Part shown: piece by piece, positions 1-56,548 of the stretch | How positions within the stretch are numbered: the first letter of the stretch is position 1 | How the letters are laid out: every line of letters starts with the position of its first letter | IMG/VR virus record: IMGVR_UViG_3300031521_000080 | Location: 1 to 56,548 of that record | DNA length: 56,548 bases | Origin: a virus | Direction: 5' to 3' (one strand) | Made by a program: the position numbers and the translations under genes | The notes under the pieces: model-generated | Database searches by the model: none | Told to the model about the DNA's origin: nothing | What the model saw: the letters and a program-made list of their open reading frames with translations, nothing else

Positions 1-425
1 AGGAAGTCCGCGCCCTCCTCCAGCATGTCGGGCTGGCCGAAGAGGAAGGACTTGTGGCTGGTGTCGAGCCCCAGCGCATGGGCGTACCCGGCGTCGAAGG
101 CCTGCTCGAAGTCGAGGTAGATGATCGAGTCGTCCGGGCCGATCCCACGGGAGGGGTCCCCCCCGCTCATGATGACTCGCTGCATCTCCACGGCGGTCTG
201 GATGCCCAGTGTGGTCTTGCCTGAGCTGGGAGGCCCGTAGAACTCCACCGTGCGGCCCATGGGGACGCCGCCACCGATGGCGTGGTTGATGGCGATGTTC
301 CCGGTGGAGATGAACAGGGTATCGGTGGCGATGGCATCGAGCGTGCCCACGGCGAGGTTGAACTTCTTCTCCGACTGGGCCAACAGCAGGGCCAGACCTG
401 AGACCTTCGGTTTTGCGACGGCCAT
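1..425 (-). CDS. RecA-like recombinase (3' end outside window)
   Basis: The ATG at 425 opens a frame that runs off the left edge, so only about 141 N-terminal residues are visible. They contain a RecA-type Walker A motif (GPPSSGKT, residues 64-71), a hydrophobic strand ending in YLDFEQAF (103-110) that matches the RecA region carrying the catalytic glutamate, and the GGGVPMGRTVEFYG lead-in typical of RecA. The family forms an ATP-dependent filament on single-stranded DNA and drives strand exchange. An AGGAAAG ribosome site lies just upstream. It follows the RuvC-like gene by 9 nt, so recombination genes are grouped. A RecA-like phage recombinase is secure; whether it is a full-length RecA cannot be seen. 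Confidence 0.88.
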   Translation of the reverse strand, partial: MAVAKPKVSGLALLLAQSEKKFNLAVGTLDAIATDTLFISTGNIAINHAIGGGVPMGRTVEFYGPPSSGKTTLGIQTAVEMQRVIMSGGDPSRGIGPDDSIIYLDFEQAFDAGYAHALGLDTSHKSFLFGQPDMLEEGADF

Positions 426-434
426 TTCTCTTTC

Positions 435-1046
435 CTACAACGTTGCGAGGGAGACGCCGGGCTTGGCCAGCAGCTCCTCGAATGTGAATGCTCGGCTGAA
501 CTCGGCCATCAGGAAGGCGCTGACGTAATCGGTCATTGACTTCTCCAAGATCGCGGTGTTCTTCTTCAGCACCTTCTTGCCTTCCGGCAGGGTGGCGACG
601 TATTCAGAAACGAGATCGGGGGGTGTGTACCCCAGCCTTTCGGCGTGGGTTCTTGCGGTCTCGATACGCTCCTTGTCGGAAGCCGACTTCGACAATCCCT
701 TGGTGGTCGCCGTCTGGGTCCCGGGGTAGTCCCGCATCCACACGGACGGGGACATGAAGAGGGTCTTGTCGAGGCAGCCCTTGGCGGTCAGGTAGGCGCA
801 CAGCGCGCCCTGCAACCGGACCACGGGCTTGATCATCGACTGGTTGGAGATGCCGTAGGGCACGTCCTCCACGATCACCATGTCGGCGTCCTTGGCATAG
901 ATCGCAATCTCTTGCAGGAAGCGCAGGGGGGTCTTGTCCCGGGAGTCGAACTCAGTGACGATGCCGTCACCGGCCCCACCACCAGCCCTCCGCAGGATCA
1001 CTGCGGAGAGCTTGGCGGCAAGGTCGACCGAGAGGATCAGGCTCAC
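435..1046 (-). CDS. RuvC-like Holliday junction resolvase
   Basis: 203 residues with an RNase H-like fold pattern. The first strand is LILSVDLA (Asp8), the second acidic strand is MVIVEDVPYG (Glu60), and a C-terminal helix MTDYVSAFLMAEF carries Asp173. This is the arrangement of catalytic acids in RuvC-type resolvases, which cut four-way junctions made during recombination and replication. GTG at 1046 overlaps the stop of the SSB-like gene (GTGA), indicating translational coupling. The RecA-like gene follows. Family assignment rests on motif order; substrate specificity is inferred. Confidence 0.72.
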   Translation of the reverse strand: MSLILSVDLAAKLSAVILRRAGGGAGDGIVTEFDSRDKTPLRFLQEIAIYAKDADMVIVEDVPYGISNQSMIKPVVRLQGALCAYLTAKGCLDKTLFMSPSVWMRDYPGTQTATTKGLSKSASDKERIETARTHAERLGYTPPDLVSEYVATLPEGKKVLKKNTAILEKSMTDYVSAFLMAEFSRAFTFEELLAKPGVSLATL

Positions 1047-2155
1047 ACCAGTCCGTTGAGCAGGTCGTCGAAGTTGTCGACGGCTTCCTCGACCGGAGCG
1101 GCAGCCTTGGCGGCTGGCTTGGCAGCTGCCTTGGCCGGAGCCTTCTTGACGGGCTCCTCCACCACGGTCTCCTCCAGCCCCGCAAGGAGGTCATCGGAGG
1201 ACTCTTCGACCGGCTCTTCGGTGGCCTCTTCAGCAGCGTCGTCGCCGACGCCGGAGAACAGGTCGTCGGTCATGACGTCAGGCAGCTCATCGAGCAGCTC
1301 CCCGGTGTCGAGGTTGACCTCATCATCGGAGATGGACTCCCCGCCGATGCCATCCAGCAGGCCGCTGAGGTCGGCGTCCAGACCCTCCGTGGATGCCTCC
1401 ACGACGGTGGCACCCTTGACCTGTGCCCACGCCTCCATGACGGCGGCGATGTCCTGAGCGATCCACTGCGGCTGCTTGGGCGAGCCACAGGCGATGGACA
1501 GGTCCGGGATCTGGTTCTCCTTGAAGGAGAGGGCGGTCGTCTTCTGACGCTCCTTGGTGGGATCGAGGAGCCACTCCGCATTGGAGGCGACAGCGATGTC
1601 GAACTGCTGGAAGTTCTCGCTGGTGCACGGGCCGAGCAGCAGGTCGTGCTTGCGCAGGTCGGTCCACTCCTTCTTGGCGTCGATCAGCTTGTTGAACACC
1701 TTGTCCGCGAAGCCCCACACGAGGACCTCGACCGAGTACGGCGTCTGGAGGTTGGTGGTTCCCGCCTTGGTGCGGTACCGGATGATGTGCATGGCGTAGC
1801 GGCGCTGCGGCTCCTGCGCGTAGTCCGGGAAGTCCTTGGCCAGCTTGCACATCGGGCAGTTCTTCGGGTCTGCGCCGACGGTCTTCAGGATCTCCGCATC
1901 ACCGAGGCAGATGGCCTTGGTGATGAAGTCGGTCTTGTAGTCCTCGTAGGTGGACTTGTCCTTGCGCTCCTTGGTCTCCATCTGCGGGACACCGTTGATG
2001 ATCTGCGGCTTGCGGAGGGTGTGGACGAACTCCATGACGGGGTTCTCCAGCCCGACGAGGATGCGAGCGCGCTCGCCGTTCTTGAGCTTGAGCTTCGGGT
2101 AGTCGTAGTTCGTGACTGCGACCCTGTTCTCTTCCTCGAAAGTGACTCTGGGCAT
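1043..2155 (-). CDS. Single-stranded DNA-binding protein-like
   Basis: 370 residues. The N-terminal two thirds contain three cysteines (C83, C100, C103, the last two as CPMC) that could bind zinc as in T4 gp32-type proteins. The last 110 residues are strongly acidic (runs of Asp/Glu) with an Ala/Lys/Pro linker and end in VDNFDDLLNGLV. An acidic tail that recruits replication partners is typical of SSBs. It lies between the polymerase block and the RuvC- and RecA-like genes, which supports a replication/recombination role. The ATG at 2155 has AAGGA 7 nt upstream. The function is inferred from architecture and context; an OB fold is not provable by eye. Confidence 0.6.
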   Translation of the reverse strand: MPRVTFEEENRVAVTNYDYPKLKLKNGERARILVGLENPVMEFVHTLRKPQIINGVPQMETKERKDKSTYEDYKTDFITKAICLGDAEILKTVGADPKNCPMCKLAKDFPDYAQEPQRRYAMHIIRYRTKAGTTNLQTPYSVEVLVWGFADKVFNKLIDAKKEWTDLRKHDLLLGPCTSENFQQFDIAVASNAEWLLDPTKERQKTTALSFKENQIPDLSIACGSPKQPQWIAQDIAAVMEAWAQVKGATVVEASTEGLDADLSGLLDGIGGESISDDEVNLDTGELLDELPDVMTDDLFSGVGDDAAEEATEEPVEESSDDLLAGLEETVVEEPVKKAPAKAAAKPAAKAAAPVEEAVDNFDDLLNGLV

Positions 2156-2239
2156 CTGACGTTCCTTCTGTTTCCCGGGAGCCGGATTGTTCCGGACTCA
2201 ATGGCTACAACTGATGATACGGATCAGCACTGACAAAAC
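2156..2239 (-). promoter_or_regulatory. Intergenic region before the SSB-like gene
   Basis: 84 nt without a gene. On the minus strand it holds CCGTATCATCAG, which resembles the TGAGGCGTATCAACAG repeat seen at 5591 and 11191, and a short inverted repeat CCGGA-ACAA-TCCGG. A promoter or operator is plausible because this is one of the few real gaps in the replication block. No convincing -35/-10 pair is seen. Confidence 0.3.
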
Positions 2240-2746
2240 TCACCTTTCGAGAGATGACTCGAACTGGAGTGCATGAAGGGCTGCGCGGAGGTCCTTGCGG
2301 ATGGCATCCAGCTGCCAGTGGATCTGGGAAATGACCTCATAACTGTCATTAGTTACGGACACCAATCTGTCCCTAAGATAGGCCACTCTTCTTTCATTAA
2401 ATGAGTCCAGCTTGGCGTCGGCTGCACGCTCTGCTGCGGAGGAGAACTCGACCCGGCTGCCCGCCCTGATCTGGGTGGCCTGCATGAGCGCCTGATCAGC
2501 GGCGAAGGCTGCCTCCTCCTTGGCCCTGCGTGCCCGGCCCCGGGCGAGGGTGACCTTGCTCAGCAGCTCGTCGATCCGATCAGAGCGTGCCCTGACCCGC
2601 CGCAGCAGGTCGGTCATCTCCGCGATGCTCTCCTGCTCAGCGCCACGCAGCCTGCCCTTGGGATCCCCCGCAGCGCCATGGCGAAGCTCCAGCGCCTCAG
2701 TGACCCACGCCAAGATCTGGGCCTCGAAGTCGGACTCGTTGCTCAC
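2240..2746 (-). CDS. Hypothetical coiled-coil protein next to DNA polymerase
   Basis: 168 residues starting at GTG 2746, which overlaps the polymerase stop (GTGA). A longer upstream reading is a shadow of the polymerase gene. The protein is rich in Ala, Arg, Glu and Leu, with long predicted helices (about residues 35-95 and 110-165) and no cysteines or enzyme motif. I do not recognise the family. Tight coupling to the polymerase suggests an accessory role in replication, but this is inference. Confidence 0.7.
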   Translation of the reverse strand: MSNESDFEAQILAWVTEALELRHGAAGDPKGRLRGAEQESIAEMTDLLRRVRARSDRIDELLSKVTLARGRARRAKEEAAFAADQALMQATQIRAGSRVEFSSAAERAADAKLDSFNERRVAYLRDRLVSVTNDSYEVISQIHWQLDAIRKDLRAALHALQFESSLER

Positions 2747-5352
2747 AGCAGCATCCCTGCCATCACGTTGTCGGCGTCGGTGGTGTCCTCGGCGACCACC
2801 AGACCAGCCCCTCCGAGGATGAGACTGATCGCGGGCTGGTCCTCCGGGGTGATCCGGAAGGTGCCATCGAGAGTGACTACTCCCTCGGGGGTCTCGACCT
2901 TGACCGTGTCCACGCCCTGCCGGAAGTCGAGGTAGGTGGTGAACTTCAGCCACTGCACCTCGTCAGGCATCTCGGAGATGGTCACTGTGGCGGTCTTGGG
3001 GGGCAGCAGGGCCGCGTTGTGCTCGGCACTGTGGAACCACCCCGGATCCTCCTCCTCAGGCTCCACAGCGGCAGCCTCGGGCTGCTCAGGTACCACTGTG
3101 TGGTCGGGCAGGACGAAGTCAGGGTTGCGGGTGGCGTAGTAGGACGCGGAGAAGCCGAAGAAGCCTTCCTCCCACGCGTAGTACTGGTCCAGCACCGCGT
3201 GCAGGGAGTCACCCTCCCAGTAGTGGGCCTCCTTCAACCACGGCAGCTCCACCTCGATGTCGTAGCCCTTGATCGTCTTGTCCTCGTTGAGCCGGACCTC
3301 GGCCTGTGCACCCCACTGGTAGCCCTCATGCCAGTCGGCGCGGATCTCCAGCGGGAAGCCGGGGACCGGGAAGTTGACGCAGGGCTCGACGAGGTCAATG
3401 ACCTGCTTGGTGGTGATGGACTCGTGGACGAGGAACTCCAGCGCGTCGTGGACGGTCAGGGTCATCCGGATCAGGTCTTCGAGCCCGGCCTCCTTGATGG
3501 CCTTCTGGACCCGGACCATGGCGATCTTGAGGATGTCGGCGGCGGTGCCCTGAATCGGTGCGTTGACAGCCATCCGGTCGCCCTTGGCCTTGATCCACTC
3601 CTTGGGCTGGTAGTGCTCCCAGATCGTGTAGACCCTGCCGAAGTGTGTCTTGACCCACTTCTGCTCCCGGCCTGTGGCCTGCTGGGTGGCGATCCAGTTG
3701 GCCAGCGCAGGGTACCCGGCGAAGTAGTCCGCCAGCATCTTCTCCGCGTCCTCCTTGGTGACCGGGTCGGAGGGGCTGGTCAGCATCTCGGCGATGTTGC
3801 CTGCCCCGGACCCGAAGAGGGTGGCGAAGTTCAGGGTCTTGGCCGACTGCCGCTGCTTCTTGGTGACGTCGTCGAGGGCGACCTTGAAGGTGGCGGCTGC
3901 GGTGGACTTGTGGAGGTCGAGACCGTTGTTGAAGGCGTCGATGATCTTGCGCTCACCGGACAGGGCCCCGGCGATCCGCATCTCCACGTTGGCGTAGTCG
4001 AAGCCGACGATCCGGAAGTGCTCGGGGGCGATGAACAGGTCCCGGAAGTTGAGGTCGAAGGTGAGCCCCGACAGCAGCTGGAAGTGGTAAGGCTTGGGCC
4101 ACTGCTGGTAGCTAACCTGATCCACCGACAGCCGCCCGGTGAGGGCTCCGAACTGGTTGTGGTTGGGGAACACGTAGCCGGTCCCGGCGTAGCCCATCTC
4201 GTTGATGAACTTGGTCAGGTAGGAGCCGTTGAGCTTCACCACCTGCCGGTACTCAAGGATCATCTTGATGATCGGGTCGGACTTGGCGATCACCTTCAGG
4301 GCGTCGTCGCTGGTGCTGGGTGCCCCGGTCTTCTCCGAGCGCATCTTGATCGGCAGGCCGAGCCCGTCGGGCTTCTCATCGAACAGGACCTTGGCCAGCT
4401 GTGGCACCGAGTTCAGGTTGATGTTGATGGTCCGGTTCAGGCGCTTGCCCAGCTGGTCCTGAATCTCCTCCCCCATGAGGACGGCGAAGCGCAGGGCCTC
4501 TGCCGACTTCTTGCGGACGTTGGGCCAGTGGAAGAACATGTTGCCGGAGGCGACCCCGGTCTCCGGGTCGATGACCCCGGCCTCCATCTCCACCAGTCCC
4601 GGGAGCAGGGCCATCTCGGTCTTGAAGATGAACGTGTCCTTGAGGGCCTCGTAGTGTTTCTCGAAAATGAGGAGCGACCCGACGGAGTCCTCGCAGGCGT
4701 ACTCGATGACCTTGGGGCTGTAGGCGTTGCGGGTGTTGAACCGGATGTACGGCTTGCCTCCCTTGCGCATGAGCGGGCCCAGATCGGGATCGTTCGTGGT
4801 GAACAGGTCGTCGAAGTGCGTCATGTCCATGTTGAACGCAGCCTTGGCCACGGACTTCAGGTCCTTGCCGACCCCGATGGGGTCGTAGCAGGCGGCGAGC
4901 CAGACCAGCAGCATGGTGTCCGCGAGGATCGGGAACATGCCCTTGGTGCGCCGGATCTCCGGGCCCAGCTCCTCGTCGTTCCAGAGCGTTTCACGAAACC
5001 ACCGGGACAGGCCCTTGAGTTCGTAGGCAGCGTTGTGGGCGACGCCCTGACCACTGCTCAGCATCCGCCACAAGGCGCGTGCCACCGGGATGATGTCGTC
5101 GATGTTGCCACCGTCGTCGTGGGCGATGGGGATGTATCGGGCCCACTCGGTGGAGACCGTGAAGGAGATGCCGACCACGATGTAGTCGGGGTGGAACTGC
5201 TGGAGGGAGACACCCTTCTTGTCGTCCCCGGTGTAGCCCGCTTCGATGTCGAAGTCGAAGGGCTTGCCGCTGGCGGTGATCCGGTCGATGAAGGAGACCG
5301 CTCCCTTGGACCCGTAAGCCTCCCGGAGGGCTCCGTAGTTGCGGCTGGTCAC
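2743..5352 (-). CDS. DNA polymerase I-family replicative polymerase
   Basis: 869 residues from GTG 5352, chosen because it overlaps the upstream stop as GTGA and the frame above it is a shadow of the 69-residue gene. A 3'-5' exonuclease domain is at the N-terminus (FDFDIEAG, residues 32-39; YACEDSV near 215). The polymerase follows: motif A DYANVEMRIAG (Asp452), motif B KTLNFATLFGSG (about 500-515) and motif C TVHDALEF (His635-Asp636). No 5' nuclease domain is present. An extra tail of about 200 residues follows the palm; its acidic linker leads to a small beta-rich segment not found in ordinary Pol I (see findings). It probably copies the phage genome with the clamp-loader-like proteins encoded just upstream. 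Confidence 0.93.
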   Translation of the reverse strand: MTSRNYGALREAYGSKGAVSFIDRITASGKPFDFDIEAGYTGDDKKGVSLQQFHPDYIVVGISFTVSTEWARYIPIAHDDGGNIDDIIPVARALWRMLSSGQGVAHNAAYELKGLSRWFRETLWNDEELGPEIRRTKGMFPILADTMLLVWLAACYDPIGVGKDLKSVAKAAFNMDMTHFDDLFTTNDPDLGPLMRKGGKPYIRFNTRNAYSPKVIEYACEDSVGSLLIFEKHYEALKDTFIFKTEMALLPGLVEMEAGVIDPETGVASGNMFFHWPNVRKKSAEALRFAVLMGEEIQDQLGKRLNRTININLNSVPQLAKVLFDEKPDGLGLPIKMRSEKTGAPSTSDDALKVIAKSDPIIKMILEYRQVVKLNGSYLTKFINEMGYAGTGYVFPNHNQFGALTGRLSVDQVSYQQWPKPYHFQLLSGLTFDLNFRDLFIAPEHFRIVGFDYANVEMRIAGALSGERKIIDAFNNGLDLHKSTAAATFKVALDDVTKKQRQSAKTLNFATLFGSGAGNIAEMLTSPSDPVTKEDAEKMLADYFAGYPALANWIATQQATGREQKWVKTHFGRVYTIWEHYQPKEWIKAKGDRMAVNAPIQGTAADILKIAMVRVQKAIKEAGLEDLIRMTLTVHDALEFLVHESITTKQVIDLVEPCVNFPVPGFPLEIRADWHEGYQWGAQAEVRLNEDKTIKGYDIEVELPWLKEAHYWEGDSLHAVLDQYYAWEEGFFGFSASYYATRNPDFVLPDHTVVPEQPEAAAVEPEEEDPGWFHSAEHNAALLPPKTATVTISEMPDEVQWLKFTTYLDFRQGVDTVKVETPEGVVTLDGTFRITPEDQPAISLILGGAGLVVAEDTTDADNVMAGMLL
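4988..4999. repeat. Perfect dispersed palindrome GTTTCACGAAAC
   Basis: 10 of 10 defined positions inside the DNA polymerase gene. A second copy with one mismatch lies 330 nt away (4656-4667). Confidence 0.7.
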
Positions 5353-5558
5353 CGCTGAGGACTGGAGGAGAACGGTCGTGAAGTGAAGGTGGCAGCTTCG
5401 AGGACGGCCTGATTGTCCTGCTTGGCCAAGGCCACCTTCTTGATGCTGGTTGCCACCGCCGACCCGACAGCTCCGACGAAGAAGGTGGTCGGGATGGCGA
5501 GGATCGTCAGTGCCAAGCAGGCCTGCCAGATCCATGTCCAGTACGTTGCCCAGTCCAT
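5349..5558 (-). CDS. Small membrane protein
   Basis: 69 residues, ATG at 5558 with GGAG 7 nt upstream. Residues about 10-32 (WQACLALTILAIPTTFFVGAV) form one hydrophobic membrane helix, after a short Trp-rich start and before a Lys-containing soluble tail. No family is recognised. Its stop overlaps the polymerase start, so it may help couple polymerase translation. The spacer before it carries one of two copies of TGAGGCGTATCAACAG; the other copy precedes another small membrane protein at 11060-11188. Confidence 0.6.
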   Translation of the reverse strand: MDWATYWTWIWQACLALTILAIPTTFFVGAVGSAVATSIKKVALAKQDNQAVLEAATFTSRPFSSSPQR

Positions 5559-5590
5559 ATCAGTTCTCCTTGATCTGCGGGGTGCTTCTC

Positions 5591-5606
5591 CTGTTGATAC
5601 GCCTCA
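5591..5606 (-). repeat. 16-bp repeat TGAGGCGTATCAACAG, copy 1
   Basis: Identical over 16 nt to 11191-11206. It overlaps the TGA stop of the HNH gene and precedes the 69-residue membrane-protein gene by 32 nt. An 11-nt core (GGCGTATCAAC) recurs at 43071-43081. The role is unknown; an operator or promoter element is possible. Confidence 0.5.
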
Positions 5607-6083
5607 CGACAGCCCTGCCGCAGTGACGTAAGCGATTGCTCGTTCCATGATCGACGGATCATCCTGAAAGTTCCCCAGCGCGACGTTGCATCTTGAGCAC
5701 AAGAGGCCCCTGACACACCTCCCACAACTGCGCTTGCCGGGGCAGCACGCATGGTCGTGGTCGACGGCCAATGCCTTAGCTTGGGTGCGCTGACAGATCG
5801 AGCAGCGGCCCTCCTGCGCGTCGAACATCTCGACGTAGCGCTCCAGCGAGATTCCGTAGTTCCGCAGGAGGTAGGCGTGCCTCAGGTTGTCGGCGTTGAC
5901 CACGTTGTAGGACCGCATGTACGCCCGCTTGTCCTCCTGCTGAGCCATCCGAGGACCCATGACATCGACTCGACAGCAGGCCTTGCAGTCCGACCGATAG
6001 CCGTCCTTGGAGTCCACGTTCCGGTAGAACTCCAGTGAGCCCAGAGGCTTGGGGACGCCACACTTAGAACAGATTTTTACCAA
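5604..6083 (-). CDS. Endonuclease VII-like HNH nuclease
   Basis: 159 residues. The N-terminal part has CSKCG and CKAC pairs (zinc-ribbon-like). The C-terminal half has AVDHDH, then paired cysteines and the motif CVRGLLCSRCNVALGNFQDDP, the hallmark of the recombination endonuclease VII group of His-Me finger nucleases. The TTG at 6083 overlaps the end of the delta-like gene by 7 nt. Such genes in phages are usually free-standing homing endonucleases; a junction-resolving role like T4 gp49 is the alternative, but a RuvC-like resolvase is already present. A related nuclease is at 38529-39374. Confidence 0.85.
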   Translation of the reverse strand: MVKICSKCGVPKPLGSLEFYRNVDSKDGYRSDCKACCRVDVMGPRMAQQEDKRAYMRSYNVVNADNLRHAYLLRNYGISLERYVEMFDAQEGRCSICQRTQAKALAVDHDHACCPGKRSCGRCVRGLLCSRCNVALGNFQDDPSIMERAIAYVTAAGLS

Positions 6084-7072
6084 AATGCCACCACGACTTC
6101 CAGTAGGCCGGTTGTCTGCCCGGAGCGGTACGCCTCGTCGGCGACGGCGAGGGTCTTGCGGATCGACAGCCTGCGCTTGGCGTCGTAGTGCTTGGAGACC
6201 TTGATCAGCTCGGTCAACAGGAACGCCTGCGGACCCAGCGCCTTGGCCATGTCCCCGGGGGAGCGGTGGTCGGACTGCATGTCGTGGATCATCCCGGCCT
6301 TGTCGAGCTTGGCGTCCAGCAGTCCTATGATCCTCCCGATCTCGTCACGCGGGATCGTCTCGGCGGCGAGCAGGGCGGTCTTGCGGTCCAGTGCCAGCAG
6401 GGCGTCAGTGAAGCTGTCCCGGGGCTGCTCGGCCATCATTGCGTTGATCACCGAGATGGTGATCTCACCGGGGAACACCGCCAGCTTGAGGCAGGTGTCC
6501 CTGACCAGCCGCAGGTCCCAGTTCGATCTGGTGAGCAGGTGGCGGGCGATCCCGTCCCGCATGGGGGCCTTCGACCTGACCCACTCCACGGAGCGCAGCG
6601 CGGTCGCGGAGGTGAACGGCTTGCACTCCACCACGTGGCCCTTGGTGCCGATACAGGCTATGTGCGGGAGGGGCTCCGGTCGGGTACCGTGTCTGCGCTC
6701 CTCCGGGGTCGGCTCGGTCTTCGGAACGGTGGCCTCGGAGGAGACCATGACCACGTAGGTCCGGGGGTTGCGTGAGCGGTCCTTGACCCACTGGACGAAC
6801 CTGTCCCACTCGTGGATCTTCTCGACGTGGCGGACCACCACCAGCCGGGGTGAGGTGTCCATCGGGTGCTGGTCCAGAGCCGCCCAGATGGACCGCTCAG
6901 AATCTTCTCCGGCCACGAGGCTCACCCGGTTCCACGGCTCGGGAGCGAGGAACTCGGAGACGTGGTTGACGACCTCCTCGACCAGCACGATCTCCGGCCC
7001 GCACACCCACGTGATCTGCCGGGGCTCTGGGTTCTTCTTGACCCCGGTGATCCAAACGCTGAAGGTGGCCAT
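6077..7072 (-). CDS. DNA polymerase III delta-like clamp-loader subunit
   Basis: 331 residues from ATG 7072, which overlaps the upstream stop (TGATG). The layout fits HolA-type delta: an N-terminal part that reads a partner sequence (TWVCGPEIVLVEEVVNHV, SPRLVVVRHVEKI), no usable Walker A motif, then a helical C-terminal collar with DALLALDRKTALLAAETI and LGPQAFLLTELIKVSKHY. Delta opens the sliding clamp during loading. The neighbouring delta-prime-like gene strongly supports this. Identification rests on architecture and context; no sliding clamp gene is visible in the window. Confidence 0.6.
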   Translation of the reverse strand: MATFSVWITGVKKNPEPRQITWVCGPEIVLVEEVVNHVSEFLAPEPWNRVSLVAGEDSERSIWAALDQHPMDTSPRLVVVRHVEKIHEWDRFVQWVKDRSRNPRTYVVMVSSEATVPKTEPTPEERRHGTRPEPLPHIACIGTKGHVVECKPFTSATALRSVEWVRSKAPMRDGIARHLLTRSNWDLRLVRDTCLKLAVFPGEITISVINAMMAEQPRDSFTDALLALDRKTALLAAETIPRDEIGRIIGLLDAKLDKAGMIHDMQSDHRSPGDMAKALGPQAFLLTELIKVSKHYDAKRRLSIRKTLAVADEAYRSGQTTGLLEVVVAFW

Positions 7073-7359
7073 CAGGCGTGAGGCAGGACCCGGACGCACT
7101 GGGCGCAGGCCACACCGCTCACCGGCAGCATCGGGTTGTCGGCGAACTGGACCTTGGAGACCCAGTCGTTGCGCTTGACGAGGTGGTCGAAGTTGATCGT
7201 GCACACCCCGCCGTACACAGCCTGAAAGCGCCGTCCGATCAGCTCGAACTCCTGCACGTCAGCGTTTCCGAAAACAGCCACGGGTTCCTCCTTGATGCCC
7301 TGACAGTGGGCGCACGAATACTTGGGCATGTCGGTCTTCTCACACAGCTCTTCGCTCAC
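7072..7359 (-). CDS. Small zinc-ribbon-like protein
   Basis: 95 residues from GTG 7359, which overlaps the stop of the clamp-loader gene (GTGA) and has GAGGAG 6 nt upstream. Two CxxC pairs, CAHC near residue 17 and CAQC near the C-terminus, suggest one zinc site closing a small beta domain. The family is unknown. It is sandwiched between two clamp-loader genes with overlaps on both sides, so a replication-linked role is plausible but unproven. Confidence 0.65.
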   Translation of the reverse strand: MSEELCEKTDMPKYSCAHCQGIKEEPVAVFGNADVQEFELIGRRFQAVYGGVCTINFDHLVKRNDWVSKVQFADNPMLPVSGVACAQCVRVLPHA

Positions 7360-8132
7360 AGCGCGCTCCTCAGGACACCCATCAGACTGGAGCGTACGAC
7401 CAGCCTCGGACGGATCGCGGGACCCAGTGCGATCAGGATCCGCAAGGGCAGCTTCCTGCCGATGCCCTCGATCTCCTCGGAGTTGAAGATCCGGTACCGT
7501 CCGGAGATGGCCTCGGTGCACAGCGTCACCATGAGCGCCGAGTGTGGGTCCCCCCACTTCGCTGCGAGGTCGTCCAGAGTGTCAGAGTCCCGCTCGATGA
7601 TCGCACGCAGGGCAGTCAGCACAAGCTGCTTGTCGTCGACCATGTCCCCCCGGTTGAGGGCGTTGCGCATCTGGCCCCCGGCAGCCAGTGCCAGCTTCTT
7701 GGCCTCGACCGCACTGAAGTTCCGGTTCAGCAGGATCTCCTCCACAGCCGCGTCGGTGAGCAGGGGGAACCGGTAGACCGTGCACCTGCTGGTGATCGTC
7801 TCAGGTGGCAGCTCGGTGTCGATCAGGATGAACTTGGTGGCTGTGGTCGAGCACTCCTCCAGCGTCTTCAACAGCACGTTCTGGGAAGCGTCGGTGGACC
7901 GGGTGAGCCGGATGATGACCAGCCGGGGGGTGGCGAAGGTGGACAGCATGGTGAGGTCCCGGGCGGCGTCCATGGTGAGGGCCCGGACCCTGATCACACC
8001 GAAGGAGTTGTAGAAGCGTCGACCGAGGGCTTCGGCCACCGTCCACTTGCCCACTGACGCCGGGCCGACGAACAGGGAGATCGCAGGCAGATCCTCGAAC
8101 ATGCCCAGCACCGTGACGGGCATCTTGATCAT
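7356..8132 (-). CDS. Clamp-loader AAA+ subunit (delta-prime/gamma-like)
   Basis: 258 residues. There is a P-loop, GPASVGKWT (23-31), the LLKTLEE helix (87-93) characteristic of gamma/delta-prime subunits, and TITSRCTVYRFPLL (112-125), equivalent to the SRC arginine-finger motif followed by the F-PL strand. The C-terminus is helical, as in clamp-loader collars. It lacks the tau extension. With the delta-like gene two positions downstream it would form a phage clamp loader. Its stop overlaps the next gene and its start overlaps the end of the sigma gene by 4 nt. Confidence 0.82.
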   Translation of the reverse strand: MIKMPVTVLGMFEDLPAISLFVGPASVGKWTVAEALGRRFYNSFGVIRVRALTMDAARDLTMLSTFATPRLVIIRLTRSTDASQNVLLKTLEECSTTATKFILIDTELPPETITSRCTVYRFPLLTDAAVEEILLNRNFSAVEAKKLALAAGGQMRNALNRGDMVDDKQLVLTALRAIIERDSDTLDDLAAKWGDPHSALMVTLCTEAISGRYRIFNSEEIEGIGRKLPLRILIALGPAIRPRLVVRSSLMGVLRSAL

Positions 8133-8854
8133 TCGGCGCAGGCCTCGTGGATCTCAGTGCGGAGCTGGGAGAGGCGGTTCCGGACGGTGGTCTCGGAGAC
8201 CCCGAACTGCTCGGCGAGAGAGTCGACCATCGGCTTGCCGTAGAGATTGGCGTGCACCAGCGTGGCCTCGAAGAGATCCGTCAGGGGGCAGCGTTCCTTG
8301 GTCTTGGCCATCTGCCGGAGATGGGACCTGACGGTGTTGATCAGGTCGGTGGTTTCGAGGTCGTCGTAGGTGTCCACCAAGGAGGGCCCGTTGAGTTCCA
8401 TCCACGTCACTTCGGAACACGAACCAATGTTTGCACACACGAGGGCGTCGGCGGAGATAGCGCTGCGCTGCTTGTTGATCTGCTGGCGGTCCCTGTAGTG
8501 GCGGACGTAGATCTTCACGAAGCCGGACAGGAAGGTCCGGAAGACGGCCTTGCGGGTGACGCCGTTGTAGTGGGAGGTGAAGGTGGGGTCGAAGTCGGAC
8601 AGCACGTCGTTCTCAAAGAACTTGGAGAGGATGGACATGGTCACGTCCTCCACGTTCTGATCGTCGATGCCGGACTTGAAGACGAGGGTGGAGACGTAGG
8701 CGTAGTAGTGGTCGAACAGCTCGGTGTAGGTGGTGGGGACGAAGTCGGGATACTTCGATGGCTCACGAGTGCCGGTGAGGAGTCCACCCCCGAAGATCAC
8801 CCTGTTGTCGATGAACGTGTAAGCGACCCGGGGAGTGAGGGACGTTCTGAGCAC
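8129..8854 (-). CDS. ECF-like RNA polymerase sigma factor
   Basis: 241 residues. I choose GTG 8854 over the ATG at 8869 because a perfect AGGAGG lies 5 nt before the GTG and inside the longer reading. Residues about 40-115 look like sigma region 2 (LFDHYYAYVSTLVFKSG, then DQNVEDVTMSILSKFF). The C-terminus is a region 4 helix-turn-helix (MVDSLAEQFGVSETTVRNRL). It would direct host RNA polymerase to phage promoters. A strongly structured leader lies upstream and its own promoter is plausible there. A second sigma factor is at 13998-14723. Confidence 0.75.
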   Translation of the reverse strand: MLRTSLTPRVAYTFIDNRVIFGGGLLTGTREPSKYPDFVPTTYTELFDHYYAYVSTLVFKSGIDDQNVEDVTMSILSKFFENDVLSDFDPTFTSHYNGVTRKAVFRTFLSGFVKIYVRHYRDRQQINKQRSAISADALVCANIGSCSEVTWMELNGPSLVDTYDDLETTDLINTVRSHLRQMAKTKERCPLTDLFEATLVHANLYGKPMVDSLAEQFGVSETTVRNRLSQLRTEIHEACAE

Positions 8855-8880
8855 AAGATCCTCCTGCATTGACCGAATGG

Positions 8881-8986
8881 TTGACCGCTAGTTCCCCTGA
8901 AACGTCGAACGACGGGCCCCGGTGAAGGAACCCGTCGTTCGCTAAGCGGTCAACTTAGGCAGGAGGTGGAGGGCGTGAGCCCTCCA
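8881..8986 (-). promoter_or_regulatory. Structured leader upstream of the sigma gene
   Basis: Between 8855 and 9088 there is no gene but dense inverted repeats. An outer 9-bp stem (8881-8889 with 8945-8953) encloses a perfect 11-bp stem (8906-8916 with 8931-8941). A separate 8-bp stem with a 4-nt loop lies at 8967-8986. The transcript would begin with this structure and reach the AGGAGG of the sigma gene. It could be an attenuator, an RNase site or a protein-binding leader, or alternatively a DNA element such as a replication origin. Confidence 0.6.
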
Positions 8987-8997
8987 GCTGCGGTGCA

Positions 8998-9027
8998 AGT
9001 GTATCTGATCAACCGACGTAGTCGCAA
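8998..9027 (-). promoter_or_regulatory. Candidate promoter for the sigma gene
   Basis: On the minus strand TTGCGA (9022-9027) and TACACT (8998-9003) are separated by 18 nt, close to a primary-sigma promoter with a TAnnnT -10. The predicted start near 8990 would place the 8967-8986 hairpin at the very 5' end of the RNA. A weaker hairpin (CTAGG/CCTAG, 9039-9054) lies just upstream after the HTH gene. Confidence 0.45.
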
Positions 9028-9088
9028 CGGGAGAGAAGCTAGGAATGACCCTAGTCCGGACGGGTGTCATATGCAACTATCAGCACGA

Positions 9089-9319
9089 TTACTGCCTTGA
9101 AGATTCCAGTTCATCCTGTAGCTCGGAGAGAGCTACCACATAGCTGGGTTTGGTGCCAATGCGACACACCGTCTTCCAGCCCCCTGCCTTGCCTTCGTGA
9201 GCCAGCCGGGCTCGGCGATAGGCGTGCTGCCGGGAGATGCCCAAGATCTCTGCGGCCTCGGTGAGGTTGACCCACCCGGACAGCTGAGGGAGGTTGCCCA
9301 GCTTCTCTCCCGTGCTCAT
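9089..9319 (-). CDS. Small helix-turn-helix DNA-binding protein
   Basis: 76 residues. WVNLTEAAEILGISRQHAYRRAR (about 16-38) is a MerR/excisionase-type helix-turn-helix, followed by a short basic wing (KAGGWKTVCRIGTKPSYVV). Start ATG 9319 overlaps the primase-like gene stop (ATGA) and a GGGAG-like site is within reach. Such small proteins act as repressors, excisionases or transcription modulators. It lies directly before the structured leader of the sigma gene, so control of that gene is a reasonable guess. Confidence 0.75.
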   Translation of the reverse strand: MSTGEKLGNLPQLSGWVNLTEAAEILGISRQHAYRRARLAHEGKAGGWKTVCRIGTKPSYVVALSELQDELESSRQ

Positions 9320-9879
9320 GCCGTTGCCTTCATCGTTGCCTTCATGACCTTCTTGGTGACGTCCAACCAGTTCGTGGCGTCGTCATCGGTGTGGACCTTG
9401 CGCAGGAGATCAAGGCACTGGGCGAGCTTGTGGGAGACCAGCTCATCGAACTGCCGTTCCTCCCAGTTGGGAACCATTCTGGAGCACGCGACCTTGAGGG
9501 CTTCGGCCAAGTCCGCCGTGTTGACCACCGGCTTCTCCGACATCAGCGCATCCCACTGGTCCTGATAGTTCGGGGCGACGTAGCCGGTCTCCTCCAGCAG
9601 GGCTTCCGCCGCTGCCTCCTCGGGGATGTCCCGCTTGGTGGAGATGAGCTTGACCGGGTCGAAGTAGCCACACCCGGCGAAGCAGAAGGCGCTGTTGGAT
9701 TCGGTGTAGATCCGCATCGACTTCGACATGCCGCCGTCTTGGTGGAAGATCTCACCGAAGGGGCAGTAGACCTTCATCGAGGCGGCGGCGTAGTCGCTGA
9801 CGTTCATCCCGATCATGTTGCACGCTGCGGTGATCGAGACCCGTTCGTTGGCAGTCTTGAGCAGCTCAGCTCGTTCCAC
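9316..9879 (-). CDS. DnaG-type primase zinc-ribbon protein
   Basis: 187 residues. The N-terminal part has C39-PFGEIFH46 and C66-FAGC70-GYFD, the CHC2 zinc-ribbon pattern of DnaG primases that reads the template during primer start. TOPRIM motifs are absent, so this is a stand-alone zinc domain plus a helical C-terminal half; in phages primase functions are often split over genes. It overlaps the HTH gene (ATGA) and the 94-residue gene. The catalytic part may be encoded outside this window. Confidence 0.7.
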   Translation of the reverse strand: MERAELLKTANERVSITAACNMIGMNVSDYAAASMKVYCPFGEIFHQDGGMSKSMRIYTESNSAFCFAGCGYFDPVKLISTKRDIPEEAAAEALLEETGYVAPNYQDQWDALMSEKPVVNTADLAEALKVACSRMVPNWEERQFDELVSHKLAQCLDLLRKVHTDDDATNWLDVTKKVMKATMKATA

Positions 9880-10150
9880 GACTGCGCTTCCTCAGCTTGA
9901 AGAACATCCCGTACGAGTAGTGGGTGTTCTCGGCATCGGTCTTGGCGATCCCGGGCCTGCGGACGAAGGTGCCTCCCCGGCGCAGGGACCACCAGAAGTT
10001 GCCCTGCTCGATCACGGAACAGAGTCTCAGGCTCCAGAGAAGCCACATCATCTTGGTCCGGCTTACGGGGACGTCGATGTAGAGATGCCCATGACCCTCA
10101 GTGGTACTAGGCACGAGCGACATCTGCTCGGTCATTTCGATGTAAATCAT
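9866..10150 (-). CDS. Conserved-looking small hypothetical protein
   Basis: 94 residues. The start ATG 10150 has AGAGGT 5 nt upstream. The sequence has a beta-strand opening (HLYIDVPVSRTKMMWLL), aromatic residues in the middle and a basic C-terminus. No family motif is recognised. Its first 44 nt overlap the end of the HNH gene, which suggests that the homing gene was inserted just upstream and now reads into it. Confidence 0.6.
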   Translation of the reverse strand: MIYIEMTEQMSLVPSTTEGHGHLYIDVPVSRTKMMWLLWSLRLCSVIEQGNFWWSLRRGGTFVRRPGIAKTDAENTHYSYGMFFKLRKRSRGTS

Positions 10151-10766
10151 GAATCACCTCTTCCTCATAGAGATCCAAGATCTCCCTAGCCCACATGACT
10201 TTGTCGATGATCCGCTGGCCGGGGGGCTGCTGTGACGACCAGAGTTCCAAGTTTTCGATTCGATTGTCTGACTTCTGTCCGTTGAGATGGTGGACATTCT
10301 CTGGATCCCTGAGGGGCCTCCCGAGGTGCAGTTCCATGACTTCCCGGTGCTCCCAGACGTACTGGTACTTCCGGCGTGCGACCCACACCATCCGGTACAC
10401 GTAGCCCTCATCGGACAACCTCCAGACCGTGCCGTCAGGAGACACTTTGAAGGTCCGATCCTCAGTCCGACTCTCTGCCTCACCCGGCTCCCCGGAGGCC
10501 CGTATCCGTGAACGGTGTCTTGTGCAGAAATCACCACGGTATTTCGGGCGGTCGCATCCCACGACACGACAGGCTGTTCGGTGTACCTCACACCGCAGAA
10601 CCCGGCCCTGTCGGTACTCAACGGGAGAGTCACACTCAGGGAAGTTGCAAAATCTCTGGGGGCGTTTCTTCCTGTTGAACTCACGCATGTAGTGGCCATG
10701 GCACCAGCCATTAGCTCGGACTGGATTCGGACACCCGGGCTCCAAACAACCTTCTCCACAGCTCAT
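10107..10766 (-). CDS. HNH homing endonuclease with zinc-finger array
   Basis: 219 residues. The N-terminal half has three Cys/His units of similar layout (C-x4-C...C-x2-H: CLEPGCPN...WCHGH, CNFPECDS...CEVH, CRVVGCDR...CTRH), probably DNA-reading zinc fingers. The C-terminal HNH core is HREVMELHLGRPLRDPENVHHLNGQKSDNRIENLELW. It overlaps both neighbours (56 nt upstream gene, 44 nt downstream gene), a footprint typical of a free-standing homing gene dropped between genes. The ATG lies 6 nt after TACTTT, so it may be read from its own leaderless transcript. Confidence 0.88.
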   Translation of the reverse strand: MSCGEGCLEPGCPNPVRANGWCHGHYMREFNRKKRPQRFCNFPECDSPVEYRQGRVLRCEVHRTACRVVGCDRPKYRGDFCTRHRSRIRASGEPGEAESRTEDRTFKVSPDGTVWRLSDEGYVYRMVWVARRKYQYVWEHREVMELHLGRPLRDPENVHHLNGQKSDNRIENLELWSSQQPPGQRIIDKVMWAREILDLYEEEVIHDLHRNDRADVARA

Positions 10767-11067
10767 GCACCAAAAGTACCCCTACCTTGGTCCGTAGCCT
10801 AATACAGGAGTTGGGGTCTAACTGTTGGGAAACGGTGATGGCAAGGTAACGACGACCGTCGGAGCCGGAGATCACAGTGAAAGGGAAGTCGAGGTCGATG
10901 ATCGGGGCGTGCAGGTCGGAGCCCAGCAGGTAGGACGACACCAGCTCACCGTCGGGGTCGATCTGCCGGTCTGCGGCCATGTCGTACCGGAGCAGGGAGA
11001 GGATCATCGGCTCGTCGACCACATTCAGCAGGTCGGCGTGCCAGTTGACCCTCTCCACGTCACGCAT
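10711..11067 (-). CDS. Hypothetical protein overlapping the HNH gene
   Basis: 118 residues of mixed alpha/beta character (ELVSSYLLGSDLHAPIIDLDFPFTVISGSDGRRYLAITVSQQLD). The start ATG 11067 overlaps the end of the 42-residue gene by 8 nt. No known motif is present. The last 56 nt lie inside the HNH gene, so the present C-terminus (RRLFGARVSESSPS) may have been altered by that insertion. Confidence 0.65.
   Translation of the reverse strand: MRDVERVNWHADLLNVVDEPMILSLLRYDMAADRQIDPDGELVSSYLLGSDLHAPIIDLDFPFTVISGSDGRRYLAITVSQQLDPNSCIRLRTKVGVLLVHELWRRLFGARVSESSPS
10773..10778 (-). promoter_or_regulatory. Candidate leaderless -10 element for the HNH gene
   Basis: TACTTT lies 6 nt before the ATG at 10766 and fits the TAnnnT consensus of actinobacterial leaderless promoters. 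No good -35 is seen (TTAGGC 18 nt upstream is weak). Confidence 0.35.
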
Positions 11068-11188
11068 CCAGTCTCCAGATCTTCTTGGCCAACCACGTGA
11101 CCGGCATGACGATGAGGAGGTAGCTCATCCAGTAGAGGATGCTGAAGAAGGCCTCAAGGCCCCCCTCACCGTTGTCGTATTCGTCCAT
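11060..11188 (-). CDS. 42-residue single-pass membrane protein
   Basis: This short ORF opens at ATG 11188 and ends with TGA at 11060. It encodes MDEYDNGEGGLEAFF, then a hydrophobic segment SILYWMSYLLIVMPVTWL, then a basic end KKIWRLDA. That is one membrane helix with an acidic N-terminus and a basic C-terminus. It fills the otherwise empty space between thyA and the 118-residue gene and overlaps the latter by 8 nt. The 16-bp repeat TGAGGCGTATCAACAG ends 2 nt before its start codon. Function unknown. Confidence 0.62.
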   Translation of the reverse strand: MDEYDNGEGGLEAFFSILYWMSYLLIVMPVTWLAKKIWRLDA

Positions 11189-11190
11189 AC

Positions 11191-11206
11191 CTGTTGATAC
11201 GCCTCA
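11191..11206 (-). repeat. 16-bp repeat TGAGGCGTATCAACAG, copy 2
   Basis: Identical to 5591-5606. It lies between the thyA stop and the ATG of the 42-residue membrane protein. Its terminal CAGG could also act as a weak ribosome site. Confidence 0.5.
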
Positions 11207-11212
11207 GGAACC

Positions 11213-12007
11213 TCAGACCGCGATTGGGGCCTTGATCCCCGGCTCGGGGTCATAGTCGAGGATCTCGATGTCGGCGAGGGTGAACTTGCCGATCTCCCGG
11301 ACGTTGGGGTTGAGGTGGAGGATCGGCAGCTTCCTCGGGGTCCGGGACAGCTGGAGCTTCACCTGCTCGAAGTGGTTGGAGTAGATGTGGGTGTCCCCCA
11401 GCACGTGGATGAACTCCCCGACCTCCAGCCCAACGCACTGGGCCACCATGTGGGTGAGCAGGGCGTAGCTGGCGATGTTGAACGGAACCCCGAGGAAGGT
11501 GTCGGCGGAGCGCTGGTACATCTGGCAGGAGAGCTTGTTGTTGGCCACGAAGAACTGGAACAGCAGGTGGCACGGCGGCAGGGCCATGTCCGGGACCTCA
11601 GCGGGGTTCCACGCCGTGACGATGTGGCGGCGACCATTGGGGTTGGTCCTCAGCCCGTCGATCACCTGAGCGATCTGGTCGATGGTGCCACCCTTGCCGT
11701 TGGGCCACGAGCGCCACTGGGAGCCGTACACAGGACCGAGGTCACCATCGACGTCAGCCCACTGGTCCCAGATGTGGACGCCGTCGGCCTGAAGGCTGCG
11801 GACGTTGGTCTCACCCCGCAGGAACCACAGCAGCTCGGCGATGATGCCCTTGGTGAAGAGCTTCTTGGTGGTCAGCAGGGGGAAGCCGTCGGCGAGGTCG
11901 AAGCGCATCTGGTAGCCGAACACCCCACGGGTACCGGTGCCGGTCCTGTCGCCACGATCCACTCCGGTGGTCATGATGTGGTCGAGCAGGTCGAGGTACT
12001 GCTGCAT
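11213..12007 (-). CDS. thyA: Thymidylate synthase ThyA
   Basis: 264 residues, the normal length for classical ThyA. Conserved parts include [13 protein letters not shown] (19-31, phosphate-binding Arg21), the folate and substrate region [11 protein letters not shown], the active-site [14 protein letters not shown] with nucleophile Cys146, and [20 protein letters not shown]. It makes dTMP from dUMP using methylene-tetrahydrofolate, supplying DNA synthesis. AAGGAG stands 5 nt before the ATG. A palindrome copy (12018-12029) lies just upstream of the ribosome site. Confidence 0.97.
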
Positions 12008-12017
12008 TGGATCTCCT

Positions 12018-12029
12018 TGTTTCGTGAAA
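12018..12029. repeat. Dispersed palindrome copy (GTTTCGTGAAAG)
   Basis: Nine of ten positions match GTTTC-NN-GAAAC. It sits in the 37-nt gap between the DnaB-like gene and thyA, directly upstream of the thyA ribosome site, where a bound protein could affect thyA transcription. Confidence 0.55.
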
Positions 12030-12044
12030 GACGTGTGGACCTGC

Positions 12045-13511
12045 TCAGGCGATCAGGCTTTCCATGGTGCCGTCGGTGGAGTAGGAGAGACCTCCCCCGT
12101 TGATTGCCCCCATCATCCGCTTGCTGCGGAAGTGACAGGTGGCGTAGTCGACCTCGACGATCATGCCGTTGGCCGTCTCGCCGTCCCGGTTCTTCAGGAT
12201 CTGGAAGACGACGTCGGCGTGCCGGTCGCTGTTGTCCGAGGGGGCCAGCAGGCTGATGATCACGTCGGAGGAGTTGGTCGCCTCCGCCGTTTCAGACAGC
12301 GCGGCGGACGTGTACTGCCCGAGGTTCTCTGCGGCCTCCCTAGCAGCTCTGGAGACCTGCCACGGGGATACGAAGGCCACTCCCCGCCCGTTGTCGAAGG
12401 CGACCGAGAGGAGCTTGGCGTTCTTCAGCACCTCGGCGTACTCCTCCCGGGCTGTGAGCCTGCGGCGCTCGGCGATCAGCAGCGCGAGGTAGTCAGCGAT
12501 CACCAGCTTGATGTTGAACTTCCGCTGGATCCGCAGCAGCCTCTGCTCGATGCTGGCGATGCCTGCCGCACGGGGGACCTGAGCGATGTAGATCTTGCCG
12601 TAGGCCGGGTTCTTGGCGAGGTCGTCGATCACCCGGGGCAGGATGACCTCCTGCTCCTCAGGTAAGGTGCCCGCCTTCAAGTCCCGGGTGTTAAGGCCCT
12701 CGGGTGTCTCGAAGATCGGCAGCTTGGAGTGGCGGGCGATGAGCTTGCGACGGATCTGGGGACGCAAGGTCTCGGTGGTCAGGAAGACCACGTTCTGTCC
12801 CTGCTCCACGGCAGCACTCCATGCCAGCTGGACGCACAGGGAGGACTTGCCGTCGCTGGAGTAGCCCGCGAGCAGTGTCAGCTCTCCCGGCTGGAGCCCA
12901 CCGATCTTGCGGTCCAACTCTTCGATGCCGAACCCGATGCCAGTGGAGACTCCCTTGAGCCGGGCGTTCTTCCGGTCGGTGTAGTCGTTCTTCATCTCCA
13001 TGGCCTCGTCGGCGAGGTCACCCTCGGGGGCGTCCTGCCGGACAAGCTCACGATCTATTTCCTGAAACGCCTCAAGGAGACGTGCACGAGCATCGTGGTG
13101 GCCCTGATAGGTCTGGTTGTCGATGGTCTTGCCCCTGCGCAGGATCTCCATGGCCTCGGCCAGAGCCTCGCCGGTCGTCTTGTCGGCAGCCTGCTCACGC
13201 AGCTGCTGGACCGACCACGCGAACTCAGAATCTTCAGTGGTGGTCTCCGCGAGCAGCTGGTAGGTCTCGATGAACAGCTGGGCCTTGCCGGGCTCCACAC
13301 GCCCACGCAGGTTGTCGTCGAGGTACTTCAGGGGCATGACCGCGCCCCCGGTGTAGTCGGAGAACCGCTGGAGCATGGTGAAGAGGTCGGCGTGGACCTT
13401 CTCCGGGAAGTGCAGGGGAGTCAGGTGCTGGACAGCCTTCTCCAGCAGGTCGCGCCTCCCAGCCAAGATGGCCGAGAGGACGATCTGGGAGTGTTCACTC
13501 GCAGATGCCAA
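12045..13511 (-). CDS. Replicative DNA helicase, DnaB family
   Basis: 488 residues from TTG 13511 ([18 protein letters not shown]), preceded by GGAGAG. Longer readings lie inside the neighbour gene. The N-terminal helical domain is followed by a linker and a RecA-type motor: P-loop [10 protein letters not shown] (about 216-225), FLTTETL, Walker [11 protein letters not shown] (about 335-344), and [14 protein letters not shown] with the downstream SSDVIISL segment. DnaB hexamers unwind the fork ahead of polymerase. It overlaps the 82-residue gene by 17 nt and precedes thyA. Confidence 0.88.
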
Positions 13512-13743
13512 CGGACTCTCCGAGCGTGAAGGCGCGCATGGGTTCGTCGGTGGTGCCCAGCATGATCTCTCCGGAGGAGAACTCAATCCGGTACAGCGGG
13601 CCGACCTTCTTTGCGAGCACGACCAGTCCCTTGTCCTGCACAATGTCGTCGACAGACAGGAAGCGGGCCTTGGTCTGCACCCAGCGCCTGCCGGTGTGGT
13701 TGATCTCCACGGAGGGCCGGGAGAAGGGCTTGGGGATGCTCAC
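13495..13743 (-). CDS. Small hypothetical protein before DnaB
   Basis: 82 residues, GTG 13743. The composition suggests a small beta barrel (FLSVDDIVQDKGLVVLAKKVGPLYRIEFSSGEIMLG). No family is recognised. It is nearly contiguous with the 64-residue gene upstream and overlaps the DnaB start, so all are probably translated from one message. Confidence 0.65.
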   Translation of the reverse strand: MSIPKPFSRPSVEINHTGRRWVQTKARFLSVDDIVQDKGLVVLAKKVGPLYRIEFSSGEIMLGTTDEPMRAFTLGESVGICE

Positions 13744-13744
13744 G

Positions 13745-13939
13745 TCAGTTCTCCTCGGGCGCTGGCCCGGTCAGTGTGGAGTAGTCGAGCAGGCAAGCGC
13801 CGTACCCGAGGTCGAAGGCATCGTCGGGAGTCATGCCGGTCAGCTGCTTCCGGTTGGGGTCAGCCTTCATGGCTGTGTGCAGGGTGTGCATCTGGATGAC
13901 GGCCTCATCAGGGGACAGGCCGAACAGGGGACTGGTCAT
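13745..13939 (-). CDS. 64-residue hypothetical protein
   Basis: Start ATG 13939 is chosen because AAGGAG lies 4 nt upstream; the longer open frame above it is a shadow of the sigma gene. The product is MTSPLFGLSPDEAVIQMHT with a helical, Asp-rich remainder and no motif. It is located between a sigma gene and the DnaB-like operon. Confidence 0.65.
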   Translation of the reverse strand: MTSPLFGLSPDEAVIQMHTLHTAMKADPNRKQLTGMTPDDAFDLGYGACLLDYSTLTGPAPEEN

Positions 13940-13997
13940 GGGACTCCTTCTTGCTTCACTTATTGCTACGCCCGAGAAGGGCCGAAACGCACCTCGG

Positions 13998-14723
13998 TCA
14001 GGACTTCGCTGCCTGAACCATGGCGGTGTGGATGAGCAGGATCTGCTCTTGGTGGACGACCTTGACCCTCGACACGCTGGAGCCCAGCTCTGCGGCGATC
14101 TGGGGGAAGCTGTGGCCCATGTAGTACCGCAGGACGATGACCGACTTCTCGAAGGACGCCATGCCGTTGACAACCTCTACAGCGGCCTCCTGAAGCATGT
14201 GGGCGGCGACCGACCCTTCCGTACCACCCTGAGCTGCCGGGGCCGTGCTGCCTCGGTCAGCGTCTCCTGTGAGGTCATCCAGCGACACGGGGGGACACTC
14301 CACAGCGTGGACGATGGCACGGACCCGGGCGACGTCGATCCCGAGAACCTCAGCGGTCTCCTCCGCGCTTCTGCCGGGGGCCTGCTCCTGAATGTCCTTG
14401 TAGATGGTGCGCTGCCTGCGTGGGACGTGGTCCAGCTGGCGCATCCAGTCCTGAATGGCTCCCCCAATCCGGCGCTTGGCGTACTGGCCGAAGGTGAGGG
14501 AGACGGGGGGAAGCTCGATGTCCGGATTGTTCTCGGGGACGACGTCGGGCTTGTACCTCTGAGCTGCGGTCACCAGTCCCTGATAGGCGATGGCGACGAT
14601 GTCGTCACGATCCACTTCCGATGCGACTCGTTTCCAGAAAGACATGGCGATGCTCTGGGCAAGGCCCACGTGTGTCTCCACCAAGTCCTGCTGGGCCGGG
14701 GTGAGGGGGGTGTCTATGGACAT
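13998..14723 (-). CDS. WhiG/FliA-like sigma factor
   Basis: 241 residues with recognisable sigma-70 regions. Region 2 is DIVAIAYQGLVTAAQRYKP (about 41-59) and FGQYAKRRIGGAIQDWMRQLD (78-98), which ends with the 2.4/3.0 pattern seen in FliA/WhiG sigmas. Region 3 is AEETAEVLGIDVARVRAIV. Region 4 is FEKSVIVLRYYMGHSFPQIAAELGSSVSRVKVVHQ. It should redirect host RNA polymerase to a phage promoter class. It follows the SNF2-type gene by 5 nt. Confidence 0.85.
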   Translation of the reverse strand: MSIDTPLTPAQQDLVETHVGLAQSIAMSFWKRVASEVDRDDIVAIAYQGLVTAAQRYKPDVVPENNPDIELPPVSLTFGQYAKRRIGGAIQDWMRQLDHVPRRQRTIYKDIQEQAPGRSAEETAEVLGIDVARVRAIVHAVECPPVSLDDLTGDADRGSTAPAAQGGTEGSVAAHMLQEAAVEVVNGMASFEKSVIVLRYYMGHSFPQIAAELGSSVSRVKVVHQEQILLIHTAMVQAAKS

Positions 14724-14728
14724 GGGGT

Positions 14729-17482
14729 TCAGCCACCGATCAACTGTAGAAGGGCGAGGGGGGAGAGTGCGTTGAACAGCTCAGAACTCTCATCCCAGAT
14801 GTGTGCTGCCAGAGCAGCCTCGCGCTCCAGCAATGGCATGTACTTCTCCTCCTGAGTATTCACCGTCAGGAGGTTGTGCACATAGACATGCTGGAACGCA
14901 GAACCATCACGCCGGATGCGGCCAGCAAGCTGCTCCATCCGGCTTGGGTTGAGAATCGTGTCGATGTTGACGAGGTGGCGGGAGACCTGAAGGTTCAGGG
15001 ACTGCTCGATGGCCTTGGTGCCGATCAGCACCTTGCACCTCGGGTCGGTCCAGAAACGCTCCTGTGATGCCGCGCGCTTGGTCTTGTCCGCCTCCTGCCC
15101 CCAGACGGTCACGAAGCCCATACCCTCCTCACGCAGCCGCAGCTGGAGGGCCCTGACGGTGTTCTTCAGGTTGGCGAAGATGACGACCTTCTCCCCGTCC
15201 TCACTGAGCCCTCCCTCGGTGAGCTGATTGACCACCCAGTCGAGCTTGACGCTGGTCCCGGGGCCGTCCTCTTCCCCGAGTGCTGCGAGCCCTGCACAGA
15301 TGGCCGCACCGTAGTGGAGCTTGGCCAGCGCGTTGGGGCGCTTCACCTGCGTGCCCTCCTCGCGGATGATCTTCAGCACGCCCTTGCGCAGCTCGGTGTA
15401 CTTGGCCCGCTGTGCCGGGTAGAGGTCGAGCATGACGTCGTTGGGAATGATCGTGGGCAGGTCGACGTCGTCGAGGTCGGCGGCGGTGCGGCGGAGCACG
15501 AGCGGGGCGATCCGGGCCTTGACCGTGCCGAGATCCCGATAGCCGACCACGACCTCCTTGCGTACGTCCTTGCCTGACTTCCGGTCGTACTCGGTGATGG
15601 TGGCCTTGCGCACGTGGCGGTGGATGAAGGAGTCCATGCTGCCGAGCACCCGGCTACCCCCGAGGCCGTCCAGCACGGCGTGCAGCTCGGGCAGGCGCTT
15701 CTGGAGGGGGGTGCCGGTCATGATGACGTAGCGGTCGGTGCCGGGACGCAGGCCCTCGATGCCCCGGGCCCCCATCCGGTCCAGCACGTAGGAGGTCTCG
15801 GTGGTGGGGTTGCGGAGGGCGTCGATGTCGTCGGTGAGGAAGAGGGACAGGTCGAAGTTCTCCAGCAGCTGGTAGTCGTTGCGGAGCATCTCCGGCCCGA
15901 TCAGGAGCACCTGCCACGGCTGGAGGTAGAACTGGGTGCGCTGCTTGCGAGTGCCCTCGGAGACGAGGACGTTCAGGCTGGGCATCATCCGGAGCAGCTC
16001 GGTGCGCCACTGGTGGAGGGCCGGGGAGCGGGGGACGATGATGACCCTGCCCTTGCCGCCGTGGGCGTCGGAGCGGTCACGGAAGAGGGACAGCTCACCT
16101 GTCTCCACCAGCATGGCGATCAGTCCGCCAGCCTCGGTGGTCTTACCACTGTTGTGGGTCACGATGAAATCGTCGGTGATGTAGAGGTGACTCTCGGAAG
16201 CGACCCTGATGCAACGGACCTCCTGCTCTCCCTGAGGCGTGATGGAGACGATGCCCCGGGTGGGCTCGTACTTGGTTGCCGGGGTGTGGCGTGCTGCCTT
16301 CCGGGCCAACCGGAAGGGGTTGATCGTGGACGGCAGAGCAATGTGGAAGCGATGGAACAGCTGACCCGTCCGGACCTCACCCTTGTAGGTGAACGTCGGG
16401 ATCTTCTCAGTCCGGCTGAAGGTTCCACCCAGCGAGTTGACCAAGAAGGCCATGTCGTCGGCCAGCCCGGGAGAGACGGTTCCCCACTCGACGGTCGACT
16501 CCCCATAAGCCGCGCCATCGGTGTCCAGCAGTCCCTGCATGAGGGCGATGCGGTTGGCTGCTGAGGTGAGTAGATACTCCCAAGGCACCCGCTTGGATTC
16601 GGCGGAGGACAAGGTCAGCCGATTGCTGAGAAGAGGCTTCAGACCACGAAGCCGGAAGTCCGCGCTGTACTCAACTCCCTTGGCGCTGACCAGTATCGGC
16701 GTGACTCCATCAGGAAGCGTGAGGTTCTCGACGATCTCCTTGTCGGTGCTAAGCATGATCGAGCCACCGTCGTAGCCATCCCCGAGCAGGACGCCAACTG
16801 TGTATGGATCCAGCTCCAGTGGTTCCCCTCCCGTCAACTCGACCGGCACAGTCAGAGGGATGTACCAGCGGTGGTTGCCGTTGGAGTAGTCGAGCCCAGC
16901 GTCGAGAAGTTCCTGCGTGGTCTTGACCAGCGGAGAACGCCCGTGATGCTTGCGATCAGGAGTGGTGACCTGCCACAGGTGGGTGTCGGCAGCCTCCGTC
17001 ACGGACCCGTCGGTGAAGGTGATCTCATACACGGGTCGGACGCCCTGAGGAATGATCTCCTCGACAGTGGTCCAGCCTCCGGTGGTGGGGTCGACAACCT
17101 TGTCACCTGCGCTCAGGTCACGCAGGCGTTCGTAACCGGTAGGAGTGAGCACGCTGGCATTCAGCGGCTGAGGGCCCATGGTGTCCGCCAGCAGTGCATG
17201 TTTCTTGAAATAGAGCCACGCCACACCGATGTGCTGGTGCCTGCGGAAGTGGATCCCACAGTCCCGGCAGCCGGGCTTGGGCCGGTCGTAGACGGTGTGG
17301 GTCTTGACCTCGCCGTCGGTGTCGCGGATCTCCTCGACCCACCCACGTGCGTGGATGCGGCACAGGTCGTAGTTCCACACCTTCAGGGGTGGGAGCTTCC
17401 AGTTCGCGGACTGGTGGATCCTCCACGCGAGCTGCTCACGGCGAGCATCGGTGAAGTTGCGGACGTCAAAGTTCAGTGGCAA
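14729..17482 (-). CDS. SNF2-type helicase interrupted by an intein
   Basis: The 917-residue precursor starts at TTG 17482, 8 nt after AGGAGG. Residues 104-444 are an intein; the mature extein has 576 residues. The rejoined motif I reads LLADTMG-SGKTTEAG. Other SNF2/DEAD motifs follow: LFLTDDIDAL (motif II, with DDID instead of DEAH), YVIMTGTPLQ (III), VLIGTKAIEQSLNLQ (V) and QLAGRIRRDGS (VI). A possible zinc site (C41, H44, C72, C75) lies in the N-extein. The family moves along duplex DNA or remodels protein-DNA complexes; in phages it serves replication or recombination. The gene is first in the replication block after a leaderless 53-residue gene. Confidence 0.88.
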   Translation of the reverse strand: MPLNFDVRNFTDARREQLAWRIHQSANWKLPPLKVWNYDLCRIHARGWVEEIRDTDGEVKTHTVYDRPKPGCRDCGIHFRRHQHIGVAWLYFKKHALLADTMGPQPLNASVLTPTGYERLRDLSAGDKVVDPTTGGWTTVEEIIPQGVRPVYEITFTDGSVTEAADTHLWQVTTPDRKHHGRSPLVKTTQELLDAGLDYSNGNHRWYIPLTVPVELTGGEPLELDPYTVGVLLGDGYDGGSIMLSTDKEIVENLTLPDGVTPILVSAKGVEYSADFRLRGLKPLLSNRLTLSSAESKRVPWEYLLTSAANRIALMQGLLDTDGAAYGESTVEWGTVSPGLADDMAFLVNSLGGTFSRTEKIPTFTYKGEVRTGQLFHRFHIALPSTINPFRLARKAARHTPATKYEPTRGIVSITPQGEQEVRCIRVASESHLYITDDFIVTHNSGKTTEAGGLIAMLVETGELSLFRDRSDAHGGKGRVIIVPRSPALHQWRTELLRMMPSLNVLVSEGTRKQRTQFYLQPWQVLLIGPEMLRNDYQLLENFDLSLFLTDDIDALRNPTTETSYVLDRMGARGIEGLRPGTDRYVIMTGTPLQKRLPELHAVLDGLGGSRVLGSMDSFIHRHVRKATITEYDRKSGKDVRKEVVVGYRDLGTVKARIAPLVLRRTAADLDDVDLPTIIPNDVMLDLYPAQRAKYTELRKGVLKIIREEGTQVKRPNALAKLHYGAAICAGLAALGEEDGPGTSVKLDWVVNQLTEGGLSEDGEKVVIFANLKNTVRALQLRLREEGMGFVTVWGQEADKTKRAASQERFWTDPRCKVLIGTKAIEQSLNLQVSRHLVNIDTILNPSRMEQLAGRIRRDGSAFQHVYVHNLLTVNTQEEKYMPLLEREAALAAHIWDESSELFNALSPLALLQLIGG
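16151..17173 (-). mobile_element. Class 3 intein with LAGLIDADG endonuclease
   Basis: 341 residues inserted in the P-loop. It starts PQPLNASVLTPTG, with no Cys or Ser at position 1. It has the three class 3 marks: Trp in block B (ADTHLWQV), Cys in block F (VRCIRV) and Thr in block G (IVTHN). The terminal Asn is followed by Ser as the first C-extein residue. Two dodecapeptides (VGVLLGDGYDG and MQGLLDTDGAA) identify a homing endonuclease. Class 3 inteins splice by a direct attack of the block F cysteine. Confidence 0.9.
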
Positions 17483-17502
17483 GGGGTGATCCTCCTAACC
17501 CC

Positions 17503-17664
17503 TTATACGCCGCTGAACTCCAACTCTTCAGCTCTGGCCTCCGCTGATACCTGCTGTGCACTCCCGGCTGTGGCCATCTCAATGGCGTACGAGGGGTCCG
17601 AGAGGAAAGCTGAAACAGCAGCAGCCCACACGGGGCGAAGGCGTTCGAGCAAGGACTCTGGCAC
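17503..17664 (-). CDS. 53-residue leaderless small protein
   Basis: GTG 17664 to TAA 17503 encodes an amphipathic helical protein (MPESLLERLRPVWAAAVSAF then an Ala/Glu-rich tail ending EELEFSGV). No ribosome site precedes the GTG, but an extended -10 (TGATACAAT) ends 7 nt before it, matching a leaderless start. It is followed by AGGAGG and the SNF2 gene. A competing 71-codon reading in another frame looks like a shadow. Function unknown. Confidence 0.6.
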   Translation of the reverse strand: MPESLLERLRPVWAAAVSAFLSDPSYAIEMATAGSAQQVSAEARAEELEFSGV

Positions 17665-17671
17665 GGAAGGG

Positions 17672-17680
17672 ATTGTATCA
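17672..17680 (-). promoter_or_regulatory. Extended -10 promoter at start of replication block
   Basis: TGATACAAT on the minus strand (TACAAT at 17672-17677 with TGA before it) lies 7 nt from the GTG at 17664. It sits in the 76-nt gap between the last tail gene and the replication genes, the expected place for an early or middle promoter. No clear -35 is seen, as usual for extended -10 promoters. Confidence 0.55.
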
Positions 17681-17740
17681 AGAAACCTACTACCTAGCGT
17701 CGTAGGTCACCCTCGGCGTGTCGAAGCTCAGGACACCCAG

Positions 17741-19507
17741 TCAGCCGGGGCCCTCGTTGATCACAGGGCCAGCCTCAGTGGTGACGGCTCCGAGGAACAT
17801 CCATTCCAGCTGGTACCACGACACAGGCGGGGGCACGATCCGGGTGGCAAGGTGCATGACCGCCCGCGCTCCTCCGGTCTTGGTGTCGCTGTAGACGAAG
17901 AACGCCACGTGGTCGAAGGGGATTTCATCAGCCCACGTCAATGCCTGCTCGGGGTTGTGGGTGTCCGAGAGGTCCCCTGTGGCCGGAGAGTTGAGGGGGT
18001 CGGTGAAGGTCACGGTGGACAGCACCCCACCAAAGCCCGCACCCGGCAGGGTGCCTCCGAGGGTCCAGAGGGGTGAGTACTCCAGATGGAGGGTGACAGG
18101 CTCATGACCGGGCAGACCCTCATCACTGTAGGACCAGTCATGAAAGTTCCATGTGGCTGACGGCGCTGGAGTGTTGTTGAAGTCGAGGTAGTGGGGATCC
18201 AGCAGGTAGGACTGGAAGATGGAGTCGACCCCTTCGCTGAAGGTCACCTGTGTGGAGCTGTAGTGGATGCCTTCGATCAGACCTACGGAGGCGAACTCTT
18301 CCGGGGTCAACTGGGTGGGAAGCTCAATGGTGGACTCGTCGAAATCCACAGTGGCCACCGTCAGCCGGGCGTAGGAAGACGTGAGCACAGGTCCGTCAAG
18401 ACCTTCAGGTGGGTTCCTGAGCTGGCCAAACCCCCACGCTGCCTTGTACTCCGACTGGGTGGTGCCGTCGTTGAAGTAGAAGTAGTTCCGGTGATCCCAT
18501 CTGGGGACTTCCACTGATGCCACGACCGACGGTCCTACACCATGAGGGGAATCAGGAAGGGCCTTGTAGGTCAGACCGGTATCGTCACTGAGGTTGACGG
18601 GGGTGTTGAGGGGATCCCCTGCGGCGTAGGTGAGGATCTGCCCTCCACCCTGAAGAGTGTCCACGATGGCAATGGTCGCCGGTTCGGCGACCTCCTTCGC
18701 GTCAGGCCAGCCATGCCAGTCGGGTTCGGTGACCTCCGTCTGCGGCGGCATGGCAATGACCACACCATCGTTCTCCTGCCTGCCGGTGGTCACGACAATC
18801 GTCCCACCGAAGGCGGCGGGAGCGGTGGGGACGACGTTGCCGGTGTCGATGCAGTATCCGCAGGAGCTGGCTGCACGCCAGTCCACATAGTCGATGTCGA
18901 TGGAGCCGTCGGTGACCTCGACCCGGGCGATGAACGGGGAAGCCATCATGGCCAGATGGGTCAGCTGAGCCACCGGAACGGCCACACAGACGTCGATCCA
19001 TGCGTCGGGGGAGTTGATCACCCGGGTACCTGCGGGGGTCAGCGTGATGTCAGCACCAGTCCCGGTCCACGTCCACAGGGTGTCCACCCCGACGCCGAAC
19101 GACAGCGTCCCGACACCCCGGACCCGGAACAGCCAGTGGCTGCGGTCCATGACAGGAGAGGTGCTGAAGAGCTTGTAGTACTTCGCCTGTGCGGCGCACC
19201 ACAGGTCCTCACCACTCACCAAGGACAGGTAGTTGTTGCCGTCGGCGCTATTGATGTCCCCCACGTACGTCGAGGCGTCGAACAGGGTGCGGGACTCCCC
19301 CGGGTAGAAGCCTTCACCGGCAGGCGGGAGGAAGGTGTCCCCCACGTCCCCATAGTTCGCGCAGGCCGTCGCGTACCCACCTGACCAGTTCTGGTTCCAG
19401 TCGGCGTCGAAGTTGCCGGGGTCCCACGAGAAGTCGGGCTGGGAGAACTGCTCCTCCCCTTGATGCATGTACCGCACGGAGAGCCAGTATTTCTTGGACA
19501 GGGGCAT
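17741..19507 (-). CDS. Minor tail protein
   Basis: 588 residues, Trp/Gly/Asp-rich and beta-dominated, with a CGYC pair near residue 215 and no transmembrane segments. It starts on the stop of the hub gene (TAATG), so it is the last of the tail-tip genes, and the replication block starts after it. Composition and position indicate a tail-tip or receptor-contact protein. No enzyme motif is recognised. Confidence 0.7.
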   Translation of the reverse strand: MPLSKKYWLSVRYMHQGEEQFSQPDFSWDPGNFDADWNQNWSGGYATACANYGDVGDTFLPPAGEGFYPGESRTLFDASTYVGDINSADGNNYLSLVSGEDLWCAAQAKYYKLFSTSPVMDRSHWLFRVRGVGTLSFGVGVDTLWTWTGTGADITLTPAGTRVINSPDAWIDVCVAVPVAQLTHLAMMASPFIARVEVTDGSIDIDYVDWRAASSCGYCIDTGNVVPTAPAAFGGTIVVTTGRQENDGVVIAMPPQTEVTEPDWHGWPDAKEVAEPATIAIVDTLQGGGQILTYAAGDPLNTPVNLSDDTGLTYKALPDSPHGVGPSVVASVEVPRWDHRNYFYFNDGTTQSEYKAAWGFGQLRNPPEGLDGPVLTSSYARLTVATVDFDESTIELPTQLTPEEFASVGLIEGIHYSSTQVTFSEGVDSIFQSYLLDPHYLDFNNTPAPSATWNFHDWSYSDEGLPGHEPVTLHLEYSPLWTLGGTLPGAGFGGVLSTVTFTDPLNSPATGDLSDTHNPEQALTWADEIPFDHVAFFVYSDTKTGGARAVMHLATRIVPPPVSWYQLEWMFLGAVTTEAGPVINEGPG

Positions 19508-22269
19508 TACGCGTCCGCCTCGTCTTCAGGGTCCACCACAGCGACCGCTTCATCGAACACCGTGGGATCGAGGATCTTCACGGTCCAGCCTTCCCTCTTC
19601 CAGTCCACACCCCGCTGCAAGAACCGGGTGAACTGGCGCACCCCGAGGGTGCCTGCGCCGTCGATCTCCATGTACTTGTGCATCCCGAGGGTCACCGCCT
19701 CCGACATGGGCCACGGCTTGTACTTCACGCCGACCTCGGTGACCGGGTCGTCCATGAGGAAGATCTCCTCGTTGGGTAGCAGGTTGCCAATGGAGCCGGA
19801 GGAGCTGGAGGAGCCAGCCGTGCTGGAGATCTTCTGGGTCTTGCGGCGCACCAGTGAGACGAGCGTCTCAAGGGTCAGCTCCACCTCGTAGTTGCCGTCT
19901 GAACCCTGCTGGACCGTGATCGCATTGATCTGCAAGCTGACCGGGGTGTCCGTGCCGGACACCTTGACGTAGATCCAGTCGCCTACCTCGTAGTCGACGA
20001 ACACCCGGTTGTAGGGCACATCGTCGTCGGTGAGGTAGTAGGGGGCCACTGAGAGGGTCCACGCGACCAGCTGGTCGGAGTACCACGTGAGCTGCTCCTG
20101 AGCCTGTGTGTCCCTGCTGGAAGCCGTCCCAGCCCTACCTGCTGCGACGTAGCGCTCCCGCATCCCGTGCTTGATGATCGAGTCCCCGTCGAACTTGGTG
20201 GACATGACCCCGTAGTCGTCCCGGGCCACCACGAAGTTGCCGATGTCGGAGCGGTCGTAGGAGATCTCTTGGAGCTGGGTCAAGGTCGGGTAGAAGATGA
20301 CCTCGGTCAAGTCCTTTCCAAAAAAGAGTCCAGTCTCGTTGGTGGCTGCCCGGCTGTACCGCACGTCGATCTTGCGGTCGGGGCGGACGATGAAGTCGCA
20401 CTTGGTGGCCGCGCAGTGGGACATCAACAGCTCCAGCATGTTGACGCCGTTCTCCTGCTGAAGCTCGAAGCCCTCATCCAGCCAGTAGTTGCCTGCCGCG
20501 TCGTAGTAGCGGGTGAACAGGGGCAGCAGCTGGCGCTGGAGGGAGGTCTCAGGGGTTCGCTGGACACAGGACGCCCAGATGGTCAGCCACTGCCACAGAC
20601 GGGCCTGTACGAAGCTCCAGTAGGGCGAGGTGGACTCCGGGTAGGACGGAGGCAGGACCATGCTCCACGTGAGTGCGTGGGCGAGCCCGGGGCCGGAGAT
20701 CGTGACGATGCGGGACAGGTCTGTGGAGATCGGCTTGTCGACGCTGACGGTGTTGAGCCACGCCATGCGGAGGTAGCCACCCTCCCATGCCTCCCAGATG
20801 AACTCCCGGGTGGCCACGAACTCGGGGGTCAGGTCCGTCTCGACGTCCTCCTTCCAGTAGGGGGCGTCGAAGTTGAGGATCAGCTTGCCTGCGCCCACGT
20901 CGCTCAGCTCACCTGTGGCACTGAGCGAGATGTAGGGGACGGATGCCGACAGGATCTCACCGTCGTGGGTTACGGCCACCAGACGCAGTGCGGTGCCCAC
21001 AGGGGGCTGTTCCACGACAGCCTGAGCCAGCGTGACCGACAGGCCGTTGCTCTGGTAGGTGATGGCTCCATCGACCGGATCGGTGACGGAGCCGATCATG
21101 ACGAGCACGCTGGGCCCGAGCAGCTTCCGCTCCCAGCCTGCCAGCCAGTGGTTGGTGTTGACCGTGAACGTCGTCACGTAGTGGGCCACGTCGTAGCGGT
21201 TGATGAGGGGGTCGATGACCCGGGGGTCGGCGACCGCCGCGACGAGCGTGGGGCCATCGACCGAGGAAATGAGGTAGGCCTCCTTGGGTGCCTGCGTCAC
21301 GATGAGCCGGACGTCGGAGGTGTAGACATTGGTGATCAGCGTGTAGGTGTCCGCGTTGGGGACCAGCGTCCGGGAGTCGAGGTGGTACAGCACAGGGGTG
21401 TTGCGGGTCGCATCCTCGACCACGTCGTCCATGTAGACGTAGACGAAGTCGGCGAAGTCGTCAGACGCTATTTTCAGAATCAAGGTCCATGGGGTGTCGT
21501 TCTGGTGGCTGCTCAGCACGTAGCGTCGCAGGTAGATCGGATCGCCCAAGGTCTTGAAGGTCACGCCCACCGAGAACTGGGTGGCGTACCTCTCGTAGCG
21601 CCGACCGTCGGTGGACCACCAGAGCTGGTCGGACAGTTCCTGCCCGGAGGTGACCGGGGTGCTGTCGATCAGGGAGATCTGGATGGTCCGGTTGGCGTCG
21701 GTGCGGTTGTAGACCCGGAAGCTGAGTGGCTTGCCGCTCTGCGGGGCGGTCATACCGAAGGAGACCGAAGCGGGGGTGGGATGTGCAGTGCCTCCGAGGT
21801 TCTGGATCTGGAGGTCGCGCTCCAGCTCCCCATACAGGTGGAGGGCCTTGACGTGGGCAGCCGTGGAGAACTTGAACCGGATGCCGGTGACGTTGGTCTG
21901 GGCGGTGGCCAGCACGTGGGGGGTCCGGTATGTGGTGGCGTCCTGAAGCGTGGCGGCGTCCTCGATGGTCTTCCACTCGGAGGCGTGCACGGGGGTCGCG
22001 ACCGTGGTCACCTGAATCTTGGGAGCAGGACCCGAGGAGACCTCCAGCAGGTAGCCGGTGAAGGTGTTGAAGGGGGCGATCACGTAGATGTACCCGTTGG
22101 CCACGACCGGGGCGTAGTAGGAGCCCGAGACCTCCTTGTTGAGGTTGCCCTTCTCGGTGGTCGTGAAGTTGTCCCACGTGGTCTTGTACCCCACACCGAT
22201 CTTGACGATCCGGCTGTCGAGATGCCACGCCAGCCGGTTCAGAGCTGGGATGGCGAATGCTGTGGCCAT
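19507..22269 (-). CDS. Tail hub / minor tail protein
   Basis: 920 residues from ATG 22269, overlapping the stop of the upstream gene (TGATG). The N-terminal half is beta-rich with FKFSTAAHVKALHLYGELE. The C-terminal half (REFIWEAWEGGYLRMAWL, VTISGPGLAHALTW, then a long segment ending DYEVGDWIYVKVSG...QINAITV) resembles the Gp37-like tail hub proteins of actinophages, which form the baseplate core and begin with a domain swap ring. Family placement is by general pattern, so function is moderately certain. Confidence 0.7.
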   Translation of the reverse strand: MATAFAIPALNRLAWHLDSRIVKIGVGYKTTWDNFTTTEKGNLNKEVSGSYYAPVVANGYIYVIAPFNTFTGYLLEVSSGPAPKIQVTTVATPVHASEWKTIEDAATLQDATTYRTPHVLATAQTNVTGIRFKFSTAAHVKALHLYGELERDLQIQNLGGTAHPTPASVSFGMTAPQSGKPLSFRVYNRTDANRTIQISLIDSTPVTSGQELSDQLWWSTDGRRYERYATQFSVGVTFKTLGDPIYLRRYVLSSHQNDTPWTLILKIASDDFADFVYVYMDDVVEDATRNTPVLYHLDSRTLVPNADTYTLITNVYTSDVRLIVTQAPKEAYLISSVDGPTLVAAVADPRVIDPLINRYDVAHYVTTFTVNTNHWLAGWERKLLGPSVLVMIGSVTDPVDGAITYQSNGLSVTLAQAVVEQPPVGTALRLVAVTHDGEILSASVPYISLSATGELSDVGAGKLILNFDAPYWKEDVETDLTPEFVATREFIWEAWEGGYLRMAWLNTVSVDKPISTDLSRIVTISGPGLAHALTWSMVLPPSYPESTSPYWSFVQARLWQWLTIWASCVQRTPETSLQRQLLPLFTRYYDAAGNYWLDEGFELQQENGVNMLELLMSHCAATKCDFIVRPDRKIDVRYSRAATNETGLFFGKDLTEVIFYPTLTQLQEISYDRSDIGNFVVARDDYGVMSTKFDGDSIIKHGMRERYVAAGRAGTASSRDTQAQEQLTWYSDQLVAWTLSVAPYYLTDDDVPYNRVFVDYEVGDWIYVKVSGTDTPVSLQINAITVQQGSDGNYEVELTLETLVSLVRRKTQKISSTAGSSSSSGSIGNLLPNEEIFLMDDPVTEVGVKYKPWPMSEAVTLGMHKYMEIDGAGTLGVRQFTRFLQRGVDWKREGWTVKILDPTVFDEAVAVVDPEDEADA

Positions 22270-23093
22270 CAGATGTAGGCAGGCTGGTAGAGGATGGTCA
22301 ACCCGCCACCGGAGGCAGCCGTGAACTCGAACTGGTTGACCCCGAGGGCGAGATCCATCCACCACAAGGGCCCAGTGCTCTGCACGGAGGAGTTGTAGAG
22401 CTTGCCTGCCATGACGGCCCGGTTGGCTCCGATGTTCAGCTCAGCGTCATCCTCCGCCAGCGTGGCGTTGAAGGTGAGCTGGGTGCCGGTGGTCAGGTTC
22501 TTCAGGACAGGGGTGGTGCTGGGGCCGTGGAAGGTCACCCGGAACTTCTCGGGGCTGAACTCATCACCGGGCACGTCGAGGGAGAAGAAGGTGTGCACCG
22601 GATCTGTGGAGGATGCCACCTCTGCGCCGACGCCGACCCCGTAGTAGAACGGGTCGGCCAAGAAGACGTCGATGACCATCGCGGAGTGCATGGAACCCTG
22701 AAACGAGGGGTCGATGGCTCCCAGCACCTGTCCCTTGGCCTTGACCACGTGCTGGCCTTCGAGGTCGGTCCAGCGCCGGGTCAGCTCGAACTGCCTCCCG
22801 GGCGTGTAGAAGAGCTTCAGGAGCATCCTCAGGTTCGAGAGGAACTGGGGGGAGGACGGAGCGTTCACCTGTGACGGGTCGGAACCCTGCACCCACATGG
22901 CCAGCGGGACGGTGCGGGAGTCCGCGACCTTGGGCCGGAACGCACGCCCGGGTCGGAACGCCTGCGCCTGATCGTCCCCTCGCAGGGGCGGGGTGGAGAA
23001 GCGGCCCGCCAAGGAGGAGATGTTGTAGGCGTAGGTGTTCAGGGGAACACCATCGACCTCCCAGTAGTCGTCTGTCGTCAGCTCGATGGTCAC
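22269..23093 (-). CDS. Distal tail protein (Dit-like)
   Basis: 274 residues. The pattern is that of siphovirus tail components that follow the tape measure: an N-terminal beta sandwich with PLRGDDQAQAFRPGRAFRPK (a ring-forming domain) and a middle VIDVFLADPFYYG strand, then a C-terminal beta domain. GTG 23093 overlaps the tape measure stop (GTGA). Dit forms the hexameric ring joining tail tube and hub. Confidence 0.8.
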   Translation of the reverse strand: MTIELTTDDYWEVDGVPLNTYAYNISSLAGRFSTPPLRGDDQAQAFRPGRAFRPKVADSRTVPLAMWVQGSDPSQVNAPSSPQFLSNLRMLLKLFYTPGRQFELTRRWTDLEGQHVVKAKGQVLGAIDPSFQGSMHSAMVIDVFLADPFYYGVGVGAEVASSTDPVHTFFSLDVPGDEFSPEKFRVTFHGPSTTPVLKNLTTGTQLTFNATLAEDDAELNIGANRAVMAGKLYNSSVQSTGPLWWMDLALGVNQFEFTAASGGGLTILYQPAYI

Positions 23094-26000
23094 TGTTCCC
23101 TCCCTCCGAAGACGTAGTTCAGCTTGCGCACCGTGGAGTGCAGGGACTCCGGCACCGTCTCAGCCTTGGGGTTGATCACGTTCAGGTTCTCGATGACGAT
23201 CTGCTTGCTCGGAGCCTGCCCGCTTCCCCCCTGCCCTGATACGCCGCTGGAGCCCGGTCCACCAAAACCGGGAAGGGTGGGGCCGGAGTTGTTGCTCGGA
23301 ACCAGTCCACCGCCGTCGAAGAAGCTGAGGGTGCCTGTGGACTCCTTGGGCTTGCCCTGCACCGACATGGCCTTCTGGAGCATCGCGGAGTAGGACATGA
23401 TCCCGGAGTTGAGCTTGGCCAAGTTCTCCAGCCCGACCCGGTCGACGATGGCCTTGCGCACCACGAACTCACCGGGGGTGAGCATGGCCGGGACGGTGTC
23501 ACTGTTGCCTCGTCCGGGGACTCCGCCGCCTCCGGCGCGCTCGATCACTCCACCGTTGTGCTTACCCTGCTCCCCCAGCCCGAAGCGATTCCGCAGCCAG
23601 TTGTTGAAAGCCGTGATCGGGTTGAACTCCGAGATGCCCTTGATGGCCTGACTCCACCACCGACCGACGTTGTCGGCGGCAGTCCTGAAGGGGGTCACGA
23701 CGTTGGCACTCCACCAGTTGGCGACGTTGTTCGCTGCGGTCCTGAAGGGGGTCACGACGCTGGCGTTCCACCAGTTCGAGACGTTGTTCGCTGCGGTCCT
23801 GAACGGGCCAACGACGCTGGCGTTCCACCAGTTGGCGACGTTGTTGGCAGCCGTCCGGAAGGGAACCACGATGTTGGTGTTCCACCCGGCTGTGATGCCG
23901 TTGACGAAAGCAGTCCATCCGGCAGTGATGCCGTCGATGCCCAGCATGAACGGGACGCCGATGTTGTCGTTCCACCACTGGCCGAGGGAGGTGATCCACG
24001 TATTGAACGGGACAACCACGTTGTCGTTCCAGCCCTGCCCGACAGAAGTGGCCCACGCAGTGAGGGGCTGGACGACGTAGAGGTCCCAGTTCTCCTTGAT
24101 CCCTGCGGTGTTCATGTCCCAGATCTCGCCGATGGTTCCGGAGAGGTTGCTCATCGGGACGACGACCTGATCGTTCCACCACGTGGCGATGTTGGTGGCT
24201 GCGGTGGTGAAGGGGATCACGACGCTGTCGTTCCACCACGTGCTGATGTTGGTGGCCGAGGTGGTGAAGGGGACCACGACCCCGTCGTTCCACCATCCTG
24301 TGATCCGCTCAATGCCTCGGGACCATTCGGGGACCACGGTGTCGGTCCACCACGAGCTGATGCCCTTGGCGGTGTCCTCGAACCACTTGGCGATGTCCTT
24401 GTTCATCTGGGCGCGGTCCTCTTCGGACCCACCCGCGTAGGCGGCTGTCGCACCGACACCAGCACCGATGGCCGCACCCGGAACCGCACCGATGCCTGCG
24501 AAGAAGGAGCCGATCAGCGCTCCGATGCCTGCGCCTGTGGATGCCCCGGAGAGCATGTTGCCACCGGTCCTCTGGGACGCGCCTGCTGCCCCCTCAGGGG
24601 CGGCATTGGAGATCGCGTCGCCGACGAGGCTGCCGACGATGCTGGCGATCATCCCGGCGATACCACCAGCACCCTTGAGGACCGTGCCTGCCTTGCCGAG
24701 CGCTCCACCCTTGGCGACGTTCGGGCCTATGGGGGCGTACCCGCCACCCGGCAGCTTCTGGCCGCCCTTGATGGGCATCGGGCCCACGGGGGCGTACCCG
24801 CCACCCGGCAGCTTCCCTCCGGGCACAGTAGTCGGCAGGGCAGCCTTGGGTCCAAGAGCCATGCCCCAGTTGCCTGAGAAGGCTGCCCGGAGCCGGGTGA
24901 CCATGGCAGCCAGCGAGCCTGCCTTCTGGAGCTTCAGCAGCCAGCCGATGAAGTTCTCGATGCCGGTGAACTTGGCCACGAAGGACAGGGCGGCGATGGC
25001 GGCGAACCCAACGGCCAGACCCTTGAGGATGTCTCCGACGACAGGCATCTTCAGGAGCATGTTGAGGACGTCGAGCAGGCTGTTCAGGACATCGAAGAAG
25101 ACGGCAGTGGCGTCACTGCTGACAAGCTCGACGATCAGGTCGATGAGCTTGGTGAGGGTGTCGATGAACTTCGGCCCGATCTCGGCCTTGGAGAAGCTGT
25201 CCAGCAGTTTGGCCAGCTTGGGACCGAGGTCGTCGGTGATCTTGCGGAAGATCTCCGTCATCACCTTGATGTTGGTGACGTCCCCGGACTCCTTGGTGAA
25301 CCACGAGAAGAAGGTGCCGAACAGCCGGGAGATCTCAGACAGAAGAGGCTTGATGTTCTCCAGCCATTTCTGGAAAGGAGAGTCCTTCTTGGACGCTTCC
25401 TCACTGGTCTTCAGCCAACCCTCGGTGGCCTTCTGGATCCCGTCGGAGATCCACGTGGCGAAGGCTTCGGCACCCTTGGCGTAGTTGAAGATGGTCTTGC
25501 CGATGTTCTTGATGATCTCCCACCACTGGCGGAGGGTCCCGAGGACACCCTTGGTCCCATTCTCCTTGTCCCCCATCAGCCACTTGCCGAGGGACCCACT
25601 CTTGCGGGCCTCGTTGACCATGGCCGCGATGTTCTCGGTGCCCTTCTTGAACCCCTTGGTGAGTTCGGTCAGGAACGGCATGGCGATGACGGCGAGGTCC
25701 TTGAAGATCCCCCACAGGGTGTTCAGCCCGGCCCCGATGTTCTTGATGACCGGGATGTTCGCCTTGCCCAGCAGGACGAGATCGGACTTCCACTCGGGGG
25801 AGGTGATCATGCTGAGGAACTGGTGAGCGACGTCGCCGAGGGCTCCTGCGGTGTCGGACAGCAGGCTCTGGACGGTGGGGAGCATCGACTTGAGCTTGCT
25901 GGTGTCTCCGACGATCTTGGAGAAGAAGGACTCCTGCACGGTCTTCTTGACCTTCTGCCACGCACCGTCCATGGCGACCAGCGCCTCAACGAACTTCCGT

Positions 26001-27331
26001 GCAGAGGGAGAGAGCTTGTTCAGGGCGTCGAGGTAGGCGTTCTCTGCCGTGGCCGCAGCTCCGGTGGCACCCGAGCCTCCACGACGGGCGTTGATCAGGT
26101 CGATCTGGGCATCACGCTGCCGGTTGATGGCGTCGGTGAGGGCACGCTGGGCCATGATGACCTCACGGTCGGCCTTCATGCCCTCCTTCTTCATCTTGGC
26201 GAGGTCTTCGGCGTTCTTCTTGTTCTCCTCGCCGACCTTCTGCTCTTCCTCCAGAGCCTCCTTGTAGGCAGCCTCAGCGGCCATCCGGTCACCCTGTGAG
26301 GCTCCGGGGTCGGCCATCGTGCGCTGGTACTCCTCGTAGGCCAGCCGGGAGTTGGCAGCGGCCCTCAGGGCGGACAGGGCGGAGTCGTCGACCGCACGCT
26401 GCAAGTCCTTGAGCCGCTTGATGTAGCCCTTCCGTGCGTCGTTCAGGTCGTCCTGTGCGAACTTCACGTCCTGAATGGAGCGGCGGTAGGCCTCCTGAGC
26501 CCGGTTGATCTTCTCCTGAAGAGTCAGTTCCGCCTGCTTGGGGGCCCCACCGGAGGAGGCAGCCTTGGTCTTGGCCTTCTTGGCGGCACCGAAGGCCTTG
26601 AACGCCCCGCCGATACCGGAGAACCCCACCTTCAGGGCTGCCACCACGGACAGCAGGGAGAAGAGAGCAGGGATGACCCCGAGGGCAGCTCCACCGATCT
26701 GGCCGAGCACAGAGACCAGCCCAATACCTGCGCCGCCCAGCGCACCGATGCCTGCGATCAGGGGGTTGATCAGCGCGAGGACACCAGCGATCAGGGGGAT
26801 CAGGGCGATGAAGGGAGGAGTCAGCTTGGGACGCCACTTGCCCAGCCTGTCGAACTGGTTGTTGATCTTCTCGATGGGACCCACAGCCCGCTGCACACCA
26901 CGCTGGAAGTTGGACATCTGGGCGTTGGCAGGGATCAGCGCCCTCGTCGATGCGTTGGTGTTGCGAGCCAAGTTGCCGTGGTGGGAGGCAGCCTGCTTGA
27001 TGGTGTTGTTCGCTGAGCTGAGGACGGTGTTGGTCTTGGAGGTGGCAGCTCCCAGTGCTCCGGAGGCTGCTGCCCCTTCCTTGACGGCAGAGTTGTGGTC
27101 CCTGTGTGCCTCAGAGCTGGAGTGCATCGCATTGGTGTCGCTGCCCACAGCCTTGGCGTGGCGCTCCACCGCAGAGGTGGCCCCCTTCGACCCCGAGAGG
27201 GAGGAGGCGTTGAGTGCAGCCTCTTCGGCCCGGAGTTCGGCAAGGTCACGCTTGGCCTGACGGGCTGCGCGGGAGAGGGCTGAGAAATCGGCAATGGCCT
27301 TGTAGACGACCCGGGTCTCGTTCTCGGCCAT
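23090..27331 (-). CDS. Tape measure protein
   Basis: 1413 residues; at roughly 0.15 nm per residue this predicts a tail near 210 nm. The first 140 residues are coiled coil. A hydrophobic block (about 170-260, PFIALIPLIAGVLALINPL and following) and another near 915-985 could cross a membrane during injection. Long helical stretches (about 280-400) follow. Residues about 1005-1230 hold Trp-rich 19-residue repeats. A PGGGYAP(V/I)GP repeat is near 840-870. It starts after GGAGG and follows the assembly chaperones, as is universal in siphoviruses. Confidence 0.96.
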   Translation of the reverse strand: MAENETRVVYKAIADFSALSRAARQAKRDLAELRAEEAALNASSLSGSKGATSAVERHAKAVGSDTNAMHSSSEAHRDHNSAVKEGAAASGALGAATSKTNTVLSSANNTIKQAASHHGNLARNTNASTRALIPANAQMSNFQRGVQRAVGPIEKINNQFDRLGKWRPKLTPPFIALIPLIAGVLALINPLIAGIGALGGAGIGLVSVLGQIGGAALGVIPALFSLLSVVAALKVGFSGIGGAFKAFGAAKKAKTKAASSGGAPKQAELTLQEKINRAQEAYRRSIQDVKFAQDDLNDARKGYIKRLKDLQRAVDDSALSALRAAANSRLAYEEYQRTMADPGASQGDRMAAEAAYKEALEEEQKVGEENKKNAEDLAKMKKEGMKADREVIMAQRALTDAINRQRDAQIDLINARRGGSGATGAAATAENAYLDALNKLSPSARKFVEALVAMDGAWQKVKKTVQESFFSKIVGDTSKLKSMLPTVQSLLSDTAGALGDVAHQFLSMITSPEWKSDLVLLGKANIPVIKNIGAGLNTLWGIFKDLAVIAMPFLTELTKGFKKGTENIAAMVNEARKSGSLGKWLMGDKENGTKGVLGTLRQWWEIIKNIGKTIFNYAKGAEAFATWISDGIQKATEGWLKTSEEASKKDSPFQKWLENIKPLLSEISRLFGTFFSWFTKESGDVTNIKVMTEIFRKITDDLGPKLAKLLDSFSKAEIGPKFIDTLTKLIDLIVELVSSDATAVFFDVLNSLLDVLNMLLKMPVVGDILKGLAVGFAAIAALSFVAKFTGIENFIGWLLKLQKAGSLAAMVTRLRAAFSGNWGMALGPKAALPTTVPGGKLPGGGYAPVGPMPIKGGQKLPGGGYAPIGPNVAKGGALGKAGTVLKGAGGIAGMIASIVGSLVGDAISNAAPEGAAGASQRTGGNMLSGASTGAGIGALIGSFFAGIGAVPGAAIGAGVGATAAYAGGSEEDRAQMNKDIAKWFEDTAKGISSWWTDTVVPEWSRGIERITGWWNDGVVVPFTTSATNISTWWNDSVVIPFTTAATNIATWWNDQVVVPMSNLSGTIGEIWDMNTAGIKENWDLYVVQPLTAWATSVGQGWNDNVVVPFNTWITSLGQWWNDNIGVPFMLGIDGITAGWTAFVNGITAGWNTNIVVPFRTAANNVANWWNASVVGPFRTAANNVSNWWNASVVTPFRTAANNVANWWSANVVTPFRTAADNVGRWWSQAIKGISEFNPITAFNNWLRNRFGLGEQGKHNGGVIERAGGGGVPGRGNSDTVPAMLTPGEFVVRKAIVDRVGLENLAKLNSGIMSYSAMLQKAMSVQGKPKESTGTLSFFDGGGLVPSNNSGPTLPGFGGPGSSGVSGQGGSGQAPSKQIVIENLNVINPKAETVPESLHSTVRKLNYVFGGREQ
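23640..24320 (-). repeat. Tandem 57-bp (19-residue) Trp-rich repeats in the tape measure gene
   Basis: Units such as NVANWWNASVVGPFRTAAN, NVSNWWNASVVTPFRTAAN and NVANWWSANVVTPFRTAAD follow each other with 19-residue period; degenerate units (NISTWWNDSVVIPFTTAAT, RITGWWNDGVVVPFTTSAT) precede them. The Trp-Trp spacing fits a repeating helical tail-length ruler segment. Confidence 0.85.
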
Positions 27332-27347
27332 TGCCCACCTCCTCCTG

Positions 27348-28342
27348 CTAGATCATCTTTCCGCGCTGGTCGAGCCCGCCTACCATCCCCCGGAGCCTCT
27401 CGAAGGACCCGTTGGAGTTCTTCGCTAGAGCCCTCGCGATGGCGTCGTTCGGGTCAATGTCTGCTGCCTTGCCGGAAGCCGGTGTGGCTGCCTGCTCTGG
27501 GATGACGAGTCCCAGCATCGCGCCCTCGATGTCGTCGAAGGCCAACATGCTGACCTCTTCGAGAGCTTCCTTCTTGTCCTTCGCCTCGGACATGTATCCG
27601 TTGACGATGTACCTGCCGAGACTCCGGGCCAGCCAAGAGAACCGCCCGTCCTCCCGGCGCTGCTGGAGGAACCTCCGCTGCTGGATGGCTGCGGTGATCT
27701 GCCGGAGGCGGCACAGGGGAAGGTTCCAGATGACCTTGTCGGCCCAGCCGTACTCCGCCGACACGAGGTCGAAGGCTGCGGAGAACCCACCGAGAAGGCC
27801 ATCAGGATCTAGGCCTTCGAGCTTGCCTTGGAGGATGCGCTCTGCTTCGCGACTGCGCTCGTCCGCTGTACCTGAAGAAGCAGAGCCAGACGTTTTCCCA
27901 GAGCCACGATGTGGGGGGCCTCGACCTTGATGATCTGCTCCAAGATGGTGACGAGGTCGTCGATCTCCGGGTCGGCCAGCTCCAGACGAAGCTCGTCGGC
28001 CAGCTGGGCGTTCTCCGCCTGCTGTGCCTTGGTGAGCTTCGCTCCCTCATGGAGGTTCGCCGGGGAGACCATCCGGTTGATGAACTCCACGGTCTCCTCT
28101 TCGGCATCCGGGATGGCGAAGACGATGGCCCCGACCAGCTGGCCCGCGAACTCCTCCGTGGAGGTCTCCGCGTTGAACTTCAAGGTGGGAATGACCTCTG
28201 CCGCGCCCCGGGTGAGGATCTTCAGCAGAGCCATCAGGCCACGCGTCTTGAGGCGCTCGACCTTGATGGGGGTACCCGACTCCAAAGACAGCGGAGTGGA
28301 CTCCGCTTCCAGCGTGTCGATGTCAGTGTTACCGGTCGTCAT
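27348..28342 (-). CDS. Tail assembly chaperone frameshift product (gpGT-like)
   Basis: This is the long form made by -1 slippage at 27893-27899. After ...HIVALGK the ribosome continues TSGSASSGTADERSREAERI and on through LLGGFSAAFDLVSAEYGWADKVIWNLPLCRL to MI. The -1 frame is open from the slip site to 27348. The extension matches the T part of lambda gpGT by position, length and the tail-like WxLP motif. The 138-codon reading that starts at 27764 is only the distal part of this extension. The long form bridges tape measure and tail tube protein during assembly. Confidence 0.85.
27809..28342 (-). CDS. Tail assembly chaperone, short form (gpG-like)
   Basis: 177 residues, the zero-frame product: an N-terminal beta segment, VERLKTRGLMALLKILTRGAAEV, an acidic helical centre, and a Lys/Ser/Ala tail after the slip site. 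It lies between the major tail protein and tape measure genes. A palindrome copy (28362-28373) lies just upstream. Confidence 0.85.
   Translation of the reverse strand: MTTGNTDIDTLEAESTPLSLESGTPIKVERLKTRGLMALLKILTRGAAEVIPTLKFNAETSTEEFAGQLVGAIVFAIPDAEEETVEFINRMVSPANLHEGAKLTKAQQAENAQLADELRLELADPEIDDLVTILEQIIKVEAPHIVALGKRLALLLQVQRTSAVAKQSASSKASSKA
27893..27899 (-). other. Programmed -1 frameshift site GGGAAAA
   Basis: On the minus strand CTG-GGA-AAA-CGT contains the canonical slippery heptamer G-GGA-AAA. Slipping back one base joins the gpG-like frame to the T-like frame, which has no stop before 27348. Confidence 0.85.
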
Positions 28343-28385
28343 GCGACTCTCTTTCCTAGTTGTTTCTGAAAATCAGGGCCTAGCG

Positions 28386-28967
28386 TCAGAGCGGACGGCT
28401 CAGCAGGTGTCCGATGCGCTTGGTCGGCTGGCCGGTGCGGCTGTCGATGACTGCCCCACCCTTCTCGTCCACCGAGGAGAACAGTGCGGAACCGTTGTAG
28501 TTCAGCAGCAGGCCTTCCTTGTAGGACGGGCCGTCGAAGCTGAAGGGCTGGAACTGGACCTTGTAGAGCACGAAGTCCAACAGGCGCACGATGCCTTCGG
28601 CGTCCTTGGAGGGCACCCGGACGACCATCGGTCGCGGCTGGGTGTTCATGGTGTTCTCTTCCCACAGGGGGAGAGTGAAGGTCTGGTCCGCGCCCGTGCC
28701 GGAGCTGGCCACGACGGAGCCGGAGATCAGGCTCAGGGTCTGGAACGGGATGTATCCGCCCTGAATGGTGACATTGACTTTATTTGCCCAGTACCACGTG
28801 GACAGGATGGTGTCGTCGCCAGTGTTGTCGTAGCTGTCCTGATCCAGCTCAAGGGAGCCGGAGCGGATGCCGTAGATGTCGCCGAAGGTCTCTTCGAGAC
28901 CAGTTGCGCCGTCCAAGATGGCGGCGTGGCTGATCGAAAATCCCTCGAAAGTCGTAGAGCCTGCCAT
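28386..28967 (-). CDS. Major tail (tube) protein
   Basis: 193 residues, beta-rich, with GSLELDQDSYDNTGDDTILSTWYWANKVNVTIQGGYIPF typical of tail tube subunits in actinophages. The position directly before the frameshifted chaperones is diagnostic. AAGGAG precedes the ATG. A GGCCGATCTT element lies 58 nt upstream. It would polymerise into stacked hexamer rings around the tape measure. Confidence 0.88.
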   Translation of the reverse strand: MAGSTTFEGFSISHAAILDGATGLEETFGDIYGIRSGSLELDQDSYDNTGDDTILSTWYWANKVNVTIQGGYIPFQTLSLISGSVVASSGTGADQTFTLPLWEENTMNTQPRPMVVRVPSKDAEGIVRLLDFVLYKVQFQPFSFDGPSYKEGLLLNYNGSALFSSVDEKGGAVIDSRTGQPTKRIGHLLSRPL

Positions 28968-29025
28968 GGTCGGTCTCCTTCAGAACGAGTGGCAAGGGAA
29001 TGGTTCGGATTCTTGCCTACCCATG

Positions 29026-29035
29026 AAGATCGGCC
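29026..29035 (-). promoter_or_regulatory. GGCCGATCTT element, site 1 (major tail gene)
   Basis: Exact 10-mer 58 nt before the major tail start. GAGGCCATC stands 19 nt further upstream, as part of the end of the preceding gene. Confidence 0.45.
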
Positions 29036-29048
29036 CCGGGCTTCCGGC

Positions 29049-29351
29049 CTAGTAGATGGCCTCCGACTCGACCAGCTCACCGAGAAGGTTGAACCTGTGG
29101 AGGACCCTCAGCACTGGCTTGCCCTGCTGCCGCATGGTCTTCTTGCAGTCGTCACAGGACAGCTCCACGAGGTTCCCCTCCACGATCTTGGGGTGTTCCC
29201 CGGCGACCATGGTCTTGGCCAGCAGGCGGCGGGCTCCTGTCGGGCACCGCAGCTCCACGATCCGGGAGACCGCTCTGGTGATCCTCGTGTCGAGCTGAGG
29301 GTTCTCCTTCTTTCGGGGAAGCTGGTCGGGAGGGACTCTCCTATCAGGCAT
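29049..29351 (-). CDS. Small zinc-finger-like protein (Com-like)
   Basis: 100 residues from ATG 29351, which has GAGGAG 5 nt upstream; the GTG at 29357 is too close to that site. CPTG and CDDCKK supply three cysteines for a small metal site, and the end reads PVLRVLHRFNLLGELVESEAIY, a pattern common in short phage zinc proteins. Com-type proteins of Mu-like phages regulate translation; that role here is only a guess. It overlaps the glycosyltransferase gene. Confidence 0.65.
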   Translation of the reverse strand: MPDRRVPPDQLPRKKENPQLDTRITRAVSRIVELRCPTGARRLLAKTMVAGEHPKIVEGNLVELSCDDCKKTMRQQGKPVLRVLHRFNLLGELVESEAIY

Positions 29352-30498
29352 GGTCACTCCTCGCGATCTGGGCCAAGGTCCACAGGCGCTCGCCCTGCTC
29401 CTTGGGCAGGTTGGTCTTGAGCTTCAGGAACAGCTTCTCGACCACGGCATCCCAGCTGTGCGCCTGCGGGATGATCTTGGCGGCGAGCTGGCCCTTCTCC
29501 TGTGCCTCGTTGCGGTGCTGGAAGACGTGGAGCATCAGCCGGGCGAGATCCTCGACGGACGCCCGAGCGTTGAACGTTTCTGGAAAATCAGGGCTGACCG
29601 GCTCCAGCGTGTAGGCCAACGGGTAGGAGTAGGCCGGGTCGAGCCACTGGGTGTGGCCGGACCAGTTGGTCGCGATGACCGGGCCCCCTGTGCTCATGAA
29701 CTCCAGCGCCGGGACGTTCTTGCCTTCGCCACGGGACGGTGCGAGCAGGCAGTGCTGGACCTTGTAGAACTCGCGCACCAGCTCGGTGGGCCAGATGTCG
29801 TAGAAGATCCGCAGGGAGGAGAACTCGTCCCCTGTCTCCGGGTCGATGTCCCGGTACAGGTCCTCGATCTTGTGGTGCAGGCCGGGAGCGGTGGTCTTCA
29901 GGCTGAGACGGGCCCAGCGCCAGAACTCTGGGTCCATCGAGCGCGCGAGCCGGAACGCCTCAATGGTCCGCCACGGATCCTTCCGCTCGGAGAGGACTCC
30001 GATCTGGGCGAAGTAGAACTCCTTGGTGTCCCAGTCCCGGTCGAACATGTAGGGCCACATGGTGGGGTCGAAGCCGCCCTGCTGGACAAAGGCGGGGCCG
30101 TCGAAGTAGGGCTCGATGCAGGCCGGGTCGAGGTCGGAGTAGCCGACGAAGACGTCGAAGTTCTTCATCCGAGCCCGCAGGGTCTTACGGGTCCTCTTGG
30201 CGAGGTTGAGCAGGTTCGAGTACTCCCACATCGTCCACGCGACCTTGACCCCCACCTGAGGGGCAATCTCGTCAGGGCACTGGAGCTGGCCCGGGTCGAT
30301 GTGGTTGATGTAGAGGTCGAACGGAGCCGCCAGCTCCTTGGTCAGGAGGTTGGCCACGTCCTGTGGCAGAGGGGCGTCCACCGAGGTGGCTTGCAGGTAG
30401 ACGTCGGCTCCGTAGCGCATCAGCGCCTGAGCCAGACCGATCCCGTCCCCGCCGTAGCCGGAGTACGTGCTGATTGGTGATCGCAAAAGCACCTTCAT
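29344..30498 (-). CDS. GT-B glycosyltransferase (GT4-like)
   Basis: 384 residues. The N-terminal Rossmann half starts MKVLLRSPISTYSGYGGDGIGLAQAL. The C-terminal half has IGVLSERKDPWRTIEAF and APSRGEGKNVPALEFMSTGGPVIATNWSGHTQWL, the donor-binding region of GT4 enzymes including the E-x7-E-type acid pair. It transfers a sugar from a nucleotide donor. Its place between tail terminator and major tail genes suggests that a virion protein is the acceptor; defence against host nucleases by DNA glycosylation is less likely without base-modification genes nearby. Confidence 0.85.
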   Translation of the reverse strand: MKVLLRSPISTYSGYGGDGIGLAQALMRYGADVYLQATSVDAPLPQDVANLLTKELAAPFDLYINHIDPGQLQCPDEIAPQVGVKVAWTMWEYSNLLNLAKRTRKTLRARMKNFDVFVGYSDLDPACIEPYFDGPAFVQQGGFDPTMWPYMFDRDWDTKEFYFAQIGVLSERKDPWRTIEAFRLARSMDPEFWRWARLSLKTTAPGLHHKIEDLYRDIDPETGDEFSSLRIFYDIWPTELVREFYKVQHCLLAPSRGEGKNVPALEFMSTGGPVIATNWSGHTQWLDPAYSYPLAYTLEPVSPDFPETFNARASVEDLARLMLHVFQHRNEAQEKGQLAAKIIPQAHSWDAVVEKLFLKLKTNLPKEQGERLWTLAQIARSDHA

Positions 30499-30535
30499 GT
30501 TGGACCTCCTTGGGTCTCTCTTGTTTTCAGAATCG

Positions 30536-31045
30536 TTAGGGAATGTTCACGCCATACGTAAGACGGCCCATGTAGGCCCCGTCAGTGTCCCGGATGGGTG
30601 AGAGTGTGGGTCCGGACACGCGGAGGCTCCCAGCGACCACCACGCCCGTCTTGGAGGCCACCTGATCGGCAGTGCCCCAGACGAAGGGCATTCCACGCGA
30701 GGTGCCCGCGTCAGTGAGGTGCAGGTGCTTGTCGAGGACCTTCTGGATGCTTCCGATCTTGGTCTTGGCGTCGTTGACCTTGACCGACTTGTCGTCGTTG
30801 CGAGTCGGGTCGGCCCAGATGTCGATGACCAGCAGGGGGAAGGTCATCGTGTTGTGACCATTGGGGGAGGTCCACGTGCCGTCCTCGTTGATCACGATCA
30901 GGCACCGGCCCGTGTTCTCGACCTTCACGTTGATCGGGTTCTCGTCGAAGATCCACGTGTCCCAGCTCATCGAGCGCCCCAGCAGATCCCGCAGCGCCGG
31001 ATCCTGAGCGAGGAAGTTGCGGGTGGCCAGTGAGAGATCAGTCAT
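30536..31045 (-). CDS. Tail terminator protein
   Basis: 169 residues from ATG 31045, overlapping the gp10-like stop (ATGA). The fold pattern is that of lambda gpU/HK97 gp9 relatives: N-terminal helix LATRNFLAQDPALRDLLG, then strands CLIVINEDG and FPLLVIDIWADPTRN and a helix KTKIGSIQKVLDKHLH. The position after the gp10-like gene supports it. It caps the tail tube and joins it to the head. Confidence 0.72.
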   Translation of the reverse strand: MTDLSLATRNFLAQDPALRDLLGRSMSWDTWIFDENPINVKVENTGRCLIVINEDGTWTSPNGHNTMTFPLLVIDIWADPTRNDDKSVKVNDAKTKIGSIQKVLDKHLHLTDAGTSRGMPFVWGTADQVASKTGVVVAGSLRVSGPTLSPIRDTDGAYMGRLTYGVNIP

Positions 31046-31425
31046 TTCCGGAGTCCATTCAGCATGGCCTCGACCCACATGGGGTGCAGGGCAGCCAATG
31101 GTCTCATAAAGTCGTGGTCGCCGCGTGCGGAGGACTTGCCTGCCCAGTGAACTCCACGGCGCTTCTCGTAGATGGCGTAGTCGACAGGACCGGCATCGCC
31201 GTAGGAGATCTCACCCTCCCACGTGGCCATGCCCATGGCGTGCCCGGTGCTGACCTTACCGGATGCCTTCAGGGCTCCGGACTCCACGTGGACAGCTGCC
31301 TGTGTCGCTGCGAACCCGAAGTCGAGCACAGCCTTCAGACCCATCTTGGTCTTGGCTGTGGGCATCATCTCCAGCCGGGTCAGTTCCCTGTCGATGTCGG
31401 ACCAGTCGCTCGTGATCCTGATCAC
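31042..31425 (-). CDS. HK97 gp10-like neck protein
   Basis: 127 residues. It has the pattern of gp10-like proteins: an N-terminal helix MIRITSDWSDIDRELTRLE, AVLDFGFAATQAAVHVESGALKASGK, then beta YAIYEKRRGVHWAGK and a C-terminal HDFMRPLAA helix. It lies between stopper and terminator. It helps complete the head-tail interface. Confidence 0.78.
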   Translation of the reverse strand: MIRITSDWSDIDRELTRLEMMPTAKTKMGLKAVLDFGFAATQAAVHVESGALKASGKVSTGHAMGMATWEGEISYGDAGPVDYAIYEKRRGVHWAGKSSARGDHDFMRPLAALHPMWVEAMLNGLRK

Positions 31426-31874
31426 GGTACGAAGTCCTCAATGGGCTCTTCGGCGGGCCAGTTCTCGCCGTTCAGCTCCTGACCGGTCTCGATGATCTGG
31501 ACCTCGATGTGGTGCCGGTCGGAGAAGGCCACGACCTCGTCAGGGATGGAGCGGATCTCGAACGTGCCCGACACCGGGATCGCTCCGTGCTCGTTGGGGA
31601 TGGCCACGATCCGGTCCCCCGCCCTGATGGGCGCGTAGGGACCGGTGAGCATCACACCCACCCTGTCGGGTGCCTTGCCTGCGACCATGGCGGGGAGCGC
31701 GTCCTTGCCCTCGCGGATGAAGTTCATGTCGAGACGGCAGCGCAGGAACTGGAGCATGTCGTTGAGTGCAGGATCCGGGTCGGTCGCCTGCGCGTAGGCC
31801 ATGGTGGCGACGCCGTCCTCAACGGTCAGCGTGAGTCGCTCGACCCGCACTGCGGAGTTGAACAGGTGCTCCAT
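31422..31874 (-). CDS. Head-tail stopper
   Basis: 150 residues, mostly beta, with PIRAGDRIVAIPN and GTFEIRSIPDEV, as in SPP1 gp16/HK97 gp7-type stoppers, and an acidic C-terminus. It overlaps the gp10-like gene by 4 nt. A palindrome copy (31890-31901) is in the gap upstream. Confidence 0.65.
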   Translation of the reverse strand: MEHLFNSAVRVERLTLTVEDGVATMAYAQATDPDPALNDMLQFLRCRLDMNFIREGKDALPAMVAGKAPDRVGVMLTGPYAPIRAGDRIVAIPNEHGAIPVSGTFEIRSIPDEVVAFSDRHHIEVQIIETGQELNGENWPAEEPIEDFVP

Positions 31875-31904
31875 GGCTACTCCTTCCTTGTTTTGTGAAA
31901 TGTC

Positions 31905-33365
31905 CTACCAAGCTGTGAGTGCTGCACGCTTCCAGCCAGTCGAGGTCTTGCTGTAGATGAAGCCATCATCGCTGGCAATGTCGCCCACCACGCCCAACGC
32001 ATCAGCACTACTGGTGGGGATGGAGACGGACGACAGAGAAGTGATCTCCGGAGTTGCCCACTTCAGCCCGGCAGGCGTGGTGGGGTCGACAGTCAGAACC
32101 TCCCCTTCCGCGCCCACAGGAAGTACAGCGGGACCTCCAGATGCCGCCGTGAACAGCACGGTGGTCATCGTCTGGTAGCCACCGTCGCTGGCGGTGATGT
32201 AGATCCGGAAGTCGGTGTAGGCAAGGGTCCCATTGACTGTGAACGTCTGGGTCTGCCCGATGGTCCACAAGACCCCTGTGTGGGTCGAGAGGTCCACCCA
32301 CGTTGAGCCGTCGTTGGAGCCCTGAATCTTGAAGTTCCGGGGGCTGCGGCCTGCTGAGAAGGTGTAGATGGTGATCGAGCATGACACCAACACCTCGGCT
32401 CCAGCAGAGTGGCCGGAGATCCAGTGGGGCAGGTCGAGAGCACTGTGCCAGTAGGTGGCTGGGTCGCCGTCGAAGGCGTTGCTGGCCTGATTGGTTGCCG
32501 ACCCGTCAATGACAGAGGATGCGGCGGACGAGATGATGTCAACCGGATGGGTGTCTCCGCCAGCGAGAGCGAAGGAAACCAGATCCCCAAGATGTGCCGG
32601 AGCTATCCCGGAACCACCTGTCGTGGGCAAGGCGGCAACCGTGGCCGCAAGATCCTCCACCACGGCGATGGTGGCGAACCCGGTGACGTCAGGAAGTTCG
32701 GTCTTCAGGGCATATGTGGTCAGGTCCACTGGAGCCGGGAGGTCGATGGTCTTGACGTAAGGAGTGAGGTCGACTGGAGTCGGGATGTCGGTCGTGTGTG
32801 CGTAGCCAGTGAGGTCCACCGGAGCCGGGAGGTCATCGGTGGTGATGAAGGCAGAGACGTCCGGGATGTCAGTCGTGCGGGCGTAGCCAGTGAGGTCCGC
32901 TGGAGTCGGGAGGTTCCCCCACCGGAACCCACCCGGGTAGCCGGAGTTCCTGAACAGGATCTGCCCATCGTCCGCTGGGGCGACGAAGGGGTCGCAGGAC
33001 AGCCTGACCCAGTGATCCGTATCTTCGTAGGGGGCAAGCATGACCGGAAGTTCTGTCGCGAGTTTGCAGTAGAACAAGGTCTCCATGAAAGCAACCACCG
33101 AGCCCACCGCGTAGGCCTCACCAATCCAACCTCCCTTGAACGCCATAGCTCCGGGCAACGGGACGATGAGACCCGGGACGTCGTCGGCGGTGATGAAGGC
33201 GGAGACGTCAGGCAGCTCGGACTTCAGGGCCAGCTGGGAGATGTCCACCGGATCCACAGGAGCGGGGATGTCCGTGAGCTTGGCCAGCCCCGTGGCTGTG
33301 ACCACAGAGGGAGGCAAGACCGGGTCGGTGACATCCACGGTGACGTAGCGGCGATTGGTAGCCAT
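31905..33365 (-). CDS. Fibre protein with discoidin-type domain
   Basis: 486 residues. The N-terminal half repeats a short unit, (L/G)YxxTTDIPxPVDLT, several times. Residues about 275-415 form an F5/8 type C (discoidin) domain: ASNAFDGDPATYWHS...RNFKIQGSNDGSTWVDLSTHTG...YTDFRIYITASDGGY, which usually binds carbohydrate. The C-terminus (GDIASDDGFIYSKTSTGWKRAALTAW) is a typical phage fibre end. It lies between adaptor and stopper genes, an unusual place that suggests a head or neck fibre. Confidence 0.8.
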   Translation of the reverse strand: MATNRRYVTVDVTDPVLPPSVVTATGLAKLTDIPAPVDPVDISQLALKSELPDVSAFITADDVPGLIVPLPGAMAFKGGWIGEAYAVGSVVAFMETLFYCKLATELPVMLAPYEDTDHWVRLSCDPFVAPADDGQILFRNSGYPGGFRWGNLPTPADLTGYARTTDIPDVSAFITTDDLPAPVDLTGYAHTTDIPTPVDLTPYVKTIDLPAPVDLTTYALKTELPDVTGFATIAVVEDLAATVAALPTTGGSGIAPAHLGDLVSFALAGGDTHPVDIISSAASSVIDGSATNQASNAFDGDPATYWHSALDLPHWISGHSAGAEVLVSCSITIYTFSAGRSPRNFKIQGSNDGSTWVDLSTHTGVLWTIGQTQTFTVNGTLAYTDFRIYITASDGGYQTMTTVLFTAASGGPAVLPVGAEGEVLTVDPTTPAGLKWATPEITSLSSVSIPTSSADALGVVGDIASDDGFIYSKTSTGWKRAALTAW

Positions 33366-33368
33366 GAG

Positions 33369-33992
33369 TCAGACCCCCTGCGTGTAGAGGCCGGAGCCGG
33401 GCGGATCTTCGATCCATGACGCAGGAACCACGTCGGCGTCGAAGAGAGAGGGCTCCCGGGTCTGGAGTCCGGGGGCTGGGTCAAGGTTGAAGCCAAAGTT
33501 GGCGGAAAGGCGACGATCCACCGGGGACAGGTACTCCACGTTTCCAGAAACATGTCCGGTGACGAAGGTGCCGTCGTGCTCGAACATCTCGATGCCACCA
33601 CGCTGGAAATCTCCACTCGCGCGGTCGCAGACCGACAGCTGGCCGACCGCCATGTCGAACCACATGATCCCGGTCTCCAGCCCCTTCTGGGCGGCTGCGG
33701 CCACCTTCGAGTAGGAGTAGGAGCCGATGGACTCGGAGTTGAACGGGGAGGCCTTGGCTGACTGATACGGAGCCGTCAGGTGGATGGCGTCGGCCATGGA
33801 GATGATGGCGAAGTCGACCATCTGCTGCTGGTCAGCGGTCAGCAGCTCCGGGTCGAAGATGCAGGTCCCGATCTTGAAGAGCAGGACGGCCTGAGGAATG
33901 GCGGAGGAGGCGATGAACGTTTCAGGAAACGAGGCTACGGGCCTGCCTGTGAACGCCGCGATCAGCTCCCGGGTGTAGGTCTTGTATGCCAT
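33369..33992 (-). CDS. Head-tail adaptor
   Basis: 207 residues. The helical N-terminal part (ELIAAFTGRPVASFPETFI, QQMVDFAIISMADAIHLTAPYQ) and YSYSKVAAAAQKGLETGIMWFDMAVGQL match gp6/gp15-type adaptors that dock on the portal. It is the first connector gene after the head and fibre genes. Two perfect palindrome copies (33540-33551 and 33919-33930) lie inside it. Confidence 0.72.
   Translation of the reverse strand: MAYKTYTRELIAAFTGRPVASFPETFIASSAIPQAVLLFKIGTCIFDPELLTADQQQMVDFAIISMADAIHLTAPYQSAKASPFNSESIGSYSYSKVAAAAQKGLETGIMWFDMAVGQLSVCDRASGDFQRGGIEMFEHDGTFVTGHVSGNVEYLSPVDRRLSANFGFNLDPAPGLQTREPSLFDADVVPASWIEDPPGSGLYTQGV
33540..33551. repeat. Perfect dispersed palindrome GTTTCCAGAAAC
   Basis: 10 of 10 defined positions, inside the head-tail adaptor gene. 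Confidence 0.7.
33919..33930. repeat. Perfect dispersed palindrome GTTTCAGGAAAC
   Basis: 10 of 10 defined positions, inside the head-tail adaptor gene, 368 nt from the previous perfect copy. Confidence 0.7.
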
Positions 33993-34010
33993 CCCTCAGG
34001 TCCTTTCCTG

Positions 34011-34670
34011 TCAGATGCTCGCGAGCGGAACAGCCCGAGCACGCCGGGCATCCTGAGCGACCATGTCGTCATCGAACTTCTCGCCCGGGAAGGGGACGAA
34101 GGGACCGGGGCTGAAGTAGTGGTGACCCCAGCGAAGGATCTGGGCGTTGGGGTTGTTGGCCAGATCGAGCCATGACGCCCCGTTGCGGTCCTGCGTGCGC
34201 TTGTAGGTCTCGCCGCCGACCTCGAACTCCAGCTCCTGACCCCTGTACCAGTTCTGGCCGAAGGCGATCATGCCGTCGTACACGAAGTGGATCAGAACCT
34301 TCTCACCGTTCCCGGCCTTGGCGTACCGCGTGGGGGCGTTCTCGGCGATGATGGCGTTGCGCTTGGCCATCCTGTCCTCCAGCTCCTTGATCCGGATCTC
34401 GGCCTCGGTCAGCTCGACCGGCTCCTCCGGTTCTTCCTCGGGCTCGTCGAAGGACGGCATCGGTTCAGCAAGCATGGCCTCCAGCTCGCGGATACGGGCA
34501 GCTTCGGGGTCCTCCGGGGCAGGGGGAGCCTTCTTGGCCGGTGCCTTGGCTGCACGTGCCGGGGCCTTCACAGGAGCCTTCGGAGGCTCTTCTGTGGGGA
34601 CTACTACGTCATCCGGTGTCAGTTCGAGGAGGTCCTCGAAGTTGTCCACTGGTTCCGTGGTGTCAGTCAT
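34011..34670 (-). CDS. Hypothetical head/connector-region protein
   Basis: 219 residues. It begins MTDTTEPVDNFEDLLELTPDD, followed by an Ala/Pro/Lys linker (34-52) and an acidic, coiled-coil-like stretch (RIRELEAMLAEP to IRIKELEDRMAKRNAII). The compact C-terminal half reads VLIHFVYDGMIAFGQNWYRGQELEFEVGGETYKRT. No family is recognised. The position suggests a virion or assembly role. The start motif VDNFEDLL resembles the C-terminal tip of the SSB-like protein. Confidence 0.65.
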   Translation of the reverse strand: MTDTTEPVDNFEDLLELTPDDVVVPTEEPPKAPVKAPARAAKAPAKKAPPAPEDPEAARIRELEAMLAEPMPSFDEPEEEPEEPVELTEAEIRIKELEDRMAKRNAIIAENAPTRYAKAGNGEKVLIHFVYDGMIAFGQNWYRGQELEFEVGGETYKRTQDRNGASWLDLANNPNAQILRWGHHYFSPGPFVPFPGEKFDDDMVAQDARRARAVPLASI

Positions 34671-34763
34671 GGTTGTTGCCCTCCCGGGGTCTCTATGGAA
34701 GATCGGCCTTCGACCGCTCGGGAGCAGCTTACCGGAGTCCCAAGGTAGGGATTCATCTTTCGG
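34671..34763 (-). promoter_or_regulatory. Intergenic region with GGCCGATCTT element, site 2
   Basis: A 93-nt gap. The exact 10-mer lies at 34699-34708, 28 nt before the ATG at 34670. Together with flanking GAAG/CTTC it could also form a small hairpin. No standard -10/-35 pair is seen. Confidence 0.45.
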
Positions 34764-35972
34764 TCAAGACTTGATGACCGCAGTCTGAACTGTGTCCGTC
34801 TGCGCCGAGATGAAGCCAGCGGTTCCCGACGTGATCGTGACCGCGTTGAGCTTTGCCTTGGAGGCGGTCGAGCGGACCACTACTCCCCACGACGCCCGGT
34901 TGCCTCCGGTTGCGGGCAAGACCACCGAGCCCACCACATGACAGGTGTCTGCGGCGATGTCGACCTCAGGGTAGGTGGCTGTGGCAGAGGTGGCGTTGTT
35001 GCTCACCTCGGACCCAATGAGTGCCGAGTTCGACGCTCCGTCTGCGAACGCCACCCCCGTGCGTCCGTTGTAGTCGACGGTGACACCCTTGAGCTTGACC
35101 TTCGCCGTTGCCGTGACGCCGTTCTGGGAGTTGGAGTAGAAGTGTCCCCCGGCGAAGTTCAGCCCCAGTGCTGCGGCCTGCACGCCGTGCAGGTTGTAGC
35201 TCAACGTCATGCCGGTGAGGTCCACCATCATCGATCCAAGAGCGCCTGCTCCGAGGATGCCCGGTCCTGCGTTGCCTGCGCAGGTCGAGTTCGACACCTT
35301 GCCTCGGGTGGTGTGCGTTTCGGCCCGGATGAGACCGATGCCTGCGCCAGCGTTGTAGTTGCAGTCGACACCGTTCACCGAGAACTCGACCACGTCCGTG
35401 CCCACGTTCGGGTTCGGCTCGAAGTAGATGCCTCCCTTGGGGGCTGTGCCGTTGACGGTGCCATTGGAGTTGTAGCATCCGCCCTCGAACTTGACGCCGG
35501 AGGCTCCCGTGACGGAGGCTCCGTTGCGCCGGTTGATGCGGCAGTCGCAGCGGGTCAGCACGACGTCATCGACTCCACCTCCGACGTAGATGCCATCACC
35601 CCAGCACTCGTGGACCTTCACGTCCTCAACCCTTGCGCCATCCCCACCAGTCAGGATGGAGATGCCGTGACCCCACTCTCCTGTCGAGCCAAGGTGTGTC
35701 CGGACGTCGCCGATGATCTGCCCTCCCTTGACCTTGCAGTCGGCCTCCGAGATGGTGATCACCGAATAGCCCCCGAGATCGGTCGGAATGACGAGCAGGC
35801 GGGCACTGGGGTGCAGCTCCAGCGACATGCCGGGCTGATCCAGCTTGATTCCCAGCGCGGCATCAACCAGCCAGTCTCCCGCAGGGACGAAGCCGTCTCC
35901 TGCGAGCAGGGCGGCATTGGCGGACGCGCTGATGTCGGCACCGGGGACGGCTCCGTAGTCTGTGATGTTCAT
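34764..35972 (-). CDS. Right-handed beta-helix (pectin lyase-like) protein
   Basis: 402 residues. The start MNITDYGAVPGADISASANAAL is the classic opening of phage tailspike beta-helices. Short repeats with Asn/Gly turns follow (VEDVKVHECWGDGIYVGG, CDCRINRRNGASVTGASGVKF, NGVDCNYNAGAGIGLI, GVTVDYNGRTGVAFADG). Such proteins bind or cleave polysaccharide. AAGGAG precedes the ATG. It belongs to the fibre cassette between capsid and connector genes. Confidence 0.85.
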   Translation of the reverse strand: MNITDYGAVPGADISASANAALLAGDGFVPAGDWLVDAALGIKLDQPGMSLELHPSARLLVIPTDLGGYSVITISEADCKVKGGQIIGDVRTHLGSTGEWGHGISILTGGDGARVEDVKVHECWGDGIYVGGGVDDVVLTRCDCRINRRNGASVTGASGVKFEGGCYNSNGTVNGTAPKGGIYFEPNPNVGTDVVEFSVNGVDCNYNAGAGIGLIRAETHTTRGKVSNSTCAGNAGPGILGAGALGSMMVDLTGMTLSYNLHGVQAAALGLNFAGGHFYSNSQNGVTATAKVKLKGVTVDYNGRTGVAFADGASNSALIGSEVSNNATSATATYPEVDIAADTCHVVGSVVLPATGGNRASWGVVVRSTASKAKLNAVTITSGTAGFISAQTDTVQTAVIKS

Positions 35973-35997
35973 GCTGCTCCTTGGGGTGGAAAGTGGA

Positions 35998-37197
35998 TCA
36001 GACGACCTTGTAGCCGATAGTCATTCGGATGATGTCACCGACAGCCCACGCCCACGGGGAGGAGGTCGTGGCGCGGCCACTGGCCGCGCTGATGATGTAG
36101 GAGTTGGGCACGAACGAGCACATCTGCCACGTGTATGGCGAGTTCCTGAAGATCCAGCCCGAACCGGTGTAGATGGCAGCGTCGGTGTCAGCGATGGGCA
36201 GGCTGGGGTAGAAGATGCCCTGCACGGTCGTAGTGGAGCCGAACACGAGGTTGTACCTGACGAAGCAGATGCCACCCAGCCGCAGGTACGTCGCCTGATT
36301 GGTGCCATTGCCCAACGTCAAGTTCGTCCACGTCGGGGTGAACGAAGTCCACGAGGACTGCGTTGTCTGCTTGGCGTTGATCTGGGTCTGGAGTGCACTC
36401 GTCACGCCGTCGAGGTAGTTCATCTCGGCAGTGGTGGCGGTGACACCGTCGAGCTTGTTCAGCTCGGCAGCGGTGGCTGTGACATCGGTGGCTCCGACAG
36501 CGAGCAGGTGGCTGTGGTTGGAGACTGCCTTGGTGCCAAGCTGGGTCTGGATCGCGGAGGTGACCCCCGAGGTGTAGTTCAGCTCCGTGGCGGTCGCGGT
36601 GACACCGGCCAAGTCATTGATGTCCAGAGCCTTCTTCAGGACACACTCATCCACCCGGCACGTCCCTGACGTCGCCGTCGCCGGGACTATCACCTCAAGG
36701 GTGACCGAGCTGACCCCAGCCGGAACCACATAGATGGCGGTGTAGATGGCGTAGGCGGGAGCGTTGATGCTGATGTTCGACTGGACAGCTGGGATCCGCA
36801 CACCTGTGTTCGTGACGATGTTGAACGTCATGTAGCCCGTGCCCGTCATGGCTGTCCTGAGAGCGATGGACGCCTTGGCTGTGTCTCCCTGCTTGACGGG
36901 CATACTGATCAGCGAGGTCAAGGTCTTCACAGCACCTGTGGCCGTCACCATGGCACAGTTGTTGCCCATGTAGGGAGTAACGGAGTCCAGAGCCCAGCCT
37001 CCCGACTGGCTCCACCCGGACAGGTCGGCGTAGTCCTCGAAGCCGGGGTTCATCAGGTAGTTGACTTTGTCCGTCCCCCACTGCGGAAGGTAGTCAAGAG
37101 CCGCGAGGTCTGCCTTGCCAGCCACAAGGCTCCGGAGAGCGTTGAACTCGGTTGCCAGCCTCGAAGCAAGAGCCGAGATGCCTGACGCCAGAGTCAT
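35998..37197 (-). CDS. Fibre protein with carbohydrate-binding-like module
   Basis: 399 residues. Residues about 47-90 (NYLMNPGFEDYADLSGWSQS and on) open a CBM4/9-like beta sandwich. Then come repeats GVTATATELNYTSGVTSAIQ and GVTATTAEMNYLDGVTSALQ, known from fibre shafts, and a C-terminal beta head (WTNLTLGNGTNQATYLRLGGICFVRYNLVFG). The N-terminus (ISALASRLATEFNALRSLVAGKADLAAL) resembles that of the next fibre, a likely common anchor. It starts on the previous stop (TGATG). Confidence 0.8.
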   Translation of the reverse strand: MTLASGISALASRLATEFNALRSLVAGKADLAALDYLPQWGTDKVNYLMNPGFEDYADLSGWSQSGGWALDSVTPYMGNNCAMVTATGAVKTLTSLISMPVKQGDTAKASIALRTAMTGTGYMTFNIVTNTGVRIPAVQSNISINAPAYAIYTAIYVVPAGVSSVTLEVIVPATATSGTCRVDECVLKKALDINDLAGVTATATELNYTSGVTSAIQTQLGTKAVSNHSHLLAVGATDVTATAAELNKLDGVTATTAEMNYLDGVTSALQTQINAKQTTQSSWTSFTPTWTNLTLGNGTNQATYLRLGGICFVRYNLVFGSTTTVQGIFYPSLPIADTDAAIYTGSGWIFRNSPYTWQMCSFVPNSYIISAASGRATTSSPWAWAVGDIIRMTIGYKVV

Positions 37198-37838
37198 CAG
37201 GCCAGACCGGCGACGAACACAGCGACGAAGTCGGTGGCCGGGTCACCGATCAGGGCGGCTTCCTGCGCGCCGATGTTGTTGCGGGCGAAGGTCTGCTGGG
37301 GAGCGGTGAAGGTCTGTGCTGTGACGGCAACCCGGAGCCCCAGAGCGGTGGTGAACCCAGTGGCTTCAGTGTCGTCTGCTGCCATCAGGGCTTGCAGCTC
37401 ACCGAGGGTGTCGTATGCCGCCGAAGCTCCACCAAGGATCTCGTTCTTGAGGGCAAGGATGGCGGCAGCCTGTGCAGTGGAGACCGGCTTGGCCACGTCG
37501 GTGGTGTTGTCCACTGAACCCAGCCCGACCATGGCCTTGGTGATCCCACCGACGGTACCAGTGAACGTCGGACTGGCGATGGGTGCCTTGAGCGCATCCT
37601 CGGAGGAGATCTTGGAGGACGACCACGTGTTGACGCCGTTCGTGGCGGCGTCGTTGATGGAAGCTCCAGCTCCGCCAATGCCTGCCATCACCTCGTTGAC
37701 CGCACCCACCAGATCGGTCTTGTAGGTGGTGGTCAACCCGGCAAGGCTGGACAGGTTCCCGTTGATCAGGGTCCGCAGCGCCTTGGACTCTGTCGCTGAC
37801 CGGGTGAAGGCGTTGGCGATGTTGGTTACCAGTGACAT
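37197..37838 (-). CDS. Fibre protein with shaft repeats
   Basis: 213 residues. The N-terminal helix (NIANAFTRSATESKALRTLINGNLSSLAGL) parallels the downstream fibre. SPTFTGTVGGITKAMVGLGSVDNTTDVAKPVSTAQAAA is the standard short-fibre repeat region. The C-terminus contains FARNNIGAQEAALIGDPATDFVAVFVAGL. It is part of the fibre cassette. Confidence 0.8.
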   Translation of the reverse strand: MSLVTNIANAFTRSATESKALRTLINGNLSSLAGLTTTYKTDLVGAVNEVMAGIGGAGASINDAATNGVNTWSSSKISSEDALKAPIASPTFTGTVGGITKAMVGLGSVDNTTDVAKPVSTAQAAAILALKNEILGGASAAYDTLGELQALMAADDTEATGFTTALGLRVAVTAQTFTAPQQTFARNNIGAQEAALIGDPATDFVAVFVAGLA

Positions 37839-37841
37839 GTC

Positions 37842-38171
37842 CTAGACCAGCCTGTTCTCGAAAAGAAGGGTGAAATCCATGTAGTCGTCGTACGCGGGAT
37901 GTGGTGTGACATCCACGATGTGCAGTTGAAGCTCTTCCCCGTTACCCATCGGCCCCGGAGGACCGGGGATACCCCGTGGTCCCGGCGAGCCTTCCAGTAC
38001 CTCCACGATCTCGGTGACCTCTTCGATCACCTCGACCACATCGGGGGCCCCCGTGAGGACCTCCACCAACTCGGTGCCCTCGGTGACCACCTCGACGAAC
38101 TCCGGGGAGTCGGTGAGGACCTCCACCAGCTCGACACCTTCGGTGACCACCTCGACGAACTCCTCGGTCAT
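37842..38171 (-). CDS. Val/Glu-repeat and collagen-like fibre protein
   Basis: 109 residues from ATG 38171 (overlaps the upstream stop, ATGA). Residues 4-63 are three copies of a 20-residue unit, the first being EFVEVVTEGVELVEVLTDSP. Residues 62-77 are Gly-X-Y (GSPGPRGIPGPPGPMG). A short beta C-terminus (LQLHIVDVTPHPAYDDYMDFTLLFENRLV) follows. The pattern suggests a fibrous trimer linker. Its partner is probably the BppU-like protein directly upstream. Confidence 0.78.
   Translation of the reverse strand: MTEEFVEVVTEGVELVEVLTDSPEFVEVVTEGTELVEVLTGAPDVVEVIEEVTEIVEVLEGSPGPRGIPGPPGPMGNGEELQLHIVDVTPHPAYDDYMDFTLLFENRLV
37983..38162 (-). repeat. Three tandem 60-bp Val/Glu repeats
   Basis: Encodes EFVEVVTEGVELVEVLTDSP, EFVEVVTEGTELVEVLTGAP and DVVEVIEEVTEIVEVLEGSP. 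The first two are almost identical at DNA level. Confidence 0.85.
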
Positions 38172-38509
38172 CGGGTGATGTCTTTCCGGACGCCGAACTT
38201 GCCTCCCCCACGGGTCAGCACCTGAGGGGGCTGATCGGCGGAGGTGCTCTGCAAGTCCCACAGACCCTGCCCCGCCACAGTTGTCTGCTCCGGGGTGAGT
38301 CGCAGGGTCAGCTCCCCCTGTGCGGCATTGGTGGTATCCACCTCGAAGGTGAACATGGGCTCCACGTCGTCGGGATCCTTGCGGGCCTGTGCTGCCCATG
38401 TCGAGCCGGACAGGTCGATGGGCTGCCGGGTTGCCTTGTCCTTGATCCGGATTGTTTTGTCAAACGAGTCGCCCCGGAAGGCTTCGAGGTCCAGCACGAA
38501 CCTGTTCAT
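38168..38509 (-). CDS. BppU N-terminal-like baseplate/head fibre anchor
   Basis: 113 residues, Ig-like beta pattern: FRGDSFDKTIRIKDKATRQPIDLSGSTWAAQARKDPDD, then GELTLRLTPEQTTVAGQGLWDLQST and a VRKDITR end. This matches the N-terminal domain of lactococcal BppU and similar actinophage proteins that anchor fibres. GGGAGG precedes the ATG. It is the first gene of the fibre cassette. Confidence 0.78.
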   Translation of the reverse strand: MNRFVLDLEAFRGDSFDKTIRIKDKATRQPIDLSGSTWAAQARKDPDDVEPMFTFEVDTTNAAQGELTLRLTPEQTTVAGQGLWDLQSTSADQPPQVLTRGGGKFGVRKDITR

Positions 38510-38528
38510 CGTTGCCTCCCGTTAGTCA

Positions 38529-39374
38529 CTACAGAAGATCGGCCTTGGACAGGTAGGCAGCGATGGCCTCAAGGTACTCGGGAGAGGCGTGGAAGGTCTC
38601 CGCCCACCCCACGGCTGTGTTGCATCTTGTGCAGACCAGCCCCCTGATGCACTGGGCGCACCCCGATACTCCTGAGCAGTGCTTGTGGTCGTGGTCAATC
38701 GCAGGTGATCTGGTTTCGGAAAACGGAGTCAGGCACACGGCGCAGGAGTAACTCTGTGCTTCCAACAGGGCTGTGTAGGTCTCCCTCGACAGGCCATGGC
38801 GATTGGTTCTCTGCTGAAGGTTCATCCGCCGACGTTCTTCAGGAGTCAGCGCAGCATGACGTTCAGCCCGAGCCTTCTTCCGGCACTCCTCACACAGCAG
38901 GCTCTCCACCGTGGACTCACTGGGGTACTGGAAGACCGGCTTCTCTTCCCCACAGCGGGAGCAGGTACGAGATGCCTTCCGGTCCACCTTGATCCGGCCC
39001 TTCAGGGGAGCTGTCCGAGCCTTCACCTCTTCAGGAGTCTGCTTTCTCGAAACACCTCGACCCTCGATCCCGTGCTCGAACAGGGCGGTCCTCACCTGCT
39101 TCTCGGTGACTCCCAGCCCCACGGCGATGTGGGCTGCTGACATCGTGGGGGCCAGCCTTCTCAGGTGCTCCAGCCGCTCAGCAGTCCAGATCGACACGGG
39201 ACGACCAGTGTTGCCTGTCCGGGCGTCCTTGGCCTTCAGACCCAGCTGATTGAGCTTCCAGCGGACCATCTTCACCGGGCGATCCAGTTCGGTCGCCAGA
39301 TCCTTCAGAAATGACTCAGAGGCCGACTTCCGAAGAAGTTCGACCTCTGAGTCCAACCATGCACGTCTCTCCAT
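38529..39374 (-). CDS. HNH (endonuclease VII-like) homing endonuclease
   Basis: 281 residues. The N-terminal region has helix-turn-helix-like segments (SESFLKDLATELDRPVKMVRWKLNQLGL and MSAAHIAVGLGVTEKQVRTALFEHGI) for DNA reading. Then CSRCGEEK and CEECRKK, and the nuclease core CAVC...AIDHDHKHC and CIRGLVCTRCNTAVGW. It is closely similar in core to the gene at 5604. It interrupts the capsid to fibre order and has its own candidate leaderless promoter. Confidence 0.88.
   Translation of the reverse strand: MERRAWLDSEVELLRKSASESFLKDLATELDRPVKMVRWKLNQLGLKAKDARTGNTGRPVSIWTAERLEHLRRLAPTMSAAHIAVGLGVTEKQVRTALFEHGIEGRGVSRKQTPEEVKARTAPLKGRIKVDRKASRTCSRCGEEKPVFQYPSESTVESLLCEECRKKARAERHAALTPEERRRMNLQQRTNRHGLSRETYTALLEAQSYSCAVCLTPFSETRSPAIDHDHKHCSGVSGCAQCIRGLVCTRCNTAVGWAETFHASPEYLEAIAAYLSKADLL
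38535..38544 (-). promoter_or_regulatory. GGCCGATCTT element, site 3 (fibre cassette)
   Basis: Exact 10-mer 25 nt before the ATG at 38509, lying at the end of the HNH coding sequence. GAGGCCATCGCTGCCT is 10 nt upstream, matching site 4 in 15 of 16 bases. Confidence 0.5.
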
Positions 39375-39381
39375 GCAGGAG

Positions 39382-39387
39382 AGTTTA
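39382..39387 (-). promoter_or_regulatory. Candidate leaderless -10 for the HNH gene
   Basis: TAAACT ends 7 nt before the ATG at 39374, in the 38-nt gap after the capsid gene. The same spacing is seen at 17672. No ribosome site with proper spacing is present. Confidence 0.45.
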
Positions 39388-39412
39388 GCACACTTTAGCT
39401 GTGATCACCAGA

Positions 39413-40471
39413 TCAGCCCGGCGTAACATCGCTGACATAAACGAACTGTTCCGGCCTCGTGATGACCGGCAGGAGGTTCCACTCCAGCAGGTACTGACGG
39501 GCCGACGGGTCCTTGTCCTTCCACGTCTTGGCGAACTTGCCGGTGTAGCCGTCCGGGGCCTCGTCGTCGGCGGTGGGGCCGATGAAGAGTTCGATGGGGC
39601 GGTTCTCGGTGAAGTTGCCGATCAGCAGGGCGTCGTCAGCGAAGAAGCGCTGTTCGGCAGCCGGGATGGTCGGGTTGGCGGTGTAAGCAGCGCCGACGCC
39701 GTCGTACACAGCCTCCTGCGGCTTCCAGTTCAGGCCCATGAAGCCCGGGAGGATGCCGTTCTGGTAGTACTGGTCCTTCATCCGGTCGGAGAGCAGGATG
39801 CCACCGGCAGTGCCGGGGGAAGCCGCGCCCGTGTTGGCGAAGGCGTTGAAGATGTACGTCATGGTCTTCTCCGTGGCGTACGCATCGACAGCCGGGACCC
39901 GACCGTCGCGGGTGATCAGCCGCTTGAGGGCGCGGATGTCCTCGACGATTGCTCCCGGGGTGGCAGTGGCCCACGAGCCCGCAACCGACGCCTTGTGCGA
40001 CGGGAGGAACTTGTAGTCCACGGTCGCCTGAACGTCCGGGTAGTCGAGGGTCAGGGTGCCCGTGCAGGCCTGCCAGATCAGGTACTCGGCGAAGTTGTCG
40101 AAGCGCTGGTTGAGGTCCTTGACCTCACGCAGCACCGACTCCTCAGCGCGGGTGTTCGCCAGCTCGGAGACCGAGTTGGCCGACTGGCGCAGCCAGTGGA
40201 GCGTGGTGGGCTCGAAGACCTTCTTCTCGCGAAGGTAGACGAAGGCCGCGCTCTGGCTGGAGCGACCGAGGCGCGGCACGATGTGTGCTTCGCTGTTCGG
40301 GACGTTCGGGCGAGCGATGGCGCGGGAGCCACGGATGACTTCCCACTGCACCGTCGGGAACGGGTGGGGGGTCTGCGGGACGCGGCTGAGCATCTCCAGA
40401 GACTCAGGAGCGGTGAAGCGCTCGACGACACCACGGAGCACCGTGGGCTGGAGCAGAGAGATCTCGGGCAC
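39413..40471 (-). CDS. Major capsid protein (lambda E-like)
   Basis: 352 residues from GTG 40471 (VPEISLLQPTVLRG), with AAAGGA 8 nt upstream; upstream codons are unlikely to be translated. The sequence has lambda gpE-family features: an N-terminal LSRVPQTPHPFPTVQWEVIRGSRAIARPNVP arm, a spine helix LREVKDLNQRFDNFAEYLIWQACTGTL, and a C-terminal ELFIGPTADDEAPDGYTGKFAKTWKDKDPSARQYLLEWNLLPVI. It lies directly after a gpD-like decoration gene, as in lambda. Confidence 0.92.
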   Translation of the reverse strand: MPEISLLQPTVLRGVVERFTAPESLEMLSRVPQTPHPFPTVQWEVIRGSRAIARPNVPNSEAHIVPRLGRSSQSAAFVYLREKKVFEPTTLHWLRQSANSVSELANTRAEESVLREVKDLNQRFDNFAEYLIWQACTGTLTLDYPDVQATVDYKFLPSHKASVAGSWATATPGAIVEDIRALKRLITRDGRVPAVDAYATEKTMTYIFNAFANTGAASPGTAGGILLSDRMKDQYYQNGILPGFMGLNWKPQEAVYDGVGAAYTANPTIPAAEQRFFADDALLIGNFTENRPIELFIGPTADDEAPDGYTGKFAKTWKDKDPSARQYLLEWNLLPVITRPEQFVYVSDVTPG

Positions 40472-40667
40472 TGAAGTTGTCCTTTCGTCGCGCCAGAGTG
40501 GTTTCTGGGAAGTCAGCGACACCGGCTTAGGTGCCCGATCTGCGGCCCGGATTGGTTACCGGTCACTTGCCTGATCTGGATTGAGTTGGCCTTCCGAGCT
40601 ACTCAGGATCAGGAAGGGCCGGGGGCCCTTCCATCACCTCAGAATCCCGACCGGGAGAGGTCCTTGC
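40472..40667 (-). promoter_or_regulatory. Intergenic region upstream of the major capsid gene
   Basis: 196 nt without a gene. It holds the strong hairpin at 40612-40632, a palindrome copy at 40501-40512 (8 of 10) and the capsid ribosome site. A promoter for high-level capsid expression would be expected between the hairpin and the gene, but no clear -35/-10 is seen. Confidence 0.4.
40612..40632 (-). terminator. Hairpin between decoration and capsid genes
   Basis: A perfect 9-bp stem (GGAAGGGCC with GGCCCTTCC) and 3-nt loop, without a clear U-tract. It fits an actinobacterial-type terminator or an mRNA-stabilising element. Confidence 0.55.
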
Positions 40668-41060
40668 TCAGAACTTGAAGAAACCGAGCACGGTGTTGAC
40701 CCGCGCACCCAGCACCGAGGTCAGCGTGACCCCGGAGTTGGCTGCCGAGACCTTGTCGAGCTTCAGGAGGCCGGTGAGGACGATGTTGCCCTGCCAGCGC
40801 TGGCCGTTGACGTCGGAGCCGGTGTTGGTGGTCTTGCGGAGCACACCCTCACCGTCGGTGCCAGCGGTCTTGACGTACATCTTGGAACCGGCGTCCTGCT
40901 TGATGAAGGTGCCCAGCAGGAGCACGCCCTGCCCCGGCTTCAGGGTGACGCCCTTCTGCGTGTAGCCGACCATCGAGTACATCAGCTCGTCGTCGACAGT
41001 GGTGTCGGAGGTGACGAAGCCCGCACCGGGCATCGAGTTTCCGTAGTATTCGGTGGTCAT
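40668..41060 (-). CDS. Head decoration protein (lambda D-like)
   Basis: 130 residues. Features: VGYTQKGVTLKPGQGVLLLGTFIKQD, a beta-tulip-like pattern, and a C-terminal VTLTSVLGARVNTVLGFFKF. It sits between the protease/scaffold gene and the major capsid gene, as in lambda. Such proteins trimerise on the expanded head and stabilise it. Confidence 0.8.
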   Translation of the reverse strand: MTTEYYGNSMPGAGFVTSDTTVDDELMYSMVGYTQKGVTLKPGQGVLLLGTFIKQDAGSKMYVKTAGTDGEGVLRKTTNTGSDVNGQRWQGNIVLTGLLKLDKVSAANSGVTLTSVLGARVNTVLGFFKF

Positions 41061-41102
41061 TTCTGGTGTTCTCCTTCTGAGAGTTCTGGTCGGGTCTGAG
41101 TA

Positions 41103-41627
41103 CTACGAGCGGACGTACGCGGCGGTCTGCTTGTCGGCGACCGCGCTGAGGCGAGCGATCTCGTCCTCCACGGTCTTGTCGTGCGCGTCGTCGGTGGTCT
41201 CGACGCCACCCTCTGCGGAGAGCTTGACGAGCGGCTTCTCCGGGAGGACCTTGTCGAACAGCTCGGCGTTGGAGAGCTTCAGCTCGACCATGGCCTCACG
41301 GTTCTTCGGGAGGATGTGGCCGGAGAGGACCAGTGCCTCGACTGCGGCTTCGGCGGCGCTCTTGGCGGAAGCCTCGACCAGCGTGTCGACCTTGGCGGTC
41401 AGCGCGACGATCTTGTTCCCGGCTTCTGCGACGGCACCGATGAGGACCTCAGCAGAGACCGTCTCGTCGGTGTTGCTCAGGGTCAGGAGGCCGGTACCGA
41501 CCAGCTCTTCCTGAATCTTGTTGCTCAGTGCGACAGACGCATCTGCCAGCGCGGCCTTCTCCTGAAGGGCGGTCACGTCGATGCCGTGGTCGGCCTTGAG
41601 AGCGGCGAGCGTCTCTTCCAGAGTCAT
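41103..41627 (-). CDS. Nested scaffold protein (internal start)
   Basis: 174 residues from an in-frame ATG at 41627 (MTLEETLAALKADHGIDVTA), preceded by GAGGAG with 6-nt spacing, an unusually good site inside a gene. This matches the lambda C/Nu3 arrangement, where the scaffold is the C-terminal part of the protease gene made from its own start. A GGCCGATCTT copy is 48 nt upstream. Confidence 0.65.
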   Translation of the reverse strand: MTLEETLAALKADHGIDVTALQEKAALADASVALSNKIQEELVGTGLLTLSNTDETVSAEVLIGAVAEAGNKIVALTAKVDTLVEASAKSAAEAAVEALVLSGHILPKNREAMVELKLSNAELFDKVLPEKPLVKLSAEGGVETTDDAHDKTVEDEIARLSAVADKQTAAYVRS

Positions 41628-42194
41628 GAAGTTCTCCTCGTTGTCTGCCGGAGTAAGCACCAGCACCTGCTTATCAAGATCGGCCCCACCGCGCGAGGCA
41701 GCGATGACCTCCTCGAAACCCTTGAGATTGGTCACATAGGGCCGGTTGGTGATGGCGGTGTGCAGGAGGGTCGGACCCACCCGTTCGCCGCTCGTGGTGT
41801 CCATGTAGTCGAGGTGGAGCATGGCGGAAGCCCCCAGCAGGGTCTTGCCCACCTTGTCCGCATCGTCGGTACGGACGTCGATGTCGACGTAGACGCCATC
41901 GTCGGCCTTGTAGAGCCTGATGACTTCACCGATGTTCCGGTCGGGATCCTCGGTGTGCTCGTTGTCGCCGTTCACCTTGGGGACCTGAACGATGTCGGCC
42001 ACGCCTGCGGCGAAGTTGGCGATGAGGGTGTCGGCGAACTTCTGGTCGACCTGCACCGAGCCGCCCTTGACGCCGGGGTACTTCAGCTGTCCGAAGTGCA
42101 GGATCTGCTTTCGGAAAACACGCCCTGAGGCGGTGTGGGACAGCTCGACGAAGCGGTCACCCCTCGGCCCCGGTACGACTACGAACTGATCCAT
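41103..42194 (-). CDS. Capsid maturation protease with scaffold domain (Mu I-like)
   Basis: 363 residues. The first about 180 match Mu I-type/head proteases: VRRT-free N-terminus MDQFVVVPGPRGDRFVELSHTASG, VNGDNEHTEDPDRNIGEVIRLY, LLGASAMLHLDYMDTTSGERVGPTLLHTAITNRPYV. The C-terminal part is a helical, Ala/Glu-rich scaffold. An internal start at 41627 probably makes the scaffold alone. The ATG at 42194 has no good ribosome site; GATCTT stands 7 nt before it. Confidence 0.83.
   Translation of the reverse strand: MDQFVVVPGPRGDRFVELSHTASGRVFRKQILHFGQLKYPGVKGGSVQVDQKFADTLIANFAAGVADIVQVPKVNGDNEHTEDPDRNIGEVIRLYKADDGVYVDIDVRTDDADKVGKTLLGASAMLHLDYMDTTSGERVGPTLLHTAITNRPYVTNLKGFEEVIAASRGGADLDKQVLVLTPADNEENFMTLEETLAALKADHGIDVTALQEKAALADASVALSNKIQEELVGTGLLTLSNTDETVSAEVLIGAVAEAGNKIVALTAKVDTLVEASAKSAAEAAVEALVLSGHILPKNREAMVELKLSNAELFDKVLPEKPLVKLSAEGGVETTDDAHDKTVEDEIARLSAVADKQTAAYVRS
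41676..41685 (-). promoter_or_regulatory. GGCCGATCTT element, site 4 (scaffold start)
   Basis: Exact 10-mer inside the protease coding sequence, 48 nt before the internal scaffold ATG. GAGGTCATCGCTGCCT is 10 nt upstream, as at site 3. Confidence 0.5.
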
Positions 42195-42201
42195 GCTGAA
42201 G

Positions 42202-42212
42202 AAGATCGGACC
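42202..42212 (-). promoter_or_regulatory. GGTCCGATCTT element, site 5 (protease start)
   Basis: A near copy (one inserted T) that ends 7 nt before the ATG at 42194, the same spacing as the leaderless -10 elements elsewhere. It lies after the terminator hairpin. Confidence 0.4.
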
Positions 42213-42224
42213 AAGGACACAGCA

Positions 42225-42251
42225 GAGCCCCTCCCACAGGGGAAGGGGCTC
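42225..42251 (-). terminator. Terminator-like hairpin before the protease gene
   Basis: GAGCCCCT (42225-42232) pairs with AGGGGCTC (42244-42251), and CCC/GGG extend the stem across a single bulge to a 4-nt loop. No U-tract. It lies in the 72-nt gap between the 101-residue gene and the protease gene. A palindrome copy (42257-42268) is adjacent. Confidence 0.6.
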
Positions 42252-42266
42252 GACTTGTTTCAGGAA

Positions 42267-42572
42267 CTACGCGGTGGCCGTGACCTTGCTGCCGTCGGTG
42301 ATCTCGTCATCGGTGGGCTTCCGCCCGGTCTTGTCCATCTCGTCGAAGGTGTCGATGAACGCGGGGTCCATCGGGATGAGCTGGGAGCCGTGCAGCTGGT
42401 ACAGGGCCTTCCCTGTGGCGGTGATCCACAGACCGTTGCCCCGGATGAAGTTGCCCTCATCGCAGATGACGTAGAGACCGAGGACCTCGTCGGTCTTCTT
42501 GTTCTTGGAAACAGCGAGGAAGGCACCCGGTGCCTTCATGGCGTCGCCGTCGTACTCAGGCTTCAGTGGCAC
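42267..42572 (-). CDS. Hypothetical 101-residue protein
   Basis: GTG 42572 has GAAGGA 5 nt upstream. The protein is mixed alpha/beta (GAFLAVSKNKKTDEVLGLYVICDEGNFIRGNGLWITATG) with an acidic helix FIDTFDEMDKTGRKP. No family is recognised. It is located between the giant protein block and the protease, and followed by a terminator-like hairpin. Confidence 0.65.
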   Translation of the reverse strand: MPLKPEYDGDAMKAPGAFLAVSKNKKTDEVLGLYVICDEGNFIRGNGLWITATGKALYQLHGSQLIPMDPAFIDTFDEMDKTGRKPTDDEITDGSKVTATA

Positions 42573-42590
42573 TGTGATCCTTCCCTTCTG

Positions 42591-43043
42591 CTAGTCCTCT
42601 TCGGTATCAACAAAGGTACCATAACTTGGGACATCTCCGCTATAGTCCGCTGCTCCCGAGAGAGGTCCCCTCTGGTCCGGACCCATGGCCACCTCGTCGG
42701 TCGGGTCGAAGGTCTTGATGTACTCCTCCAGTGTGGTGAACGCCCACGACGCTGTGACCCCCACGGCCTTGGCGTGCTCGGGGTACTTGCCCAGTCGGAC
42801 AGAGACCGCCCCGTCGTGCAGGGGACGGACGTCGAAGCCGTTCTCCCAGTCGGTCCACGCCAGCCCCATGGGGAGCCCGTGGGAGGTGATCGCACGCCAC
42901 GTGCCCTGCTTGGTGCGGTCGAGCCCGTCGTAGCGCTCAGCGCCCTTGCGGACCAGCTCGAACGGCTGCTGCATGGCCTCGATCATGGCCATCTGCTCGG
43001 GCGTCGGCTGGGTGTTCGGGCCGGGTGGGGCCATGCTGCTCAT
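42591..43043 (-). CDS. Hypothetical 150-residue protein
   Basis: ATG 43043 is preferred because AGGAG lies 6 nt upstream; the GTG at 43067 that overlaps the giant gene lacks a ribosome site. The N-terminus is Pro/Met-rich (MSSMAPPGPNTQPTPEQMAM). The middle has GTWRAITSHGLPMGLAWTDWENGFDVRPLHDGAVSVRLG. The acidic C-terminus is DTEED. Function unknown. Confidence 0.65.
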   Translation of the reverse strand: MSSMAPPGPNTQPTPEQMAMIEAMQQPFELVRKGAERYDGLDRTKQGTWRAITSHGLPMGLAWTDWENGFDVRPLHDGAVSVRLGKYPEHAKAVGVTASWAFTTLEEYIKTFDPTDEVAMGPDQRGPLSGAADYSGDVPSYGTFVDTEED

Positions 43044-43063
43044 CGGTGCTCCTGTCTGCACTG

Positions 43064-46000
43064 TCACTTCGTTGATACGCCGACCGAAGCGTATTTCGCC
43101 ATCAGGGCCTCGTACTCCGCCTTCAGCTTCTCCGCTGCAATCATCGCCGGAGACTCCTTCGGCAGCTTCTGAGCCTTGTAGAGGGCCATGGCAGCCTCGT
43201 AGTCGGCCTTCATCTCGTTGGCCTTCTTCATCCCGTTCATGGCCGCAGCCTGCGGGCTGTTGGGCTCGACGATGTTGTGGCTGTCCGGGTCTCCCTCGAA
43301 GTAGTTCATGTAGGGGTAGACCTCCGGGGGAATCAGAGACGCCATCACCTTGTAGGAACCGTTGTAAGGCACGACGTCCCAGATATACATGGCCAGACCG
43401 GGCTCCATGATCATGCCGTTTTCCCCGGTGTTGTTGTGGTTCCCACTACCTGCCCCTGTGTAGACACCCTTCATCTCCGGAGGCACCACGAGGTCGACGT
43501 AGACGTTGTAAAACTTGACGACCTGACCTCCGTGGTCCATCGAGCCGGGAACGATCTCCATGGCCCCGTGATCCTTCTGGATGGATCCGATCATGGACCT
43601 GAGATCGTCACCTTCCTTGAACCGGCTGCCATCGTTCCGCACGAACCGGTCGAAGGAGACCGTCCGGGAAGCCCGGAAGGCCTCGCCCACAGGACCAGCC
43701 TCATCTGCGGCCTGCTTGCAGCCTTCCCAGACATCCATCTTGGCTGAGTAGGGGTCGGTCTTGGCCTGCTCAGCGATGTCTGCCTTCTTGAAGCCCAGCT
43801 TGGCGGGCATCTTCCGGAGGTAGGTCTGCCAGTTGGAAGCGTTCTTCTGGGTGTCCAGTCCCTTCTGGGCCTTCGGGGACAACGTCTTGAGGATGCCTCC
43901 CCACTTCGCCTTGCAGTACTTGTCGGACTCATCTGCCGACATCGCCAGCACGCTGGGATCGTCGTGGTGCAGTGGGGTGTAGAAGGCGTGTCCATTGGCC
44001 TGTAGCCACTCGGTGTGCTTGGCCTCGTACTCGGCCTTCTGCACCTCGTAGGCGTGGATGGTCTCGGAGTAACTGGCCTTCAGCTTGTCGATGGAGGCCT
44101 GAATCTCCTCGTAGAGCGCAGGCTCGTCGCCGAAGTAGCCCTTGGTCTTGATGTGGTCCAGCTGGGCCTGATCCCCGTGCATGGCCTGATTGATCGGGTT
44201 CCACGCAGTGGAGGAGTCCTTCAATGCCTTGGGGTCGAGAACGGGAGAGTGCTTCGCCCGGTAGGCGGCATAGGCCTTCTCCGCCCGCTCCATGAAGTCA
44301 GGCGACAGATCGAGTGGGGTTGGGCCTGCACTGTCACCGACGCTCACAGGGGCCTTGGGAGCCACGGGAGCGGGCTTGCCATACATCGGGCTGTCCGGGT
44401 TGCCCTCGCTCATGGAGACGCCCTTGGGGAGGCCTGTGGAGGAGTCCCAGACCACCTTGGGTGCGGCCTTGCCAAGGCTCTTGGAGTCCAGCGTCGAGTA
44501 GACCAGCTTGCCGTCCGAGCCCCAGAGCTGGTTGCCCTTGTCGTCCAGACGGACGATCTTGACCTTGCCGGTCACCTTGTTTATCGAAACGACCTTGGCC
44601 TTGTTGGAGAGTCCACCCTTGTTGAACTTCACGACCGTGACGTCGTCGCCGACGGCGAGCACGGAGCCCTTGTGGTCCTTGACCCCATCGATGTTGGCGT
44701 CGATGACCGTGGCTGGGTTGCTCGGGTCGACCGGCTTCCAGCTGTGCGTGTTCCCCAGCACCGTCTGCTCGGTGATGTGGTCGGGCTGGTCGTAGTTGTA
44801 GCCGGACGGGTAGGCCCAGCTCATGGTTCCGTCGGGGTGCTTGACCGCGTAGATCTTGCCGGTCATGTCCACCGCGATGACCTTGGAGCCCTCCGGGGGC
44901 GCAAGGTAGTTGTCAGGCAGCAAGCTCTTCTTCGGGGCCGACATCGGCAGGTCGTAGCCGTCGTACAGCGACCAGCTCTTCTCGTACTTGGCCGTGTTCG
45001 CGAGGTTCTTGGCCTCCACGTCGCCGTCCCCGGGCAGCTCATAGGTGCTGCCGTCGGCGTAGAAGTAGGAGACCTTGCCGTCGGCCCCCATCACTGCATG
45101 AACATCTCCGGAGGCTCCGGAGTACATGGCGATGTACTTCGATCCCGGTGCGGGCTGGGTGTAACCAGCGGGCAGCTTATCGGGGGCCTTGATCACATCG
45201 GCCTTGGGGCTGTCGAGGATCTCGTTGGGCTTCTCGAACATGACCCAGCCGTCGGTGGTCTTCTCGATCATCCGCTTGGTCGCACCAGCTTCTCCGGCGT
45301 CCATGACGGCTCCGGAGGGGTTGTAGTACCAGATCTTGCCCTTCCACTCCACGGCGTAGGCGGGGCTGGGGGAGACCGTCTTGGCCACGATGGTGGCGTT
45401 GGCCGGGAGCTTCTTGAAGCCATCCGGCAGCTCGGTCATGGGCGGCAGCTTCTTGGAGACGCCGGGCTCGGGCTTGTCGTAGGGATCCCAGTTGTCGGAC
45501 TTCTCCTCGAAGACGGAGGGGTAGGCCAGCGCAGCCTGCACCTTGCCGTCGGGGAAGTAGTAGTGGGCGGTGTTGTCGGCGTGGCGGACCACGAAGTTGC
45601 CGTTGCTGGTGTGCTTGGCGAGGATCCGAGCGCCTTCGGGCATCGGGGCGTAGCCGTCGGGCATGGTGGCCGGTGCCGGGTTGCCTGCGGCTGCCGGAGC
45701 GTCCGGGGTGCCAGTGGGGACCGGGTGGTAGCTGCTGTCAGGGGCGGCGAACCAGTCCTTCATGACTGCATTCATGGAGTCGCCGTTGGGGTGCGTGAGA
45801 CCGTTGGGGTTGAACTCGCTGACGTGGACCACGTCGCCGTTGGCCTTGAGCACCGAGACAGTGGTCTCGTCCTCGTTGTAGTACATCTGGTCCCCCGCCT
45901 CGGGGACGTAGGTGGACACGAACGGCAGAGCGGGCAGGTCGGGAGCCTTGGGGGCGTCCTCCACCGGAGTGAAGCTGCTCTTCGGATCCGCGATCCACTC

Positions 46001-49000
46001 CTTGATGCTCTTGGCCGTCTCACTCTGTGCGCCGTACATGTCGCCGTTGGGCTGGTTTGCAGAAACCTGCACCACCTGCCCCTTGGCCTCGACGATGGTG
46101 ATGGACGACTGGTCAGAGTTGTAGTAGAGCTTGTCCCCCGCAGCCAGCTGGTACGTCGGGGTGAAGCTGAGCCCCTCGGGGTAGCTGGGGATCGGCTCCG
46201 GCGCGGCAGCAGGAGCCTCGTCGAAGGAGTCCCACATCGCCTTGTGGTCCTTGATGAAGGCCGTGTCAATGCCCCCAGCATGAAAGACCGTCCCCGACTC
46301 GGAGCCATTGTTCGGCCCGTAGTGGTAGTCGACGCTGTCCCCATTGGTCACCGCGTAGATGTCCGCGCCCTTGTACTTGGCGAGAATCTTCTCTCCAGCA
46401 GGAACCGGCTTGTAACCATCCGGCAGTGCAGTGGGGACCCTGTTGCTGCCCAGCGGCTCGGGAGCCTTCACGACGTGGGTCTTGTCCGCGAAGCCGTGGG
46501 TGCCGTCGGCGTAGTCCAGCTCCACCAGTCCACTGGAGGGGTCAGCGCTGAGCACGACAGCGTCCTTGAACTTCTCGGTCTCGGGGTTGGAGACGCTGAC
46601 CTTCTCCCCCACCGTGTAGACCTTGTCGTTGCTGGAGAAGGCGTAGGTCTCACCAGCGGGGATCGTGAACGGAGCATCCTGCACCGACAGCTCGTCGTTG
46701 AGGTAGGCCCCGTAGACGCCGGGGGAGGTCTCGCCGTAGGAGATCTCGTTGTTGGAGCCGGTGATGGTGAACTTCTCGCCGGTCTGCTTGAGCTGGGCGA
46801 CCTCGCCCTTCTTGAAGGCTCCCTGTCCCTTGCTGTGGGCCTGAATGGTGGCCACCGCGTTCACGGCGGCGTTGGGGGTCTCGTCCTTGATCCCGAACCG
46901 GTCGAGGATCTTGGCGCGGCGCTCCACCAGCGTGTCGTACAACTCAGCCTTCTCGGCGTCGCTGAACCCGGAGGAGTGGACGATGGTGTGGATCTGGTCC
47001 GGGGTGATGTTCAGCAGCTTCTTGGCGGACTCACCCACAGCCTCGTCATCCATCGACCCGAAGACCTGAGGCAGCTTGGAGTAGCCGGGGGACTTGGTCG
47101 ATCCGTTGCGCATGTCGTCGATGTCGGTGGGGTCTCCACTCCACCAGTCCTTCTTGCCACCCGTGGCGCGGTACCCCATCGCACCCCCCGGGTCGATGCG
47201 GAGGGGCTTGCCATCCTTGTCAGCAACGAGATTCCACGGGCCCATCCCGGCCACGTCGTAGTTGCCCAGCCATGCGTCGATGGCGAAGTCTTCCTGCACC
47301 TTGGCGAGGAACGCCTTGCCGGTGGGGCCCTGTCCGACCATTGCCTTGGGCAGTGCCTTGCCGTCGTTCTCGATCCACGGACTCACGAGATAACGGTCGC
47401 TCTTGTTCCCATCCTTGCCCAAGGCGACCTCGTTGGCATTGACCTCGAAGTGGTGATAGAAGGCGGAAGCCACAACCTCGTTGTGCATGTGCCCGGGAGT
47501 GCCCTTCTTGACATAGAACTTCTTGCCGCTCTCGTCGAGGTAGACGCCTCCGGGGTTCGACCCTCCGATGTCTCCGGCGATCTTCGTCCAGCCAGAGATG
47601 TCGTACTTGGGTTCCGCAAGGTTGTCGGGGCCCATCTTGCTGTAGGCAGCGGTGGGGACGGTCATGTCGCCGGTCTCGAACCCGGCCAGCTTGGCGAGGT
47701 TGCCGTGAGACAGCGCGGCGTGCAGGGCCCCTGTGGACTCCAGTGCAGTCAGCTCCTCAGCGGAGAACCACTGGTACTCCTTCAGCTCCCAGTCCTCAGT
47801 GAAGGAGGGGGCTGTGATGTCCTGCACCTGACCGAGGTCGGTGACGATGGTGGAGTAGGTCCAGTCCTTGTCGGTGCCGGAGATCTTGCCGATCACGGCC
47901 TTGTTTTCACTAACGAGCTTGAGGTTGCTCAGGATGCCTTCGCCACCGTGGATCTCCTCGGAGAACTCGCGCATCGCACCCTGAAGGCCGGTCTCGTTCT
48001 GGTCGATGGCACCACCGGGGAGGTACCACTCATCCCGGTCGCCACGCTTGCCCACGAGGACCTTCTTGACGCCATTGTCCATGGCCGTGACCACGACACC
48101 ACCAGCGCCGTACTTGCCCCACGAAGGCTTCGGCTCACTGCCGTCGACCGGGTGGATCATGACGTGCCCATCACCGGGGAGGCCACGCTGTTCCTCAGGC
48201 AGGATGGACTTGGACAGGTCGACGGACCCGGGGGTGTCGTTGACCTTGGTCGTGACCTCCACGGTGTTGGACCAGTCCATCAGGTCCTTCTCCCACTGCG
48301 GGATCTCGGCATCAGGCACGTTGGCCTTGGCCGCGAGGTACTCCTCCGCACCGGCCTGCGCTGCCCCAGCGGAGGGGTAGTGGTTGTCGTGGTTGTCGTG
48401 CTCGACGTGGTAGCCGTTCAGGAACGGGGAGAAGCTGTAGCCGTCTGCACCACCGTTGTTGATGATCCAGATCGAGTGCTCGCTGCCGTTGATCTCGGTC
48501 GCGCTCTTGGACACGACGTAGCTGGGCAGGTGCTCGGAAGGCTTCGGCTGCACCCACGTCACGGGGTAGGCCTGCACGGAAGGACCGTCGAGGACCGCAG
48601 CCACGTTCTCATCGAGAGCTGTGTTGGTCACGTCAGCATCGAGGGTGACCAGATCGTTCGGGCCGAAGGCGAACCCTGCGCCTGCTCCGTCGTCGTACTT
48701 GAAGTGCGGCTTCCCGCCCGGCTCGTTGTTGTAGGAGTTGAAGTGGATCGTGCCGTGGTAGCTGACCGGACCCTTGGACTCCATCCGGGTCATCGTCCCG
48801 GCCTTGCCATGGAAGGACTTGGGGTAGTTGGCCAAGTCCTTCGCCGTGAGGGATGCCGGGAGCTTGGAGTCGCTGACCTCTGCCAGTGCCTGCTTGGCCT
48901 CGTCGGCGTAGGCGCTCTTGTTTCCAGAATCGGTGTCGCTGTTGACCTTGGGCCGGGTCAGCGTGGAGAAGTTGGTGTACTTGACCCCGATGCCGTTGCC

Positions 49001-52000
49001 GTTCTCGTCGTAGGCGTCGTACCAGACCTCGTTCTCGGGGATGCCGTAGTAGCCGGGCTCCCGGCCTTCCATCTGCTCGATCAGCATCTGCTTGAGCATG
49101 GCCTTGTTGCGGCGCTTGTCGTGCTGGCGAGCAGCGAACCCGAAGTTGGACTTGTGCTTCTCGTCATGCGAGCGGCCCACCTTGTAGTAGGCGGCGATGC
49201 CGAGAGCGACGTTCATGTCCTGAAGGGCGCTGCCGCGCATGGCCATGACCCGCTTCAGGATCTTGTCAGCCTTGTTCTGGTCGTCCTCGGTCATCACGTC
49301 CATGCTGTCGAGCACCGCGAGGGCGGTCTTGATGTCCGCGACGGTGACCTCCAGCGACTCCGGGCCCATCTTGTCGGCCTCGGATGAGGGCAAGCCGTTC
49401 TTGTTGGCGAACCTGCCGACGGTGACCTTGGTCTTGAAGTCCTTCAGTTCGAGGTCATCGGGGATCAGCGCGGAGCCCGGATCGGTGAACTGGAGCCCCA
49501 GCTTCTCCGCTGCGAAGCGGATCATGGCGGGCTTGTGGCGCGCAGGCATCCCGGGCTTGCTGTACTCCTTGATGGCCATCTTGGACATCTGCTTGCGCAG
49601 GGAGGCGGACTTGAAGGGGCTGTTGGAGGGGAGCAGGTCGGTGTTGTAGTACGAGCCCTGCATGGCGCGGGAGTAGATCTGGGCGTCGATGAAGGTACGC
49701 AGATCCTTTTCGGAAACGAGAGGTCCACCATCCCACAGCGGGATGTCGGCGACGGTGCTCCAGTCGCCGCTGTCCATCAGCTCCTTGTCGGAAGCATCCG
49801 GCAGCTGGGTGATGTCTCCGAAGTGCACACGACCGTCGTAGATGGCTTGGAAGATGGACGCGTTGTTCTCGCCCAGAGCGTTGTAGCCCGCACCCTTCTT
49901 GCCCACGAGGAACATGAAGCCTGCGGAGTCCTTGTTGTCGTCGGTGCGGGTCAGCACCACGGCGGTCGGCTGGCCACCGTTCTTGGACGACGGGATCGTC
50001 ATCGTGATCTGATCCCCGGCCTTCATCGCCTTCAGGTGCTTGTAGTCGGCGATCTTGTCGCCGACCGTGTAGTCCTCGACCTTGGTGATGGCGGGTACGT
50101 CGGGCTCATTGAGGACGACGTCGTCCTTCGGGACCTCCAGCACGGAGATCTGCCCGCTGGCGACGGAGGACTTCAGGGTCCAGTAGTCGAAGGAGTGGGC
50201 GCTGCCATCCTTCTTGAGCTTCCCGTCGGGGTACACCACATAGACCGACTCGGCAGTGCCATCGGGCTTGGGCTTCTTGAACTTGTAGCGGAGCTTGGTG
50301 CCGACCTTCTGTGCGAGCAGGTCACCGAGACGCTTGATGGCCTCCCCGGGCTTCCAGTTCTTCTTGGGCTCATCGCCCGCCAGCTCCTGATTGGGGACGT
50401 GCCACCACGTGGTTCCGGGAGTTTCCACCGATGCCAGAATGCTGGCATCGTCCATCTTCCAGACCAGTCCGTCGTTCTCCAGCGTCCATGTGCCGTCAGA
50501 GTTCTTGGTCCCGGTCATGGCGCTGTCCTTGAACGCGAGAGAGTCTCCCACCTGCACCAGCTTGAGGTCCTCAGCAGAGGAGATCTGCCGGGTGGCCCCG
50601 AGAGGGTGGTCCGGGGTGGGTGTCGGGCTGACCACGGCGGAGTCGTCATCCTTGACGTCTGCGGGGTCGAAGTAGTCCGGAGCCACAGGGCCCATGGCGG
50701 TGGTCCACTTGCCTTCCCGGTCCTTCACACCGATCAGGCCGTTGCTGGACTGGACGGAGGCACCCTCGGGCGCGCTGGCAGTCCACGTCTCCGTGGCGAC
50801 GTCGCCGGGGACCGGGTCAGGCTTGGGGTTCTTGTTCTTGCTGTTGCCCTTGAACGGGTGGATCTGGAAGCCGAACTCCATGGTCTCCGCGAACTCGGTG
50901 AGAGGGGCAGGCATGGGATCCCCGCCCTCGGAGATCGAGTGCGCGTAGCCGTCCTTGCCGACGTTCCACAGGGAGTTGTGCTCCGGGTCGTCTGGGTGGC
51001 TCAGCAGGAACTTGTCTCCGGGCTTGGCCTCCAAGATCTGGGACCGGCTCACGGCCTGCTGCGGGAAATCGGGCAGCCCCGGCGCGATGCCGTGGGTGTC
51101 CATGTCGCCCTTGGTCCAGTAGTCCTTCATGTTCGGGTCGGTGTTCACTCCAGACTCACCGACCACCGGCTCGACCGGAGCGGGAGCTGCCTCCTTGGGG
51201 GCGCGCTTCTTGCCACCCTTGGCAGCCTTCAGCTCGGAGAGGCGCTTCTCCCCTTCCGGGCTGATGTAGCCGAACTCGGCCTGTCCTGCTTCGAGGTCGG
51301 CGATGGTCGCGGAGATCTCGTCGGGAGTCATCTCTGCCGGGGGCAGGTTGGTGGTGTCCCGCTTGGAGACGTGGTCCTCAGGGGCAGGCTCGGGCATGTT
51401 CGCAGCGACGTGAGCGAGAGCCTCCTCGCGCGTCTTGAAGACGTTGTCATTTCCAGAAACGTCCTCGACGGAGTACTCGAAGCTGTCGGTCTGGCGGTTG
51501 CGGCGGGCCCAGACCTTCTGGCCACCGATCTCGGTGGAGGCGAGGCCCAGAGCGTTCTTGCGGGCCTCCTTCTCCAGCCCAGCGAGCTGCTTGTCGTGCT
51601 CCGGGTTCGTCTCGGGGGCGTTGGGCTTCGGGGTCAGGGCATCCGCGACATCGGGGTTGGCGTCGAGGTACTTCTCCCACGAGTCGACCATGGCCTGATG
51701 GTCCGGGTTGTTCGAGTCCAGCGGGCCGTCGTTGAGGGTGTTCAGCACTGAAGCGGCCTGCGTGGTCGCCAGCTCCTTGTTGGTGGACTTCTTGGGCTCG
51801 GCAGGCTTCTTGGGCTCGGCAGGCTTCTTGGGCTCGGCAGGCTTCTTGGGCTCGGCAGGCTTCGCGGCTGTCTTCTCACCGTCGATGCCGTTGGCCGCGA
51901 TGTCGGTGGAGACCGCCTTGTCCGTGGCGTTCTTCTTGCGCGCGGAAGCGCCGTCGACCTTCGGCGCAGGGGTGCTGGCGTAGTCCGTGCCCTTGGGGTT

Positions 52001-53026
52001 GCCGAAGTAGTCGGGGGCGGGGGGCGTGCCCTCGTCGGGAGCAGGCTTCTTGCCGGGGGTCGGGTTCGGCTTCGGAGTCTTCAGGTCCTCCAGCTGCGCC
52101 TGAAGCGCGGCCATCTGGTCCTCGATCTCCTTGATCTTCTTCTGCTGGGCGTGGGTGTCGGGGTCGTTGACCTCGGTCCAGCGGTCCTTGATGTCGGAGT
52201 TCTGCTTGTGGAGCTGGTCCTCCAGCGCCTTCAGGGTGGTCTCGTCCATCCCGGTGGCCTTCAGGCCGCTGACCACCTTGGCGATGTACTTGTCGTCGAG
52301 GTAGTCAGGAACGTCCTTGTAGGACGGGAACTGGGCGTAGTCAGTGGTATCCGCCGTGTCGGGCGCGTTGGGGTCTGGAGACCCTGCTGAGGGCTTCCCA
52401 GCATCCCCTGCGGGAGCACCGAGTTCCTCAGAGCTGAACTCGGAGTCGTTCGGGCCGATGTCGTCGAGTCGGGCGTTCAGGACGTGCTCGGACTCACCGG
52501 AGATGTCGCTGGCGGTGCCGTTGGAGGTGATCAGCACCAGATCGTAGTTGGGGTCCCGGACCACTGCGAAGCCATCCGGGTTCTTCTTGGGCCGGAAGAC
52601 CTTGGAACCGGAGGGGAAGTTGAACGTGGCTCCGCCGACGCTGACCTTCTGGTCTCCCTTGGGGGTGACCATCTTCGGACTGTCGGACTCGGGCAGGGTG
52701 AGGGCCTTGGTGAGGGCCTCGATGGACGGCTTGGAGGCGGCGGAGCTGGGAGCGTTCGTCGAGGAACCGTTCCCGGTGGCGCTGTCCTCGGGGGCGACCA
52801 TGCCCGGGTGCCTGATCGCAGCGCGCTTGACCGCATCCAGTGTGATCGGTGCACCGATGGGCAGGCCGTACTTGCGGGAGCCTTCAGGGGTGCGGACGTA
52901 CCGAGTCTTGCTTCCCCGAGCTGCGAGGGTGACCTTTCGGGCCAGCTCCAAGATCAGCGGGTCGCCAGTTGTGCCGGTCAATGTGGTTGTCCTCAGCAGA
53001 GAGATTCTGAAAGCACTGGAAGTCAC
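43064..53026 (-). CDS. Giant multi-enzyme virion protein (Nudix, kinase-like, ART-like)
   Basis: 3320 residues from GTG 53026 (overlaps upstream stop as GTGA; a TTG at codon 17 with GAGGA is an alternative). The N-terminal tag is RYVRTPEGSRKYGLPIGAPI (about 42-61). A Pro/Lys linker follows with AEPKKP repeats (about 390-413). A Nudix box GAIDQNE...REFSEE spans 1672-1691. A kinase-like domain (Lys1840; DAWLGNYD, Asp1924, Asn1932, RIDPGG Asp1945) has the D-N-D layout of HipA/PI3K-like folds. Five LPxGY repeats span 2200-2750. An ADP-ribosyltransferase-like C-terminus has Arg3121, GAGSGNHNN and GENGMIMEPG. It lies downstream of portal and MuF, so it is probably packed in the head and ejected with DNA. 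Confidence 0.8.
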   Translation of the reverse strand: MTSSAFRISLLRTTTLTGTTGDPLILELARKVTLAARGSKTRYVRTPEGSRKYGLPIGAPITLDAVKRAAIRHPGMVAPEDSATGNGSSTNAPSSAASKPSIEALTKALTLPESDSPKMVTPKGDQKVSVGGATFNFPSGSKVFRPKKNPDGFAVVRDPNYDLVLITSNGTASDISGESEHVLNARLDDIGPNDSEFSSEELGAPAGDAGKPSAGSPDPNAPDTADTTDYAQFPSYKDVPDYLDDKYIAKVVSGLKATGMDETTLKALEDQLHKQNSDIKDRWTEVNDPDTHAQQKKIKEIEDQMAALQAQLEDLKTPKPNPTPGKKPAPDEGTPPAPDYFGNPKGTDYASTPAPKVDGASARKKNATDKAVSTDIAANGIDGEKTAAKPAEPKKPAEPKKPAEPKKPAEPKKSTNKELATTQAASVLNTLNDGPLDSNNPDHQAMVDSWEKYLDANPDVADALTPKPNAPETNPEHDKQLAGLEKEARKNALGLASTEIGGQKVWARRNRQTDSFEYSVEDVSGNDNVFKTREEALAHVAANMPEPAPEDHVSKRDTTNLPPAEMTPDEISATIADLEAGQAEFGYISPEGEKRLSELKAAKGGKKRAPKEAAPAPVEPVVGESGVNTDPNMKDYWTKGDMDTHGIAPGLPDFPQQAVSRSQILEAKPGDKFLLSHPDDPEHNSLWNVGKDGYAHSISEGGDPMPAPLTEFAETMEFGFQIHPFKGNSKNKNPKPDPVPGDVATETWTASAPEGASVQSSNGLIGVKDREGKWTTAMGPVAPDYFDPADVKDDDSAVVSPTPTPDHPLGATRQISSAEDLKLVQVGDSLAFKDSAMTGTKNSDGTWTLENDGLVWKMDDASILASVETPGTTWWHVPNQELAGDEPKKNWKPGEAIKRLGDLLAQKVGTKLRYKFKKPKPDGTAESVYVVYPDGKLKKDGSAHSFDYWTLKSSVASGQISVLEVPKDDVVLNEPDVPAITKVEDYTVGDKIADYKHLKAMKAGDQITMTIPSSKNGGQPTAVVLTRTDDNKDSAGFMFLVGKKGAGYNALGENNASIFQAIYDGRVHFGDITQLPDASDKELMDSGDWSTVADIPLWDGGPLVSEKDLRTFIDAQIYSRAMQGSYYNTDLLPSNSPFKSASLRKQMSKMAIKEYSKPGMPARHKPAMIRFAAEKLGLQFTDPGSALIPDDLELKDFKTKVTVGRFANKNGLPSSEADKMGPESLEVTVADIKTALAVLDSMDVMTEDDQNKADKILKRVMAMRGSALQDMNVALGIAAYYKVGRSHDEKHKSNFGFAARQHDKRRNKAMLKQMLIEQMEGREPGYYGIPENEVWYDAYDENGNGIGVKYTNFSTLTRPKVNSDTDSGNKSAYADEAKQALAEVSDSKLPASLTAKDLANYPKSFHGKAGTMTRMESKGPVSYHGTIHFNSYNNEPGGKPHFKYDDGAGAGFAFGPNDLVTLDADVTNTALDENVAAVLDGPSVQAYPVTWVQPKPSEHLPSYVVSKSATEINGSEHSIWIINNGGADGYSFSPFLNGYHVEHDNHDNHYPSAGAAQAGAEEYLAAKANVPDAEIPQWEKDLMDWSNTVEVTTKVNDTPGSVDLSKSILPEEQRGLPGDGHVMIHPVDGSEPKPSWGKYGAGGVVVTAMDNGVKKVLVGKRGDRDEWYLPGGAIDQNETGLQGAMREFSEEIHGGEGILSNLKLVSENKAVIGKISGTDKDWTYSTIVTDLGQVQDITAPSFTEDWELKEYQWFSAEELTALESTGALHAALSHGNLAKLAGFETGDMTVPTAAYSKMGPDNLAEPKYDISGWTKIAGDIGGSNPGGVYLDESGKKFYVKKGTPGHMHNEVVASAFYHHFEVNANEVALGKDGNKSDRYLVSPWIENDGKALPKAMVGQGPTGKAFLAKVQEDFAIDAWLGNYDVAGMGPWNLVADKDGKPLRIDPGGAMGYRATGGKKDWWSGDPTDIDDMRNGSTKSPGYSKLPQVFGSMDDEAVGESAKKLLNITPDQIHTIVHSSGFSDAEKAELYDTLVERRAKILDRFGIKDETPNAAVNAVATIQAHSKGQGAFKKGEVAQLKQTGEKFTITGSNNEISYGETSPGVYGAYLNDELSVQDAPFTIPAGETYAFSSNDKVYTVGEKVSVSNPETEKFKDAVVLSADPSSGLVELDYADGTHGFADKTHVVKAPEPLGSNRVPTALPDGYKPVPAGEKILAKYKGADIYAVTNGDSVDYHYGPNNGSESGTVFHAGGIDTAFIKDHKAMWDSFDEAPAAAPEPIPSYPEGLSFTPTYQLAAGDKLYYNSDQSSITIVEAKGQVVQVSANQPNGDMYGAQSETAKSIKEWIADPKSSFTPVEDAPKAPDLPALPFVSTYVPEAGDQMYYNEDETTVSVLKANGDVVHVSEFNPNGLTHPNGDSMNAVMKDWFAAPDSSYHPVPTGTPDAPAAAGNPAPATMPDGYAPMPEGARILAKHTSNGNFVVRHADNTAHYYFPDGKVQAALAYPSVFEEKSDNWDPYDKPEPGVSKKLPPMTELPDGFKKLPANATIVAKTVSPSPAYAVEWKGKIWYYNPSGAVMDAGEAGATKRMIEKTTDGWVMFEKPNEILDSPKADVIKAPDKLPAGYTQPAPGSKYIAMYSGASGDVHAVMGADGKVSYFYADGSTYELPGDGDVEAKNLANTAKYEKSWSLYDGYDLPMSAPKKSLLPDNYLAPPEGSKVIAVDMTGKIYAVKHPDGTMSWAYPSGYNYDQPDHITEQTVLGNTHSWKPVDPSNPATVIDANIDGVKDHKGSVLAVGDDVTVVKFNKGGLSNKAKVVSINKVTGKVKIVRLDDKGNQLWGSDGKLVYSTLDSKSLGKAAPKVVWDSSTGLPKGVSMSEGNPDSPMYGKPAPVAPKAPVSVGDSAGPTPLDLSPDFMERAEKAYAAYRAKHSPVLDPKALKDSSTAWNPINQAMHGDQAQLDHIKTKGYFGDEPALYEEIQASIDKLKASYSETIHAYEVQKAEYEAKHTEWLQANGHAFYTPLHHDDPSVLAMSADESDKYCKAKWGGILKTLSPKAQKGLDTQKNASNWQTYLRKMPAKLGFKKADIAEQAKTDPYSAKMDVWEGCKQAADEAGPVGEAFRASRTVSFDRFVRNDGSRFKEGDDLRSMIGSIQKDHGAMEIVPGSMDHGGQVVKFYNVYVDLVVPPEMKGVYTGAGSGNHNNTGENGMIMEPGLAMYIWDVVPYNGSYKVMASLIPPEVYPYMNYFEGDPDSHNIVEPNSPQAAAMNGMKKANEMKADYEAAMALYKAQKLPKESPAMIAAEKLKAEYEALMAKYASVGVSTK
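43071..43081 (-). repeat. GGCGTATCAAC core repeat, copy 3
   Basis: The 11-nt core of the repeats at 5591 and 11191. Here it encodes part of the final GVSTK of the giant protein and lies 27 nt before the next start. Confidence 0.4.
44780..46426 (-). repeat. Five LPxGY-type protein repeats
   Basis: Within the giant protein, units begin LPDGYKPVPAGEKILAK, MPDGYAPMPEGARILAK, LPDGFKKLPANATIVAK, LPAGYTQPAPGSKYIAM and LPDNYLAPPEGSKVIAV. Each continues with a strand of the type YAV...DG...YYP-G. Two other longer repeats (YxxxAGDxxYYNxDxxxxxV) lie among them at about residues 2285-2420. Confidence 0.75.
51788..51859 (-). repeat. Four perfect 18-bp tandem repeats (AEPKKP)
   Basis: The 18-nt unit occurs four times in a row and encodes repeated Ala-Glu-Pro-Lys-Lys-Pro, a rigid extended linker in the N-terminal part of the giant protein. 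Confidence 0.9.
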
Positions 53027-53253
53027 TCCGTGTGAGAACCCGAAATCAGCTCCACACGCCTTAGAAGATCGGCCACGTCACCTTGGAGGGTGAGGCCCAT
53101 CTTCAGAATCCTGTTCGGGGAGAGCCCTGTGAAGCTGTAGACACACTCGGTGACCCGGGCATCTTCGAGCACCAGAAGGAGTCCTTCAGCGGCTCCGAGG
53201 TAGGTGTCGAAGGTGACCCGGACGGTCTCATGGGCCTGTGGAAGCTCACTCAT
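53023..53253 (-). CDS. 76-residue hypothetical protein
   Basis: ATG 53253 is chosen because GAGGAG lies 5 nt upstream. The product is beta-rich (ETVRVTFDTYLGAAEGLLLVLEDARVTECVYSF) with a C-terminal helix DVADLLRRVELI. It overlaps the MuF-like gene and the giant gene. Function unknown; it may assist the giant protein. Confidence 0.65.
   Translation of the reverse strand: MSELPQAHETVRVTFDTYLGAAEGLLLVLEDARVTECVYSFTGLSPNRILKMGLTLQGDVADLLRRVELISGSHTE
53065..53074 (-). promoter_or_regulatory. GGCCGATCTT element, site 6 (giant gene)
   Basis: Exact 10-mer 38 nt before the giant gene start, inside the end of the 76-residue gene. GGGCCTC lies 17 nt upstream, a weaker match to the second block seen at sites 1, 3 and 4. 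Confidence 0.42.
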
Positions 53254-54055
53254 CTGCACTCCTCAGCGTCCTGACCAGCTTCCGGAGCCAGTGGACGATC
53301 TTGACGAAGAAGCCGGGGCTCATCTTCTGGACCTCATCGGTGGACAACGTCTCCCGCTCAGAGGTGGTGCTGTCCTCGGTGGTCGAGTCGTTGTAGTTCT
53401 CCAGCCCCTCGATCAGGATCACCAGCCAGCACATGCACCGGGGGTGGCGCGGGGGGCCCTTCAGGTCCCCGTAGACCTTCAGCCGATTGTCGGAGGGGAA
53501 CTCCTCCCCGAGACCCACTTCCGTGCCCTCCAGTGCCCCACACAGCTCGCAGGGGACATGGTTGACGAAGTTGGCTCGCCACACCTTGCGCACGACGAAG
53601 CCGTAGGTGTCCACCAGCTCCCGGGCTCCTCGCAGGAGAGCATCGGTGTGACCTCTGCTGGCTGCCACTCCAGCGCTGTGGGCGATTCTGGAAACGAAGC
53701 GTGCTCGGGCGGCGTCGTCGTGGGGTCCGGCCTTGTACTCACGAAGGTTCTTGCGGACGTCCTCCAGTAGACCGTCGAGGTACGCCGAGCGCAGCACCTC
53801 GACCCTCATCCCGGTGGGCTTCCATCGGGGGACCCCGGCCTGTGCAGACAGGTGGGCAAGACCGACAGCTGCGGCGGAGCGGTAGGCGTCACGGATGATG
53901 GCCTCCATCGCCCAGCGCACGGACTGGTCGCTGTGCCTGCCGTCTACCCAATCCGCAAAGGCCTCTGCGATCCGCATCCGGACAGACACCTCCAGAGCCC
54001 TGATGGCTTGGTTGGTCTTCCGGGAAGCCTCGAACTGCTCCCCGAAGCTGGCCAT
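53246..54055 (-). CDS. MuF-like minor head protein
   Basis: 269 residues. The N-terminal three quarters are helical. The C-terminal signature C-ELC-GALEGTEVGLGEEF...GPPRHPRCMCWLVIL is the MuF motif, in which cysteines and His bind metal. It follows portal and the 116-residue gene. MuF/SPP1 gp7 proteins sit at the portal vertex inside the head and help DNA ejection. A basic helix ends the protein. Confidence 0.87.
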   Translation of the reverse strand: MASFGEQFEASRKTNQAIRALEVSVRMRIAEAFADWVDGRHSDQSVRWAMEAIIRDAYRSAAAVGLAHLSAQAGVPRWKPTGMRVEVLRSAYLDGLLEDVRKNLREYKAGPHDDAARARFVSRIAHSAGVAASRGHTDALLRGARELVDTYGFVVRKVWRANFVNHVPCELCGALEGTEVGLGEEFPSDNRLKVYGDLKGPPRHPRCMCWLVILIEGLENYNDSTTEDSTTSERETLSTDEVQKMSPGFFVKIVHWLRKLVRTLRSADE

Positions 54056-54405
54056 CAGGACTTCAGGCTCTGCTTGTCTATCGCCATGTCCGACCGTCCC
54101 CGGGACCCGACCAGCGCGCTGAGGACGTCGGTCAGCTGGCCGTTGGTGGCTGCGTAGTCCTTCACCGCGATGGTGAACTCTTCCTGCACGGAGCGCATCT
54201 GAGAGAGGTTGCCAGTCTTCTTGGCCACTGCGAACTGGCGCTGGAGGCTGGTCAGCCGGGTGAGGGAGGTAGCCCGCTTGGCAGCCTTCATGTTGGGGTC
54301 GTAGCGGTTGCCGATCTCGCCTCCGACCGGGAGGCCGAAGAACCGGGCCCCCTCGGTGGTGCGTACCCGGCGAACTCCCACTGCCGGGGTGGGTGCGTCA
54401 GCCAT
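54055..54405 (-). CDS. Small head-associated protein with shared N-terminal motif
   Basis: 116 residues. Residues about 12-34 read RRVRTTEGARFFGLPVGGEI, matching the giant protein's RYVRTPEGSRKYGLPIGAPI at most positions. The rest is helical (AAKRATSLTRLTSLQRQFAVAKK, MRSVQEEFTIAVKDYAA). It lies between portal and MuF, overlapping both by a few bases. Function unknown; a capsid-internal protein is likely. Confidence 0.72.
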   Translation of the reverse strand: MADAPTPAVGVRRVRTTEGARFFGLPVGGEIGNRYDPNMKAAKRATSLTRLTSLQRQFAVAKKTGNLSQMRSVQEEFTIAVKDYAATNGQLTDVLSALVGSRGRSDMAIDKQSLKS

Positions 54406-56080
54406 CGCTGTAGTCCTCTCCTGCGATCCCTACCATCTGGAGCGCCCAGTCGAACATGTCATCGGTGATGCCAGACAGCTTCACCGTCTTCTTCGCCTTG
54501 AGGGCTGGGTCAGCGGGGGGCGGTGTGGAGGATCCTGCGCCAGCGGCCTTGTCTGCCTTCTTGGCCATGATTCCCAAAACGTCGGTCAGGTCCTGTGCGC
54601 CACCCAGCTCGGCATTGGTGACATCTCCGGGTGCTCCGGCGATTCCTGCCAGTGCAGGATCGGGTGCGGCTCCCGGCAGGGGCTGACCATCGGGGCCGAC
54701 TCCACCGCCAGCGAACTGGGCTGCTGCTACGGCCTTCTCCTCTGCCTCCCGGGCCTCGACCAGCTCCCAGTCGATCTCCAGCCCCATCTCCTTGGCCTGC
54801 GTCTTCTCCAGCTCGCGCATGAACTCCTCGGAGACGTTCATGGACTGCCCGGAGGTGGCGAGCTTGTCGAAGGTGGCTGCGATGGCCGAGCGCTGCTCGT
54901 CGGTGAAGGTGCCCCACGTGAAGGTCGGGTACTTGCCACCGTCGAAGTTGTAATCGATCAGCTGGGGGATGATGTAGTGGTTGATCTGGTTGGCGACGTC
55001 GTCCATGATCGCCCGCAGCATCAAGACGAACATGTCGTCACCGGGGGTGGCGAAGTTCACCAATGAGCCGGACTCACCGGAGCCACCGCCCGTGTCGGCG
55101 TCGAAGAAGGCCGCTAGGATCGACTCGCTCATCATGTGGTTGTGGTGGTTGATGAGGTTCAGGAAGTCGAAGGTCCCGCCCTCCTTCAGCACCTCAACCT
55201 TGAAGCCCTCGGGCATCATCATCCACTGGGCCAGCGCGAGGCTGCTCAGGTTCCGCGCGAACTCGGTCTTGGCGTTCTGGGAGGCATTCGGGGGGACGGT
55301 GCCGATCCGGGTGCCTACAGCTGCCCGCTGGGCTGCGAGGTGGGCAGTGAAGTAGGCCTTGGCCTTGGCGTCGTAGTGCGGGAACGCGGACTCGAAGAAG
55401 GAGACGCCGTAGAACTTGCGCTCGTCCTCCTGCGCGGAGTAGTAGAACGCGTACTCCGGCTCGATGAAGACGTCGGTGACCTTGCCACCGACGACAGCAC
55501 GCTGGCGGAGCCCGGCGAACCCACCGGTCTTGTCAGCCACGAAGGTCATCGTGTCGGAGGGACGGTAGGCCAGCTTCTTCAGGGTGTACTTGCCCTTGAG
55601 CGGACCCTTGGTGGGAACCCAGAACACTTTCTCGAAACAGGAGAAGCCCTCGAACAGGGCTCCCAGCATCTGGCCCATGAAGCGCTGGAAGGTGGTGGTC
55701 ATGCCCCCGTTGGCCGGAGCCGTCCGGAAGACGGCCTCCATGAACTCTCCTTCGGCCTCTCCGCCGTCTGCGGGCTTGAAGGTGGCCGACACCAGCGAGG
55801 CGCGGATCGGCAGCGTCAGGAGGCGGTACAGGGCTCGGGCGTGGCCGTCCAGACGGCGCATGGTGACGAGCTGGCGGGTGGTGGGGCGCGTGACGTTGTA
55901 CTCGTCCTTGAGCACCTCGTTGAGGTCCTCAGAGGGGGTCTTCTTCAGGCCCATGGCGACGGGGTTGAACGGGGTGGTGTACGCCAAGGAGGAGTCCACA
56001 CCCTGCTCGTAGCCCAACTCCGGGATCTCGGAGTACAGCTCGGACGGCTTCTTCTTGTCCTCTACAGCGGTACTAGACAC
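54398..56080 (-). CDS. Portal protein (Mu gp29/DUF935-like)
   Basis: 560 residues. The pattern fits portal proteins: RQLVTMRRLDGHARALYRLLTLPIRAS (early helix), FQRFMGQMLGALFEGFSCFEKVFW, RPSDTMTFVADKTGG, and a helical stem NHHNHMMSESILAAFFDADTGGGSGESGSLVNF. The tail is low complexity and Ala/Gly/Pro rich. It lies directly after the terminase and before MuF. The GTG at 56080 overlaps the terminase end by 8 nt. It forms the dodecameric DNA gate. Confidence 0.9.
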   Translation of the reverse strand: MSSTAVEDKKKPSELYSEIPELGYEQGVDSSLAYTTPFNPVAMGLKKTPSEDLNEVLKDEYNVTRPTTRQLVTMRRLDGHARALYRLLTLPIRASLVSATFKPADGGEAEGEFMEAVFRTAPANGGMTTTFQRFMGQMLGALFEGFSCFEKVFWVPTKGPLKGKYTLKKLAYRPSDTMTFVADKTGGFAGLRQRAVVGGKVTDVFIEPEYAFYYSAQEDERKFYGVSFFESAFPHYDAKAKAYFTAHLAAQRAAVGTRIGTVPPNASQNAKTEFARNLSSLALAQWMMMPEGFKVEVLKEGGTFDFLNLINHHNHMMSESILAAFFDADTGGGSGESGSLVNFATPGDDMFVLMLRAIMDDVANQINHYIIPQLIDYNFDGGKYPTFTWGTFTDEQRSAIAATFDKLATSGQSMNVSEEFMRELEKTQAKEMGLEIDWELVEAREAEEKAVAAAQFAGGGVGPDGQPLPGAAPDPALAGIAGAPGDVTNAELGGAQDLTDVLGIMAKKADKAAGAGSSTPPPADPALKAKKTVKLSGITDDMFDWALQMVGIAGEDYSDG

Positions 56081-56548
56081 CGATGCTCATCCCCTTCATG
56101 CCGAATGGAAGCTCGAAGGCTCCCTGTCCATACTCCAGTGGAGCCAGCTGCTCCCCCAACATGAACAGTGAGCCGCCAGAGTCGATGGCCTCGCCGTCGG
56201 GGGTTTCCTCGCCGCCTATACCGATAGCCCCCACGATAGAGCACACGAAGGCGTCTGCTTCGTCTTTCGACCCGTTCACGGGGTGATCGACCTTGCCATT
56301 AACTCGGGACAGGCCCTCCAGCTCGTTCTGGAGCCGCTGGCTGAACGGCATCTTGAGCCGACTGTCGCTGGCCACGTCCTTCAGGGTCTTCCAGAGGTCG
56401 GGCTTCAGGTCGGTGGAAACGCGCTCCGAGAGGATGCCGTGGGAGGTCAGGATCTGGATCGTGTCGACGCTCTGGAAGCCGTCGAAGGTGAAGGACCCGA
56501 TCCAGAAGCCGCGCTTGATCAGCTCGAAGCAGAGCTTGCGGGCCCAGC
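56073..56548 (-). CDS. Terminase large subunit (5' part outside window)
   Basis: About 158 C-terminal residues are visible, running off the right edge. The end of the RNase H-like nuclease domain is recognisable: SFTFDGFQSVDTIQIL, a middle SDSRLKMPFSQRLQNELEGL, and GKVDHPVNGSKDEADAFVCSIVGAI, where the last acid (in SKDEADA) is the third catalytic residue of terminase nucleases. It cuts and pumps DNA into the head. Confidence 0.9.
   Translation of the reverse strand, partial: WARKLCFELIKRGFWIGSFTFDGFQSVDTIQILTSHGILSERVSTDLKPDLWKTLKDVASDSRLKMPFSQRLQNELEGLSRVNGKVDHPVNGSKDEADAFVCSIVGAIGIGGEETPDGEAIDSGGSLFMLGEQLAPLEYGQGAFELPFGMKGMSIGV

What the first reader, a model, noticed from the sequence alone, without database searches (positions are those of the whole stretch)
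43064..53026. 3320-residue protein combining Nudix, kinase-like and ART-like domains
One gene takes 10 kb, 18 percent of the window, in the head-gene block right after portal and MuF. It joins a Nudix box (1672-1691), a D-N-D kinase-like domain (about 1820-2040), several repeat families and an ADP-ribosyltransferase-like C-terminus. T4 ejects the ART Alt with its DNA; this protein could deliver several activities at once, for example modifying host RNA polymerase, removing nucleotide signals or blocking defence. A protein of this size must also fit in, or thread through, the head and tail.
Basis: partly seen in the sequence, partly recalled or inferred. Interest (0 to 1): 0.78.

Follow-up and report, generated by a model that had tools for sequence, protein, structure and literature searches.

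The report
Giant phage-head Nudix–kinase effector protein
A phage encodes, next to its capsid genes, a 3,320-residue protein carrying a nucleotide-cleaving (Nudix) domain and a protein-kinase-fold domain; its relatives form a large, uncatalogued family of giant proteins that probably ride in the phage head and enter the bacterium with the DNA.

Summary
The gene is real: minus strand, 53026→43064, GTG, 3320 aa, 357 kDa, in the head block (portal, tag protein, MuF-like, small ORF, giant, small ORF, protease, capsid). Nudix confirmed (Pfam E 1e-10, box intact). Kinase-like confirmed: AlphaFold pLDDT 88, pTM 0.87; nearest solved structure CtkA, then protein and PI3 kinases; catalytic Lys, Glu, Asp, Asn, Asp conserved. 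Repeats confirmed. The C-terminus is only a distant ART relative: the glutamate invariant in 45/45 related ARTs is glycine, and its model was poor.

The protein is a chimera. Its N-half matches Magritte gp17 (48%), which lacks Nudix and kinase; its Nudix–kinase and C-terminal segments match another phage's 2622-aa protein (48%, 44%).

The kinase domain is in neither Pfam nor PHROGs, yet occurs in 438 viral stretches and 59 bacterial genome loci, mostly in giant proteins beside the portal. Of 107 non-redundant proteins, 42 carry an ART and 25 a Nudix in the same frame, in many orders. One is fused to MuF. A Yersinia phage relative, and its separate Nudix protein, are recorded as particle-associated. 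HopAG1-like effectors appear to share the trio.

Best reading: a polyvalent virion effector, injected with DNA. New variant of a known kind.

The parts
43064..53026 (-). giant gene, 3320 aa, 357 kDa, pI 5.2, GTG start at 53026
   Evidence: near-identical copies in IMG/VR contigs
52844..52906 (-). N-terminal tag motif 'RYVRTPEGSRKYGLPIGAPIT' (aa 41-61), shared with other giant head proteins and with the small protein between portal and MuF
   Evidence: no match in 3.5 million shuffled residues
48875..50809 (-). aa 740-1384, conserved core of the N-terminal head module shared with Magritte gp17 and other IMG/VR contigs; function unknown
   Evidence: 48% identity, E 2e-171
47741..48097 (-). Nudix hydrolase domain (aa 1644-1761), box from aa 1671
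   Evidence: PF00293 E 1.1e-10, 4e-14; family alignment
46850..47599 (-). kinase-fold domain (about aa 1810-2059): G-loop 1821-1827, K1840, E1850, D1924, N1932, D1945
44801..46462 (-). two interleaved repeat families (aa 2189-2742)
43322..43729 (-). distant ART-like domain (about aa 3100-3235), ExE changed to ENG (E3202, G3204)
   Evidence: structure model inconclusive
53023..53259 (-). small protein overlapping the giant's start, homologue of Magritte gp16
   Evidence: 48% identity over 66 aa, E 2e-19
53246..54055 (-). MuF-like head morphogenesis protein
   Evidence: PHROG head-morphogenesis matches to 1.3e-6
54055..54405 (-). small protein between portal and MuF carrying the same N-terminal tag
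54398..56080 (-). portal protein
   Evidence: phrog_113 E 9.5e-40; 63% to Magritte portal
41103..42194 (-). head maturation protease / scaffold
   Evidence: phrog_328 E 1.6e-7
39413..40522 (-). major capsid protein
   Evidence: phrog_29 E 3.6e-26

Best explanation
The protein is a polyvalent virion effector. Its N-terminal half (tag at 41-61 and lineage-specific core 740-1384) is inferred to hold it inside the head, and its C-terminal half is an exchangeable effector cassette: Nudix, CtkA/HipA-like kinase fold, repeats as spacers, and a degenerate ART-like domain. It is probably built into the procapsid next to the portal, threaded out with the DNA, perhaps after protease cleavage, and acts in the first minutes of infection. 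The Nudix domain cleaves an NDP-X compound and the kinase-fold domain modifies a host target. Because this kinase family keeps company with ARTs and Nudix hydrolases, the most likely arena is NAD+/ADP-ribose chemistry: dismantling an NAD-derived alarm signal or an ADP-ribose mark while the kinase disables a host protein. Shown: gene, domains, catalytic residues, chimeric origin, portal adjacency. Inferred: packaging, injection, substrate, timing.
For: Head block position. Portal upstream on the same strand in 32/32 kinase-giant records with a portal match, mostly 0.4-2.4 kb away. MuF domain in the same frame as kinase and ART in G034/L090. Yersinia phage fHe-Yen8-01: the kinase+ART protein gp129 and the separate Nudix protein gp131 are annotated 'particle associated'; a Yersinia phage paper uses near-identical wording for LC-MS/MS hits (PMC7316996). 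Chimera: N-half matches Magritte, C-half matches L106/L107. Kinase model pLDDT 88, pTM 0.87, Foldseek to CtkA E 5e-6, catalytic residues conserved. Linkage: 18/18 PF00293 matches in 55 records lie in the kinase frame or two genes downstream; 64/107 non-redundant proteins have an ART or Nudix partner. A Pseudomonas ART-kinase-Nudix protein beside a VRP3-family gene has the ART-N/Nudix-C layout published for the injected effector HopAG1.
Against: No virion proteomics for this phage. The Yersinia annotation was not traced to its own publication. 357 kDa is large to thread through a tail. The ART-like domain lacks its catalytic Glu. The N-terminal core has no known fold. Linkage counts include related phages, so events are fewer than sequences. 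No substrate is known.
Confidence: 0.72

Rival explanations
1. A mainly structural internal head protein (core or ejection scaffold). Enzyme-like domains are inherited baggage and the size reflects a packing role.
For: N-half core is conserved without a Nudix or kinase in Magritte, L007 and L011; ART-like domain degenerate; long repeat region.
Against: Nudix box and all kinase catalytic residues are kept while the rest drifts to about 48% identity. Enzyme domains are swapped between N-halves, which suits effectors.
Confidence: 0.13
2. Not a virion protein: made late, it acts inside the producing cell, for example modifying host or phage proteins during assembly, or blocking superinfecting phages.
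For: Late gene block; no proteomics for this phage.
Against: MuF fusion in L090; particle-associated annotation of a relative; constant place beside the portal.
Confidence: 0.1
3. A toxin that kills the host or poisons competitors (polymorphic-toxin logic), rather than a takeover or anti-defence factor.
For: Modular N/C exchange resembles polymorphic toxins; ARTs are common toxin domains; the trio occurs in bacterial proteins.
Against: No immunity gene was seen, though none was systematically sought; a lytic phage needs the host alive to replicate; the ART here is degenerate.
Confidence: 0.05

Closest known systems
Polyvalent proteins / effectors (Iyer et al. 2017, PMC5512222; 2022, PMC9503650)
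   Same: Very large multidomain phage proteins encoded beside virion genes, with ARTs, Nudix or kinases, predicted to be injected with DNA
   Different: The kinase is a different, uncatalogued family; the 2017 paper says R-S-E (Alt/VIP2) ARTs are absent from genuine polyvalent proteins, whereas these giants carry them repeatedly
Magritte gp17 (Microbacterium phage, OR553905)
   Same: Same slot and same N-half (48% over 645 aa), same tag
   Different: No Nudix or kinase; C-half unrelated, with a marginal GNAT match
Yersinia phage fHe-Yen8-01 gp129 + gp131
   Same: Kinase-fold domain plus ART, and a Nudix protein two genes downstream, both annotated particle associated
   Different: Nudix is a separate gene; ART matches PF03496; N-half unrelated
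T4 Alt
   Same: Head-packaged, injected enzyme (analogy)
   Different: Alt is an R-S-E ART; here the ART-like domain lacks the catalytic Glu and the live candidates are Nudix and kinase
HopAG1 (type III effector of Pseudomonas syringae)
   Same: Published ART + Nudix; a protein of matching layout found here has this kinase family between them (L137)
   Different: 715 aa, delivered by type III secretion into plants; identity of L137 with HopAG1 inferred from layout and neighbours
CtkA / HipA-like kinases
   Same: Best fold match (TM 0.57), D-N-D catalytic layout
   Different: No significant sequence match; extra residues between catalytic D and N

Membership tests
Nudix hydrolase | Nudix box and family profile | tested here: met
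   PF00293 E 1.1e-10; GGAIDQNE...REFSEE; short insertion after EE
Protein-kinase-like fold | two-lobed kinase fold | tested here: met
   AF2 pTM 0.87; Foldseek 266 PDB matches at E<=0.001, top CtkA
Protein-kinase-like fold | ATP-site Lys/Glu and catalytic D, N, D | tested here: met
   K1840, E1850, D1924, N1932, D1945, invariant or near-invariant in 49 sequences
HipA/CtkA family | family-level sequence match | tested here: not met
   HipA_2 best E 0.011 in 2 of 12 members, HipA_C 0.22 in one, none in the window protein; PDB profile search CtkA E 0.35
Polyvalent-protein kinase of Iyer 2017 | loss of C-lobe; conserved Gln in last N-lobe strand; insert between catalytic His and Asp | tested here: not met
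   C-lobe helices present; no such conserved Gln or His in A5; features as described in the text, their alignment not available
R-S-E ADP-ribosyltransferase (Alt/VIP2, PF03496) | family match | tested here: not met
   no PF03496 match in the near-identical record G044
R-S-E ADP-ribosyltransferase (Alt/VIP2, PF03496) | catalytic second Glu of ExE | tested here: not met
   ENG / EHG against E in 45/45
R-S-E ADP-ribosyltransferase (Alt/VIP2, PF03496) | ART fold | tested here: inconclusive
   hhalign E 4e-5, prob 70%, best of 40 shuffles 0.024; AF2 pLDDT 44
Polyvalent effector | several effector domains in one large chain | tested here: met
Polyvalent effector | encoded among virion genes | tested here: met
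Polyvalent effector | domain shuffling among relatives | tested here: met
Polyvalent effector | packaged and injected | not testable with these tools
   indirect only: MuF fusion, particle annotation in a relative

The most novel reading that the evidence does not exclude
Kinase fold, ART and Nudix form one chemical relay carried by phage heads and, in HopAG1-like proteins, by type III secretion. The ART attaches ADP-ribose to a target, the Nudix trims it to a phosphoribosyl mark that ADP-ribose erasers cannot remove (analogous to the SidE ART + phosphodiesterase pair, from memory), and the kinase-fold enzyme regulates or extends the mark. In this phage, where the ART is degenerate, the module would act on ADP-ribose made by the host or by another protein.
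Probability: 0.1. Interest if true: 0.9.

Novelty: new variant of a known kind. Interest (0 to 1): 0.66.

Why it matters
It brings to light a kinase-fold family absent from Pfam and PHROGs that marks hundreds of giant proteins beside phage portal genes, and shows that it is repeatedly joined to ARTs and Nudix hydrolases in phages and in what looks like the plant-pathogen effector HopAG1. That makes a testable claim: phages carry preassembled NAD/ADP-ribose and kinase effectors in their heads, built by swapping C-terminal cassettes onto a head-binding half. It would add an unrecognised set of early counter-defence or takeover enzymes, and it gives short domains that can be expressed and assayed.

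Tried and rejected
Megablast of the gene against named phages: no match. Whole-protein Pfam/PHROG scans saw only the Nudix. A first self-BLAST of the protein returned nothing; windowed BLAST then found the repeats. PDB sequence search with the kinase profiles gave only chance-level hits; the fold search was needed. The AF2 model of the C-terminus failed for lack of homologues, and a further scan with the C-terminal profile found only the same two relatives. Nudix substrate class could not be assigned: NCBIfam matches (RppH, MutT, NudE) are all far below cut-off, and the closest solved Nudix is RenU. Literature searches for this kinase or the trio in phage giants found nothing beyond the two Aravind-group papers; the library is open-access only. 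Considered and dropped: that the plus-strand 1790-aa frame inside the gene (44015-49387) is a gene; in GC-rich DNA with GC3 0.87 it is an antisense shadow. Also considered: T4-type protease sites near the N-terminus (ILE|L in two giants); not consistent in L106, so not claimed.

Full report
The gene. The finding is a single open frame on the minus strand, 53026 down to 43064, starting with GTG and encoding 3320 residues. Its third-position GC (0.87) equals that of the capsid gene and is even along its length. It overlaps the small upstream ORF 53023-53259 (homologue of Magritte gp16, E 2e-19) and the downstream ORF 42591-43067 by a few bases, and the predicted mass is 357 kDa. Two other IMG/VR contigs carry it at 99.9-100% identity in full length. 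The window is itself an IMG/VR virus record of 56,548 bases, linear, probably a fragment.

The place. Reading along transcription: portal (phrog_113, E 9.5e-40), a 116-aa protein, a MuF-like head protein, the small ORF, the giant, a 158-aa ORF, the head maturation protease, a 130-aa ORF and the major capsid protein. The nearest named phage is Microbacterium phage Magritte (portal 63% identical), whose 1991-aa gp17, annotated hypothetical, sits in the same slot.

A chimera of two modules. Residues 740-1384 match Magritte gp17 at 48% identity (E 2e-171) and 41-374 at 32%, but nothing significant after residue 1384 does. Two further unnamed giants (2134 and 1777 aa in IMG/VR) also share only this half, and their C-terminal parts resemble Magritte's. 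Conversely, a 2622-aa protein in another phage (L106/L107) matches residues 1602-2278 at 48% (E 1e-161) and 2693-3255 at 44% (E 1e-125), while its N-half is unrelated except for weak matches around the tag. The protein is therefore an N-terminal head module joined to an exchangeable C-terminal cassette.

A shared tag. The motif VRTPEGxxKYGLPIGxxI lies near the N-terminus of the giants and also in the small protein between portal and MuF of the same phages, including this window (54055-54405). The pattern has no match in 3.5 million shuffled residues. A 42-residue query finds it in 31 phage records, several of them ART proteins of Gordonia phages, though many at E near 0.1-1. A role in head targeting is an inference.

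Nudix. PF00293 matches 1644-1761 at E 1.1e-10 and the box keeps its acidic residues. Alignment with other Nudix domains from kinase giants shows one common subfamily, WGKYGAxG...PGGAxx...EE, plus others. The substrate cannot be read from the sequence.

Kinase fold. Residues about 1795-2059 belong to a family that hmmscan finds in neither PHROGs nor Pfam, apart from weak HipA_2/HipA_C hits in a few members. A 49-sequence alignment keeps the glycine loop GGSNPGG, K1840, E1850, D1924, N1932 and D1945-GG. The AlphaFold model is confident (pLDDT 87.6, pTM 0.87). Foldseek's best solved match is CtkA (E 5e-6, TM 0.57), followed by protein kinases and Vps34. The best viral matches are phage proteins, several annotated as ADP-ribosyltransferase, portal, PI3/4-kinase or Nudix.

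ART-like end. PF03496 does not match. A profile of the C-terminus from three sequences against 45 ARTs from related proteins gives E 4e-5 (prob 70%). Controls give 0.024 at best for 40 column shuffles, 0.41 reversed and 0.03 for the N-core. In that ART set the catalytic Arg and the second Glu of ExE are invariant (45/45); here the Glu position is Gly in all three sequences. The region is probably an ART descendant without ordinary transferase activity. The structure model was too poor to decide.

How widespread. A scan with the kinase profile confirmed 438 encoding stretches in viral contigs (80 kept) and 59 bacterial-genome loci. The non-redundant viral proteins range from 922 to 4965 aa within the fetched flanks, and open frames reach 7671 codons. 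After removing close copies, 107 proteins remain: ART in the same frame in 42 and nearby in 7 more, Nudix in the same frame in 25 and nearby in 11 more, at least one partner in 64, both in 21. The order varies (KIN-ART, NUDIX-KIN, KIN-NUDIX, ART-KIN-NUDIX, NUDIX-KIN-ART, KIN-ART-NUDIX-NUDIX), so the association was made repeatedly. In whole records, every one of 18 PF00293 matches in 55 records lies either in the kinase frame (11) or two genes downstream of it (7). Phages within a group are related, so independent events are fewer.

Virion evidence. A weak but consistent portal match lies upstream, on the same strand, in all 32 records where one is found, mostly 0.4-2.4 kb from the giant's start. 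In G034/L090 a MuF domain (E 1.3e-21), the kinase domain and an ART are in one 2168-aa frame. In Yersinia phage fHe-Yen8-01 the kinase+ART protein and the Nudix protein are annotated as particle associated; a Yersinia phage paper uses 'phage particle-associated proteins' for LC-MS/MS results (PMC7316996), but the source for this record was not found.

Outside phages. In Pseudomonas cerasi and relatives a 555-755 aa protein has (ART-)KIN-NUDIX. In P. cerasi it lies beside a GH5 cellulase-family gene and a VRP3-family gene. Published work reports that the type III effector HopAG1 has an N-terminal ART and a C-terminal Nudix; the word kinase does not occur in that paper (PMC9963460). The layout and neighbours suggest this protein is HopAG1 (the neighbour names hopAH1/hopAI1 are from memory). 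If so, the domain between its two known parts is this kinase family, and the cassette is used by two different injection machines.

Interpretation. The most economical account is a polyvalent virion effector (Iyer et al. 2017; 2022): packaged, injected and acting early. The kinase is not the polyvalent-protein kinase of that paper, whose stated features (lost C-lobe, conserved Gln, His-Asp insert) are not met. R-S-E ARTs, said there to be absent from genuine polyvalent proteins, are common in these giants. The NAD/ADP-ribose theme follows from the partners, not from any assay; it is the weakest step.

Noticed in passing
IMGVR_UViG_3300034082_002161 (L030, G002), about 2416 to 27000 of the contig: A 7671-codon open frame in a 30.9 kb phage contig with a kinase-fold domain, two Nudix and three ART domains; related contigs have frames of 6546, 5212 and 5184 codons. 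Among the longest phage proteins if real.
   Followed up: partly
54055-54405 and 52844-52906: The same short tag (VRTxEGxxxxGLPxG) at the N-terminus of two different head-block proteins of one phage; also in several Gordonia phage ART proteins. Candidate head-targeting signal.
   Followed up: partly
14729-17482 (-): Helicase frame with an apparent intein inserted at the Walker A motif (TMG ... VTHNSGKT), by eye from the translation.
   Followed up: no
37842-38399 (-): Frame with VEVVTEGVELVEVL-type acidic repeats and a short collagen-like GPRGIPGPPGPMGN stretch.
   Followed up: no
5604-6083, 10107-10766, 38529-39374 (-): Three ORFs that look like HNH-type endonucleases (by eye).
   Followed up: no
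L137, L139, L149 (Pseudomonas genomes): ART-kinase-Nudix or kinase-Nudix proteins, in L137 beside a VRP3-family gene: probably HopAG1, with a kinase-fold domain between its published ART and Nudix parts.
   Followed up: partly
L118 (Kibdelosporangium), L134 (Actinocatenispora), L151-L170 (MAGs): Giant kinase-fold proteins of 2000-4500 aa inside bacterial genome contigs, some perhaps prophages; many without ART or Nudix.
   Followed up: no

Follow-up and report, generated by a model that had tools for sequence, protein, structure and literature searches.

In phage T4, internal proteins are packed into the head by means of N-terminal capsid targeting sequences that are removed by gp21, and the scaffold protein carries many gp21 sites (PMC9026906). 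In SPN3US and the phiKZ group, the prohead protease trims N-terminal propeptides, which are long, from inner-head and portal proteins, the N-terminal propeptide of the portal being removed, and two paralogs there have an identical N-terminus; the portion of that account considered here describes no 20-residue motif that is retained after the cut (PMC5694885). A third related group consists of polyvalent and MuF-fused effectors, multidomain proteins with ADP-ribosyltransferase (ART), 2H, zeta, MuF, portal, zincin and helicase-methylase modules, for which the parts of the published accounts drawn on here describe neither such a motif nor a release site (PMC5512222; PMC5576092). Outside T4 and the phiKZ group, how internal effectors are selected, freed and ejected is little explained in most phages. 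Short peptides that dock cargo inside an HK97-fold shell also exist in encapsulins, but these cargo-loading peptides are C-terminal, unrelated in sequence to the motif described here and act without proteolysis.

The window analysed here is the whole stretch of 56,548 nucleotides of the viral record IMGVR_UViG_3300031521_000080. Its head genes lie on the minus strand and are transcribed in the order portal, 116-aa protein, MuF-type protein, 78-aa ORF, 3320-aa protein, protease-scaffold and capsid. The features referred to below are as follows.

54398..56080, minus strand: portal protein of the Portal_Mu family, 560 aa (PF06074, E 3e-37; phrog_113)
54473..54484, minus strand: VKLS close to the C-terminal end of the portal, a possible cutting site of the prohead protease suggested by site-pattern counts
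54055..54405, minus strand: 116-aa ORF with motif and helical tail, a portal C-terminal tail in detached form; the ATG of the ORF and the stop codon of the portal gene overlap (ATGGCTGA)
54313..54372, minus strand: motif copy 1, RRVRTTEGARFFGLPVGGEI, aa 12-31 of the 116-aa protein (profile E 1.2e-15)
54091..54264, minus strand: helical segment, aa 48-105 of the 116-aa protein, homologous to the fused portal tails of loci L045 and L073 (masked BLAST, alignments)
53246..54055, minus strand: MuF-type head morphogenesis protein, 269 aa (phrog_2662, phrog_3517)
53023..53259, minus strand: 78-aa open reading frame between the MuF and giant genes
43064..53026, minus strand: giant 3320-aa polyvalent-type protein with the motif near its N-terminus (NUDIX, aa 1644-1761; shared module, aa about 1830-2063)
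52922..52951, minus strand: LELA and VTLA, aa 26-29 and 32-35 of the 3320-aa protein, candidate prohead-protease sites that closely precede motif copy 2, suggested by pattern statistics
52844..52903, minus strand: motif copy 2, RYVRTPEGSRKYGLPIGAPI, aa 42-61 of the 3320-aa protein (profile E 3.8e-16)
41103..42194, minus strand: head maturation protease with a scaffold-like C-terminal part, 363 aa (phrog_328, E 1.6e-7)
39413..40522, minus strand: major capsid protein (phrog_29, E 3.6e-26)

The giant gene thus sits between MuF and protease. Its product has one confident Pfam domain, NUDIX, and a module in common with other carriers of the motif. Family searches with the 78-aa ORF gave no match.

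An earlier note on this DNA had reported that the 116-aa and giant proteins share a short N-terminal motif and are otherwise unrelated. Both statements hold for this pair: the two proteins have in common R-x-V-R-T-x-E-G-x4-G-x-P-[IV]-G-x2-I near their N-termini, each copy being recovered by a profile at E about 1e-15, and in a BLASTP comparison the motif region was the only match (16/34 identical, E 1e-6). The profile, built from 23 instances, matched no other ORF of the window below E 7. Searched against 10,275 ORFs from the collected loci, it gave 88 matches at E<1e-3, versus 0 with reversed and 0 with shuffled ORFs at the same threshold. Nowhere in the open-access literature searched is the motif mentioned. 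An AlphaFold2 model of the 116-aa protein (pLDDT 66) suggests, with low confidence, a strand-helix-strand fold for the motif; a model of portal plus tail had a pLDDT of 43 and was set aside.

Searches by tblastn located the motif on different proteins in phages of Gordonia, Brevibacterium, Microbacterium and Microcystis, and the record of Chlorobiaceae phage CV-1-33 was also among the matches of the motif searches. The motif is thereby known from phages of actinobacteria, of one cyanobacterium and of one green sulfur bacterium. A degenerate DNA pattern recovered 47 viral loci, 46 of which hold true motifs. Whole-record searches of 16 phages gave 1-3 instances per genome. In nine annotated phage records, 18/19 instances fell in the segment from the portal gene to the capsid gene (binomial about 7e-11, taking the largest of these segments as reference); the remaining one, in ObLaDi, is on an ART gene at 70 kb. 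ObLaDi gp133 and VanLee gp127 carry degenerate motifs that are far from the head genes and have no adjoining site of the kind described below. The motif co-occurs with several unrelated portal and protease families, which makes a single conserved docking partner hard to name. Copies within one genome resembled each other weakly overall (p 0.009) and did not do so in the window's own group (p 0.35); co-evolution of copies inside a genome was rejected as an explanation. A search for literature on Gordonia phage virion proteomics found none.

With the motif masked, the 89 carrier ORFs, which include near-identical contigs and come from loci gathered mainly through searches with the motif or motif proteins, fell into 20 groups without detectable mutual similarity. 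Many carriers have the motif inside their first 60 aa. Pfam searches identified ADPrib_exo_Tox domains (L007, L031, L059, L061, L085), 2'-5' RNA ligase, LigT or weak Acb1 matches (L005, L033, L042, L047), topoisomerase IB (L081), a combination of zeta toxin, GNAT and DNA ligase (L054), PI3/PI4-kinase-like domains (L014 and, weakly, L051) and an SF2 helicase with a methylase (L019). These effector types are those described for polyvalent proteins in the part of that account considered here (PMC5512222), and most carriers are probably injected effectors that are packed into heads. Besides effectors, the motif is present on portal C-terminal tails, on MuF proteins and on prohead-protease fusions, with Pfam matches to Portal_Mu (L012, L015, L045, L073), Phage_portal (L031), MuF (L019, L033) and Peptidase_S78 (L003). 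Fusion proteins have the structural domain first, the motif next and the effector last: portal-motif-ART in L031, MuF-motif-helicase in L019, MuF-motif-zeta in L054 and protease-motif-ART in L061.

Most carriers have a short, phage-dependent sequence directly upstream of the motif. Three classes of such sequences were distinguished, each going with one protease class: [LI]ExK, [LIVFM]xL[AST] and [LIM][VTS]A[AGS]. In group A, with a phrog_80-type protease, [LI]ExK stands 4-5 residues before VRT in 6/6 carriers; at a background of 0.00088 per residue, this would arise by chance with a probability of about 1e-12. The predicted sites of DalanDe and Cantare read LETK, LESK or IEEK, and in these two phages ExK-like sequences also occur where the conserved part of the capsid protein begins (MESKA in DalanDe, MEAKS in Cantare). 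In group B, with the phrog_328-type protease of the window, [LIVFM]xL[AS] was present in 15/20 carriers, at a density of 0.044 per residue upstream of the motif versus 0.0013 downstream; in Magritte gp17 the predicted site is LELA. The group B protease-scaffold proteins contain 6-9 such sites (six in the window's 363-aa protease), compared with mostly 0-4 in proteins of similar size. When the analysis was repeated on loci selected by portal similarity, 15/30 new instances had a site within 20 residues before the motif, and the densities were 0.040 upstream versus 0.0011 downstream. In group C, with a phrog_18402-type protease, [LIM][VTS]A[AGS] directly precedes the motif in the two GMA2 cargos, where the predicted sites read IVAG or ITAA, and in the two Sixama carriers. 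For three of these four proteins this is the sole occurrence of the pattern, and the other one, a GMA2 cargo, has one further match far downstream. The C-terminus of the protease contains the pattern too, as does the capsid protein (LTAGA). When all loci were searched with profiles of the three proteases, site class agreed with protease class in 22/33 instances (p about 5e-6 with shuffled labels). The patterns had been written after inspection of some of the same carriers, and instances from one phage are not independent. About a third of the motif instances have no recognisable site. The patterns are enriched and track protease class, and the predicted cleavage by the prohead protease at the upstream sites would leave the motif near the mature N-terminus.

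The 116-aa protein proved to be related to the portal rather than to a separate effector. With the motif masked, its C-terminal half matched the fused portal tail of L045 (41% over 51 aa, E 1e-8 by BLAST), and the protein's homologue in Magritte matched the portal tails of L045 and L073. In the alignment, detached and fused forms alike consist of the motif and a helical segment, RLxSLQxQ...GN..., in which R50, L51, S53, L54 and Q57 are invariant; the AlphaFold2 model of the 116-aa protein likewise has helices here. The portals compared are 46-58% identical, and the fused tail of the relatives is absent from the 560-aa portal of the window. By homology, then, the 116-aa protein is the portal C-terminal tail encoded as a gene of its own, and as such it would not be an independent cargo. 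A frameshifted portal-tail fusion was considered for the window and rejected as unneeded, since the ATG of the 116-aa gene, which overlaps the portal stop, has its own AGGAG-type ribosome site. Among 71 deduplicated loci that were picked by portal similarity and not by the motif, the motif was in the portal tail in 25, in a small ORF directly after the portal in 10, and solely on another nearby protein in 18; many of the remaining 18 loci end soon after the portal.

We propose, with a probability of roughly 0.55, that the motif is a reusable head-cargo tag which lies beside a protease release site and is used by polyvalent-type effectors and by the portal tail. The tag, about 20 residues long (RxVRTxEGAxxYGxPIGxxI), would mark where a polypeptide begins that is built into the head and freed inside it, be it the portal-tail peptide or one of the diverse effectors. 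Most carriers have a candidate prohead-protease site of a phage-class-specific type 2-20 residues ahead of it. A precursor would enter the prohead through its own N-terminal peptide and the tag, which may dock to a head component, or fused to portal, MuF or protease; the protease would then cut just before the tag, and the freed protein, with the tag near its new N-terminus, would stay in the head and exit with the DNA. In the window, where the tail is already a separate gene, the start codon of the 116-aa gene would stand in for the cut. If the predicted sites are used, the motif would lie a few residues inside the N-terminus of a freed portal tail, of a freed effector and of the window's tail alike, and would thus mark free internal head proteins.

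This proposal modifies the suggestion of the earlier note that the motif is a capsid-loading tag. That suggestion agrees with a portable element found N-terminally on unrelated proteins, with its placement between portal and capsid, with the predominance of predicted injected effectors among carriers and with its near-absence from cellular genomes (see below). It does not stand as first worded, because the small protein would be no independent cargo and because in relatives the motif is part of a portal, MuF or protease fusion, and none of these three proteins depends on a cargo tag for entry into the head. That portal tails and fusions carry the motif speaks for a role beyond loading. More tentatively, and with less confidence than we give the tag itself, the motif may represent a distinct and widespread class of signal for virion cargo: a conserved beta-helix-beta peptide that mature internal proteins keep at their N-terminus once the protease has released them, common to phages with unrelated portal and protease families and used by the portal tail and by acquired effectors. 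A searchable motif with class-specific release sites would allow injected effectors to be predicted from sequence, including genes far from the head module; it would explain how effectors are released from portal, MuF and protease fusions, and it would supply a tag with which selected proteins could be brought into the heads of other phages.

The strongest competitor, in our view possible but unlikely, is that the motif has no role in loading and acts after maturation as an N-terminal leader of free internal proteins, for example in their placement by the portal or at the start of tail passage. It accords with predicted cuts that keep the motif near the mature N-terminus, with retention of the motif in portal tails, which enter heads without a cargo tag, and with the detached tail of the window, which begins 11 residues before the motif. 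Ejection of the portal-tail peptide is itself an assumption of this account, however, and stand-alone effectors need an entry route, for which the motif is the sole common feature. Alternatively, the motif could be a docking site for the prohead protease or scaffold that positions the substrate for a cut at the adjoining site, as its location directly downstream of protease-like sites that track protease class might suggest. We consider this improbable, because the motif stays constant while the protease families vary (phrog_328, 80, 18402), and because small tail proteins that have no site keep the motif.

Comparison with T4 bears on whether the tag itself is removed. As the earlier note had anticipated, the likeness is real in one respect: the capsid targeting sequences of IPI-III and Alt are, like the motif, short N-terminal elements on unrelated proteins, one of them an ADP-ribosyltransferase (PMC9026906), a domain type also found among our carriers. 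In both cases the element lies beside a short prohead-protease site, a predicted one for the motif, and the scaffold is rich in sites (PMC9026906). The analogy fails at the cut: the T4 sequence is a propeptide that is cut off, whereas here, in three protease classes, the predicted sites precede rather than follow the conserved motif, so that the motif would remain. Unlike the T4 sequence, the motif is also found internally, within fusions, and on portal tails, and the protease sites differ. A loading tag of T4 type that is lost on maturation is accordingly very improbable for the motif; the T4 element would correspond instead to the short peptide that precedes it. Equally hard to credit is a functionless recombination linker, or remnant of one larger domain, spread by shuffling of the kind known among polyvalent proteins (PMC5512222, in the part considered here): some carriers do have domains in common (family 0), but V, T, G, G, P and G of the motif are invariant across unrelated carriers and hosts, the motif is retained on portal tails, and no known or wider shared domain containing it was found in Pfam, among solved structures or by comparing masked carriers.

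The motif could also have been mainly a feature of non-phage or non-head proteins, and the cellular genomes, together with the 18/19 portal-to-capsid placement, show otherwise. Across 84,980 genomes of bacteria and archaea, a stricter DNA pattern with one extra fixed residue found six loci, and a cellular family was rejected on this small number and on the phage-like character of the others beside those with ART domains. Among the six, L059 and L061 have ADP-ribosyltransferase domains, L063 has a zincin-like HELSH segment at its end, and L060 has a module in common with the giant protein of the window. The non-ART loci resemble phage proteins, and some of the loci are on short MAG contigs.

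Among the loci sampled by portal similarity rather than by the motif, proteins of 316–416 aa (ORF length) encoded near the portal gene carry the motif at aa 200–310 (L153, L160, L164, L166 and L167). In these portal-adjacent proteins, a conserved ESFAPYLGGPV segment precedes the motif. The ESFAPYLGGPV-containing proteins would be a further type of anchor.

In phage Sixama, the motif lies upstream of the annotated start of gp80 (L004 21163–21597), in the same open frame, and the true start is therefore probably earlier than annotated. Two motif copies were found within one protein at L007 9974–13003 and at L008 12800–15709. In both, the N-terminal copy is weak while that near aa 480 is strong, as if two tagged cargos had been joined. 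ObLaDi and Sixama, phages with a motif-bearing ADP-ribosyltransferase, also have an annotated ADP-ribosylglycohydrolase, which might protect against or reverse the modification:

ObLaDi (L010): 20356–22977 and 13062–14270
Sixama (L004): 14357–18214 and 773–1777

A module at aa about 1830–2063 of the window's giant protein (43064–53026) recurs on contig L060, from Pseudonocardia thermophila, and in another giant (L051); judged by eye, this module is possibly kinase-like. Elsewhere, PI3/PI4-kinase Pfam matches were obtained in the L014 carrier and, weakly, in the L051 carrier. Inspection of the translation by eye also revealed repeated segments of the type LPDGYxxxPxGxxIxAxxxGxxYAVxxxDGxxxYYxxxG at aa about 2200–2800 of the window's giant. 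The ORF that immediately follows the capsid gene of the window (38529–39374) is Endonuclease VII-like, and its N-terminal part is D5-like.
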